Assembly (NCBI RefSeq): GCF_047663525.1
Contig: NC_092592.1
Span: forward strand, 18,612,001 to 18,676,000
From: Anas platyrhynchos
Lineage: Eukaryota; Chordata; Aves; Anseriformes; Anatidae
Direction of reading: 5' to 3'
Length of the DNA stretch: 64,000 bases
Part shown: one piece after another, positions 1 to 64,000 of the stretch
Position numbering within the stretch: the first letter of the stretch is position 1
Layout of the letters: each line of letters opens with the position of its first letter
Notes under the pieces: generated by a model
The model's input: only the letters and a program-made list of their open reading frames with translations
Database searches by the model: none
What the model was told of the DNA's origin: nothing
Translations under genes and position numbers: made by a program

Positions 1-308
1 GGGAAAACTAGAAGCAGCATTATGATCAGCTCAACATATCTGGGAGTTATGCATATTGCGCTTCCATTTTTGATTTCAGCATCTGGAAAACTGCAGCATG
101 TATTACGCTTTAAACGATAAGCTATGAGCGAGTACTCACTGTTTTGAAAAGAGAAACTAACATCTGTTTAAGTTTGCTATTCAAAAGAATCATGCTACTT
201 AAATGCTTGAAATACCAAGAGGTGCTTGGAAGGCGTTTGTATTCTGACTAGAGTGAAGGGTAAAGAAAACCTGCTTCTGTAAAACTGGACACAATTTTAA
301 GTACTTAC

Positions 309-536
309 ACATTAGTGTGCAGTTGGAAGTCTCCAGTCTTGTAACCCACAGAGAAGTTGTTCCTTGTCAATTTTGATTTGGCACTATCAAAAGTCATCTG
401 ATAACCAGCCAGCCAGCCTTCATAACCGAAGACAGCTGAACCATGGATTGCAGGCCCAGCAAAGTCAAAGTCAACATCACAACCGAGGTTTAGGCATTCA
501 CGTTTATATGCTGACTTGATTTTACCACTCTTCTTT
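309..536 (-). CDS. VDAC2: VDAC2 exon, last one inside the window
   Basis: 228 bases, acceptor AG at 538-537 and donor GT at 308-307 in phase 2. It encodes [14 protein letters not shown] through [14 protein letters not shown], including the highly conserved [20 protein letters not shown] stretch. The coding sequence continues to the left of the window. Confidence 0.96.
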
Positions 537-3500
537 CTGAAACAGAGAAAAGGTTATTTTAAGAGAGGGCTTGATCTTTCCTCAATGAACTGCCAAATTT
601 GAGCCATATGCCTCAACGGAATGTATCTAAATGCCACACACGTGCCTCCTCTAGACTGATCCAAAGCACAGGTAACCCACCAAAAATACAGAAAAAAACA
701 TCAAAACATGTATTGTTATAATGACAGAAACATCTTCATCCCTCCTGTAATATTCCAACTAAGTATTTCTATCCCAGAAAATGAGGAAAGTAGGCTGCTG
801 TGAAGTGTACAATACTAAGCCTGTTGAACAAGATGCGATGCTGTTCAGCAGAAGCCTTTAGTAGCATTAGGATTTGCCAATGTGGATCAATAACAATTGA
901 TTTGACAGACCAGATGGCTATTTACCAACCATGGATGTAGGTAGTCAGACGGTAAAGAGTTAAAAATTCTTACCCTGTATTTGGTGAGAAAGTTGTATCA
1001 AACGTCAACTTCAAGCCTTTGGCAATCTAATTGGAGAGAAGACAACACTATAAATACAGTTCTGCCAGTAAAGTAAGTAAGCTGAATGCTTCCCTAATCT
1101 ATTACCTGATCTTCAATTGCAATTTCTGTTCCCAGAGTGTTATCTGTGTTCCATTTTTCTGTGAAAGTCAGCCCATATTCAGCCCACTTGTATTTGGTCT
1201 CCAAGCTCCCATTAACTTTTCCAGTGTCGGTGTTCGAAGAACCAGATGTTGTGAACTCCTAAAAAAGGACAGTGTCCATGTAATACTGAAGATACATGTG
1301 ACCATGGAAGTCTTACACAATGACAAAAGACCCTTCTTTATGAAATATTAAGATCTTGTTATGCTATGTAACAAGCTGAACAACAGACAACTTGGGGGAC
1401 AGACATAACAGGAACTAACAGCCAGGTGATTCACATCCACATAGAGGACTCCCCACCTCCTCACCCTCATTTCAACTGGGATGTTTGTGTCAGCATTACA
1501 AAAACATATTGGTTTATAAAGTAACTCAAAAGCAAGGCTGTAGTTACTATAAGCATTCTGCTCTAAAGGAAATGAGTTCCTGAAATATAAGGTCACCTCT
1601 GATACTCATAACAAGCAAACCAAAAGCCAAACCAAGAATCTTTAATACTTGACAGCACATTCCCCTGCTGGGAATGACAACCTGCAACTGATACAGGATT
1701 CACATCAGAGCCTGTATTCTGCATAAAGTTTTAGCAGTTATTACTGGTAGTCCTTGACAGAAACAACCTGAAATAAACTTTAGAACTTTAACAGGATCAT
1801 AGGGCTCTGCAAACACAGCAGGTAACACACCTCTAACAGCTACTTATTCTTGTAACTTCCTGTTCTGATCGGCACCAGGGATCTACCTTTACACCTTGCA
1901 AAGTCTGCTCTAGAAATAGATAAGTCATGGAAGGCACTGCTTGCGTGACCGAGCCATCTTGCATGGAATATCACTGCGGCCTTTTACTACTTTTAAAGAA
2001 GAGTCACAGATGCAAAGTGCTATTTCACTACCAACTACTTCATACAGGTATTAAGATGTCAAAAAGTTCCAAAAACACAAACAGTACCACAAACAACTTC
2101 TGAGTACCGTAGTTGAAATATATATTTATGTGTGTGTCTGTGTATATATATATATATAAGAGCTGATTTTATTTATTGGCCCATACTGCAATACCAGTGT
2201 TATATTCAGAAGTCTGCGCTTTAGGTGCTTCTGAAATTTTTACACCAAACATTTATCATTATTAAAACTAAATGTACTTAATAGTATCTGGAAGATGCCC
2301 TTCCGTCATTAAATAATCATCAGAACACCCACCCTCCCCCCCCCCCCAAATACAATGAATAAGTACTTGAACTCACCACTCCACTTGCAGATTTTGTTTT
2401 CACATCCAGCTTCACCAACCCAAACCCTTAATAAACAGAAGTCGAAGTTAAAAAGTTGTGCTTTAATTAAGACAAGATACACTTTCAAAAAGCTGTTTTC
2501 CCAACCTCACTGCTGAGACTGCTGTGTATATACATAAACTACAAAAACCACCATAGACTGACTTCCGTAACACTCAAATTACAAGTACTACTGCAGCTAG
2601 AGGAGGCCACCCTAACAAGAAGCCAGGAGTTCTGTTCTGTCATCACCAAACAGTAAGCAGGGAGTAGCTGCTCGGTTGTATACTGCACATCTAACAAGAT
2701 AATACCCAAGAATTAACGTATTTACTGACAAGATCCATTCTCTTGTGTTTCCTTGATGGCATCTACTATGTACTCAATGCTATTTGAAGAGCTATCCTAA
2801 TGCATAAAATTCTGTCTGAGCACTAAGAAGAAATATCTCAAAGGAAAATCACTAGGAAATGCACAAGTATTGGACTTGAAATGTAAGTATGTCATTTCAC
2901 ATTTTTACCCTCCGACCTGAGTGTTGATCTTGGTGAAAAAACCCTGCATGAATTCCTGAAGACTAGAAATAAACAGCACTGCAAGTAAGCAGATTTAAAC
3001 TATGCAACTGCATATTAAGCATTTACAGATTTTTGAATTTTATTATCCCGAGAGCTACTCTTCCTGCTATTCCAAAAGAAGCACTATAATGTTACAGTGG
3101 TAATATACATTAAATATATATTTGTAGCTCCCCTTTCTATACCAACAAATGCTGTGGCACAAAGACCAGTACAGGAAGTGTGCTCCTAAGCTAAGTAACA
3201 GTGGATGCTCAGTCTCACATACTTGTACACCTCTTTCCTGACATGTGTGGCTAAGGCAGTGAGGTTTAACAGACTTCACATCAAAATAGCCCACAAAAAG
3301 CCTCCACTGATCTGTTATCAGCTGACAGAAATGACACAAAAGAAACATACCCTCCCCAAAAACACAGGCATATGAGTATTCAGCTTTACATACAAGCTAC
3401 ATACAGCAGTCGATTCACTGCTGCAACACAGACCATGCTTTATTTTCTAAGAGGCTCTATTCTTACCATATCCTTTATTGAAGATATCTCTGGCAGATTT

Positions 3501-6500
3501 GCCAAGGTCTGCATACGATGGAGGAATTGCCATTGGAGCTGAAAGGTAATGAGTGTAATTAATAGTCCATCTTTTACCATACACACACACCCCAAAATGT
3601 TACCACAACTCTTAAAGATGCCTTCTTTAAGGCAGATTAGTCCACAAAAGCAGTTAACAGACACATGGTTCAAACAATTACAATGTTCTGTGAAACACAC
3701 AGATTTTCAGTGATGTTCACCATGAACACTGTGTTTCCTGTGCATATGTAACCTGATTATTGATGAGAAAGTGTCACTTTTCAAGTCGACTTCACCACAC
3801 ACCTTTCATTACCACAAGCTAATAGCTCACATTCCCAGAGTTGGCAGTAACCAGTGAAAACCAGGAAACCGGAAATATGAAAAACTAATTGAGACTTATT
3901 TCTGCAAGTCCTACAAAGCCAAATTTAACAGATGCCTATGAAAGTTATTTGAGAAGACCTACAATGTTTCATTTTTAAGATGAAAGCATGAGGTTTAAAA
4001 TACAGGGCAAAGTAGACACTAAAATTTAGACCTAAGATTTGGCATGGATATTTGAAGGATGTTACCTAGCCATCACTCAGATGAAGGTCTTCCACCCTAC
4101 AAAGTACAAGAGCTTACGTTGCGGGGTGGGGAGGGTGAGGGGTGGTTCCTGTTAGCTTAAAACAAACAGTAGTAGGAGTGCTGGATCAGTGAGAAAATGA
4201 CTTTTACGGAGAGCTTCCAGACAGGGAGCTTCTGACAATCTGACTGTTAAAGAACCCATCGTTCAAGACTAGCCATGGCCCAGTCCCCCAGCCTGCTGGA
4301 TACCAGCCTAATGTCCCACACAGGACCACATGGTGCTCCTCCTCCCCATGAAGATGCTCTCTATATGTATCTTCCTTAGGTGACTGCTTCACTACTTCAA
4401 CAGCAAAATGTCATAAGTAGGAGCATTGTATTTTAAAGTCTTAAAATGCAGAAAAGGGAGCATATTTCCAAGACTTAGTAATTTTCCCCAAAGGGCCAAA
4501 AAACAAAGGGGAAAAATACTAACTACACAAACACAATAAAAAGCCTTAACACAGAAGCAAAATGAGAAGTCCTCTCTTATCTTTTAAAATTAATCAGTCA
4601 TTTGTTTTGCTGAAAGCCAGATGAACATAATTCACTGTTCATCCTACTCTTGTATTAAAGAAAAAAATTTACTTTGTTTTAAAGTAAACAGAAAAACATC
4701 CTTAGAACCTAAAAGAAATAAGGGCAGTACTCTCATATATTAACTTTCAACTGAAAGCTGAAAAGATGACTTCCAGTTTTAGAAAGCAATTTTAACTAAG
4801 ATTTATATTTTCTTCTGCATATCATTATGAGTGTATTCAGTAATAAGGGATTTCAATAATATGGGATTTAAGGCAGGCTTTTTATTCTTCTTTTAAAGTC
4901 ACCTTTCATCTTCTCTTGGCCTTATCTGCATAAAAGCAGAACTTGCCTGAATCAGGCAAGGTATTCCTGATTTGGAATAATTTCCTTTAGGGCATCATTC
5001 CACTAAACACACTGTTTTAGAAGAGTAGCCACACAAAAACTGATTATACTACCTACCAGCTATAGCCTAACTGTAATCAACTGCTACTATTTAAAAAGTG
5101 TTTTAGCATGTAAGCAAAAGCCTTGTGCCTAAACATCGTTTCTCCAAAATTTGTTTCCTCATTGTCCGGAGTACCTCTCTCCATCTTCCTAAACCACAAA
5201 AGGAAGACTTGAACTGCATCATAGCAAAATCACATATGTTTACAGTTTAGCTAAAAATAAATTAAAAATAAATCTTTACTAAGGAATGCTAAGCTCTACA
5301 TCCAAGCCAGTAGAGAAAGACATCCAGCACTTACTGAAGAGTATTAAGAAAATAGACTTATTAACAGAGTCATTTGTCTGTTGAAAGAATTACTTGAACA
5401 TGCTTGAATCTTGAAAAGGCTCAGCCCAAGTTAAAGTCCACAGTAACTAAGATAAGCTTCAGGACAAGATTCAATAGTGGAACAGATACGAGTCCCAGTG
5501 TCATCACAGGGAATGATTTCTGTGATCTAGTCAATAAAACTATGAGATGTAGGACCAAATTATTAGAAATTATGGAACAGTAGTCTTCCCACACTCTAAA
5601 TCCCTGCTGTACAATTCATTAGTAGTTTAAAATAACATAGAGGTTTAGCTACCTACTTCTCCTCTGAATAAGTCTCTAGCCTTTAGCATAGACATACTTT
5701 GACAGCACAAATGAGCTTTTATTTCTTGTTTTAAATACTTAAAATCTGACTAGACAATCACTACAGATAAGATATTTATATTAAGCCATAAAGGCCTGTG
5801 AGGTTAACAAACTGGTATCTGTCTAAATTTAAAGAAACATTGCAGTGAAAGGATGTCACTGTTTTATCCAGCCAAGTTAAGCTTCCTCCCTATGTGAGGA
5901 AGCTGACCAGTATTTGTCAGACACTGCAGTCTACAGATCTAAGTTTCATGATTAAAAGTTAGAACAGCTTATGACCTTCACACTACTGTTTTACTTCTTT
6001 ACTAACAGTGATACAAGAAGAAAAAAGGAAAAAGCCCAAGTTAGTTTTTGGTATACTAAAGACTTGATAAGCTAGTGTCATCATGAGAAAGCTCATTAAA
6101 TGAGAACAGGGCCAAAAAAACTCATTCCTGTTTCCTCTAGAGTTGGTAAGATAGCTAGGTCTGCAAACTCTTACAACCAGAAGTAATTTTCTTCAATCCT
6201 GTTTTAACTGCCTTTCATGTAAACTATTAATTAGAAGTGCCTAAAATATAGGTAACACTTAACGACAATAGGTTGGTTGTGAAAGCAACTGTCGGATCTT
6301 ATTCCTCATTTCATAAACATAGAATGCACTGGTAGCAAGCAGGAGCTCCACCCTAATCTGTGTCATTTTATCCCTCTTTAAAAAAAAATCATTAAGGAAT
6401 CTGTTACTCAAAATCCACAAATAGGCCTTCTTTTAATGTAAAATAAGAAAAAAAGAACAGAAAAAATATAGAAATGTTGTCAGAATGATTACATGACAAC

Positions 6501-6871
6501 TTTCCTTCGAGGTAGCATTTCAAAACTGTGTCGCACCCTGTAATTAAAGGAATGCCAAGGACTTCTATAAAGATTTCTAGACCTCAGGATATTGAGGATC
6601 AAGCTAGAGGTCATGTAGTGAAAAAAAAAATTTCTCACTCATCCCATTTTGTAAATGGCAGCAACTACACTAAGATTGTATTCTGATATCGCAAATAGTA
6701 ACAGAGAAGTAGAAATACCTGAAAATATTCTTGTTAAAAACGCATCGGATACACTGACCTTTACACTTAGCCTGCTCCTAACGCTTACAGAACAAAAAGA
6801 ACCTCGTTACCCTTGCTTCACCTGTCTCCCTACTTACTTCTCGGAGGCTGGCACGCTACTGGCGTAGCCAT
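309..6871 (-). CDS. VDAC2: VDAC2, voltage-dependent anion channel 2 (partial, 3' exons lie beyond the left edge)
   Basis: VDAC2 is the beta-barrel pore of the outer mitochondrial membrane. It passes ATP, ADP and other metabolites and is known in the family to bind BAK and hexokinase. Coding exons on the minus strand are 6838-6871 (optional N-terminal extension), 3467-3538, 2377-2426, 1106-1258, 974-1026 and 309-536. All have GT-AG borders and join without a frame break. From the inner ATG (3533) the short form starts [18 protein letters not shown], the family's N-terminal helix, then [22 protein letters not shown] (with the membrane-facing Glu at residue 73), [20 protein letters not shown] and the [18 protein letters not shown] stretch. 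It reaches residue 183 plus two bases at the last donor in view, so about 100 residues lie outside the window. Identification as paralogue 2 rests on recalled similarity to chicken and human VDAC2 and on SAMD8 next door. It is very secure. Confidence 0.96.
974..1026 (-). CDS. VDAC2: VDAC2 exon encoding [17 protein letters not shown]
   Basis: Fifty-three bases. The acceptor AG is at 1028-1027. The donor is GG|GTAAGA (GT 973-972), in phase 2 and completed by the next exon. Confidence 0.95.
1106..1258 (-). CDS. VDAC2: VDAC2 exon, residues 40-90 of the short form
   Basis: 153 bases, exactly 51 codons, phase 0 at both ends. It starts [15 protein letters not shown] and ends TEIAIEDQ. It contains the FTEKW segment whose Glu73 is the membrane-exposed glutamate known in VDAC1 and VDAC2. 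Confidence 0.96.
2129..2158. repeat. (TG)n/(TA)n microsatellite in VDAC2 intron
   Basis: Alternating TG then TA dinucleotides in the intron between the 50-base and 153-base coding exons. A C-rich run lies at about 2335-2347 in the same intron. Confidence 0.9.
2377..2426 (-). CDS. VDAC2: VDAC2 exon encoding [17 protein letters not shown]
   Basis: Fifty bases, with acceptor AG at 2428-2427 and donor GT at 2376-2375 in phase 0. It completes Gly23 and runs to Val39, covering the first beta strand. Confidence 0.95.
3467..3538 (-). CDS. VDAC2: VDAC2 exon with the canonical start [11 protein letters not shown]
   Basis: The acceptor is a pyrimidine-rich tract ending in AG (3540-3539) and the donor is GGTAAG (GT 3466-3465). 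The exon holds five bases, then ATG at 3533-3531, then 67 coding bases ending after the first base of the Gly23 codon. It encodes the N-terminal amphipathic helix that lies inside the VDAC pore. Confidence 0.95.
6838..6871 (-). CDS. VDAC2: VDAC2 first coding exon, N-terminal extension
   Basis: On the minus strand an ATG at 6871 (G at -3 and G at +4, a good initiation context) opens 11 codons plus one base. It ends at a strong donor, GAA|GTAAGT (GT at 6837-6836). Spliced to the acceptor at 3540-3539 it reads [24 protein letters not shown], in frame with the usual VDAC2 start. An in-frame TAA lies four codons upstream of the ATG, so this is the first start in that frame. Human VDAC2 also has an 11-residue extension beginning MAT, with a cysteine and an R-P-M junction. 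The match in position, phase and these residues suggests homology. Whether ribosomes use this ATG or the one at 3533 cannot be seen from the sequence. Confidence 0.7.
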
Positions 6872-7900
6872 AGCTAGGCCAACTTAGAGGCTCTACGGAG
6901 AAGGGAGAGAAGATTAAACAGCTGCGGTCAGCTCCGCGCTCACAAACCGAAAGCGGCAGCGCAGCGGAGCCCCCCCCACACCGCCAGGGCGAGGCCGCGG
7001 CCCGGGCCCCCCCCCCCCTTCTCCCTTCCCTTCCCCTCCCCGGGCCCCGCCGCAAGGTGAACTCCCCGGCGCGGCCATCTTGGGCATCCCGCGCTGCCCC
7101 CCGCCCTTATGTAACCGCCGCCCGCTCCGGGCCGGGCCGCAGCCCCGAGGCACCGAGGCCCGAGGGGCTCCGCCGCCACCTCCCCCCCCCCCCCCCCGCA
7201 CCCCCATGGCCGCTCCCGCCCCGCCGCCACCGGGCAGCCGAGCCCCAGCCCCAGCCCCAGCCCCGCGCCCCTGCCTCGCTCCCGGCCCCGCTCGCCGCCC
7301 CCTCGGCCGCGGCCGGCACCTGGCTGGCGCGGGACGGCGGAGGAGCGGGGCCGGGGCCGGGCGGAGCGGGGAGGAGGCCGCGCTGCTGCAGGCGCTGGCA
7401 CTGGAGGGCGAACTGAAGGAGACACCGGGGTCCGCCCGCCCGCCGCCGCCCCGCAGGACCCCAGCGAGCCGGGGCCGCCCCGCGCCCCGCCTCACCGCCG
7501 CACCACGCCGGGAGGCGGCCCCCGCCCGCCGCAGGCCGCCGCCGCCGCCCCGCGAAACGCGCCGGGGAGAGCGCGGGGGGACGCGGCAGCCGCCAGCCAG
7601 CCCCGAGCCCCCCGGGGGGCGCCGCGAGCCGCAGGCGCTCGCGCGGGCAGCCCCGGCGGCCGCGAGGGGCCCGCGGGAGGGCGGGGCCTGCGGAGGGAGG
7701 GCGGCAACGGCCGCGCCCGGCGCCTCACGGGCACCGCGGGGGGGGCGAGGCCTCTCCGCGCCCCGCGGCCGCGCACGGCGGAGCTTGGGGAGAGGCGGCC
7801 GCGGGGGGCTCCTGGCGGGCTGCGGGGCCGCCACCGGGAGCAGCGGCGGTGGCAGGGAGCTCGGCCGCAGCCCCGGTCACCGACACGGGTCACTGCGCGC
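6872..7900 (-). promoter_or_regulatory. VDAC2: CpG-island promoter and 5' UTR of VDAC2
   Basis: About 900 bases (roughly 6940-7900) are strongly GC-rich and dense in CpG, in otherwise AT-rich DNA, directly upstream of the first VDAC2 coding exon. This is the usual housekeeping promoter form. A YY1-type motif reads AAGATGGCCGC on the minus strand at about 7072-7082. YY1 sites of this kind often sit at or just downstream of start sites, which would give a 5' UTR near 200 bases, but the start itself is not visible. The long proline- and arginine-rich open frames here on both strands are by-products of the base composition. Confidence 0.8.
7241..7264 (-). repeat. Four AGCCCC units (GGGGCT on the minus strand), possible G-quadruplex
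   Basis: Four perfect hexamer units lie in the VDAC2 island, about 370 bases upstream of the extension ATG. The minus strand, which is the sense strand for VDAC2, therefore carries four G4 runs separated by two bases. A 16-base C run lies close by at 7182-7197. Confidence 0.85.
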
Positions 7901-10287
7901 TAGGCCCCGCAGCGTGCTCGGGCAGTGCCCTCATGGAACAGCAGAAAGTCAAAGGGACACGGCCGCGCGGTGCGGTGCTGCGGCAGGGACACTGTAACAC
8001 CAAGCACCAACAAACACCAACAATAAACCACAATACCGGGCACAACAGCAACTCCCCAGCTTATTAAAAATAATATAACTTCAAGGCCCAGCATAATGCC
8101 CATCGGCATCTCCCAGTTACATCAAAAGATCAGCAGCTGATTGACCTCTGTTAAAACCCAATACTTCCACAGCAGGAGACCCAAGGGGCTAGTACGCTTA
8201 ATTCTCTTAAAGATGCCAGCTTGGCAGGCCTGTGAGGGAAGGTATTGATGAATCAAGGAAGAAAACCACATGCTGAGAGCATAAATGACAGTAGACGTAC
8301 TCTGTCTTACTCTGCACTGGAACAGAGGCTGGGAATAGACAGAGGCCTCATTAAGTAAAGATACATCGTGGCATGAACTGTTCATTATTTAAAAACAGAC
8401 ATTTATTATTCATATCCACAATAGAAAAATCCATTCAGAATAAAAGTTAAGTTACTTACATCAGGCAGCTGGATCTCTTTTTACTATTAATACTTTAGTC
8501 ATGGATTGGCTGAATGGTTTTTTTAAGCAATACAGGAAAGTGACTACTGCCCCACCCTAAGGGGAAAAGTACTGAATCACTTGCTTTATGAAACAAAACA
8601 GACATAATCCAAAACAGCAGTGCACGAACTCCTCTGTACGAACACTGCAAGCTTCTGTAGCTAGCGTCTGTTGCCCTGTCTTTCCCATGTTCACTACATA
8701 TCTCACAGCGGATCTTCTGCACCCCAGAGCACCAAGAAGGAATGCCTTCAAGCCCGCCATAATTTATCAGTTTTATCCTGGACCTTTCTTCCTACAGCCT
8801 GGGCTTCACCATCATCCCCCAGCACACATACATCCCATACAGCTGTGCTTGCTCTAAATGAGCTTGCTTCCACTTGTAACTAATCAGCTCTCACATACAT
8901 GCCACTCAGCTGTTTCCTTCCACTTGCAGTTTACCTATCACTGCTTTGAACAAGTACAACTATACGTATCCATGACTGACATGAGTGAATCATATGCTTT
9001 ACTGGCACTGCTTGGAAAAAAACACTCTACTGCAAGAACATACTTTTTGAACACAAACCCTGCTTATCTTTCCATACATTATAATCATGATTACTTGATT
9101 AAGTAATATATCTGACCATCAAAAAGAGAGCAATTATCTAGTGTGCATATCAATTTCCATCAAACATCTTGGATAATTTTATGTTCACTTATAGCCCAAG
9201 CCTGAATTCACGGTCTGCCCTCCCCACAAGATGCAGGCCTTTGAGCATTAGAAATTCAGTAGAGAGCAAGCCTTAATGAAAGCCTAACAATGATCAACTA
9301 GGTAAACTAGGACTCCTCATTCAGAAAACAAATTGACCAAAGAGATACTGAAGAGATCATAAAATTATAAACAGCAGGGAAAGGGAGGGAAATAGGTGAA
9401 GCTAGCAGGAAACAAATTCAGAACCAGCAAAGGAGGGCACATTTTATTGTTGTTTTTGTTTGTTTGTTTTCCTCTCCCCACCAAAGGAGCGTCATTCAGT
9501 GAAAATTCTTGCCACAAGATGTTTAATGTTTTTTGGGCTCCAGGGGAATGTAGACTGGTTTGTGGAAGAGAAATCCTGTGAGGATTACTAATTACTAATC
9601 CATTAGATATGGCTGTATGACCTTGTTGGAGTCAGAAAATGCCTGAGCTACAAACAGAGGCGTCATTTAAGCTCACTCTGTTCTCACGCTCCTTGTCAGG
9701 CATGCCTTGCCTAATTCATTGCTTAACTCATCATCTCAGTGGCAGGAATATTAGGCTAGCTACACCTTTTATTTACTAACATGCAACTGCCCTTATGCAA
9801 GCAGGACATCTGGAAAGCCCTATGAGGGCAGGCAGATGAGTCCCATACTGCCAGGATCCTTTAGACTGAAATTAAATGCCTTTTATTTCCCCCACCCCCC
9901 AGCAGTTTTCAGTGGTCTTCTTTCAGTTTGGCTTAAACAATTAGGGGGAAGTAACTTAAGCCAGCTTCTAGGATACAGATAAAACAGGTCCACATAGAGG
10001 CTGACACTTAAACAAGCTGATAAATATGCACATCCAGATAGTCTCTTACCTCAGAGAAACACCAATGAACAATGGAAAGCCTGGCACTTCAGTGATGAGA
10101 GGACAAACAGAAAGCAAATTTGGGAAAGCCAACAATGGTGGGAAAAAGGGAAACCAAAACAGAAAGCAAAACAGAAAACTAATCTGGGAAACCAAATGGC
10201 GTGCAGGCCCTAGTGAGGCTGACACAGAGCCTCTTGCAGCTACCTACCTAACCCAAGCTGATTCCCCACAGCCCTGAAGCCAAAGCA
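7901..10287. other. Intergenic, no gene seen
   Basis: AT-rich sequence between the VDAC2 island and the first CR1 element. It holds a short T3G run near 9449-9471 but no exon-like conservation that I recognise. The open frames are short and overlap on both strands. Confidence 0.6.
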
Positions 10288-11322
10288 AATCACAGAGTCA
10301 CAGAATCACCTAGGTAGGAAGAGACCTCCAAGATCACTTAGTCCAACCTCTGACCTAACACTAACAAATCCTCCACTAAGGATCCTCCACATATAAACGT
10401 CTTTGAAAGGCATCCAGGGATGGTAACTCAACCACTGCCCTGGACAGCCTATTCTAATGCCTCACAACCCTTTCAGTAAAGGAGTTCTTCCTAACATCCA
10501 ACCTAAACCTTCCCTGACGCAACTTAAGTCCATTCCCCCTCGTCTTGTCACCAGGCATGTGGGAGAATAGACCAACCCCCACCTCTCTACAGCCTCCTTT
10601 AAGATATCTGTAGAGAGCGATAAGGTCGCCCCTGAGCCTCCTCTTCTCCAGGCTGAACAAGCCCAGCTCCCTCAGCTGCTCTTCCTAAGACTTGTTCTCC
10701 AGATCCCTTGCTGGCTTTTTTGCCCTTCTGTGAACTCACTCAAGCATCTTGATGTCCTGTGACTGTCCAAGTGATTGGAGACAATCACTTCCCTAGACAC
10801 ACTGGCCACACTGCTTCTTATACAAGCCAGGATGCTGTTGGCCTTTTTGGCCACCTGAGCACACTGCTGGCTCATATTCAGCCGACTGTCCACCATCACT
10901 CCAGGTCCTTCTCTGCCTGGCAGCTCTCCAACCACTCATCTCCCAGCCTGTAGCTCTGCTTGGGGTTATTGCACCCCAGGTGCAGGACCCGGCACTTGGC
11001 CTTGTTGAACTTCATGCAGTTGACTTCAGCCCATCTGTCCAGCCTATCCAGATCCTCCTGCAGAGCCTTCCTACCCTCAAGCAGATCGACATACACACCT
11101 AGCTTGGCATCGTCGATCCCCTCATCCAGATCATTGATAAAGACATTAAAGAGAACTGGCCCTAGTACTGAGCCCTGGGGGTCTCCACTAGTGACTGGGC
11201 TCCAACTGGATTTAACTTCATTAACCACAACTCTTCAGGCTCGGCTATTCAGCCAGCTTTTAACTCAACAAAGTGTACGGCAGTCCAAACCATGAGCAGC
11301 CAGTTTCTTGAGGAGAAATAAG
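10288..11322 (-). mobile_element. CR1 LINE retrotransposon fragment, 5'-truncated
   Basis: The 3' end is recognisable by the CR1 tail (repeats of CACAGAATCAC on the plus strand) at about 10288-10310, followed by the typical avian CR1 3' region. Reading the minus strand, 11228-10896 encodes part of the reverse transcriptase, with [16 protein letters not shown] and a following [16 protein letters not shown] segment. Downstream, [15 protein letters not shown] is in a shifted frame. The element has lost its 5' portion and has frame breaks, so it is inactive. The upper boundary is approximate. Confidence 0.93.
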
Positions 11323-12293
11323 AATCTAGTCCTTGTTGTGACAGCCTATAGAGATACTGCACACTCTTTTAGCCTATAACCAATGCTAAATTGTCCCATC
11401 CCCAAGTAAACAGAAAGAGGGATAGGAAAAAGGTTCTGTTAAAGAGCAAGAAGAAATTGAAATGAAAACCAACCTCTTCAGATATGCCTGTACTTATTCC
11501 TTCTTCTAGGTTTTTCTTTGGTCAACTGTAAATTTGTATTCATCTTTGTTCTTCGTGTTGCAGCTTCCATTTCCTCAGATAATTTCTTTTTTCTTTGTAC
11601 CCAGTAGCTCAAGGAATAAGCAACTTTTTAATAAAATTAACTTCTACTACCTGCTAGATCTCAAACCATCAGATTTCCTGAAGCTCTAAAATGAGTAAAT
11701 TAATAGACTTCTCTCCTTTGGGGGAAACACCACCTGGAAAGGGAGGGGCAATTAAACAATCAGATGATGATCTGTAAGCAAAACACAATAATTCTTGAAA
11801 AACACATTGAGAAAGTCAAAAAGAGATGCCCAGTACCCTTAAATGACTTATGTGGAGCAATTGGCACATGATTTGAGTGATTGGCAGAACAGTTCTCACC
11901 TGCTGTAAATACGAGACTGACTACTCATTTCTGCTGTTATTGATGTTTCTCCTTTTAATTTCTGCTCAAGGTTTCTGTTCCATGACCCCCATCTCATGTT
12001 TTCCTTGGGTGTTTTTCTCCGTTTTATACCAACAGAGAAGACTGGAATCAAAGAGATCAAAGAGAGGACAGAAGCATCGAGATTCCTGGCTATCAATCCT
12101 ATATTTAGACCATATCTGTCATATGCCATTAAACTAAGCCATACAAACCATCTGTATATAATGAAAGATTATTGCTTTTTGTAGGTCTACACCCTATTAC
12201 CACATGCTATTAACAGCTGGACAGTTAGAGCTAATTTGCTAATTAACTTTGATTGAGGTTTGATTTATATGCTGGATAATGCTCCTAATTAGA
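11323..12293. other. Intergenic, no gene seen
   Basis: AT-rich unique sequence between the first CR1 and the pentamer microsatellite. No exons, RNA genes or repeats are recognised. Confidence 0.55.
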
Positions 12294-12374
12294 TAAATAA
12301 AATAAAATAAAATAAAATAAAATAAAATAAAATAAAATAAAATAAAATAAAATAAAATAAAATAAAATAAAATA
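12294..12374. repeat. (AAAAT)n microsatellite followed by (AG)n
   Basis: About 16 near-perfect AAAAT pentamers, then a short GA run at 12375-12387. Open frames across it read only IL-FYF type repeats and are artefacts. Confidence 0.95.
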
Positions 12375-12909
12375 AGAGAGAGAGAGAAAAAGGAAAGTAG
12401 ACTATAGCATCTTTTTAAAGACTTAGGCCAGGCTATATTTGATGTGGAAAATACATATGCTGCAAAAATATTCATGTGAGTAAAATTACACCAGAACTAA
12501 TTCTATGACCTGAAGAGCAAGAGCTTCTTCTGTGGAACACCTTCAGTATCAGCATGTGTAAAGCACTGAAGCTTAACCTAATCCAATATAATAATTTTTC
12601 ATAAATCATCTCATTTATTTTGTTACATTGCCATGAATTAAAGACAAAATCAACAAACATTGGAGCCTATGGCAGATTGTAAGCAAACAACAGATGCCTA
12701 AAAAATAATGGATTATCTTTACCATCTTGTGCTCCAATCCTGCAAACAGTAGCGCATGCATGCACACATAAACATGCGCACACATGATTGCTTCAATTCG
12801 TGTACCTGCCAGGTGAAGACCTGCAGCTGGAAGCAAATGGCATCTCTGTAAATACCAAAGTACAGACCAGGAGAAGGGGAGATTTGTCACATGTCCAGCA
12901 CTGCATGCA

Positions 12910-13507
12910 TAGAATCATAGAATCAGTAAGGTTGGAAAACACCTCCAAGATCATCTGGTCCAACCATCGCCCTACTGCCAATGTCACCCACTAAACCATG
13001 TTCCTAAGCGCCACGTCCAACCTTTCCTTGAACACCCTCAGGGACAGTGACTCCACCACTTCCCTGGGCAGCCTGTTCCAGTGTCTGATTACTCTTTCTG
13101 AGAAGAAATGTCTCCTAATTTCCAACATAAACGCCCCCTGACACAACTTGAGGCCATTCCCTCTAGTCCTATTGCTAGTCATCTGTGAGAAGAGGTCAAC
13201 CCCCAGCTCCCCACCACTTCTTTTCAGGTAGCTGTAGAGAGCAGTAAGGCCTGCTCTGAGCCTCCTCTTTAACTAAAAAACCCCAGTTCCCGCTGCTGCT
13301 CCTCACAGGACTTGTGTTCCAGGCCCTTCACCAGCTTTGTGGCCATTCTCTGGACATGCTCCAGGGCCTCTGTGTCCTTCTTATATTGAGGAGCCCAAAA
13401 CTGGACACAGTACTCAAAGTGCAGCCTCACCAGAGCAGAATACAAGGGGACGATTGCCTCCTTGGTCCTTCTGGCTACGCTATTCCTGACAGAAGCCAGG
13501 ATACCGC
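12910..13507 (-). mobile_element. CR1 LINE fragment, 3' end only
   Basis: The plus strand starts with the CR1 tail AGAATCATAGAATCA at 12911-12925, followed by the familiar block GGTTGGAAAACACCTCC. The body continues with [11 protein letters not shown]-type remnants of the CR1 ORF2 C-terminus on the minus strand. It is about 600 bases long, lacks the reverse transcriptase core and fades out near 13507. Confidence 0.93.
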
Positions 13508-16500
13508 TAGATCACTATTTCAATCACCTCAAGTTTTCTGTAACATGCTGGATGAGAATTATATGCCCCAGAAAATTCAATTTTTTTAATATATATATAT
13601 ATATTTTTTGTCTAAGAAATTATGCCACAGATCAACAGGCCCCCAAGATTTGATTTGTGTAGGTGAAAACAACTCATTTGCCTGCATGAAACTGATAGCT
13701 TGTCTCATTGTAAGGCATGACCCAGTGAGGGACACAAGCGCGCAGGAAGCTGAACAATGTTTTTGTGGCGTTCCTTCCTTCTTGCTGAAGCAATGGTGAA
13801 GCAATGAAGCAAAGGTGAAGCCTAAATTCTGTAAATACCACCCTGATGGTGGGGAGAAACAAGGGACAGCCGTACCATGGTTGAGGAAAGGTGTTGAGCA
13901 CCTGGAGGTGGGTGCAGAACAGTGCAGGCCTACTACAGTGCACTGCTTTATTCAGAAAGTGTTAAGGAAGGGGGCTTGACAGCAGTTTATCCCCAGGCAA
14001 ATTCTACCCTAACAAAAGAGATATGCTTCCCTGATATTACACATTATTTACAGGCTGTCCTTTTTGTGATAGTCACTTTATGTTTTTTATCATAGTAATT
14101 TTAGTGATGATAGTCTTGGCTGTAAACTGCTCTCAGTGTGCATCCTCAAACCTGAAGGCATCTCGACAGCAACAGCACTTGCTGGCCGTTTGATTTTGGA
14201 GGGACTACTAGTAATACTAAGAAATCTTACTATTTATTGAAGTATTTACTGTCATGCCAGCCTGCACCTCAATGAAATTCTCTCTGAGGACACATCTTTT
14301 CCTCAGGTCACCTCTCTTTCTAGGGGGCCTGTCAGCAGCAGTGGTATGAGCATAGCAGGTGGTGTTCCACAGCCTGGCTGCTGCAACCCGAGCTGCTGCC
14401 CCAAAAGGCCTTGGACTTCGAGGAAGGGGTAGCCGTGGACCTGGATGTGCTCTGGCTCCTGGAGGACGAATGCCACTGTCCCCTCTGCCTTAGTGAGGCA
14501 GGAGGACTGGGGGTAGGGCCATTCTGTGGGACCTCAGTCTTTCTTCAACCCTGCAGGGGTGATGTATTCTCACTCCATGGCAGATTTTTCCTCTTTAACA
14601 TAAATTTAACTACAGATATGTATGGTCACGCTCTAGCTAGTTGCTGGTTGCTTAGTGTTGGTATCAGTGCAGCAGAGCTGATGATACTGGTTCTTATGAT
14701 TAGTTTTGCCTAACAACCCCCAGTAAAATGTCATATTTTAGTTATATACACTTCAGCTGACTCCTTTTTATTTTCTCAGTCTTGAAATTTGTTAGCCTAA
14801 ATGCTTTTTCAAAAGTTTTAAAATGTTCAGTGCTTTATAAGGTAAAAATGCTGTTTACCCAACTGAACTAGTTCTTATAATGATTTAATTGAGACATTTC
14901 TTTTTTCTTTTTTTCTTTTCTTTTTTTTTTTAATGTTGAAACAGGTATTTTAGTCCGTGGAAAGATGGGCCTCTGCTGTCTAGTAAAACTCACCCATCTG
15001 AGCACTAATACAAAGGGACAATGAAATGTGACAGGAACAAAGGCAAAGGTGTCTGTTGACAAGAATGAAGAGATCTGAGGTTTACTGCAGATTTACCTAC
15101 ATCAATTAATTCCATTAATTTGAATAATGATATTGACCTCTTTTGTAAAACCCAAAAGAAAGTGAATTTTGAAAAAAAAGATGTGTCCTGCTTTCCAGCC
15201 ATTACATAACTGTAACTTTTTAATGTCACATTGAAATACTTGCACACCCAGGTATAAAACTAACAGAGCATGTAGGAGAAAGACAGATAAGATGTTTCTT
15301 AAAAATCTACACAAGGGTCCTCCACATTCAGAGGTGACAAGATAGCTATTATAAATGTGGCCAAATAACCAAATAACCAAGATCGTGCACTATCTGAAAT
15401 AAAACAGCTTCTTAGCTGTCCCCTTTTCTTCCTGTCTGGGATGAAAATGTGTCTAGGTTTAGCTACTTCATACCCTTGGAAGAGAGTTAGCAAATTCTTA
15501 GAAATCAGGCTTTTAAAAATCTTTGCTTGCACTGTGTTTTGAAGAGAAAACTTTGTCTGGCACTGCTTGCCAGGGGAAGCTCTTGCAAATCTGTATTTTG
15601 AGGGACAAGCAGAGAGAAATATGGGTGCTTGTATATGAATGTGATTTCAAAACTAGCCTAAGTAGAATGTATCTATCTAGGAAACTATCAAGAACTATTT
15701 TAATGACTATAATGTTGTTGTCCATGTGGCCATTAACTTTGTTTCAGAATGCTATCATCTTCTATTAACCAGGTATATCACATGATACAAAACTAAGAAT
15801 GAGAAGTCGTTGGTGAAAATGGTTGACTTGCAGATGGATTGTGATGCTGAGATTTAAAAAGCCTGTGCTGGGGAAGATGGACTGTATGTGTTTGCAGATG
15901 GGCTCACTGGTGCAGATTGTGGAAAAATTCAATGTCACTTGCTTCGTTGGTGTCAATTACAGCCAGAACCAAATATAAATCTTCAGAGGAGTTACAAAGC
16001 CCTGCAAGTAATGATCCACAAAATACGTATTTCTTAAAAATAATGTCACCAAGGACTACAGACCAAACAGACCTCCATCACTTGATGGATATTCACAGCA
16101 AGACACAGGCCAGCAGTTCAATTAACCCAGCAACAGATTAAGGAAGTAATAAACATTAAGAGACTAGCTAGGGCATATGTAGAGAAATAACGTGTGGTTC
16201 ATTGATATAAGGAGTCATCATAAGGAAAGAGTCTTTTCAGAGAGAGAAGTGATCCTATGCTCCATTTTTGTCATGTAGAGATAAGTTTTCTAAAAGGCTG
16301 ATTCTAGACCCATGAGGAAAGGCTTCTGCATAACTCTTGTGATTCAAGCAGAAAATATAACCTTAAGAAATAGAATATAATGAAGAACTACAACACAGAT
16401 CATGTCTGGATGATACTAATCATTAACAATTTATTTTAAAAGCACATAGAAAGTTAGTATGTTTTTGGAGCCATGTGTGGTTAATACTATTTTAAAGCTA

Positions 16501-17949
16501 GATGATAAAGACAGATTACTTTGAAATGAAAAAGGTAATTCTAGCCCTAGGGAAATCCTGTTAAACAATATTCGTTGTTGCATTTTCTGTACTACTACCT
16601 TTCTGCTTCATGCCAAAAGGTGATTTAGAGAAGGTTCCAACCATACTGACTGTCTATAATATACAAAATGTGTAAGAATTCTTCTGCATCTATATGGATT
16701 AGATTCCCCTTGTGTTTTAATAAATCTTGGTTTTATTTTTCTAACAAATCTATGGAAGATTTGTTAGGTGAGGAATAGAAATCCAAGGAGCCTTGAGAAA
16801 TTTGTAGAAATAACTGGTCAATTGTTCACATAATTCATCAATGCACATTTTAAAAATATCTTTCTTCTTTAAAAGTGTCTTTTGGTTGTCTTCTGAAGAC
16901 GAACAATAAAAACTGAGCCTGAACATTGGTCAAAGACTATTGAGATATTCTTTTTCTTGTGTTAGAAAAGCTGGCAAATGAATTTACATGAAGAAGGTAA
17001 TGTGTACCTAGCTGTTAGCTGAAGTGGGAAACGTCAAAATCTTCAAAATAAAAATTTCATTTAAGTGTATGTAAGTTAACTGACCATCATTATTTCTTAG
17101 GCATTACAAACAGCCCAGCCAAAACTGTATTGGACAAGCTCTTGTGACTGAAGTGAAAAGCTTCAGATGGAAAGGATATAATATTAAATAAAAGTAAGGC
17201 ATTCTGACAGCAGCCAGCCATCATTCCCTGGTTCTGAAGATGTATGTGATTCATTGGAAATGAGGATTTCTACGTTAAAACTAGATTTTGGCATCAGAAA
17301 CGTCTGCCTGGAACACTATATAAAAACGCTAGAAACTTGCCTTTAAAACTGTAGCTGATTAGATGTCATTGCCTAAAAAACAAACTGAACATAGTGTGCA
17401 ATTTAACAATGAATTTAACGTAGTGTTGTTGCAGATTTATTTCACTTTCTTAATTCTTAATGGAAAAAGTTATTTTGACTGAAAAAAAGTCATATTTTAT
17501 TATTTTTCTAATCTTTGTGTGCAAATATACATGTCAATGAAAAGTGAGACTCCACAAGGTAGAAGGGCCTCTCCAGTTAAGATTATTTCATCGTGGCAGG
17601 TTAAATTACGTTAAGTGCCTTTCTTCCAGAATGTAGTGTGTACCTGAAAGAACTAGCCGAAATGCTGCTTCACACCTTACACATATGTCTTCTTTCAATT
17701 CCATTCCTCCCCCTCCCTTAAACCAGAAAATGAAGGCTTAAATAGGACATCCTGGATGAAGTCCTTGGATTCAACAGAAGTCTCCATTGTAGGCCCATTG
17801 TGTTTTCTATCATAAAGATCTAAATTAACATTTATAGATAAGTTTTCCCATTCCTAATAGAAAATAAAGGTGATAATTTATTATCGGTATTATTATGCCT
17901 CTTAGAAAACAGAGGTGTTTCAGAACAGACTGTGAAAATCAGGAGAAAA

Positions 17950-18023
17950 GGAAATTAATCTGTTTAACAAATAATGTTAAACAGATCTATTTAACAAATC
18001 TGTTTAACAAATAATTAATTTCC
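17950..18023. repeat. Cluster of direct and inverted 11-mers (ATCTGTTTAAC)
   Basis: ATCTGTTTAAC occurs at 17958-17968 and 17998-18008, inverted at 17976-17986, and with one mismatch at 17985-17995. The two direct copies extend to 18 identical bases. The block is bounded by inverted arms GGAAATTAAT (17950-17959) and ATTAATTTCC (18014-18023). Confidence 0.8.
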
Positions 18024-21000
18024 CATAATTGATGACAGAGATGACAACACTTCATGTTGTTTTCATGTTTATGGCATTCTGAGCCTTGTTTATAAAACAT
18101 TGTTGAAAATTTATTAAAATATAGTATTTTACGCACATTTAAACTCCACATTTCCAGCTGTGTTTTGATTAAAAAGTAACTGTATGCTACATATTGTAAG
18201 TTCATGCAAGTATTAAAAATTAGTCTTGAAACAAGATGAATATTTTTAATGAAATAACTTCCCACCTTTTAGAAAATTATTGGAACATGTTTTAAACTGT
18301 ACTGCTTTGTACTGATTGTGTACATATGTATTATTAAGGTGAACATCAACAGATGAGTAAGGCCAGCTGCGGGACACGGGCTGGAGGGCCTCAGTCTTCC
18401 ACTACAGCCAAGCTTCTGTTTCACAGAGAACTCCAAGGGATCCAACTCTTCTGTCTGACAGGACCTATGAAATTCAGAAGAAATCTTTTTGATGCCTCTG
18501 TTACTAGATATTTGATGGAACATTTCAGAATTTTACCAAGCCATAACCTTTCCTTTCCATTCTGCCTCTAATGAAACTGTCTTCCCATATATTCACTGTT
18601 CACAGTCAAGTAATGCCAAACTGCTTTAAGTTATCCCACCACAGGTATCCATGTGGAAAGGATTAAGAAAATTTATCTTATTTTACCTCAACACTGTTAT
18701 TCTTCTTGCGGGCGGGCTTGGAGATTCAACCAACCCTGAATAATTATAGAGACAGTCTGTTTCTATTTCCCCTGGTAATAGGAATAAAATGTAAAGCTTT
18801 TTTTCTGAATGAAACAAAAAGCTAGTGATTAAAATAATCTAGATACATGCCTACAAATGGGGTATGCTAATTCCTCTAGAGATTAAAAAAAAAAAAAAAA
18901 AGATTATGCTGTACCAAGGTCACAAATAGCAGCAGTAACAGGGATGTAACCAAGCAGGAAATCTAATGGTTGGTGTTTACAATCCTGTGTTTCTAGTACA
19001 ACTACACCATCATGTACCTAAAAGACATCCTTCCACATGTTAGATTCATCCACAAAGATGAGATATTCATAGGAGAAAGATTAAATGAGATCAGGAGACA
19101 ATCATAACATTTATTATACACTACACTATAAAAGAATTTACAAAAATCAAAGGCAACAGTTGCAAGCTGCTTGCATGTAGATTTCTGTTCTGTAGGACTA
19201 CAGGAAGCAGCCCCACCAAGCAGCCAGCAGCAGCCTAACATGCCTCAGCCTGATGACATTGTCATCCAGAGTTATATCATCACTGAAGAATCACCCAGAA
19301 ACAGTAAAACGAAACACCTACATAAAAATCTTTAAGATACTCTTGCATTAATAAAACTGCAGTTTCAGCCTACATATCCCCAAACACAGTCTGACTGATT
19401 CAGTGACTTGCTGGACTGGTGCACTCCTCACCATTACCTTGCTCAGTACTGCAGCATAAGACTAGATGCACAAAGTGCCAAATGTGGCACAGATTGCATC
19501 ATGTACAGCTTAACCCTGTCCAGGGGAATCCCAGATGAGCAGTGGTCATTCCCACAAAAGATACATACTCTCTCCAATCTTCCAGCACCATTTTCAAAAT
19601 GCTTGGTGACTTTCTTCTAACAGGGACTTCAGTTAAAGCTGTGTGAAGTGGTGCCGTGGATAATTTCCGATGCATCTCCCTCTTAGCATCACCACCTGTT
19701 CTCTGCATTATACAATATGCCAATGAACATACAGCCTTGCCTTCTCCACACAACTACAATTAGCACTGCTAGCAGCTCTTACAGTTTTTGTGAGCTGGCT
19801 TATATAGATTTCTAGATGCGACCAAGAATAATTATGTACACGTTGCCTTTTTTTTTTTTCTTGTAGTTTTACTCAGCAGTTCTTTGCAGGCACAAGCAAT
19901 CAGTTTTACCAGGAGCACATATTTTCTTTGACCACAGTCTTGATTTCTTACTGCTCAGGGAATTTATATATCAGTGACTACAATTTGAAGATATTCAAGC
20001 TGTATTAAATAAGCTGTCTGAGAAGCCAGATGCAGTATAATATGCTTGTCTAAGTCCATTGCAATTTTTGGCTTGCCTAGTACTACTTCTGCGCTTTCAT
20101 TTTCACAGGAGGATGAATTTCAAATGTGCTTTGAAATCTTCAGAGCAGGATAGTGATGTCCAAGCGACAAAAACCAGTGCTCAGTAGTCTGAGCACACAA
20201 GTGGACTTGTTTTGGCAGGATGCTGGCACTCCAGCTGTTGTTCTGAGCTGCTGCCCGGCTGCTCGCCATTAATCACTTCTGGCAGGTAAAAAAGGCTTTT
20301 CAAAGGTCTTTCACCCCTGGCTTGTATTCAAGAAGCAAAAAGGATGTTGCAGCATATAGTGCTTGTGCCAGACGCGATCTTCAGTCTAGCAGAGACCACA
20401 GCACAGCTCAGGTTTCCACATCTAAAAAGGGTGCTAGTTCTCAGTTACCCTGCCTGTGTTTGTAACAAGCTGACAAGCTTGTTCCTGCCTAGCAGAGATA
20501 CGGCAAGACAAAACCACAGAGATGATCACTACTAGAAGGTGGGTAAAGCAGTGCAAGCTTTTTAAGACTTCTGTGGTTGAGGGGAACAAAAAAGAAAAAA
20601 GAATTGATAAAATACAGGTGCGAATCCAAGTTAACTTGAGCTCTTCCTTTCCTTCTTTTGGGCACATTAATGTATAGAAATCCTTAGACAAAACTAAATC
20701 TCTTAGTGACCTAAAAAGGAGAAAATGTTTCAAGAACACTGCATCTTACTCAACATTAAATGTTTAATAAAGTCAATGCACTCAGGTAAAGAACCCAAAC
20801 TACCTTTATCCTGCTTCTGATAAATGCCCTCAGAAACACAGTGATGAGATTACTCACCCATCAGCACACTCCCATTACTCTCCCTTCCTTTCTTATCAAG
20901 GCAGTAACAGAGCCCCTCCTTTCTAAGCCAGCATCTTTCCTAGCTGTCCCAGGAGGAACTCTCACAAAGTTTCCATCATGAGACAGCAGTTTGGGATAAC

Positions 21001-23050
21001 AGGGACCTGCATCCCAGCTGCCCACTACTCCCAGATCCAGCCAGGTTTAAGTTCCCACATCTTACAAATCTGGAGGCTGGGGACCAGCATACTACTCCCA
21101 AAAGAGGAAATGAAGAAAGATATTAAAAATAAATACATGCATTTACTCTTATCTGGGGGATTTCTTAAGACTGAGTCAAAGAGCTGAACCAGTTTACTTA
21201 GGGTTTACTGCATCTGGTGTAATAACGTTTATTAACATGGGATTAATTCACATTTGTCTTTGAACACCCAGGCTGGATGTGAGTAACTGCAGTTAAGTAG
21301 CCAGAAGTTCAGGCTGCTGTAATCTCACAACTAACTCATTCACCATAGCACACGCTAACAGGGAAGATGCTGTGACTTTACTTGCCCTGCAGTGAACTGG
21401 GCCAGTCTGTGGTGCCTTGTCAGCTCCTCCATGCTGTGGGAAAACCAGTGGAGAGATCTGTGCATACAAATAGTAAGTGGGAAAGCAAGGGCAAATCAAT
21501 AGCAATCAGATGATAGAGTGCACATCCATGCTGAAAATCCCCAATGAAAACAACATGAGTTACAGACCACCCATCAACCATGCAAGTTAGCACAGCTTTG
21601 AATTTAGCTCAGGTGTGTTTGTACGTAGCAGTGATACCCAAGCATGAACCTGACTATGGATTTAGCTACCAGTGTAACTGTCTTGTAGGCAACTGTTCCT
21701 GGAAGAAAATGTTATTTCTGGCATACAAACTTAATTCGTTCTCTGTCAGCACACACCTGCTGGTGGCAGCACCACTGTGGCAACTCTGCTCTGCCGGCAC
21801 AAGGGCCTATTGCCCCACATGGATGAGCTGACTCTGAAGCAGAGCCACAGCATTTCTGAGGCCTATCACAGAAGGGGTAACCCTGTGGTGTTTCTGTTGC
21901 CAGCTGAACTGCCAGAAGCAGGCGCCAGCCTCCTGTTAAGGCTGCAGTTCCCTGTTACTGCAGCCCGCAGTTTGGACAATCAGCCTGATGAAGGGCAAAC
22001 CAGAACTGCTTTTGTGAAACTGTCACCTCAGAGGCCTTCAGCAAGGCCACCATTCAGCAGAGTCTATTGAGAACTGCTCTCCCTCTTCTGCTGTCTCCTC
22101 ATGCTTACTTAGTACAGCCTGAGTAGGCCCAATGCCTTTCTAGGCATTTCCAGTCTCATGATTGACTGCTTGCGGCTGTCACATGAGTGACTGGCATGCC
22201 CCTCTGCATTAGCCAAGACTATTCTTAGCAGGCAGGAAAGAAACAGAGGCAGGGATTTCAGCTACATAGACTACAACCTTCTGTTGTTCACAGGTTGAGT
22301 CACTTTTTGGCACCCTCATGGAAGCATTTGGCTAACAAACTCTATTCACTTTCCTCGTCAGAAACACCCATACCAGCAACTCATTCCACTGGGACAGGCC
22401 GAAGCACGGCCCTGTCAGGGAGCAGCAGAGCACAACTCATGGAGGTACGCACAGCAGCAGCTCTGCATAGCGTCCACTCATCTGGTGCCCCTGATGGTCA
22501 AGTTAGTGTATAGCAAGAGAAAAACAGAGCTTGCTAAGATGCACTGAAAACTTCTGACAGGAAAAGTAAGCTCATCTAAGTATAATTTGAACATCAAGTA
22601 CAATTTAGTTTGGCCTGAGAAGGATCTGTTGCAGAAAAACATATTCTGTTTCACAGAAGCTAGAGACAGTGCTTTAAATGTTTTTATTCCCTTCTCTCTC
22701 CACTTTTGCTCTTGTTTCCAGCTGTCACTGTTTCAAGCTGTCACTTCTCACAAGTGATTCAAGCATGCCTTTGGAGACCTCCTGGAACAGAGCTGGTATA
22801 GCCCTCCTCCTCAGTAAGATCTACCCTCCTTTGCCTTCCATCACATCTATCTTGGAGCATCAGGATGGAAGAGAACATCACTTTCTGCAGAAGCACAGAG
22901 GCAGAGATATTAGCAGGACTCTTTTGCTTGTACTGCATAATGAGGAAGTCAGTATGATGAGAAAAAATTCACTTTTTTCTCGTTCAAGATATACTGGTAT
23001 TTCTGCCCAATGAAACATGCTTGCAAACATCCCGTCTTCCACATTAAGAA

Positions 23051-23144
23051 TGTGGAATTATTAATTATTATGTCCTTAAACATGTTTTGTGACATTTTGT
23101 GGAATTATTAGTTATTATGTCCTTAAACATGTTTTGTGACATTT
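23051..23144. repeat. 47-base tandem duplication
   Basis: Two adjacent 47-base units (23051-23097 and 23098-23144) differ at a single base (TAATTA versus TAGTTA), followed by a T run. This looks like a recent local duplication. Confidence 0.95.
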
Positions 23145-23894
23145 TTTTTTTCCATGTGTAAACAGTACCCACATCAGGTCACTGCTCTGTGAACATTCAG
23201 TATTACAAGCCTCTCCCCAGTATAAAAAGCAATCAGTAATCTTTTAAAAAGCACCATAAGAATACAGAACTCTTAACTTTTACTTAAGTTCTGAAAGTGT
23301 TCTTTGTGATGAGACTTGCAATGAAGTTACACAAGTCGGCAACAGTGCCATTAATTTTATCAGCTCCCCAAGTGCTTCTATTCACACATCAGAGTGTCCA
23401 CAGCCAACTCAGGCACCTCGGAATACTTTTTCATTCCCCAGTCTTTGTCACAGAATTTGAGAACTGACTTGACATCCCATTTACTGAAGACCCCTCCCAG
23501 TGCTACAGTACCAATAGCAATCTTGTTGCCTGCTGTTGTCTCCTGCCCCATTTGTTTTAGGCCAATTGCCCTTAATTACAGTATTTAGAAGTCAACCAGT
23601 GATCCCAAGGCACAGGCTGTTTTGAGGAGTTCATCCAGCAGAGCAAGTAGAAAAAAAAATTGCTTCTTGTATTTACATCGAAGAGTGCTTCTTGGAAAAT
23701 AAGCATACCCTATCTCCTTCCAAACTGATCTTACTTGCTGTGGTATACGAGAGATTAGAGCTTGAAAAAAAAAAAAAATATTTGAGAAACTACTAACACT
23801 CTTATAGAAAAAAAAAAAAAAAAAAATCAAACAAAAATACTTACCTGGGTTGATGGTCAGTATTTTATAGCAATCACTTGACTTGCATGAGGAG

Positions 23895-23952
23895 TCCAGT
23901 GTGTTTCTATCCTAAAGTCAAACTCCAGTATGTTTCTATCCTAACGTCAAAC
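23895..23952. repeat. 29-base tandem duplication
   Basis: Two 29-base units starting TCCAGT (23895-23923 and 23924-23952) differ at two positions, with the first bases of a third unit after them. Confidence 0.93.
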
Positions 23953-24184
23953 TCCAGTACAGTTTTGACAAGAACAGGAATTATTCTAGTATAGAATACT
24001 AGCAGCTGTTTAGAAATCCAGAAAGACCAGGAAGCAACAGTACTTTTACCAGCATTTCTTAGGGGCCAACACCAGAATAAAAAGCATATCCTTCATACAT
24101 AGCCACAGACTTAAGACTGTAGTTGTAATCTTTTAAAAAATCCATCAACCAGAACAGTTATTTTTCTAGAAAGGGTTTTAAATA

Positions 24185-24217
24185 TACACACACTATTATA
24201 ATAATGTAGTGTGTGTA
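24185..24217. repeat. Perfect 11-base inverted repeat
   Basis: Arms TACACACACTA (24185-24195) and TAGTGTGTGTA (24207-24217) are separated by an 11-base AT-rich loop. The arms are CA/TG microsatellite-like, so the origin may be simple sequence rather than a functional hairpin. Confidence 0.85.
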
Positions 24218-25972
24218 GTATGTACCAACTGCTTTTTTTTTCTTTTTTTTTTTTAATATTTACTTCTTTCCATATTGGAGGAAGAGCTCATAACACCAAT
24301 CTTATTCTCACACCTATGCTTTAAGAAATCAATTCTAATTAGTCCAGCATTAGTTGTGCAAATATGCTCAGTCTCTGTGCAATATTTGGCAGCTCTGGAA
24401 GTTGGCAGATTTTCGAAGTCCAAGATTAACAATTCAGTACACATTTTAAGTGATGAGCAGTAAATAAGACTGGCACCTACACATTTAGTAAGTAAACATA
24501 AACTACTTCCTCTCAGTGAACAAAAAGCTTGCTGAAGAAAGAGATAGGATGCAACAAGATAATAAACAGTTTGTAGATACTAAAGATATTTTAATGTCCT
24601 CCATTCAATTTATGGGGGGAGTAGTTTCTGTTCCATATCAGATGTCCTTAAAAGACTATTGGAAGTCTGAAAAATAAATAAATAAATAAAAGTTAAATGG
24701 TCTCAAAAGGGCAGTCTGGTTACCCTCAAATTCTCTCTAATGAGGTTGTAGGCTACTGAGAGGTGTTTCACACCCCAGACTGAATCCCATCTGCATAGAC
24801 TGTTTTTTTTATTTCTTCTCATTACAGCAATTCTTTATCCCTTCTAGCTCTGACTGTAGTAGGTACATGGATAAGTGCAAGTTATGGTGGAGGGGAAAGA
24901 TTTTTATTCAAAGTCCACACTTCTAAGTAGTATTATAACATATTCTGGGAAGCAGGCAATAATGTACTCTGGAAGTTTTCCCAATCTGTATTTACACCAC
25001 AAAAAGCACGTACTTGTTTAAAGTTGCCAGAACACATCTTACTGGTTCCCAGAATATTAGACCAAAGGCCGCAGTAAGCACATTGCTACTGGTACCCACG
25101 ACCTTACTTCTGTCTCCCCTTCTTCCTTGCAAGCTTTAGTTTTTAAGAAAAGTATATTGCCACATCCATTTCTCTTTTTGAATCTCCTCCTTAACAACTG
25201 TCCAATAATGATACACAGAAGGACTTTGTATTCAGAATTCTCTCTAAATTATCAGGTTGATCAAGGTTTTATAATTCTGAGGGAAGTAAATGAGAAAATT
25301 TCTAGAAGTTCAATATGTTAAAATTTACCTGGCTCAGCCCTAATGAGAGAAAGTTTCAGCTGGATTAAGGTCATAAAATATATTTCAAAATTGCCATTTG
25401 CAAGTATGATTATACAACTCCAGGGCAGACAGCATACTTGGTATGCTATTTAAATACCTCCATAGGAATGAGTTTCCTGTTCATCCTTTTTACATACTAG
25501 ATGGCTGAAATCAGTGACTCAAAGCAGTAACAGGTCTAGCATGCAAACCTATTAAAAATTTCATAACTTCACTTTTTCAGTTTTTCCACTAGTTTGTGCA
25601 CTGACTGTCGATTTAGTGCAGCACTGCTCACTACCATACCTAGAGATGCTACAGCCATCTTCAGCTGAAAAGTCTTCAAGAGCCATCTTGTCATACTTAA
25701 CTGAGATCTAACAATTTTATTTTTTTTTTAAACTTTTTAATAGCAAAAATATTTAAATTATTTGCCAAATCAACATACAGCTTGAAAAAACTCATGCACA
25801 CCAACATATATAGGCAGCATGCATTCTCACACCAGTAAAACAGCTGTGAGATAAATACAACTCTAAACCCTAGATTACTCCAGTTAACTTTTATGGTCAC
25901 AACACTAACAGAGATAATGAAGCCACCATTTTATATGTAAAGTAAATCAAACATCTGTCATCTTTCAAACAT

Positions 25973-25978
25973 TTTATT
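25973..25978 (-). terminator. Candidate distal polyadenylation signal of SAMD8
   Basis: AATAAA on the minus strand (TTTATT on the plus), followed on the transcript side by T- and GT-rich sequence. It is one of several AATAAA matches downstream of the SAMD8 stop. It was chosen because no gene feature intervenes, but nothing in the sequence proves it is used. Confidence 0.3.
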
Positions 25979-28900
25979 TTGGTACTTTTAAATATGTTTT
26001 AATACAACAAAGATATAAAACAATATATTAATTCAATCTGAGTTTAGAATCAAACAATATTTACTTATTTACAGTACTTACGTTAAACTTCACTGGCATA
26101 CCTTCTAGCCATTAAGTAATACTATTTTCTCTGTCAGAGCAAAATTAAAGTAACTACTCAGTGCGACAAGTCCTGTTTCTGCATCCCTATTATGTTAAGT
26201 ACCATATACAATGCAGTTTGTGGTTACTTGCATTTGACAAAATTTCTCTTATTTGACAAAACTGAATTGAAAAAGACAGCAAAACCAAGTTATAGGTAGT
26301 CTTCAACTACATAGTCACTGGGCTGACACGTCAGGTTATTGTGCTCCACGTTTATCTTAAATTCTTATACGCGTATTACAAACTGGCTTTAAAAATGTGC
26401 ACATCACTGAATTATGTACATAATGCTCACTGCAACTTTCTTAAAATACAAACAGTAAGTATGCAGGAAACTACTATATGGATGGTTCAGAGTTCATATT
26501 TTAGTGTTCAAAGGGCTGTTAGTTTTTGGGATATCCATAACACAATGAGAAAGACACCTGCACGTTCATTCCAAAGTACTTTTTTTCCTACAACAAATAC
26601 CATTTCAATGTCAAACAGTTACATGTCAAAGATGCATGAGAAAGAGTAAACTGTATTAATCATCACTGGTCTATCAATTAATCCTTGTTTCATAGTCTAC
26701 ATGTGCAAAATAATTTAGAGGGCAAGCGGCTCACTGCTAGGATTTCTGCCAAATAAATTTCCTACTTAAAGATAATGGTGGTTTTTGTAGTTACAGGTCA
26801 AGTTTGCGTAAAGGAATCCTACATTAGTAAAACAAACCAACCAACCAACAAAAATAGAAAAGTAATACTGCTTGCAGATTCCAGCAAACTCTCCCCAACA
26901 TTTCAGTAGAAACTACATGGATTAGACAGAACAAAATAGTGTTTGTCAGAATCATTATAGGCGACTTTTCTTTTGTTACACATGCTTCACATCCACACAA
27001 CCTACCTTTTATCCAAGACATCTGCTATTTCTACAAATGCACATTTAAGGATTGCATTTCAGCTCCACAATACTTTAGATGCTTAAAAACCCCAGTGGAT
27101 TTTAGCATACCAAAAAAAAAAACCTAGCTAAACAGTAATGGACAAGTGTAGCAATGAAGTGTGCAAATGGTGCTTAATTAAAAAACAAAAACATGAGATT
27201 CTAACTGTTACAAAAGACTTGTTTTGACATCTCAGTCCAACCCTTCCCTCTTTCCCTTAGATACTCTTTTTGGCACTACACGAGTCGTCACCACATATAG
27301 ATAGCCATACAGAACAGGTTATTATAGGAACCTGCACTTTTATGTTTATTGAAGGATTTCAAGTAATTCTTAATATTATTGATATTTAACATGCTTATAT
27401 CATTTTATTTTTTTTTTAAATCATTTAACCAACTCTGGCTTCTTAGTCACCTAGCTATCAATTCTATTTTATTGTAGTTTTTATTAAGAGTTGTTCTCTC
27501 AGAAGAGTATGTGTATGTCAGTAACTTCTTTTAAATTCTACTGGAATGTTTTCTTCCAAGACAGATGTGAAAAACAAACAAACAAACAGGGAAAACAAAA
27601 TAAACTGATACTTTCTATTCCCATTACTTATCAGTATGCAACTCCTATACAGCACGCACCTTGTCTAATCCAAGGAAATGCTTAAACTAAAATGGTAACC
27701 TTCACTAAAGCCAGAATATTTAGCTATTTGTTTAAAGTTAAGCCTATAATTAGCTGTACCACAAGCAATACACTTACAGGATCCAATTCTTGTTAGTCTT
27801 GGAAATTTGAAAATTTCAGGCCTATCTACATTTTCATACTGTCACTTGGTATTAGTGTTATCTTGTTTACCAGAGGACATTAAAATAATTAACATATATG
27901 GAAGCTTTCTATATCATTATTCAAGAACAGCTGGAGGAACCTTGCTTAAAGATCCTTTCACAAGCTTTTTTTATTAGTGTAATCATAGTTTATTAAAAAA
28001 CACTTCTATGGAAACCTTACATCTGTATGCAGATACAGTATCACAGCACCACTAGTTTCTCTGACTGTTTAATGGATCTTAAAGAGAGAAAAAAATAGAA
28101 GTAAAATGTTTAGGAAAATTATTCTAAAAAGTTATGTCATAAGGTATAAGAAAAAAAAAAAAAGATGGATAAGTGGCTGTACCTATCACCATCAGGTTGG
28201 TGCATACATATATGTTTACACACTACCTCCAAGCATAAGCCCAAACTGATAACAAGGAGGAGCTCAAGACTATTGTCAAGTCCCAAATATTACTAGATTT
28301 TCTAAGTTACAGGAAAAAAAAAAAAAAAAAAAAAAGGAGGGTGAGGAAGGAACGGGACTCTCCCCTTCTCTAGTATATCCATCATGAAAAAGTTAGACAG
28401 ACTTTTTTACTTGATTAGTTTATGCACTTCATAGTCCTGAGTCACACTGTTAAGACACCTGCACCTGCTGACACAAAGCAGCAACTCTTTCCTTTCTCTG
28501 AATTCAGATGTGTGCGCTCCCACAGATCACAGAAGATAACTTAGCACACAACAGATGCAGCAAGTTGAGGAGAGCAAAGAGACTGGTGCGCCAACATAAG
28601 GGAGAAGGACAATGCTGAAGATACTTAACATTAAATCCAAGGCCCAACAATGCTCTGCTGCCTTTACTTAAAAAGGCTTGTCAGCAGCAGTGAAGCAGCA
28701 AAATGCTTTTAGACCACTGACTCTTCTAAAAGGAGGTACAGAATTTTAAGCCTGTCAGTCATTTGCAATTTGTTTTCATCTCATTAATAAGAAACCTTAC
28801 ATTATCAGATTTTCAGATCAACTGTGATCTTTTAGCATTTGAAATCAGATTTTCTTTTATCATTATTTATTATTCTTTTTTCTTTTTCCTCTTGGGTGTT

Positions 28901-31409
28901 TACAGATAGACAACACTAATTTCCAAAACAGAAAAGCACAATTATCCTGACAATGTTTTAACCCACTTCAGTTCTCACAAGAGCTACCTCTTTATATTAC
29001 TCTCATACGCAAACATCTAGCGGCAAGAAAACATATAGATAGCACAGAAAAAACAAGCTTTCATTAAAAAACACTGACAAGCAACGCTGATTTAAAATAT
29101 GGATTTACTTAAGAGAATTTGGAAAAAATATTAAAAAAAAAAAAAAAAGAAGCCTTATGCTTCAAAGTATGTGAACTTCACTTAAAAATATTGAAATAGT
29201 AGCTTTGCTTTATGTAAACATTGTTACACTGGGCTGTACTTGGAAATTCTCCTGTATGCCTAAATTGCAAAATATTTTTTTTCAGTTTAGACACAGCTAT
29301 GCTGGTCAGTACTGATATTTCTTTTTAGAATGAAGAGCTTTACAAGTTTCATTGCATGCCCCTCCACATGTCAGTACTCGGAATAAAACCCCCTGCATAT
29401 CCTGACAACAGAAGTTTTCCTAGAGTTTAAAAAACAGTATTTGTAACCCTGTGTGCATTGCAAAGGCAAATACAAATTAACAAATAGAGGTCTTTGATTA
29501 TAAAGTCTCAAGAGGAATGTTTAAATTGCCTTTCTGAAATCAGAAAGGTAAGGACAGCGAGTGAATAGTCTTTATGTCTTTAAGATTATTTTTTCCCCCT
29601 TAAGTGCCAGCACACTCCCCCAGTTTGGATGACAAGAGCCACTACACTATAGCAGATTGCACAATATAGCAATATACTTGGAATTTTGCTGAAAACTGGA
29701 ATGTTAAAAACATGAAGTATGCGCAATAGTACAATGTGTGTGTGCTCAATATAGTTTGCATACTTTTTAAGATGCACAATTCCTCTGTGGTATAGGAGCT
29801 AAATGAAGTAACAAAAGTAATATATCATGAAAAGTGCATGATAGTCAAGTTAGTACAATCCAGGCTTATAAAAGGAACACAACACAGACAACTGCAAAAT
29901 TCCACCAAAGGGATCCTTCTCTATGCAAGCTTAAGCACACTACAGTCATCAAGGCAGCCTGTACCAAGCCAGAAAATGCTTCATGCAACTTTCCAAGGCT
30001 GACTTAGGCTATGACTTTTGTTCATACTACCTATTCTGAAATTCTAACAACAAATTAGAAAGGCTACAACAGTTTAAGATTTGCACTTTTTACTTATCCA
30101 CTTCCATTAAGCATAAATCTCATTTCAGGCCTCTGCAGCCAACATTAGTATTGTCGCCTTACAAACCATTGCATAAGAGGTCACCGTCTGTGATCCTTGC
30201 TTATGCATTAGGCAGTGTGTTGTTGTTTTGTTTTTTTAAACAACCAAAAGTCAACTGTTTATAGTACTTTCTTTCAGCATAATAAATGAAGAACTTAAAT
30301 TAAGAACTAGTCTTTTTCATTTTGTTAGAAGAACATATACTGTGTGCATATATATATACAAATATACTGTGTATATATATCCAGAGATATTCACCATATT
30401 GTTGACACCAGAGTGCTAAAACATACATCAATATGAGCACTATTTCCAAAACTCACTATTATTACTTTTCCTGAAAGAATTACTACATGCATTTCCCCGT
30501 CCATTTATGGGACAGTAAGATATGTGAAGATAACTGTTCTGTTCCTCCAGTGTTAAAGAGCTGCTCCTAAAAAGCATGCATAGGGCTGGGTACAAAGCAA
30601 TTAAAACCACACAGAAAAATTACGTTGTGGCTTTAAACACACTAAAGCTAAATTAATATTACTTTCAGTGGATGCAGCATTTACTTTAACTCATTTATTT
30701 AAAACAAAAGGGAAAACTTCCAGGTGCCAGAACAACCATATAGACAGTTGACAGACTAGACTAAATAACCTCTCATCGAAAAAAACACAAAACATCATTC
30801 CATAGCCACAAGGCAGACTTTCATTTTTGGCAATCCATACACAGACCATTTATATTGTCAATTATACTTTAAGACTTACTATTAACAGTTAAGAGACTCT
30901 TTTAGCAAGGAACTATATTGTTTTCCTCATTATGACACAGTACTCCTCAATCTTTAAGTATACACAGAGTTTGTTTTAAGAATTAAATTTTTGACTGTTT
31001 TAAAAGAAAGTCATTGTAAGGTTCTAATTTTTAGTCAGTGTACATAAAGGCTGGCATGTCAGGTAAAGGTGATTAACTGGACCTGTAAATGGTATATTAT
31101 ATTCAGTACAAGCACACATTTGAAGTGACTTGAAATTACTTAAACATTCACACAGAACCTTACTACTCTGGTTTGTAGTTATGATTCACTGATTGCCTCT
31201 ACCAGTCCCCGTGTTGTCTTCCATTAAAACAGGAACAAAACTTATCCCTGCAGAGTGTGGCAACCCCGTTCTATGGCTAAGAATCTAAGAAGCACGACAA
31301 GGAGGCAGTGGCCATGGAGTGAAAACTGTTACTTCATGTCCCCTCCAGCTAGCGTTGTAGGGTCTTAGTCATAACAGTTCATAAAAATCTCAACTGACAC
31401 ACACACTCT
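25979..31409 (-). other. SAMD8: Probable long 3' UTR of SAMD8
   Basis: About 5.4 kb after the SAMD8 stop has no other exon, is AT-rich and holds poly(A) and T runs (A22 at 28314-28335) and several AATAAA matches on the minus strand. SAMD8 transcripts in mammals are known to carry long 3' UTRs, but the end point here is inferred. Confidence 0.4.
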
Positions 31410-31714
31410 TCAGCCAATCAGTCTTTTCATTATCGTAGGTTTTGAAAATGGCCAGCAATACTCATTGGGAACAGTACCATTAACATTGCATTCAAAGAAA
31501 GAAAACATTGGAAACCAGATCCTTGCTCTTCTACTCTGCTGATATGCTCTCGTATTAGCCAACGTGTGGTAATATAAAAAGAGTCTTGTAGTGATGTAAA
31601 AGGCAATGAAGACATCAATAGAGTAATGTTCATGTGCAGCCAAAATGAAGAAGATTCCAAAGAGGTTCAGGACCCAGGATAAGGTGTGCAAGAAGTTCCA
31701 GCTCCTTGGCGTAT
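31410..31714 (-). CDS. SAMD8: SAMD8 coding exon 5 with catalytic His344 and Asp348, stop
   Basis: 305 bases encoding [16 protein letters not shown] through IMKRLIG and TGA (31412-31410). It contains HEHYSID, supplying the remaining two catalytic residues. Acceptor AG 31716-31715. Confidence 0.97.
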
Positions 31715-34685
31715 CTAGGAGAAAACAGAAAGGAACTGACCTGGAGTGTCTCATATTGCTGGGCTGAAAAGTGCACAGTTGACAACAAGAAGTAGAAATC
31801 AATACAATTCCCTTTTGTTACATATATAAAGTTTCTTGTGAATATATGAAGTTCTTTGAACTATTTCTATAGCAGGAAGCATTTCATGAATGAGATACAG
31901 AATATGCAATTCAATGCAGGACTAAACCCAGTAAGTTTATGTGCAGTTTTTTCCATCCAAAATGTGATGAAATTGTCGTCTTTGTCTGGAAGCTTTGTTT
32001 ACATTCACACATCCAATAAATTCAGTAAGAACAAGTTATAAATGTCAACCACTTCATTACTGCTTTACAGATACAGCTGCTACTATTCTTTTTCAGAATT
32101 AACACAGCATACTAAAGTTCCTCAGGACCATGAAAATCAGAATTTCGTCCCATTGACTATTGTTAATGAAAATCATGCCTTTTACATGTGTAAGGGGAAA
32201 TATAACAAAGTATACATAATTCTGTTATTTCAGTCATTCGATCAAATGTGAACTCAGGCTAATTATTTTAGCTTGCTATAATGATGTATCTAATAACACC
32301 TCATATTTACAGAAGAACTCTGTTTCATTTATTCTCACTCATGAGGTTTCCTATTTTGGATCTGCAGATTATACTAAAGGTAAATAAACCTAGACTGGGC
32401 TTTTGTCTGATGTGTCACTGTCAGATACAAAGGTAACAGAAAATCATTAATACTTTCCCTAGTATTCTAGTTACAAAGCCTTTCTGATTTCCTGGCTCAC
32501 TTCACTTGTTTTTTCCCATGTGCCCTATTTATCCTTCCATTAATTTACATGGTTCTGCTCCTTTACTGTCTGCAAGTTAACTGTCACAAACCTGAGAAAA
32601 AGCCCATGATTTAAATTTGTTAGCTTTAATATCACTCAGCGTGCCTTTGGCTGAGGGCAAGCGGCAGAGAATACTTAAGGACATTAAAGTATTTACACTC
32701 TTGCACCTGTGGTTGACAGCAAACAGTACAAATTCTTAACACTTCAGGACATTCAAGTATTGACACTGTGTACTTACATTCTGTGACAAAGAAGTTGAGC
32801 ATGGTCAGGACAACAGTGTGGCCACTGAACATGTAATCGCCACACGTATGTACTCCAGTCAGAGTCATTCCAAAGCCACTCCATATTGCAAATGCCCGCT
32901 GGAGTTTTGCCCAAACATTGCCGTACAACTAAAAGACAGTACCATTAACCTTTAGTAAGTTCCTCCCCAGCCCAAACAATATACCCTTAAAGTTATACCA
33001 CAGACAACTAGAAATTAGCTGTTTAGCACTATGTATGTTTAGTAGCATTGATCATTTTGTGCCTTTTATGAAAATACACATTTGCACACCTTTAGATTTT
33101 ATTGTGGCAGTCAGTCCCATTAGTAACTACAATTAGTACCTCTGATTAATCCTGGCATTTAGAGTAAGTATTTTGTTGCAAGTAATTTACATACCAAGTC
33201 TGCCACCTTTTTTTTTTTTCCTTCCCCCAAATGCATTCTACCTCCCAATGTGTCTTTGTCAGTCTTCCAGTATTCAGCTCAAACTTCTTCCAACTAAAAG
33301 CTAAGATAAAAATACTAGATCCCATGTTCTATGGAATATTTCTTCTTAGATAGGGTGAAATACTTTTTTCAAAACAAAGCATCCAACAAGACAAAGTGAC
33401 TATTCCACTTTCATCTTGTCTTTGTTAAGTCTGTGTCTTAAGTGCTTATTTCTCTGATGTATTCTCTTCAATTTATGTTGTGAAATAGTCTGAATGCCCC
33501 CCTGCTTCCCTTCACCAAGTCACCATCTCCTCCCCAATGCAGCAGGTGTTTCTAAGACCCCTAAGGATGCATACATGCACAATAGCAACTAATAAAGTTA
33601 GGGATGGAGGGGAAGATAAGAGCAATGTGCTATTCTAACAAATACACACCTAGCATGATGGTTACCGTAATCGTAACCATAACTTAAATAAAACTTAAAA
33701 ATATGCATTTTAAAAAAATCCTGAGAAAGAATTTAAAGCATTTAAAGTTTTTACCTTTCCAGTACACTGCAAGTGCTGGCCTGGCACGGAGAGCGAGGTA
33801 ACAAACATTGTAACGCAACGTAGCAAGAATACTGTCCCCATGAGGCTGCACAGCCTTCGCAGAAGTATAGACCTGGGAAAAAATATATAGGAACTGACAG
33901 TAAGAATACGAATATATCGTATTTTTATGAAGAAAACATTTCCTCCCACCACAGCTTAATTCCATTAGGTCCTTTCACCATTGTTCCAAATGTCATTGTA
34001 TTGTTTATTTATTTTCAGTAGTACTATAAAGGCATTATTCCACATGACAGGGTGAAACAAAGGAGCAGGCTTACTGCCACCAAAAGCCCCACCATCCCAC
34101 TTCTCTGCAGCTATACTAGCTTTGGCACTCATGCCTTCTGTTGGTGAACCTATAAAGATCAACAAACTGGTAAAAATTTAACTTAAAATATACACACACA
34201 CACACACAAAAAGGTTTTCTACCCTCCTTCAGTAACAGCAAGCTGCTAGGCTGGCTCAGTCATCCTGTGAAATTTCATTCTCATAGAATTTTCTTATAAA
34301 CAGAATTGTTACAACATGAGAATACATACATACTGGTGGCTCTCTGAAACGTGTATGTTCAAAAGAAAATAACCAGCAAGTCTGGTAGAAAAATACATCC
34401 ATATTACTCCGTAATGTTTATAACTCAACATCCTTGATTAAATTGTCCTCATACTCCATTTCAACAATATTAAGAAATTCATGAACTTATATTAACTGTA
34501 TAGTCTTAATTAGTCCTGATAAATTCTTTTAAAGTCCTTCCTCTAGATCAAGGCACCACTTAATTTGAATGCATATATACACTGTACCTGTGTTTGTGAA
34601 GCAGAAGAACCAATAGCCAAATGTAGCAAAGAATTACACCACATACTTCAGTCATAGCAAAAGCCCATGGTATCCTTGGGACACT

Positions 34686-34716
<31 letters not shown>

Positions 34717-37097
34717 ATGTTAACCTAAAATACAAACACAAAGGCTTGACTTTTTCTTTCTAGTCTCAGTAATTACAAAAAAAGCATATAAGGTTCTTTT
34801 TAACTACAAAATTAACTTGCATTAATCTCACAATAGTTTATACTACAATCAAAATTATCAATAGACTGAATTAAATAAATTATTTTCAATAATATTATCT
34901 CCTAATAATGTACTTTCAGCAAACGTTTACACAGAATTCAGTAAATGAAAGAAAATCTCTAGTTTGCTCTTTTAATTTACTTGTGATTTACTAAAACGAT
35001 GTTCCTTTGAAGATTGTTGGGAACTAATGATAATCTGACACAAACTTGCATGTCAAGTATGCTGCTTATGCCTATAAGAATACCATGTCAACACAATGAA
35101 ATGCTGCACAACTTTAAGGAAGCAGAACTACACAGGAAAGTATTAGGAAAAGTATAAGTGACTTTTGAAATTAGATTTCAGTGATAATCACTGTATGCAA
35201 ACAGCTTAGCCTTGCTTGTCAAGATTTAATACTTCCTTGCAGGCAGTAGCTACAATTTTCTCCCTGCAACTTCACCAAAATACAGACTGACAGCTTTCAG
35301 GAGAGGCTGCTCCTAATAGTTGTGTTCTCTTTGATACAAAGGGCTAGGAAAGTGTTGCTCAAATGCTAGATTTGTAGTAATCCTCTTGCATTGTTTGGTG
35401 GGTTGCTGCTGTCTGAGCTCCTCCATATCCTTCCACTCACTGAGTACTGTGGAATTTGTCCTGGGAACAAAATCCAGCAATGACATAGTTCTCATTCTCT
35501 CTCCCCTCCATCACTTTGTTTGATAAGGTCCATCCTTGCTGAGCTGTATCTACTTTTATTGGGGATTCTGCACTCTACATCAGAAGATTAGGCCCCTATT
35601 GACTTCACTAAAACCATTAATGAAAAAGAAAATTACTGGCAAGAATAAAAACACTGTGGCTTTTAGACAGTTTATCTTGTCTTTTGGAACTCTCCAGGCC
35701 ATAAATTCTCCATGGTGCAAGTGAACTTCCTCAAATGGAGCATTTATCTCCTACTAAATTTCTCGTCATTGATGAGAATTTCACCTCTGGTGTTGTATAT
35801 CTTTTCTGACTGAAAACTTATATTCTTTAACACTAGAAAAGCCACAGGCACTGTTTAAGTCATTAAAGTGTTTTCGTACACAGATACTCTATGGTTTGTA
35901 AAGGAGCTGACATATTTGGTCTATTTCAGTTCCCCTAAAGCATTTTAAACAAGTTAACATCAAGAAGACAGTATAACTACGGTATCAATGCTATCCCTTT
36001 TCAATTTCCTTACTCATTGGCACTTTGTTGACCAACTTTCCCAAAGCAGAGTACATCTCTTCTCCAGATTGTCAGCCATCTGTGGGCTGCCAGGACTGTG
36101 AAACAACTTAAAATTTAAGACCAAAACATTTCTTCATCAGAAGTCTTTCTATACCAAGACACGTTATGCTTCACAGCAGCATCTGGATTTCAGAAAAAGT
36201 ATGTGTCTGCTTACCTATGAGAGTTGACCATCATCCTTTTTACTAGAATGAGAAGATGAAAGAATTAATTCCTGCATGGTGATTCACTAAAGATGCAGAA
36301 TTAAATATAAATGGGGTAAAATAACAGATTACTTTACCCTGAGAAGACCAAATCCCTACATCTAACAGAAGCACATTTCAGTCTTAACAGAGGGTTTACT
36401 ATACTCATGACAATTTTGTAGAGCATTTTCAAGAGCATTAGAAATGTTGAGAATGAAGAAAAAGCAGCCTATACTTTAAACATGGTTTTATTGTATTGTT
36501 TTAAAAAAAAAATTCTTACCTGTCTAGAAATATGTCTGGTAGAGGTGGATACGTTTGCATGTCAGGTACTCGTTCATGTACTATAACCATAACAAACGAT
36601 GTAAAGCCAAACACTATGAAGACATACACACAACTCAAAATTGTTTTCCAGTACTCTGGGTCCAGTCTCCTCGTGGAGTGTTTGTTTTTGCCATTTGCAT
36701 ACTGATATTGATCACCGTTCAAGTCAGTAATTGGCCCATCATAGTCCCGAGGTACTTCACCATTACAAAACCAATCTGTACCCTGCAGTGAACCAACAGC
36801 AGCGCCCACTGTGCCAATGTGACTATCGCTGCTGTAACCCAGCTCTTCTAGGACATCGATATGTTGCTTCTGTAGCTTGCGTATGGACAACATTAGCCTT
36901 TTGATATCCCCCAGGACTTTGATTTCCAATGGAGGGGATCGTAAATCGTATTCTGTAAGTGTCAGCAATGTAATTCCATCTAGCCTGTGTCTATTGCACA
37001 AAATATCCACATATTCACAGAAGCCTTCTTCCTTCAGCCACTTGGCCACATTCTTGGTCGTCCAACGTCGAATGCAAAGCTGGTTATTGCCTGCCAT
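31410..37097 (-). CDS. SAMD8: SAMD8 (SMSr), ceramide phosphoethanolamine synthase
   Basis: SMSr is an ER membrane enzyme that transfers phosphoethanolamine to ceramide and acts as a ceramide sensor. Five coding exons (36520-37097, 34588-34683, 33755-33872, 32778-32928, 31410-31714) join in frame with GT-AG borders to 1248 bases, 415 residues plus stop, the same length as I recall for the human protein. An N-terminal SAM domain covers residues 12-76 ([15 protein letters not shown] through [12 protein letters not shown]). A first membrane segment lies near 153-175, with five more following. The lipid-phosphate-phosphatase-like catalytic triad is His301 ([10 protein letters not shown]), His344 and Asp348 (HYSID), all present. 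The start MAGNNQLC is chosen by family match. The 24 extra in-frame codons upstream cross an acceptor at 37130-37129 and are mostly intron. Its neighbours VDAC2 and DUSP13 are as in mammals. Very secure. Confidence 0.97.
32778..32928 (-). CDS. SAMD8: SAMD8 coding exon 4 with catalytic His301
   Basis: 151 bases encoding [16 protein letters not shown] through NFFVTE, with the [10 protein letters not shown] motif (His301). Acceptor AG 32930-32929, donor GT 32777-32776. Confidence 0.96.
33755..33872 (-). CDS. SAMD8: SAMD8 coding exon 3
   Basis: 118 bases encoding [19 protein letters not shown] through [11 protein letters not shown] (residues 226-264). Acceptor AG 33874-33873, donor AAAG|GTAAAA (GT 33754-33753). 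Confidence 0.96.
34192..34208. repeat. Short (CA)n microsatellite in SAMD8 intron
   Basis: About eight CA units in the intron between coding exons 2 and 3. Confidence 0.9.
34588..34683 (-). CDS. SAMD8: SAMD8 coding exon 2
   Basis: Ninety-six bases encoding [15 protein letters not shown] through LLVLLLHKH, a membrane span. Both borders are phase 2, so skipping it would keep the frame. The acceptor AG (34685-34684) is preceded by an uninterrupted run of 25 T on the minus strand. The donor is AG|GTACAG. Confidence 0.96.
34686..34710. repeat. A25 homopolymer abutting a SAMD8 splice acceptor
   Basis: Twenty-five A on the plus strand is a T25 polypyrimidine tract on the SAMD8 sense strand, ending directly at the AG of coding exon 2. 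Confidence 0.95.
36520..37097 (-). CDS. SAMD8: SAMD8 coding exon 1: SAM domain and first membrane span
   Basis: 578 bases encoding residues 1-192 plus two bases. The donor is GACAG|GTAAGA (GT 36519-36518). The exon itself begins about 31 bases earlier, at 37128, after an acceptor AG at 37130-37129 with a good pyrimidine tract, so 37098-37128 is 5' UTR. Confidence 0.97.
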
Positions 37098-37128
37098 CGT
37101 CCTTCCTCTATGCGCCAATAAAATTGAC

Positions 37129-40100
37129 CTGTTAGATATTGGAGAAAGAGAGAAGACCTCAATGTCTAACAAAGCTTACTGAAACATTGGTGTCTTCTGT
37201 GTGTTTTTAGATGCTTACTTAGGCAAAGATGTTTTATGTATGAACCTGGCAAAAAACAGACATATGATTCATTAGGCAAGTAATACAAAAATATTTTTTT
37301 AACACTTTGAGTCCAGCAAAACCGAGGAAAGTTTATCTAACTTGAGCCTCAATAGAAATTTAAAGCCACCTAGAAGCAGACTATTTCCTAGATATAGCCA
37401 GTCTTTTATTCTTTTGTTAAAAAAGAAAACCTGAATTTAGGAAATTATGCTAGGCAATGAAGAACAAAGATTACCCTGTTTAAATAGCAGCTTAATAATT
37501 AGTCTTTTCTGCTGTTTGCAGTTCAGAACTAAGCAAGAAAGTATAGCCAGCAACTATGTAAAACTGAATTAAGAGATAAAAAAAAAAAAAAGTAGTACAT
37601 TACAGGTCCAACATATTCCACTGATTTAAAATTCATCCAGAAGCTTTGGCAGTGTGACACCCCCCCCGCCAAGTAAATCTAAGACAAGGTATCTACAGTC
37701 ATACTGACTTGGGATAACTTTGTTGTATGTTAACGGTGCAGTCATCATCTGTTTGAAATGCGTACTTAAGATAAATCATTTGCAGTATCATCTTTACATC
37801 TCGCTGCTTGTTTTAAAAAGGCGCTGTACCTATTGTTAGAAGTAGCACTTATAATTACTGGGTGCAACTTTTATTTCCACTATACATCTAATAGGACTGC
37901 CCTACTTTCTTCTATATCAGAGAACATTTGACTTGTCAATCAAGATTTCCCATCAGTACAAGAGATATAGGGTAGAAGAAAAATGGAAGCACAACTCAAA
38001 GCTGCCCTACTAAAAGCACTGAGGGAGTGGTACCTCTGACAATATTCCCTCTGCAGCTGTTTATATGTAAACAGCACGTACACAATGCAGATTTGATTCC
38101 TCAAAACTCCACATACAGTCAATATGTACATGAGCTTTAATACCTTTATTTGAACAGTTGCTGAAACATCCACAAACAATTACTAGTCTTCTCCACATCT
38201 ACTATATTCTTCCTTCTCCATGTAAGAGCATATTTGTTCATTTCTCTTATCTTACTACTTTTGAAAATACTGCTCAAAACAACTATAACACAGCTATTAC
38301 AAAAGAAATTATGACAATTAGTTTGCAAATTAACGATCAGTTTATTGACCTTTTTGTACTTTTTAAAAATCTTAGTCAAGTAAAAAGAAAAACAACATAA
38401 CATTTAAGTTGCTCATCTGGATTTCCAGCTTCACCTAGAACTGCAGATGAACTGCAAATGTTTGCTATCACAGTGTTTTTGTAACAATGTAGTCATCACC
38501 AGTTTTCTAAAAGCAGTGAATTTAGACTTACCAAAATGTACTCAACTCAGTGGTCTGTCTTCTAACCAAAGCAACTTCTGAGAGCAAAGGCAAGAAACTT
38601 CCTTTACCCTATCAGAACTCCGTTCATTTGAACGAACCAGTATGAATCAAGAATCCTAACACCAACCCAGTGTTTCTTCATATGGCATTCCAGAACTTAT
38701 AAATAAATGAATACATCTGCCCTTGTGTAACATGCAGTAAAAGTGACCTTGCAACACTGAGTAAGCATACCCCAAAACATCAAAGGTCATTACTGAACAG
38801 AGTGGACCCAGGAGAAAGTCTGCATCAGCTTAAGATGCACCTGATAGGACCCACTCCTGCTTTTAGATGCTGCCAAAGAAAAGGCATTTAACCAACTGCA
38901 AAAGAAACAAGCACTTAAAGCACAAACTTCACCATTCCACGCAGCTCACAGCTAACTTCATCTTCAGAGCTACAGGTTACGTTCAGTTTTGATGCGAGGG
39001 TTTTTCTTTAAACCCAGAAGCAACACCCTCCTTCAGACTGTGCATTCAGTGCCACTTCTGTAGCTTACACAGTAAAAAGCACTTTTTCTTAGCACTTAAT
39101 CTAAGCACCTGGAATACAATACTGATCTCTATGCCCAATTGCTACTATTCAGTTTTGAAGCTTACTGAAAGTGTGAATTTACAGGACAGAAGCAGAAATA
39201 TTCTATACTTACGATAATCCTTAATTTTTTCCCATGCCTTTTATGCAGTTTCTTTATCACAATATGTTAACTTGGACTCCAATACAGATTCCACTTACGC
39301 TTCGTAACATTTCCAGCACTACCTGTCTGCGATGCAAGACTTATCGACCTGACCAAAGAGAGCAAGACACCTAGATGACTGTATTTGCCTTTTGGAAGAA
39401 AACAGCACCAACAGCTACTTTGCCTTCTACGTTACTGGTTTTATCTCCGAAACCAAATAATCGAACGCGTGAATAACATGGACCAAGTACAGACTGAAGT
39501 GTCAGAGGGCAAAATATACTTTTCTCCTGACATCAGCAATGTCTGCAGCTAGCTGGTTGATTACTTTCCTGTTACTGTGATTTTATATTTAGTCAGCCCA
39601 TCAGCAGTACGTATCATGTGTTCTATTTCCCCTTTTCTTTCTCTGGCCTTTCGATTAACAGCATGGATACAACCAAATATTAACTACTGCATGTGCGCAA
39701 TGCTGATGGGTGTAAGGAGTCTTTTTATTTTATTTTACAAAAAATGGTGCTTCCTAACTCACGAATATTTCTACAGTTTGGTTAGGGCATTTTCAAAAAC
39801 AAGTTGCCTCTGCAAGACTAAGCATACCCTAGCTATGTTTTCCAATATTACCAACATTTTCCCTGGATTTTCCTTATTTAAATATATATCTCTCCCAAAA
39901 TTAATACCCACAGTTCTATCATGTTTTCCTCTACTGAATCACTGTCAGTCAAACATTACGCCCATAACTTCTCCAGCACATGGACACTGAGTCATTACCC
40001 TGAATTACAAACGTGGCAAGTCAAATATTACCCCTACAATAGGGAAGGGAAAGTAGCACTGCCATGACACCAACACTGGGCAGTAGTCCTGTTACAAGAA

Positions 40101-42589
40101 TGGCCCATCATAGAAACAAAGCTCGCTTACACCAGAATCATAGCTGAGGGGTTAGACAAGCCTCTGGCTGTGCCTGCAGCAGGGTCAGTGGGATACCGAG
40201 CGAGTTGGCCCCAGACACACACACCAAGCTACCAGCATCCTTGCTGCCCCACAGTCTGACCACATGTACGGGGCACGGCCCGTGGCTCTCCTTGCTGACA
40301 TGCTTCAGGATTTTATTTTCCCAGCTATGTTCAGTTCTTGCCATCCTTGAGAGTAATTTTAGGAAGGACGCTGAAGAGCTATCAGATCTCACACGACGTA
40401 ACCTACATTTCTCTGTAGGAGGTTTCAGGCTGCAGTTTGCATATAGGCGACTCCAGCTGTCCCTCCTTCACCAGGTCAGCTGGCCGAGGAGCACAGCACC
40501 TCACACCTTGGGTGAAAAGTTTTCCTGTACAAAGTCTGCTAGCTTGCAATGTGGGCGTGACACAGATTTGAGGCGTTGGCTGTGCTGCTGCACAAAAATA
40601 CCATGCACAAAAGCGCGCACTGAGCCAGCCTGCAATAGTAAGGCTGCTGTCTGGCACACCGACTGAATGCCGTGCTGGAAACAGCACTGCCTTGTCATGC
40701 ACCAAAAGTCTCGGGCACCCCACTGCTTGCATCAGCAGCTCGTCACCTGCTCTTCTTGAAAACTCCAGATTCTCCAGTGCTTATTTAGAGCAAACAGCAC
40801 CAAAGGTTTCATTGCCGTATAGCATGCACTAGTGCAGTGATTTGATCCTTACCTTGTAAATGTCACTACATACAGTCTGTCTTGTAAACAATGGGAGAAA
40901 AAGAACACTTGCAAAAACAGGACAGTGATATATCACATAAATATATAAATTATAAAACTGACCAAGCATGGCACAATGCCCACTGTAAGACTGTAAAATT
41001 GGATACTTCCCTGAAACAAGCCTACATTAATTTCAAGTGCAGCAATATTACTGTAAAACTTTCGTTCAGTTTTACTTAGTGACTTTGCTGTTGGAATTGC
41101 TTTATAAACATTTCTATTAAGTGACACTGTCAGCAGTATTGTAACTGTACTCAAAGGTCTTAATGGAATTTATGAAAGTAAGATAAGAAAATTCAAAGTA
41201 AAACTTGTTTCGCTTACTCTAAGACTTAGGTTTTAAATTATATAGGAAGATGTGCTTTACAAGAATTACTCAGTGAAGTGCTGCATTGTGGAAAACAAAG
41301 AATTGATACTGTGAAATCAAAGATTAGCTCCATATGCTTAGAAGAGCCCTTCTGACAGAATGTCTCCATGCAAAACTGACAGCAACTATTACAGAAAATC
41401 CTGAAAGCTGAACATATTTGTCTTGAGAACCACTAAGAGTGATTACACACTGCAGCACGCTGAACAGAACATACACCGCTCCTTGACTGTTATCCCTCAT
41501 TAAACCAAAGGGGTTGTACTACGCTCAAATGAACACTGAAAGCAGCTCAACTGCTGATCTACTAACCAGTGAACAAAACATTTTTTATCCTAGCACCATA
41601 ATTCAAGGTACACACAAGTGATTTTTAAGCAACTGATCAAGTACTCCCCCACTTAACTTATCACAGAATGTAATTCACGATATTCCCTTAATGTTTGTAC
41701 AAGACCTCGTACATTTCACGCACTAAGTGTCAAATGTCAAGTAGTTCCTCCTCCAACTTCAAGAAATCTTGTACCCATCTGGTAACAACATCTGCTGCTC
41801 TTTACCCTTGGACAACTTACCAGAAAAACAACTCAGGTGTACCGCTCTCCCTGTTTACCTCTTCCTTTTCTTCTCACGCCCCCATTTTCTGATGAAAAGG
41901 GGGGATGACACGAACAGTCCTTCCACCTAACAGCACAACCTCTGAAGCGAAACCACGTTTGCTCTTACTCCTGACAATGACTTACAAACTGATCTTTTTA
42001 AGTCCTGAGAACATCTAAGCCTTCTTCTTTCTAAACACACAAGAAATGAGAAACTTTTACAAGTTATGTGATCATCATTGAACATCTACAATGGCTCAGG
42101 GATCCCAACCAGCCGAGGGGGCAGCAGTGCTGAGGCTCTGTACGCGGAGAAGCGACTACAGAACCTGAACGACTGCAGCTCCAGGACCGAGCTGTGCCTT
42201 TACCCGCGTATTTCTGGGAAGAAAACAAAGCAGAGCGGCAGCAACAGGACCCCCGGAGCAGGGCACCGCTAAATTCCTGCTGGCTGCAAGCCCGCAGGAC
42301 GCCTCCTCCCCGAGCCGCGCTCCCGCATCGCAGCCCCACCGCGCCTCGCCAGGAGCCTCCTGCCAGCCCTGCACACCTCGCCGTGCCCCGACCCCACACC
42401 CTGCCGTGCCCCGGCCCCTCCGGACCCTTCCCCTTTCCCCCCGTAGGGCGCAAAGCACCGCAGGCACCTCCTCCCCACCGCCAGGAGCCCGCACCCCACG
42501 AGCAGCCGCCGCGGGGAAGGGAAAGGCAGGGACTGGGACATGGGCACAGCACAGGGACGCCCCCGTTTCCCCGCCCGGCCCCGGCTCAC
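37129..42589 (-). other. SAMD8: SAMD8 intron 1 (between non-coding exon and start-codon exon)
   Basis: About 5.5 kb bounded by a predicted donor at 42589-42588 and the acceptor at 37130-37129. It contains a short C-run (37661-37668) and several chance open frames up to 153 codons (39577-39990, 40205-40666), none resembling a known family. The right end lies in the CpG island. Confidence 0.6.
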
Positions 42590-42990
42590 CCACCAGCGCT
42601 AAGTGGCGGTGCCGCAGCGCCCGGCCCCGGGACGGCGGCGGCTCCCGGGCGCCCTCCCTGCCTCCTGCAGCGGCGGCGGCCCCCGCAGCCTCCCCATCAC
42701 CCGCACGGAAGCGGCGGCGGCGGCGGCGCGGCAGGCGGAAAGGGCGGAGCGGGGCGGCGGCGGCATCCGGGGGGGCCCCGGGCGGCCAGGCCCAGGGCTT
42801 GGCCCCGCTGCTGCCGGGGAGCCCCTCACAGCGCCCGCACACGGCCGGGGGAAGGTGCCCGAGGCACCCAGGGGCGACCTCGGCTCCTGGGGAGCGGGAG
42901 GGTGGAGGAGGCGGGCAGCGCCTCGCCAGGCCGGCCAGACCTTCCCCGGCCCAGCAGCGGAGCCGAAGAGAAGCGCAGCTTGGAGCTTGT
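42280..42990 (-). promoter_or_regulatory. SAMD8: CpG-island promoter of SAMD8
   Basis: About 700 bases of very GC-rich, CpG-dense sequence 5.2 kb upstream of the SAMD8 start codon and on its 5' side. It includes a CGG-rich stretch at 42710-42729. No TATA box is visible, as expected for a dispersed housekeeping promoter. Proline- and alanine-rich open frames on both strands are composition artefacts. Confidence 0.8.
42590..42740 (-). other. SAMD8: Probable non-coding first exon of SAMD8
   Basis: On the minus strand the island contains a strong donor, CTGGTGG|GTGAGC (GT at 42589-42588), on the 5' side of the acceptor at 37130-37129. I infer a non-coding exon ending at 42590. Its start is unknown and the right coordinate is only a guess. 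The (CCG)n stretch near 42710-42729 may fall within it. Confidence 0.45.
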
Positions 42991-42999
42991 CTGATAACA

Positions 43000-45900
43000 G
43001 AGCACGTCTGAATCCACGAGAGGGTGCAAAATGCGCTGTAGGAATGCACATTAGTATACATTTTTACCCAGCACAGTCTATCACATGGAAGTACCTTAGT
43101 AGGGCCTGGATGAGAGAAAGATGAAAGCTTTTCACCGCGCTAACCAGAATTGTCACTGACTTTACTCCACGCTAAACAGAATCGCCATTCACTTTTTAAT
43201 GAAGCTTACAAACATACAGTTATAACATTCAAAGAAAAAAATACACTTGAATAGTCCATGAACATACCGCCCCCCCCCTTCCTTTGAAGGCATACATGGA
43301 AAATAACACCTGAGAAGACTTGCAGGACCCTTACACAAAGCTCTATTTCCAAATAAATAAACTCTTCCAAAACATTTCTGTCTTCAGAAGCACCATTTCT
43401 GCACAATTATTCTTCTCCGATGTCTGCAGAGGAAATAAATCTGAACGCCAGCAGCTGGCTGACAGCACTCAGGCGTTTCTCCAAGGTGATCCGGAGCACA
43501 GATGCGAACAGCACAAGTGACTTATGAAAGCCTCACCCAGGCACTGTAACTGCAGGTGCTCCACAACCTATAAATAATACAAATGGAAGGGATAGAAGGG
43601 GACGGAAAAGATAGAAATAAGTGATTCCAGAAATAAATTTATTTTGTCTATCAGCTGGCTGCCTTAGCAGTCAGCCCTTTGCCGCAGCAGCCTGAAGAAC
43701 ATACAGAAATTTCTGTATCAATGATGTAGTGGCTATGAGGTCCAATACAAGTCTCCCAAATTGTTGCTTCCTTTGAAGTAAAAAAGCTCAGGTGCAAGTA
43801 ACTTCATTACATTAATAAGCCTAGCTTTTTCAGAGAATTTGGCCTCATACTCTTTTGAGAGGGAAAAGGGGATCTTTTGCAATCCTTACGCCTGTGCAAT
43901 CACAGTGAAACAAAAGGAAATTTTGTATTTCAAAATGCTTCACAGCTACACCAAGTTGTCAAGCCACTGAGCAGTCTAACTCAGCTACCCAAGATTGTTC
44001 AGTCTCAGCTGTAATGGAACATAGCCATTTTAAACAGATGAAGCACTGGCTAGGCAGAATAGACACCAGCTGTAAGAACTTCTGCTCATTATTATGTTGC
44101 CCTGATACTGGTTCAAAGATGCCTCTTTGAGCTGTCCATGCCACCTAGCTTTTATTTTTTACATGAAACAATGTGTTTCTTCCCAAATGAGTGTTGAAGT
44201 TTGAGGCAAAGTTCCTCCTTCTTTGCCCAATCTGGTAGCCTCTGCAATCAGTGTCGGAAGGAAAAGCTGTTTCTGTCCTCTCGATGTTTCTTTTCTTTCC
44301 CTCCACACAAATTAGATGAAAAACTGACAAGTCCAAATATACCAGTGCACTGTAGATCACGTAAGCATGAATTTGGAAAACAAAAACAAAAAACAGACAA
44401 AAAAATCCAAGAGACCTGAAGATAAGCCACTAATAAAGCAGGCTGAAAGTCGAAGCAATTTTTCTTACTGTAAGTCCACATTCAGAGTGTATTCAAAATT
44501 ACTAGCAGTCATCCTTTTTTTTTTTTTTTTAATATGGAAGGTGCCAGAAAAGTGCTGCTTTATTCAGAGTACTGTGGCTTTTTTATTCCTCCTTTTTAAA
44601 AATTTAAGTATTCACTAGAATTCACAAGCTCATTGGATTGCACAAAGGAAAAAAAAAAAGCACAAGCCAAAGGCTTCTTATCCTATTCCCCTACACTGCT
44701 TATAGTTTCCATCTGAAGTTGTCTCTGCTAATGGCATTTTTCTGGCATCTAGTTTCATCACGTTACAAATATTTTCAAAACGACCAAATTAGCTTATGCA
44801 GAAAAGTAATAAAGAGCACAATTTAAAACTTGTAACTCTTAAGTAGAAGTGCACATTTAATAGCTGCTTAGTCGCTGTGCTTCAAAACTGAAAACTACTT
44901 TTCCTTACTAACATCTGATGCCATTTAAAAGGGTGAATTATCTAAATAATTTGTGCTTTATATAACAGAAGTTTCTGATAAACCTCATTCCATCACTGTG
45001 AGTGATGTCACTTCATGCTATGTGACACAAATGCATCGATCTAAGTTTGACAGGCAGAGCCAATGCTGACATGTCAGTCTTAGAATTTATGACAAATGAT
45101 ACGCTACTGATATTTTTAAAATCCCTGCAGATTGCCAAGAAAAAAAAAAAAACTCTTTAAAGTACGTAATTATACTGTGTGCATCTTTAGATTGAAAACA
45201 ATTTATTCAATTTACACAGTTATATTGATTCAATGTTCAGGCTGACATTTAATAACAAAAAGAAAGAAAAATTTTATTGAAGTTTCCCAACTAGGTCCAA
45301 TTACAATATATTACATATAGCACAGGAAAATGAGATGTGTGAATGTAATGGGGTGTTGGGTTTTTTTGAAACAGTCTTTGTCATTAAATAATGGTGTTCG
45401 TATTCAATAATTTGAAATAATCAATCTCTCTCCAATAAATCTAAAGACTATTAAGGAAAGAAAAGCCCTGGGGGAATAGAGAACAAATTGCCTATAAAAA
45501 TTCTCTTCAAGCAAAGAATGCAGCATGGCAAGCGGGGGGGGGGGGGGGGGATCTTTAGCTAGAGGTGCTAATTGATCTACATCATGTTTTTTTCTTTTTG
45601 GTGATCTCTTTGTACAGACCAGGTTGTGCCTTATCATCTGTACTTGTGTTGAAGCATACTCAGATCAGTCATGTGTGAACTTTCAAGCATCTATTTTTAC
45701 CTTTAACTCTCTTACTCCCATAAAGGAAGAAAATTGGACTGAATGGCTAAGAACTAATCAAATTCATCAAGCATAATTGTTTTTCAAGGCAGAAGATGAA
45801 CTTGTTACAGCAGAAAAACAACAGACTGAATGCCATGTGCTAAGCAGACGGAATTGTTCCATAGGTTACAAGCAGATTCATGTTGTAGAACACCAGAAAA

Positions 45901-48900
45901 TCCTGTTTCACTTAACATTGAACTAAATGTACCAGGATTCAATCAGTTCCATTCTTCTTCAATAGTTAACCATCCCAGAAAACAAATCCTGAAAACAGGG
46001 TGATGAGTGAAATGAGTAAATCTTTTGATGGTGGAGATGAATGTATCTAGATAGTCATATTTGTTTACACTAGCTGAACTTCTGTGTTGTAGCATTTCTA
46101 CTATCAAAAGTTTTCTTCCTTTAGAATACATGAAAGAATTGGCACCAGTTTTCACTGGAGAGAGAGAGGTGTCACAGATGTGGCATCAGGTGGGACTAAT
46201 AGCAGCATTTTCAGTAGGAGAGACTCTGTGCATGCCCTATTTTTGACCAGTTCAAATTTTCCTGGTAGTGCCATGCTGCACACTAGTAAAGCACTCCATG
46301 GCTGTTTACACTGGTGCCACCTATTACATTATTAGCCAGGGAATGTTTGATTTGGATTACTGCACCGAGTACTACCTACAAAATAATCACAAAGGCATAG
46401 TCAAACAATTAAAAGGATGCCTTCTGTTAGGTGTAGCTAACCATGCATTAATTCCAGCTGAAACAGCAGCTATTTGTAAGATCACACATAATTGCACAGG
46501 TGTTTGGCTCCCTGTCCCAACAGTCAGCAGAATGTAGGAATCCTTGGTACCTCAGAAAGCCCCTAATGCAGAGAAAGCTAGTTTCTAGTTTCTTCTCTGT
46601 TCGGTATCCAAGTTTGTTGCTTTTCACATCTGTTCTGAGCCACTTGAAAAGGGCCGTGAAAGAAGCAAAGCTGTAGACAGTGAAACCCACCTGGACAAGA
46701 GATTACACCTGGAAGGAATCTGCTGCCAAATTTTAGGACAAAATTAAGTTAATGTTTTCCTTAGTGTTTTTGTTTGTTTGTTTGTTTGTAATCATTTGCA
46801 TTGAGGCTGCTTTTATATGAACTAAACTACAACAATTCTTCACAAAGAGAATTGTGGCCTTTTCCTGCATGCTATCACAATAACTTTACCAGAAGCCTTT
46901 AGTTTTTCTTAGGAGTATTGGTACTTCTGCTGAGAAGGATCTCCAGCCTCTTGAGTGTTTCATGCCAACACACATCCCAGTAAAATAGAGCTTGATAGTC
47001 CTGTGCCAGCCCACAGACCTGATGGCTAAATTCTATGTGACTACATGGGAAGAGAAGAATATCCCACAACCACCCAAGCCCAGTGCCAAGGGCAGAACAG
47101 CAGGCAAGAGTGTGCACAGTGAACAGGAAGAAATGGTTGCCCCTTCAGCAAGGTTACATCCTATGTGTTAGTAAGGGAGCTTGTCCAAAAAGCAGATCTC
47201 TGCCTCCTGCGTCTTTCAATGACAGCTCTTGGCAAGAAAAAGTCAGTAACACAGCTGCACCGAAGTCATGTTCACAGAGCTATTAAAGGTTTAGAGGGTG
47301 CTAAGGGTGGAAGGCCAGAGTTTTGATAGAGTCACACTGTTTTGAAGCAGCTGGCCTTATGCCATATCAATGTTGCAGGCACACAGTGTTTAGAGATCAT
47401 TTTTCTGGAGGTCACATTTTTCTGCTCATCAGCTTTTGTACCACTGAGCTCTTAGCCAGTGCATTCGAGGTAGAGGCCAATAAAAGTTTTAATGCTGAAA
47501 AGGGCCAGAATAAAACAAAGGCATTACCTTTCTGACATAACTTGATTGGGAACAAAAGGGCTGGGTTTGCATTAGCAAAACTGCTAGTGAAACCTCAACT
47601 TGAGCCTCCACCCAGGAACCTGAGAAGACTGAACTAAACAGTTTTCACCTGCTGGGTCAGTAAATTCCTTGCTTCATGAACACAAATCAGTCAGCTTAAA
47701 AAGCTGTTTTGCTGAAAGAAAGAAACAAGAGCAAATCAGACCAAAGTAACATGTAAAGAACACATGCCTTAAGTATAACTTTAACCACTTTTGCAGTCCT
47801 CTCCTCTGCTAAATCAGGCCAGCTATCATCCAGAGTGCTCTTAAGCACAGTTAATTAGTCCAGACATTGATACTCAATTTCAAATTGCTCTCTATGATAC
47901 ATCTTTCAATAAAATAAAATAATCCCTCTCTCCATCACAGTAAAGCAATGCATGTGGAATAAAGGTGTGTCAGCCCTTACCAAGGCTTCACTACTGTTCA
48001 CCACCCTTTTTCAACATGGAGGAGGGAAGCAGCACCAAGCTTCTCTTCTGTGAGCACCGTGTCTTCTGGACTGCTTTGGTAGAGGAGCTTCATATTAGCT
48101 GCCAGGCTTACAAAGGAAGAACATCAGCATTTCACGCGTTTTGCCCACGGGCTTCATTGCAGTTTTTCAGACCCCTGCCAGGAGTCACACAGCCTGCAGG
48201 CCAGGAGCACAAGCACTAGCATCCCTACAAGGATCCACTAATACGACAGTTTAACACACTAAACCTCCAAGCTACGAATTCCAGATCTTGTTATATAAAC
48301 TAATGCAGAGGCTTACAAGTTTCACCTGACAACCATTACACTCACGTTCTTGGCTCTGTCTTCAGCACAGGAAGGCATGGTACAACGTGTGGCATGTTGT
48401 TATATTAATGCACTGATGAAAGCAGCAACTGCAATATAAAAGACTAAACATAACAAACAGCCTTGGATTCTTCCATTTAGTGAAAAAACAGTACCTTCAA
48501 GAAATAACATTTCTCTAGATTACTGGTGATAGGCAAGATGTCGTAACCCACCTGGTGTTTAGCTTCCTGGTGACCACATTGAAAGAACACATCAATGCAT
48601 TCCCAGCCCTTCAGCAGCTACACTTTTAAATGCCACTGAGTTACTGTGAGATAGCTGCCATGCATCTTGCCCCAGACAGGTTTGCATTTTAACTTTATCA
48701 GGACTTTTATGGCTTTGTGATGAACAGTCAGACCTTGCTGGCTGCTGCTGCAGCACTGAGGACACCCCTGAGGGCCATCCTGGACATCTCTGGGTAGATG
48801 GTGGGTGTCCTGCAGGCTGGGGACTCAAGGACTGGGTCTGGGGACGAACAGCAGGGAGCAGACTGGAACCAGCAAGGCACGATTAGGTTCGGGCGTCTGT

Positions 48901-49103
48901 TTCTACTGCCCGTGCCTACCAGGCCAAGCCCTGGGGAGGGGGCTCGGGGATGTTGCAGCGTGGGCACAGTGTCAGGAGCTGCGGCCCAGCACCTGCCCCA
49001 GCCCATCTCCTGGTGCCCCGTGACTGCTACGGGTGCTGGCAGCTCCCCAGCGCCCAGCTCGGTGCCTCTGGCTGCCGGGAGCGGGTCTCGCCCTGGCTCT
49101 CGC
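43000..49103. other. Intergenic between divergent SAMD8 and DUSP13A
   Basis: About 6 kb of AT-rich sequence. It contains T16 (44515-44530), a G17 run (45534-45550) and a T3G run (about 46769-46789). A TATAAAAG at 48435-48442 is a possible core promoter element for DUSP13A, but it lies about 670 bases before its ATG and is unproven. No exons are recognised. Confidence 0.5.
45534..45550. repeat. G17 homopolymer
   Basis: Seventeen consecutive G in AT-rich intergenic DNA. Length is uncertain, since homopolymers are error-prone in sequencing. Confidence 0.9.
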
Positions 49104-49255
49104 ATGTCCGGGGCAGAGGCACTGGGCCCCCCGGGCCTCGAGCCATGCACAGGAGACGTCCCCTCCCTCAAAGAACTGGAGCAGCTCCTCAGTACCGGGC
49201 GGCCCTCCTGTAACCACGTCGACGAAGTATGGCCTAATCTCTTCTTGGGAGACCT
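49104..49255 (+). CDS. DUSP13A: DUSP13A exon 1
   Basis: ATG at 49104, then 50 codons plus two bases, ending GGAGACCT|GTAAGT. The start is chosen because it gives the family's length and is the last in-frame ATG before the conserved domain. The variable N-terminus ([14 protein letters not shown]) cannot itself confirm it. Confidence 0.9.
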
Positions 49256-51137
49256 GTAAGTAAAGCTGCACGGACTGACTTTGCTCTAACGCCACGCTGT
49301 ACGCTCTGTCTCTTCAGTCTGTTATTATCCCTAATCGGTCAGGCATTAGGTAGCTCTTGGTTTTGCTGACTAATGTCATTTAGACTGCAGACAGCAAAGT
49401 TTCTGAGATAAAATTATGACTGAGTGCATACTTGCTTCTTTGTTAACCCTCGGGAACAATGCGCTGGCTTATGTGCCAGCACATGGCTTGGGAGATGCAA
49501 TCGCAGGACTGTTCCTGCCCTCTGAATATCTCTGTACCCATCTTGATTTGTTTGTGTTGGCCTTTTCCTCAGAGTAACAGCTCACAACAGATTTATTCTG
49601 TGGAAGATGGGCGTTACCCATGTTTTAAACGCTGCCCACGGCACAGCGTACAGCCACGGAGGCCAGGACTATTACGGAGCTACCATTGATTATTATGGTG
49701 TACCAGCCCACGACCTCCCCAGCTTTGATATAAGCCAGTTCTTTTACTCTGCGGCAGAATTTATCCACAAAGCCTTGAACACGCCAGGAGGTATGAAATT
49801 ATCACTGTTCACAGTTTAGATGTGTTGGCAGCCTCTTGTAACTAACTGGTCAGGTCCACAAGCTCAGTGGTGGATGAGTCAGTGTGCGGACTGCTGGTCA
49901 CCTGCCTGGTGGGTGGTGAGGGGAGGGCGTGCTGAGCACACGCATAGCTCTAGCTTGGTCCCAAAGATCAAGGAAGACTGCAAAAAGTTGACGTGAGAAA
50001 AAGGATGGACAGTGAACAAGAGAGACTGAGGAGGAGAGGACAAGGAGGAGAGGGAAAAATATCTGGAAAGAAAGGCTTATTCAAACAAGGAAAAGAAAAA
50101 AACACGCATTTGATATGGACACAATTTTATCTGGTCTAGTCTTCTGAGATCCTCTTGTGACAACTGTATTTGTAAGAACACATGAATAGAGTCACAAGTC
50201 CTGATTTCTCCAGCTACACGACATGTGAAGAGGCCCATACGCTGCAGATGTTCACCCTGTGTGAATAGGGCCTGCAGAGCATGCGACTTAGCAGGAGACG
50301 CACCTTTACCCAAGGAGATTTATGACACGTTGCACAAGAGATTGAGCGTCTTGGCACTGGTGCTATAAAATACTAATTAGCATCTATTACATAAAAGATT
50401 ATTCCTTAGCATGAGTAAACTGGCATTAATGGATCTACCTCAGTCTGTCTCACACGCTCAGCCTTCAAAAAAGAAATACAGCCACAGCAAATTGCCTTAT
50501 TATGCAATAGTACTAGGCCAGTCATTTTTCTTGGTGGCTAATGTGTTAGTGCCATCCTTTCAGGCCATATTGTAGCATTCTTCTTCACCTTAGTGAGCCC
50601 CTCTGAAAGCAATGGGTCTGGTTTTCCTCTTGTTCACAACAGAACAACATCAGTGCTTCCACAGGGTTTTCTTTGATTTACCAGTGTTTCTGAAATCAGG
50701 TTGTGACCTCATGGCACTGCTCATTCAAGTTGCTGGAACAGTTACAAATTAGACTTTACTGTTAGCAGTTCATGCGGTCTATTGAAAGGGTAGAAAATAA
50801 ATTGTTTGCTGTGTTGCTCTGACCACGCTGGAGAATACAGGAGGGGTTTGTCTTCCCTTTAAATTCAACTTCATCCTCTGTGCTACTTCACCTTTATGGT
50901 TATAATTTGCCTTTTTTTTTTCCCCTTTTTTGACCAGCTAAAATTTTGGTACATTGTGCAGTTGGAGTAAGCAGGTCAGCTTCCCTTGTCCTAGCATATC
51001 TCATGATAAATCACCACCTCCCATTGATTGAAGCCATCAAAACAGTGAAGGAACATCGATGGATTTCACCCAATCGTGGCTTTCTGAAACACCTGCGAAA
51101 TCTGGATGTTCAGCTACGGCAAAAGAAGGGCTGCTGA
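49104..51137 (+). CDS. DUSP13A: DUSP13A (MDSP), dual-specificity protein phosphatase
   Basis: Atypical dual-specificity phosphatase that removes phosphate from Ser/Thr and Tyr. The mammalian orthologue is the skeletal-muscle form. Three exons (49104-49255, 49573-49790, 50938-51137) with GT-AG borders join to 570 bases, 189 residues plus stop, against 188 that I recall for human. The N-terminus has [17 protein letters not shown] and [13 protein letters not shown], ending near residue 50. The middle exon gives [13 protein letters not shown] and [13 protein letters not shown], with the general-acid Asp98. The last exon carries the catalytic loop HCAVGVSRS (Cys130, Arg136) and ends with QLRQKKGC. 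The GVPAHDLP and RVDEVWPN-type segments fit the A form better than DUSP13B or DUSP29. It is divergent from SAMD8, as in mammals. A degraded paralogue follows about 4 kb downstream. Confidence 0.95.
49573..49790 (+). CDS. DUSP13A: DUSP13A exon 2
   Basis: 218 bases. The acceptor is TTTTCCTCAG and the donor is GAG|GTATGA. It encodes [16 protein letters not shown] through [10 protein letters not shown], including the general-acid loop. Confidence 0.95.
50938..51137 (+). CDS. DUSP13A: DUSP13A exon 3 with catalytic loop and stop
   Basis: 200 bases following a long pyrimidine tract and CAG (50935-50937). It encodes [19 protein letters not shown] through the stop TGA at 51135-51137. Confidence 0.96.
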
Positions 51138-52015
51138 AAGGGCAAATCCCTTTGCATTCAGATTTTCAGCCTTCATAATCAATGTGCCTACAATACTTCC
51201 CATGATCAGTGCATACTGAAAGAATTAAGAGTTATGGAACCCATCAAAGAAAAAAAAAAATCAACAGAACTGCCAATGGATCAATTTTGGTGGCTCAGTT
51301 CCTCGTAGACGAGCACTGCCAACATCAGCCCCATAAGTACCACATGCTGCAGAGCTCCTGCGCCCAGCGTGGTACTACCAAATGACTCCCCTGGAGCAGT
51401 TAGGATGGACTGAGGTTGTTCCCCACTTGTGCTAATACCAGAGACAAGTTCAATAATTGCATCTAGCGGTACAGTATGTTTGAGTCCCCTTTACTAAAGA
51501 GTGTAAAATGACCTTCAGTTTGGTTGTAGTTTTCATATGAAAAGCTTGTCGTGTTGCAGGCCTGGTGGTGTGATGAGGGCAATTGGTCAGAAGCCCAAGC
51601 ACTGCTGCAGACACCTTCCTCTTCCGCCGGTCTCCTCAGTGTTGCAGTGCCACAGAAAGCTGTGGCAGCCTGAACACCCACACCAACAGAATAAACTTCC
51701 TCTGCACAGCTCCCTATGCAGTCTCAGGGTCAGCAAACCCACAAGCCTTTTCTTGTGTAAATATGTTTTCAACAAGATACTGTATATTATGTACTATATT
51801 GAAGACATTAAAAAAGAAGACAGATTTTCAAGGTATTTTGTAAGTGTAAATTCATCAGTTTTGTGTAAGTGGCTTTGAATCATTTTTGGTTTAACATCAG
51901 GTAGGAACCCGGGCATTCGTCATTACTGAGGAGCTACTGGCATGTGTTTGCCTGTTCCCCACTGTGTGTTTCCAAGCTCTTGCCCACAATAAATGCAGAT
52001 TATGCTAAGGGCCTG
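51138..52015 (+). other. DUSP13A: 3' UTR of DUSP13A
   Basis: Sequence from the stop to just beyond the first AATAAA, without other features. The end is inferred from the polyadenylation signal at 51988. Confidence 0.6.
51988..51993 (+). terminator. Polyadenylation signal AATAAA of DUSP13A
   Basis: Canonical hexamer 850 bases after the stop. A TG-rich stretch (CCTGTGGATGTT) about 20 bases further could be the downstream element. Confidence 0.6.
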
Positions 52016-55000
52016 TGGATGTTAAATCCATAAAAGACGTGTATAAGGAATAATTTTGGTTTTAATATGTGAAGTGCTTATTTTGCACCATCTCTCTGCT
52101 CCTTACCCCTCAGTCTGCAAGGGAATTGCTGAGCTCCATGGCCGGCAACTCCTCCGGCACACCAGCAGCTTGAACCTGAGCAAGAACATCTTCCTCCTCT
52201 GCCAGTCCTCCTGCATTTATCCTGTTCCTTTCAACTTCTCAGGTTTAAGCCTAAATATTATCTGCTCTCTCTGGCCTCTTCCTTCACAAAGGATTAGTCC
52301 AGAGAAAGAAAGTGTCAAAGATCCAGGAAATCCAAGTATTGCTTTCCATCCATCTCTGCGTAACGGTGCTGACACCTGAATGTGGTATCTTGTCTATGTT
52401 CCAGATTTCAAAGCTTCAACTTAGAATAAGCCTAAAAAACCAGACTGACAGACTCCCTGCCTGCCTGCATGCCCTTAATTTGATTTAGGCCCATCTTACA
52501 TTGCTATTTTCTAAATTCAGCAGGGAACTGAGTTAGCTTAAATAAATAGCTCGGCTTAATTGATACAAATTAGTTTTAGGTTGTTTAGAGGTTGTCACTT
52601 TTCCTATGACCAGTTAATCAGTTACTTAAACCAACACAATTTTTAATACAGAAACTGCATTTGAAATTCATGCTACCATTCTCCCTGAAAATTACCTTGT
52701 TACCTTGTGGTGAACCATGAAGCAATAATCAAATCTATTTTTGCCCTTTGCTACTAGGTTGATTTATTGATTAGATGACCTTATAAACTTTCTCTGCCAG
52801 ATTGAGTAAATACATTTCTGCTTGCTTGAAGCATCAGGCCTCATCATTGCCTCTCTGCTGGAGACGGCTTGCAAAGTTATTACAAAACTTAAATGGTGGT
52901 GACTTGTGGGTTGTTGTTCTTCCTTCCCAGACCTCCTTCCCACACCTATCACCCTTAATTCTTGGACAGGCTGAGACACAGATGCTGATTTGGCCTAGTG
53001 CTTATGGGAATGTAGAAATCCCTATTTCAATGTACACATAGCAAAATAAGCATATTTAAGATCCTTTTAGAGGTCTATTTGACTGTCTGTTCAGATTTTC
53101 CTAAATCTTGCCAAAGAGCTCCACTGGCAACAAAGAGAAAATTTTGTAACATAAAAAGATCAAATAGAAAATCACATTTAAAACCCAACAGTGCTAGCAC
53201 AATCTTTATACCTCACAAAGTAGCAGAGCAGCGGAGGAGGAGCTGGGTTTGCTTTGAAGATCTCCATTAGCATTAATAAGGATTTACACGAGTTAATATT
53301 TCATTGTAATTTATACTTCATTCACATTACAGTAGATTTCAGTCTTGAAGCCTTTTGAAGACATGGCACTGAAAAGTCTGGAATTGATGTGAGTGAAATA
53401 ATGCATCTTAATGGCTTTAGGCTGGGCAAAATTAGACACGTGTGAGCAAGATTGATGGAACCTCCCATCAGGATAATGCTTTGCATGCCCCTGAACATCT
53501 GTCCCACAAAGCCACAGCTGTGAAAGCTGCTCTTGTTGTAAATTAGTACCTGCTCTCTTAGATACTACTCCTCCTTTGAGAATTTTGTTTCACAAGGGGT
53601 ACAGAACTGTAGACCGAAGTTGAGCCAGTATAGCATCCATTCCATCAGGGACACGGTAGTGATTTTGTACAGCAAGACTTACTTACCCCAGTGGATAGAA
53701 AAAAATAGTTAGAAACTCTTTTCAAGGGCAGTGGTAAATCACAGAAGTGTTTTTAATCTGCAGAGGTTGTGTTGCCTAAATTTCCTGCCTGCAATATTGC
53801 TCCCTTCTTTATATACTGTGCACCTTTGGCTCCAGCTCTGCGCAGGGAAAAAGATTCCCTTCAACATATGTAAAAGCTGTAAAATTAGTCCTGTAACTTC
53901 TTGAAACAGCAAACACTGCTTTGACTTGCTAGGAGGAAAAGAGACCTCACCAGTCCCTTACATTATCCATAGCTCAGGTCGTGATGTGACACAACATTAG
54001 TACTTCCCTGTTTTCCTTTATCAGCCAAAAAACTTGTATTTTGAATATTGGTTTGGCAAGTTAAGCTGAGGAGCCAAAATAAAAGCAAAACACTGCCTCA
54101 CCAGTGGCACTTTGTTTAGAATATGCACACGACAACAGGGGCTGCACGATGCAGGAGAGATGCACGATGCACTGAACATTAACTCCTCATTGAGGGAGAA
54201 TCCCACTTGGGAAGATGCTTCAGTAGCTGAAGATAAGTTGAACCTGCTGAACCAAAGCACCCAGGTTCACCCAAGGTGCCCCTGTAGTTTCCCATAACCC
54301 TGAAGGAACCATCAATGCTGGGGACCCAGCCTGACGAGGAGCTGCTTACCTTCCATCTCCCCTGAAGCAAACAGGTACACAGGACTTCCTGCCCAGGCTC
54401 AGATGCACGCTCCTGTAACAAATTTTTTTGGTTTTTGAAAGCAATTTTCAGCTAAATTCAATTCCTGATCCACCTTACCAAGTGGGTCATGAGGCTTAGT
54501 GCCAGCTCAATGGAGGCTGTGGGTGGGTGGCTGAGAGCAGAGGGCATGGTGAAAGGAACCTAAATCAGCTTAAAGCAGTTACAAAATCACAGCATCCCCT
54601 GAAGGGAGGCATGCAGAATTCCAGTGGAAGTTTCCCTTATTCTCAAATAGAAGAGCTGAAGGTAACAGATAAAGTCAGCAGAAGCCAAGCTGGGAACTGG
54701 AGGAAGGGGGTTAGGTGTGCTGTGTGATGCCGTGCCCCAGGATGCTGCAGGGAGTAGAAGCCTAAAAAAATTTAAGGAGTAACTGGGAACATTTAAGGAA
54801 CAGCAATCCCCTCAGGGTTACCAAATACACAGAAACTGTGACCAGACCTGGAAGCTCCTGAGCTGCAGCCAGCTGGAAGCCGGGACAGTATTAGAAAGCA
54901 GTATATCTCATACTTGCCTGGTCTCATTTTCTATGAGTCTCAGCTTACAGCCACAGTCAAACTCGATGGACTGTGGTGAGGCCCAGGACAGCTGCTCTCC

Positions 55001-55459
55001 TGGTCTTTATTTTGAACTCGCCCTTAAGATGAGCTGTCCCCTGTTTCCCAGTAGCTTATTAATAGAACTGGTTAGCACGAGGCACTGGGGACTGCGTCTT
55101 GGCTGCATTCATTGACATTTCTTTCATGGGGAGTGCTCTGTGCTGGCAAGCACAGCACTACTGCTTCTGGGGGGAGGTGTTTTTTGGTTTATTTGTTTTG
55201 GGTTTTGTTTTCCTGTGGCTGTTCCCATTCCATTGGGGATGCAACACTGAGCTCATCTCGGGAGGCATCCACGCGTGTACCACAATTAGAGACAGCCACC
55301 TGCTTGGGAATATCAAGTGAAGAGCACACTCCAGCAAGGCACCCCTGCTGACTCTGCAGCAGCAGGCACTCCACTGCCTAAATTTGTGCGTGGCCACCAA
55401 CGAGGGACCAGCGCCTGGAGGTGGTTGGACCCAGCCGCCCAGGAACGCTTTGAGCTGCG
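52016..55459. other. Intergenic between DUSP13A and the phosphatase relic
   Basis: No exon is recognised. The mammalian DUSP13B N-terminal coding part would be expected near the right end, but nothing upstream of about 55,475 can be aligned. Confidence 0.5.
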
Positions 55460-55474
55460 CTCCCTCTGCCCAGG

Positions 55475-55556
55475 AATTGCAAAGTATTTTGAGCAGCTGC
55501 AAGGTGGAATTGAAGCACGTGGGTGACGAGTGGCCTGAGCTCCACATGGGCAATAC
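55475..55556 (+). pseudogene. DUSP13B relic, exon 1 remnant with lost donor
   Basis: HVGDEWPELHMGN aligns without gaps to [13 protein letters not shown] of the intact gene at 49.2 kb, and LxH...WPxLxxG to DUSP13B. FEQL just upstream is in another frame and implies a small deletion. At exactly the expected donor position the sequence is AC|ATAAGT instead of CT|GTAAGT. Confidence 0.75.
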
Positions 55557-57000
55557 ATAAGTGCTATTTGAGGCTGAAGGGCTGAGGAATGTAGTGCTTG
55601 TTAACATATGCTGTTTTATTTAGTTAGCGTTGTTAAATTTAGTTGCCTTAAAATAGACGTAAGATTAGCATAGAAGAAAGCAAAATGACTGCCCATTAAA
55701 GAAGAACCTTCAAAACACACTAAAATGGATTAAGAAGAGGATCAAAATTATCTTTATTCATTTGTATTATTTAAAAAATAGTAAGAAAAAAAATACATTT
55801 CCTAAATGGTGCAGTGTTTAACATGTAGACCACAAGGCAGAATCATGATTCTGAGTGGCCTTAAAATTGAACTATGATTTTTTTTCACTTTCTCAATTTG
55901 GTGATTAAAGAACAGCGATTTTCAAATAATAATAATAAAGTACTCTAATATTTGCTGTTTGTATTATAAGCTGATTTTCAGTTGAAATTTCTGACAGAAT
56001 GTTGATTGTTTCAGCAATTGAATAAACCTGTGCCAGGATCAGGACTTGAGCCACAGCTCGTGCCAAATAACCCAAAGCAGTACCATAAACTGTCACTGCT
56101 TGTTCCTGTGGAACCAGTTATGTGCAGCTCCTCAGGAGCTACCAGGCAATTAAAGATCAATCTAGAATTAAAGCTGTATTCTATAAGACATTTTTCCTTA
56201 TGACTTTATCAGAATTTTGATGGGAGGCCTCTTTAAATGAGTTCAATAATTCATTATATACTACACACTATAACATTATATAATATACACTATAAATAAA
56301 GTAGGCATGGCTGACTTTACATGATGTCTTTCATCCTGGAGGACTTTGAAGTGGTCAACAAACTGATTATTAAATATTTGTCTGCCATCAGCCACTGCTG
56401 ATACAAAAGGCCAAGGCCAAGACCCTTTGGGTTGAAAGGTAAAATATTTTTAAAAGTGCTGCACAATAAGCAGCTCAGGGCACAAGATGTAAAATATCCT
56501 GCAGAAATCAAACCTGACAGTGAATCTTAAATAGGCAGGTTTAACAAGTGGAATTTAGCCAGATTACCAAGATTAATACCACCCCAGCAAAGAAATGTGA
56601 CACAATCAAAGTTTGAGACAAAAGGGTTACAGGCTGTACTAAAACCTGACTGTGTCATTTCAGCATTGTACTTCAAGTCCAATTGTAGCAGGACCTGAGC
56701 TACCTCATGAAGTCAATTTTTACAAGATGTTTGGGCCAGTAACTCCCAATGACTGTAGTCAAATAGAGCCTGCAATACTTGTTAAATTTACAGGAAGTTA
56801 TAGGCAGGATACTCTAAGTTTTCTACTTCTATTTTGAGTATATTTGGAAATCACCACCTTTTACTTTTTACTACATTACAGTTTCCTACGCAAGTCTCTA
56901 AGTGTGGTAGGCACTAAGCTCTGCAGACTAAGAGATTACAAGGCAATAAGATACATTGAGCTGCTTTTTGTCACAAGCTTTCACACACGATTCTCCACAG

Positions 57001-57201
57001 CTTCATAGCCCAAAGCAAGAAAGACCTGTGAGGGCTTGGTGTCCCTTGTGTACTGAATGCTGCACGTTTTGCATAGGGAAGCAAAGGGGACCAAACATTC
57101 CGTGGCCAGGAATGGCATTGTTATGGAATAACTGCAGAGGACTTTCACCTTGGCACACATTTCTCTACCACCTCTGAGTACATTCTCAAGGCCAAACAGT
57201 G
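57001..57201 (+). pseudogene. DUSP13B relic, exon 2 remnant
   Basis: The acceptor CCACAG (to 57000) and donor GTG|GTAAGC are both intact. Reading in the phase set by exon 1 gives 17 gap-free positions up to GLGV against human DUSP13B, then VLNAA, RG, YGI-AED and F....EYI. Two in-frame stops (TGA 57029, TAG 57074) and net loss of about four codons relative to the family. Confidence 0.88.
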
Positions 57202-57913
57202 GTAAGCCACTGCTCTAACACAGCACTTGCGTTAAGCAATCACAGGTTACTTCAGAAGCATTAACTATACTTCATTCAACCACTGGGTAAGCCTAATTAT
57301 CTACTTACAGATATTGTCTCCATGGTTAGAGAGAGGATAGCAGCATCCTGAAAGATAAGGAGTGGTCCACAAAACTACATCCAAGTCAGTGTCCATCACA
57401 TATGGCCCACTACAATGACCGGAGTGTATCTTCTGTAACAGAAGAGAAAAAAGTAAGCAAGTAGAAATGGGAACAATGCTGTATTTTAGTGAGTGGGGAG
57501 AAGGACGAATTTCCAGTTGAAAAACACTTTTTTTGTTGTTGTTGTTTGAGTTTTTCTGTATTGATTCATCAGAATACAAAACACACAAAATGTTACTTTC
57601 TGGTTTGAGAAGCAGCCAAAATCCGCAAACAGCTATTATAAAGACATGCCAATTGGCCATTTACAAAGCCTAATGCCATATGTTTTCCTATTTTTCTGGA
57701 CTCAGATCTCTAGTAACAAAAAGTGGTTCTTGATTTATGAAAGAGATGAATGTAATACCCTGAAGGGTACTTTATCACAGCAGCTGTAAATTCGATCTCT
57801 AAGAAATGAGATGATGTGGGTAAGGCAGAAGTACCAGCTTATGCAATCTGTGAGCATGGCACTATTCTGTGCAGCCTGGAACAGCACAACATGTATTCAT
57901 TTTTATTTTGCAG

Positions 57914-58118
57914 GAAAATCTTGGTTCACTGTATTCTTGGAAAAAGCAGATCTGCCTCCCTTGTACTACCTTAACCTTATGATCTTCCATCACTTTTCTC
58001 TGGGAATGCTATCCAAGGAGTTATCCGGTACTGAGTAATTTCATCAAGAGGAGCATTCCTGAAACAGCTGCAGGACTTAGATATTGAACTAAGATACATA
58101 CGGTATACACCTATGTAA
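57914..58118 (+). pseudogene. DUSP13B relic, exon 3 remnant with catalytic loop
   Basis: Follows TTTTATTTTGCAG. Reads [18 protein letters not shown], then a one-base insertion, LMIFHHFSLG, a one-base deletion, AIQGVIRY-stop-VI, FLKQLQDLDIEL, and a TAA at 58116-58118 close to the family's natural end. The TGA at 58032 stands where the family has Arg, as a CGA-to-TGA CpG transition would give. Confidence 0.92.
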
Positions 58119-61100
58119 ATTCTTATGAAACAGAAGATCAAAGTAACAGGAAGGAATGTCAGACAGCCAATCTGAATATGAGATAAAGATGAAAGGAACG
58201 TGACCTAAAGCTTTGGCATCAAACCTATGTTTCCCCTCTGTTTAGGGGACAGAGGGTTTTCCCAGTCACTACTCAAACATTTGGTTAAATGAAGACAACA
58301 AACGTGCTAGATAGACCTCTAGAATATGCTCCCCGTTTGCTGTCTCCTCTGTTTCTGAAGACTCATAAAACTTGACTTCAAGAGAAAGCAGCCCCATGTT
58401 TGAAGTTAAAGCTTTTAAGAATATCCCTGGACTTAAAATGATGGCAACCTGTTTTGCTGCACTGGGATGATCAAATGAAAAGGGGGGAAAATGTGGAAAT
58501 CCAGCAGACAACAAGTTACCCAAATGGGGGACAGAGTTTTCCCTCCCTGCTGACAATAGATGCTCAGTTCCCAAGGACTTCCCAGAGGTACCTTCATTTC
58601 ACCATGTCCTCTGTCCAGCTCAGTCTTAGCTTTATGGACCTGAGATTTACAGCAGTGTATTGCCATAAATTAGCTCTTTTCTCAGAATGCCCTGTTCCCA
58701 CCAAAATTCTCTTTAAGCAAGCTGCGATGTGTCTTCAGTGCTAGTGAACACATAAAGAGTTGAGTTCCTTAATTTTACAGTAATATTTCATAAAAAAACT
58801 GCTCTTTCAACCCTACTCTGCTTGCTCAGAGCTTCTCTTGTTAGCCTGTCTTCTGTCACTTTCTCACAAAGCAAAGGGGAGTGAAAGGATAAAATGCTAA
58901 TTAGATTTTTGAAATGAATGCAAATTAACAAGCAAAGCTACACCACCTTGTGGTAGTTCTTATCTTAAGGCAGACCCTGGAAAAACAGTTTCAGACTGAA
59001 GTCCTAGAGACAGCAGTAAAATACCTGGGGAAAGTTGCAGATGACAACTCCAGCATCTCAGCAGAACTACGTAGCATTTGCACTGAGTTTGTTTGCAGTG
59101 TGTATACATTTCTGTACAAATGTACCCAGTGCAACTTGGAAACATCAGTGCTGGGGACAATCAATCCATGGTGAAACTCCCACAAAAAAAAACAGTGGTG
59201 CAACCCCGGGCTGAGTTAGCTCTCCTGCGTAGAGGTGCCTACCAAGGACGGCATGGCCTAGGAGGCGTATGTAACTGGCAGGTTCTCAAGTGTCAAAATA
59301 GAAGCAGAATCACCAGCTGCGTACATCCTGTGCTCTGCAAGCGAGACGCAAACAAGAAAAACAGTCGAGCTGTCTGTTGGAAAAAGCAGCTTCCCAGGAT
59401 CACCCCAACCACGGTGTAATTGTGATCAATCCGCATTGGCAAGTATCAGTTTTCCATATGTGTTTCACCTAATGCTGGCTGCCTGTGGAGAGCAGCTCGG
59501 GCAGGCTGATGCATGCTTGTTATCGCCGGCATAAATATCTCTGCCTCGTGTTATTGTGGCACAAAGCAGCTGGACCATTTGAAAATCATTTAAAAAGCAC
59601 TATAAAATTAGGGCTCCAGTGCTCTTATTTTATGACTTTCACGAGCAGCCATTGCCTAGAGAGAAATTATCCTCTTTATTTTCAAGGCTAAAGGTTCTTT
59701 TAACATTCATCAAAATCAAAGTGCACCCTTGATAACACATTGAGCTGTTACTTATCTAGTACAGTCTCTTTACCTTCTGCATAATATCACATTTGAGATC
59801 TCAGTTCTTCGTATACAACTCATTTCATTGTGGCTGCTGTTGTTTTCACCAACTGAATTTGCATAGTTTCTGGAGAGGCTGGTTTATGCCCTGAAACATA
59901 TTCTTTGCATAATTCTTAATTCTATTTTATTATATTTTTAATTTCTAGAAAAATACCACTGAGTGTTTTTGTTATTGATCCCTCTATAAAAATGGTCAGT
60001 TACCTCTTCTGGCAATGGCTTTTCACAGACCAATTAAGCACTGTAAGTGAAATGTATTCAAGGGCATAAATAGTACTTAGGTGCACAGCCTGATAGACTC
60101 CCTCCTCTGCCTTTGAAAACTCTTTCCCCCATATAAGAAAAAAGTCTTAGATAATTTTATTGTTTTCCTCTATTGTTTTCACAGACAGCTAAACTCAGGA
60201 AAACAATGAATGAACCAAAGCAGTGTGAGAACATTCAAACAGTGTGGAGGGAGATCCATTTCTTTTAGAAACAAGAAATGCAGCTGTAAAGACAACTAAA
60301 GCTTGGATTTGAAGGGTTTTGCAAGAGACACCATGCAAAATTGTCAGCCGCAAAGGCTGAGAGAGGCCCTGCACATCCTCTGTCCTGCAGCTCAGGAAAA
60401 CCACTGCTTTCCTCCAAGTTGTTTATCCTGCCTCAGGTTGCTGTAAGAGCCCGGTCACCTTATTATCCAGACATCAAATACAGACTGAAGATAAACATTT
60501 AGAAAGCCGTAACCTTAGCTCTCTTTTCAGGATTCCCTCTTTGGCCGAGTTGTTTTTATTTTGTTTTGTTTTGTTTTTCCACCTCTAGGGGTAGCAGACC
60601 GCATTGCTGTGCCAAAAAGGTGGCATGCTTTCAACTCTCTGCAAACGGGGAGGGCTGGTGCTAATAGGTCGTGCTGTGAAAGTGTGTAGCCATGCAGAGG
60701 AGCTGTGAAGTCAAGGCACAGCATCCTGCGCGGAGGAGCTGTAACTGGCCAGACGGCAGCCTGCATGCGTGTGAAGAGAGCCGCGCTGCCGTGCCAACAC
60801 CTCTGCTAGCAGAGGCAGATTGAGTATTTAACCGCAGAGCCCTTGCCGGTCATCACCCAGTTTTCGATTCATCAACTGGATGCTTAAGCTAACAGAAGGA
60901 TGAGATGGGGTTATTTGGTAATCGCAATTGTTTATGACCTTAGGAAGACACAGCAAACAAGGCAGTCATGATAAGCAGGCCCATGTACAGGCTGCTGTCA
61001 CCACGGATGCAGAAAGTGGGACAGGCATTTAGTAAGCCATGACAGGAATGCACTTCAGCTCTGCAGCACGCTTTTTGTCAGCAAGCCACTAGCCACCTTC

Positions 61101-64000
61101 CTCCATCTGACAGCAAAAGGAAAAGAGAAAAGGGCTCATCTGAGCTGATCCAGCTCTGGGTTCCTGCATTTCAGACCAGATTTGACCTTTCAGGTTAGGA
61201 GCGATCCACCCGAATTGCAGCCCTTGCTTGGGGCAATGGTCAGGAGTGCTGGGCCAGGGAAGAACAGAGATGTGTGCAGCCCCTTCATCACCTCATTCAG
61301 CACCACTGCCATGGCTGTATTGGCTCTGCAGGAGCTTCCTCCCTTCTGAGCTCACCTGTATGGATGCTCTTTCTTTCTCTGGTATATACACCTCACCCAG
61401 CAGAAAACACTGCAAAATCCCTTCCACCCAGGGCTTTCAAATTAACATTTGAAGTCAATGCTTCAATGCTAAAAGGAGGGTCAGAGGAGGATTTTTCTTT
61501 TAAGCATAGAAGGGAAAGAGGTGTCTACAGTGTTGTTTTCCCATATACCCACATCTACTAAAACCTCAACATGTAAGGGGTATGTGTTTGCTCACCTTGT
61601 CTCCAGAAGAGGATTCAGTATATCCTGGAGGGAGCTTTGATTGAGATGATCAGTTGTTTGAAGTGTAGCAAAAGGACCCAGGTTGAAGGACATTCTAGAT
61701 GAGGCAGATTCAAAGTCATTTTGTTTTCTGTTAAGCTTACTCATTTTCAGTAAGGCTTAATCCACTTCCAAATAGCAGGTGGGACCCTGTGACTGAGGTG
61801 GACAAAAGAAGGGTTCTGGATGCTGTCAGTGCGCTTGTGGTGTTGCCAGTAGCCACAGAGCTTCCATCACTTGCTTTCCTCACAAGGTGAAGCTGATTCC
61901 TGCTGCTAAGCACAGAACCAACCTGGGAACAAAGTCCTTTTACCAAACAGAACAATATAAAGCATGATACCTTAAAAAGCCAAGTAGGATCAGAATCCTG
62001 AGGGAGGAGGGCACTGGGATGTGTCTTAGCATCATCTCATTGGGCGAGGGTGTTGCTGTCCAGGTGAAAGGCATCTGTCTTCAGCTGTTTTTCCTCATCA
62101 CCACAACAGTTGAAAGTTGCTTTTAAACATTTTTCTTTTCCTTCTCCACTCCCAATCCTTTGTCATCCTCCTCCTTGCTGGTGCTAAGAAATGAATCTTC
62201 CTTCATAGTGATAAATGTTCCTCACAGTCTGGGAAGCAGATGCGGTATGTTTAGTGCCCATGTTATATAATTCAATAGTTAGTAATGGGTATTGTAGACA
62301 CCTCTTTCATAAGACACATGGAAAAGGTGCCAAGGCAGGTTAGACCTGAAGGTCTGGTTAGCTGATCTTCTCCATCAGCCCAGAGCAGTGTCTAGGGGAA
62401 GAGAGCATAAGTAGCTGGACGATGTAGGAGTGATTCTTCCGCTGCATCGCCTCCAGCTTTTGGCCTTCCACAGATTAACTACTTCCTAAACTTTGTGATG
62501 CTTTTAATTATGGATGGAAGGTCTGGTCCCATTACAAAACTCCCTAATTGCTCCCCTCTGCACCCAGCGAGCACCTTGCCTCCATCAGCTCCAGAGATTA
62601 GCTCAGGCTGTGAGGGAAAAAAAAAAAAAAAAAAAAAAGAAGGAAGGAAGGAAAAGGAAAAGCCTGCAAAAAGAAGAACAAAGAAAAGGAAGAACAAGAG
62701 ATGGAAAGCTGGCTCTGGAAGAGGGCTCTCCCACCACCACGCCCCGGCTGGATGGCAAGGTTACGGCGTGGGCCTGCTGCTGCTGGGTTTGCAGTGTGAC
62801 TTGCCTGGTTGGGAAGCTTTTCCCCATGTTGGACGAACCACAAATGCCACTGATAAATTACCTTGATGCCCAATTCTGACATGAACTAAACTCAAGTCAG
62901 CAGCAGGCTCCATCTAACGTTTCCAGTTGGTTATAAGACACAGCAATTGTGGGCGCCTGGGCAGTGGGGGCACCTGGTGGGGAGTGGTGGCCCCAGGGTC
63001 TGTGCTGGGCTGTCATTTGGAAATAACTCCCTGAGGAGTAACGGCCTGTTAACTTGCACTGATGCCCAACAACTTCTGCAAGGTTTCTTTATCTTTGGAG
63101 CCTGGTTTGTTACAACGGATTTTGCCACTGGAGCAAATCCAGGCCAAACTGCACTGTGCCTAGGAAAATTGAACACTGTTACATGCTTTTCTCATACAGA
63201 AAACCTGCATAGGAAAGGATACAGTGTAGATCGTTTGATGTATTTGCTCAGGTCAATACCAATTTAATTAATCGAGTACCTTTCACATTTTTCTCCCATC
63301 CAACCACAGCATTTTCTTGTACAACAGTAACCGCTCTCTCTAAAAGCCATGAATACACTACTTTAAAACATCCAAGATTGCTTTCTTCTGCCATCTTCTG
63401 GCAAAATGAAAGAAAAACAGCGTTTCAATCGCAGCAGTGCTGCTGTGCTGGTCTAAGGCAAAGGTTGTCACTAAAGGTAGTGTGTTAATACAGTAGTTGG
63501 CATAAGTGAAAAAAAACATAGCCTTTGTTGTGTGTTTGAAGGCTTACCTAACTCCTCCAGCCCCACCAGCTGGTCTAGTAGCAGTGTTCCTGTGGTTATC
63601 CCACAGCAAAATGTCTGCTTTGTAGGCCTGCTGCTTCTTCACTGCCCGGAAAGCAAAGGGGAGTTGCATGGCACGTGAGGCTTTGCGGTTTTATAACAGG
63701 ACTTTATAGAAAATACAATCAGTATTGTGAAGAGAAGTCCCTTTTGCCAGTTTTGCTCCTGGGTCTTTGGAGTTCCTTGACAAAAGACATCTTTGTTTCC
63801 TTGTCTGATAGGCACGCAAGGATTTTCCTTCTACTGCAACAATTATTTCTTTCTGATCTCCCAATGTAAACACCACAAATCATGCCAAAACACCTTATGT
63901 GATTTTCTTAATTCTAAAATAAACCCCTTTCAATATTTTGTTAAGAAAGCATATAAGGTTAAATTATGGTTCCTGTGGGTTGTTTTTTTTTTTTTTTTTT
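58119..64000. other. Intergenic to window end, no gene recognised
   Basis: Contains A22 followed by (GAAG)n at 62617-62660 and an 18-base T run at the very end. One frame at 58950-59174 has a protein-like composition (EVLETAVKYLGKVADD) but no family match that I know. DUSP29, expected next in the conserved order, is not seen. Confidence 0.5.
62617..62660. repeat. A22 run followed by purine-rich (GAAG)n
   Basis: Homopolymer A at 62617-62638, then GAAGGAAGG-type purine repeats. Lys/Phe-rich open frames across it are artefacts. Confidence 0.9.

Follow-up and report, generated by a model that had tools for sequence, protein, structure and literature searches.

Remains of a dead three-exon dual-specificity phosphatase gene in a bird DUSP13-DUSP29 cluster

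In the human genome, the gene order across the region is taken here to be SAMD8-DUSP13-DUPD1-KAT6B. The same four genes are named together, in an alphabetical list, for one human region in the accessible part of a published report (PMC3436827). In a newt, expression reported under the name DUSP13 exceeded that in ovary more than 1000-fold when measured in testis (PMC7096497). The standing of mouse Dusp13 as the ortholog of human DUSP13 is doubted in an accessible excerpt of another study (PMC2453138), and names within the DUSP13 family therefore need care. For DUSP26, the catalytic roles of the Cys, Arg and Asp residues are described in the part of the source at hand (PMC7828806). A unitary pseudogene of birds is known for STK33, described in the accessible text as dead in neognath birds for some 100 million years (PMC4509753). 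Among the titles listed from the open-licence literature of PMC, none was recognisable as dealing with a relic in the DUSP13 cluster or with an extra bird DUSP13 gene. We describe here a dead gene of this cluster, located within a 64-kb stretch of bird DNA (hereafter the window). A sequence-only reading of the window had taken it for DUSP13B, lost in this lineage.

The analysis covered 154 kb of DNA, the window being extended by 10 kb on its upstream side and by 80 kb on its downstream side. In tblastn searches, five three-exon DUSP sets were detected, all on the plus strand (Table 1). Four of them, labelled A (DUSP13A), C (13B-like), D (DUSP13B) and E (DUSP29), have GT/AG splice sites and open frames made up of a whole number of codons. 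Genes C, D and E are located past the window end, in the next 80 kb, and thus outside the 64 kb seen by the sequence-only reading. Genome-wide Pfam search (1.26 Gb, 42 contigs) gave 43 DSPc matches at E <= 0.001, including four near the relic, all on the plus strand, one in the window (18662937) and three beyond it (18686478, 18710559 and 18748667). In a tree of eight proteins, four from the bird and four from human (the latter in the form of crystal constructs), constructed without the relic, E was grouped with human DUSP29 (99/98), C and D with human DUSP13B (98/97), D with human DUSP13B (93/89), and A with human DUSP13A (84/86), the last group being joined by human DUSP26 at 96/93. The tree in which C was held with D was 4.84 log units worse (p-AU 0.063, no formal rejection), and p-AU was 0.044 when A was held with DUSP26. 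The N-terminus of gene D has a DSL..DL.RP stretch in common with human DUSP13B. Judged from these sequences, gene D is the intact DUSP13B ortholog, with its start 33.3 kb downstream of the relic end, gene E is DUSP29, and gene C is a further DUSP13B-like gene, which may represent an ancestral gene lost in mammals.

The upstream flank of the cluster was read as SAMD8, from Pfam matches and, for one open frame, by eye, and the other flank as KAT6B (Table 1). The best MOZ_SAS match, read as KAT6B, at C6:18788764-18788946 on the minus strand, includes one TAG in the open frame. Long overlapping low-complexity open frames are present on both strands at window positions 6874-8064 and 42067-43139; they look like CpG-island promoters, and the frames at 42067-43139 adjoin the SAMD8 reading. 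The window also contains a 47-base unit in two copies with 97% matches (23051-23145) and, at 12295-12375, an array in which AAATA is repeated perfectly over 16.2 copies.

Table 1. Positions of the relic, the intact DUSP genes and the flanking matches (window coordinates unless of eight digits)
Feature	Position	Strand	Basis or remark
Relic exon 1 (PSAQELQSILSSCKVELKHVGDEWPELHMGN)	55462..55556	+	tblastn to DUSP13A, 31.6 bits (shuffle maximum 28.5); 5' limit uncertain
Lost exon-1 donor of relic, AC/ATAAGT	55557..55558	+	AT, where intact genes have GT; comparison with intact genes
Relic exon 2 (FIAQSKKDL(stop)GLGVPCVLNAARFA(stop)GSKGDQ... to CAGTG/gtaagc)	57001..57201	+	tblastn and reading of lesions
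Relic exon 3 (ends FLKQLQDLDIELRYIRYTPM(stop))	57914..58118	+	47.0 bits to bird DUSP29, 43.5 to DUSP13A
Gene A, DUSP13A	49104-51137	+	best PDB relative human DUSP13A 5xjv, E 5.9e-74
DUSP13A coding exon 1 (MSGAEALG... to GGAGACCT/gtaagt)	49104..49255	+	
DUSP13A coding exon 2	49573..49790	+	
DUSP13A coding exon 3 (active site HCAVGVSRS; ends in a stop codon)	50938..51137	+	DSPc match
Gene C, 13B-like	71468-74708 (window-relative) = C6:18683468-18686708	+	human DUSP13B 2pq5, E 3.5e-66
Gene D, DUSP13B	91414-98819 (window-relative) = C6:18703414-18710819	+	human DUSP13B 2gwo, E 1.2e-79
Gene E, DUSP29/DUPD1	122879-137041 (window-relative)	+	human DUSP29/DUPD1 2y96, E 1.7e-97
SAM-domain-like open frame, read by eye as SAMD8	36519..37175	-	upstream flank of the DUSP cluster
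PAP2_C exon matches, read as SAMD8	31563-31712, 32716-32847 (from 18643563, 18644716)	-	Pfam
MOZ_SAS matches, read as KAT6B	18765590 to 18788946	-	Pfam; other flank

The fifth set, at 55462-58118, is composed of the remnants of three exons of an atypical DUSP, collinear and on one strand. DUSP13A ends at 51137 and the relic begins at 55462, and the sequence-only reading was right in placing three collinear coding-exon remnants directly downstream of intact DUSP13A. After masking of the four intact DUSP genes in the 154 kb, the 18 best tblastn matches of these eight DUSP proteins were all inside the three relic exons, and the next-best match outside them was 23.9 bits. The best scores were 47.0 bits for exon 3, 31.6 bits for exon 1 and 33.9 bits for exon 2, where this alignment overruns the exon end and the best match confined to the exon is 31.6 bits; the best match of each exon was above the maximum over 60 dinucleotide shuffles, 28.5 bits. 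The relic is divided at the same positions as the intact cluster genes, which have three coding exons. Its splice phase, said to match, was found to do so at the exon 1/2 junction (AC/C, as in GGAGACCT/A of DUSP13A) but not at the exon 2/3 junction, where the relic has TG/G versus G/NN in the family, a compensated shift. The last relic frame closes at TAA 58116-58118, which is also the end coordinate given by the earlier reading, and no start codon was identified for relic exon 1. The active site is still legible as HCILGKSR, with the Cys and Arg of the HCX5R motif, and as AED with the general-acid Asp; in our alignment, the Asp of DUSP26 would be the one in AHD/AED. Among the three relic pieces, a single match to Pfam DSPc was obtained, for exon 3, with 21.0 bits versus the cut-off of 33.5; intact DUSP13A exon 2 alone gives 23.1 bits, and this whole-domain cut-off is ill-suited to single exons. 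With the score below the cut-off and none of the 43 DSPc matches found across the genome (E <= 0.001) falling on the relic, it is plausible that automatic annotation would miss it, as had been anticipated. The presence of a real three-exon relic at 55462-58118 was thus confirmed.

Disabling lesions, comprising stops, frame-shifting indels and a dead donor, are present in the relic. Exon 2 includes two in-frame stops, TGA at 57029-57031 and TAG at 57074-57076. In exon 3 there are TGA at 58032-58034 and TAA at 57972-57974, the latter made by a one-base gain that shifts the frame. Alignment with the intact family indicated deletions in exon 2 of about 9 nt internally and about 8 nt at the end, and in exon 3 a loss of one base at the start, followed by a gain of one and a loss of one within. 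The three in-frame stops and the lost donor listed previously were all found, but the indels are more than the two then counted, and the description of exon 2 as nearly gap-free was slightly generous. The exon 2 acceptor AG, the exon 2 donor GT and the exon 3 acceptor are retained. The relic is a dead gene, and no intact copy of it was detected by tblastn in the 154 kb.

Identity between the relic and gene A by codon position was 52/69/36% (155 codons), and that of the intact pairs was 57/71/35% for A-D (187 codons) and 55/69/34% for A-C (189 codons); the codon sets differ from those of the intact pairs, and the gradient of the relic is of the coding kind. When the same 155 codons were compared throughout, the mean first-plus-second-position identity was 0.577 between the relic and the intact genes versus 0.672-0.691 among the intact genes. 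As the relic is less like the intact genes than these are to each other, part of its divergence represents decay after death. In a drift simulation, each intact gene was allowed to drift unconstrained with 600 draws per step, and the resemblance was 0.588 at d 0.2 and 0.567 at d 0.25, the relic value being between the two. Three stops were commonest at d 0.15 (25%) and still appeared in 13-21% at d 0.25-0.5; the count is compatible with d 0.2-0.25 but by itself limits the date little. These results suggest a time since death of roughly 0.2 substitutions per site, before which protein constraint would have acted on the gene over most of its history. The bird neutral rate is taken here as near 2e-9 per site per year, and no published value was found in the literature search. 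At this rate, death would have occurred around 100 million years ago, with an uncertainty of at least twofold. In the P-loop stretch, 12-15 of 18 residues are kept between the relic and the intact genes versus 13-17 of 18 among the intact genes, and since it is kept no better than among these genes, there is no sign of present selection.

We then compared the relic with its possible relatives. Over 148-153 columns, identity was highest with A (42.8%), followed by human DUSP13B (39.9%), D (38.6%), human DUSP26 (38.5%), human DUSP29 (37.9%), E (37.3%), human DUSP13A (36.9%) and C (35.3%). In 5000 column resamples scored by BLOSUM62, A was the best in 3067, D in 953, human DUSP13B in 522, human DUSP26 in 322, E in 97, human DUSP13A in 27, human DUSP29 in 9 and C in 3; by identity, A was the best in 3952 of 5000. 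When the columns of each exon were scored separately, A came first for exons 1 and 3. At the DNA level, exon 3 matched A with 62.6% over 179 bases (E 4e-11) and gene E with 63.0% over 173 bases (E 6e-8). The Trp of the LLW/LFW/LIW motif, which is found in DUSP13B, gene C and DUSP29, is missing from the relic, and HHF is present, like HHL in A. The relic belongs to the DUSP13/DUSP29/DUSP26 group of atypical DUSPs, by its three-exon division and its active-site residues, and our best guess for the nearest kin by similarity would be DUSP13A. All the points in favour of A also favour the narrower reading in which DUSP13A itself was duplicated and the copy decayed into the relic. Against that reading, exon 2 gave column scores of 103 with human DUSP13B, 92 with D and 76 with A, and in BLAST exon 3 was closest to gene E (47.0 bits), with D at 43.9 and A at 43.5. 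Among the best 12 DNA matches per locus, those beyond exon 3, in introns and flanks, were at most 39 bases long with E of at least 0.001, and the A locus contributed only one outside exon 3, of 39 bases with E 0.018; the relic is therefore no recent copy of DUSP13A. In the maximum-likelihood tree, the relic fell next to the group of C, D and human DUSP13B, a position without support (43/37). Its branch, with a length of 3.84, is too long for a supported place; in seven other groupings in which the relic was held together with other members, AU p was 0.35-0.57 with none rejected, and it was 0.41-0.42 when the relic was held with DUSP13A. As this tree placement weighs against a DUSP13A duplicate, lower odds were given to that reading, which we offer as tentative and rather doubtful.

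The same tree neighbours, the top exon 2 score with human DUSP13B and the location directly after DUSP13A, as for human DUSP13B, are what speaks for the relic as the true DUSP13B. Against this, DUSP13A is closer by identity, the tree gave 43/37 and gene D is the better candidate: the best solved relative of this intact gene is human DUSP13B (Table 1), with which it has the N-terminal stretch and the 93/89 grouping in common. The identification of the relic as DUSP13B is thus very hard to maintain, and the claimed loss in this lineage is corrected by gene D, a DUSP13B present and intact in the bird. With DUSP13B not lost, the conclusion drawn earlier on how broadly a testis phosphatase is required falls, and what the relic marks instead is a lost paralogue whose siblings are alive. 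A resemblance due to chance, or a fault of the assembly, is less credible still and can practically be dismissed: exons 1 and 2 each give low scores on their own (31-34 bits), but all three exons exceed every one of the shuffles in collinear order on one strand, exons 2 and 3 have splice sites at the right places, and several independent lesions distributed over three exons do not look like an assembly slip. The remnant might also still act as an RNA or in gene regulation. The splice sites kept around exon 2 and before exon 3 could allow splicing of an exon 2-3 transcript, and in mouse the MDSP transcript continues through exons 4, 5 and 7-9 as 3'-UTR, according to the accessible part of the source (PMC11274236). 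Such activity is nevertheless highly improbable, as the extent of decay fits drift without constraint, the P-loop is kept no better than among intact relatives, and searches of the window gave neither a tRNA nor, at gathering thresholds, any Rfam match.

We consider the relic to be an ordinary dead tandem paralogue, most probably (about 0.84) a pseudogene left by an old fifth member of the tandem cluster SAMD8-DUSP13A-...-DUSP29-KAT6B. When working, this fifth member would have encoded, on the three-exon plan of the family, a small phosphatase of the atypical dual-specificity kind. The gene would have been under constraint for most of its existence and then have escaped it, collecting the stops, the indels and the dead exon-1 donor, and now yields no phosphatase protein. 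Loss through redundancy with the four neighbouring siblings would be the simplest account. The cluster here thus includes four intact genes and one dead gene versus three human proteins, DUSP13A, DUSP13B and DUSP29. In the tree, gene C branches outside the group of bird and human DUSP13B, although C with D is not formally rejected (p-AU 0.063); this would suggest that the ancestral cluster was larger and that mammals and birds lost different members of it. A fuller history along this line is speculative and unlikely as a whole: the ancestor of mammals and birds would have carried five tandem DUSP genes from SAMD8 to KAT6B, of which mammals kept three, losing the relic gene and C, and birds kept four; an ortholog of the relic would be alive in some reptiles or palaeognaths, and the non-coding exons between the mammalian DUSP13A and DUSP13B units would be the transcribed remains of the lost genes.

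Compared with known systems, the relic resembles the STK33 unitary pseudogene in leaving bird remnants with indels and stops, but STK33 underwent several large genomic deletions, at least in the part of the report available (PMC4509753), whereas the relic is a tandem paralogue with intact siblings, seen in one genome. With DUSP13A/MDSP it shares the three-exon plan, the exon 1/2 phase, the highest identity (to the bird gene), the HH and the lack of the Trp; DUSP13A is, however, intact next door, and the relic is dead, its identity to human DUSP13A being as low as 36.9%. DUSP13B/TMDP belongs to the same family and cluster, with 38.6-39.9% identity and an unsupported neighbourhood in the tree, and differs in having an intact ortholog, gene D, farther downstream. 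DUSP29/DUPD1, also of the same cluster, gave the highest single-exon BLAST score, that of exon 3, whereas its own ortholog, gene E, is intact at the far end of the cluster.
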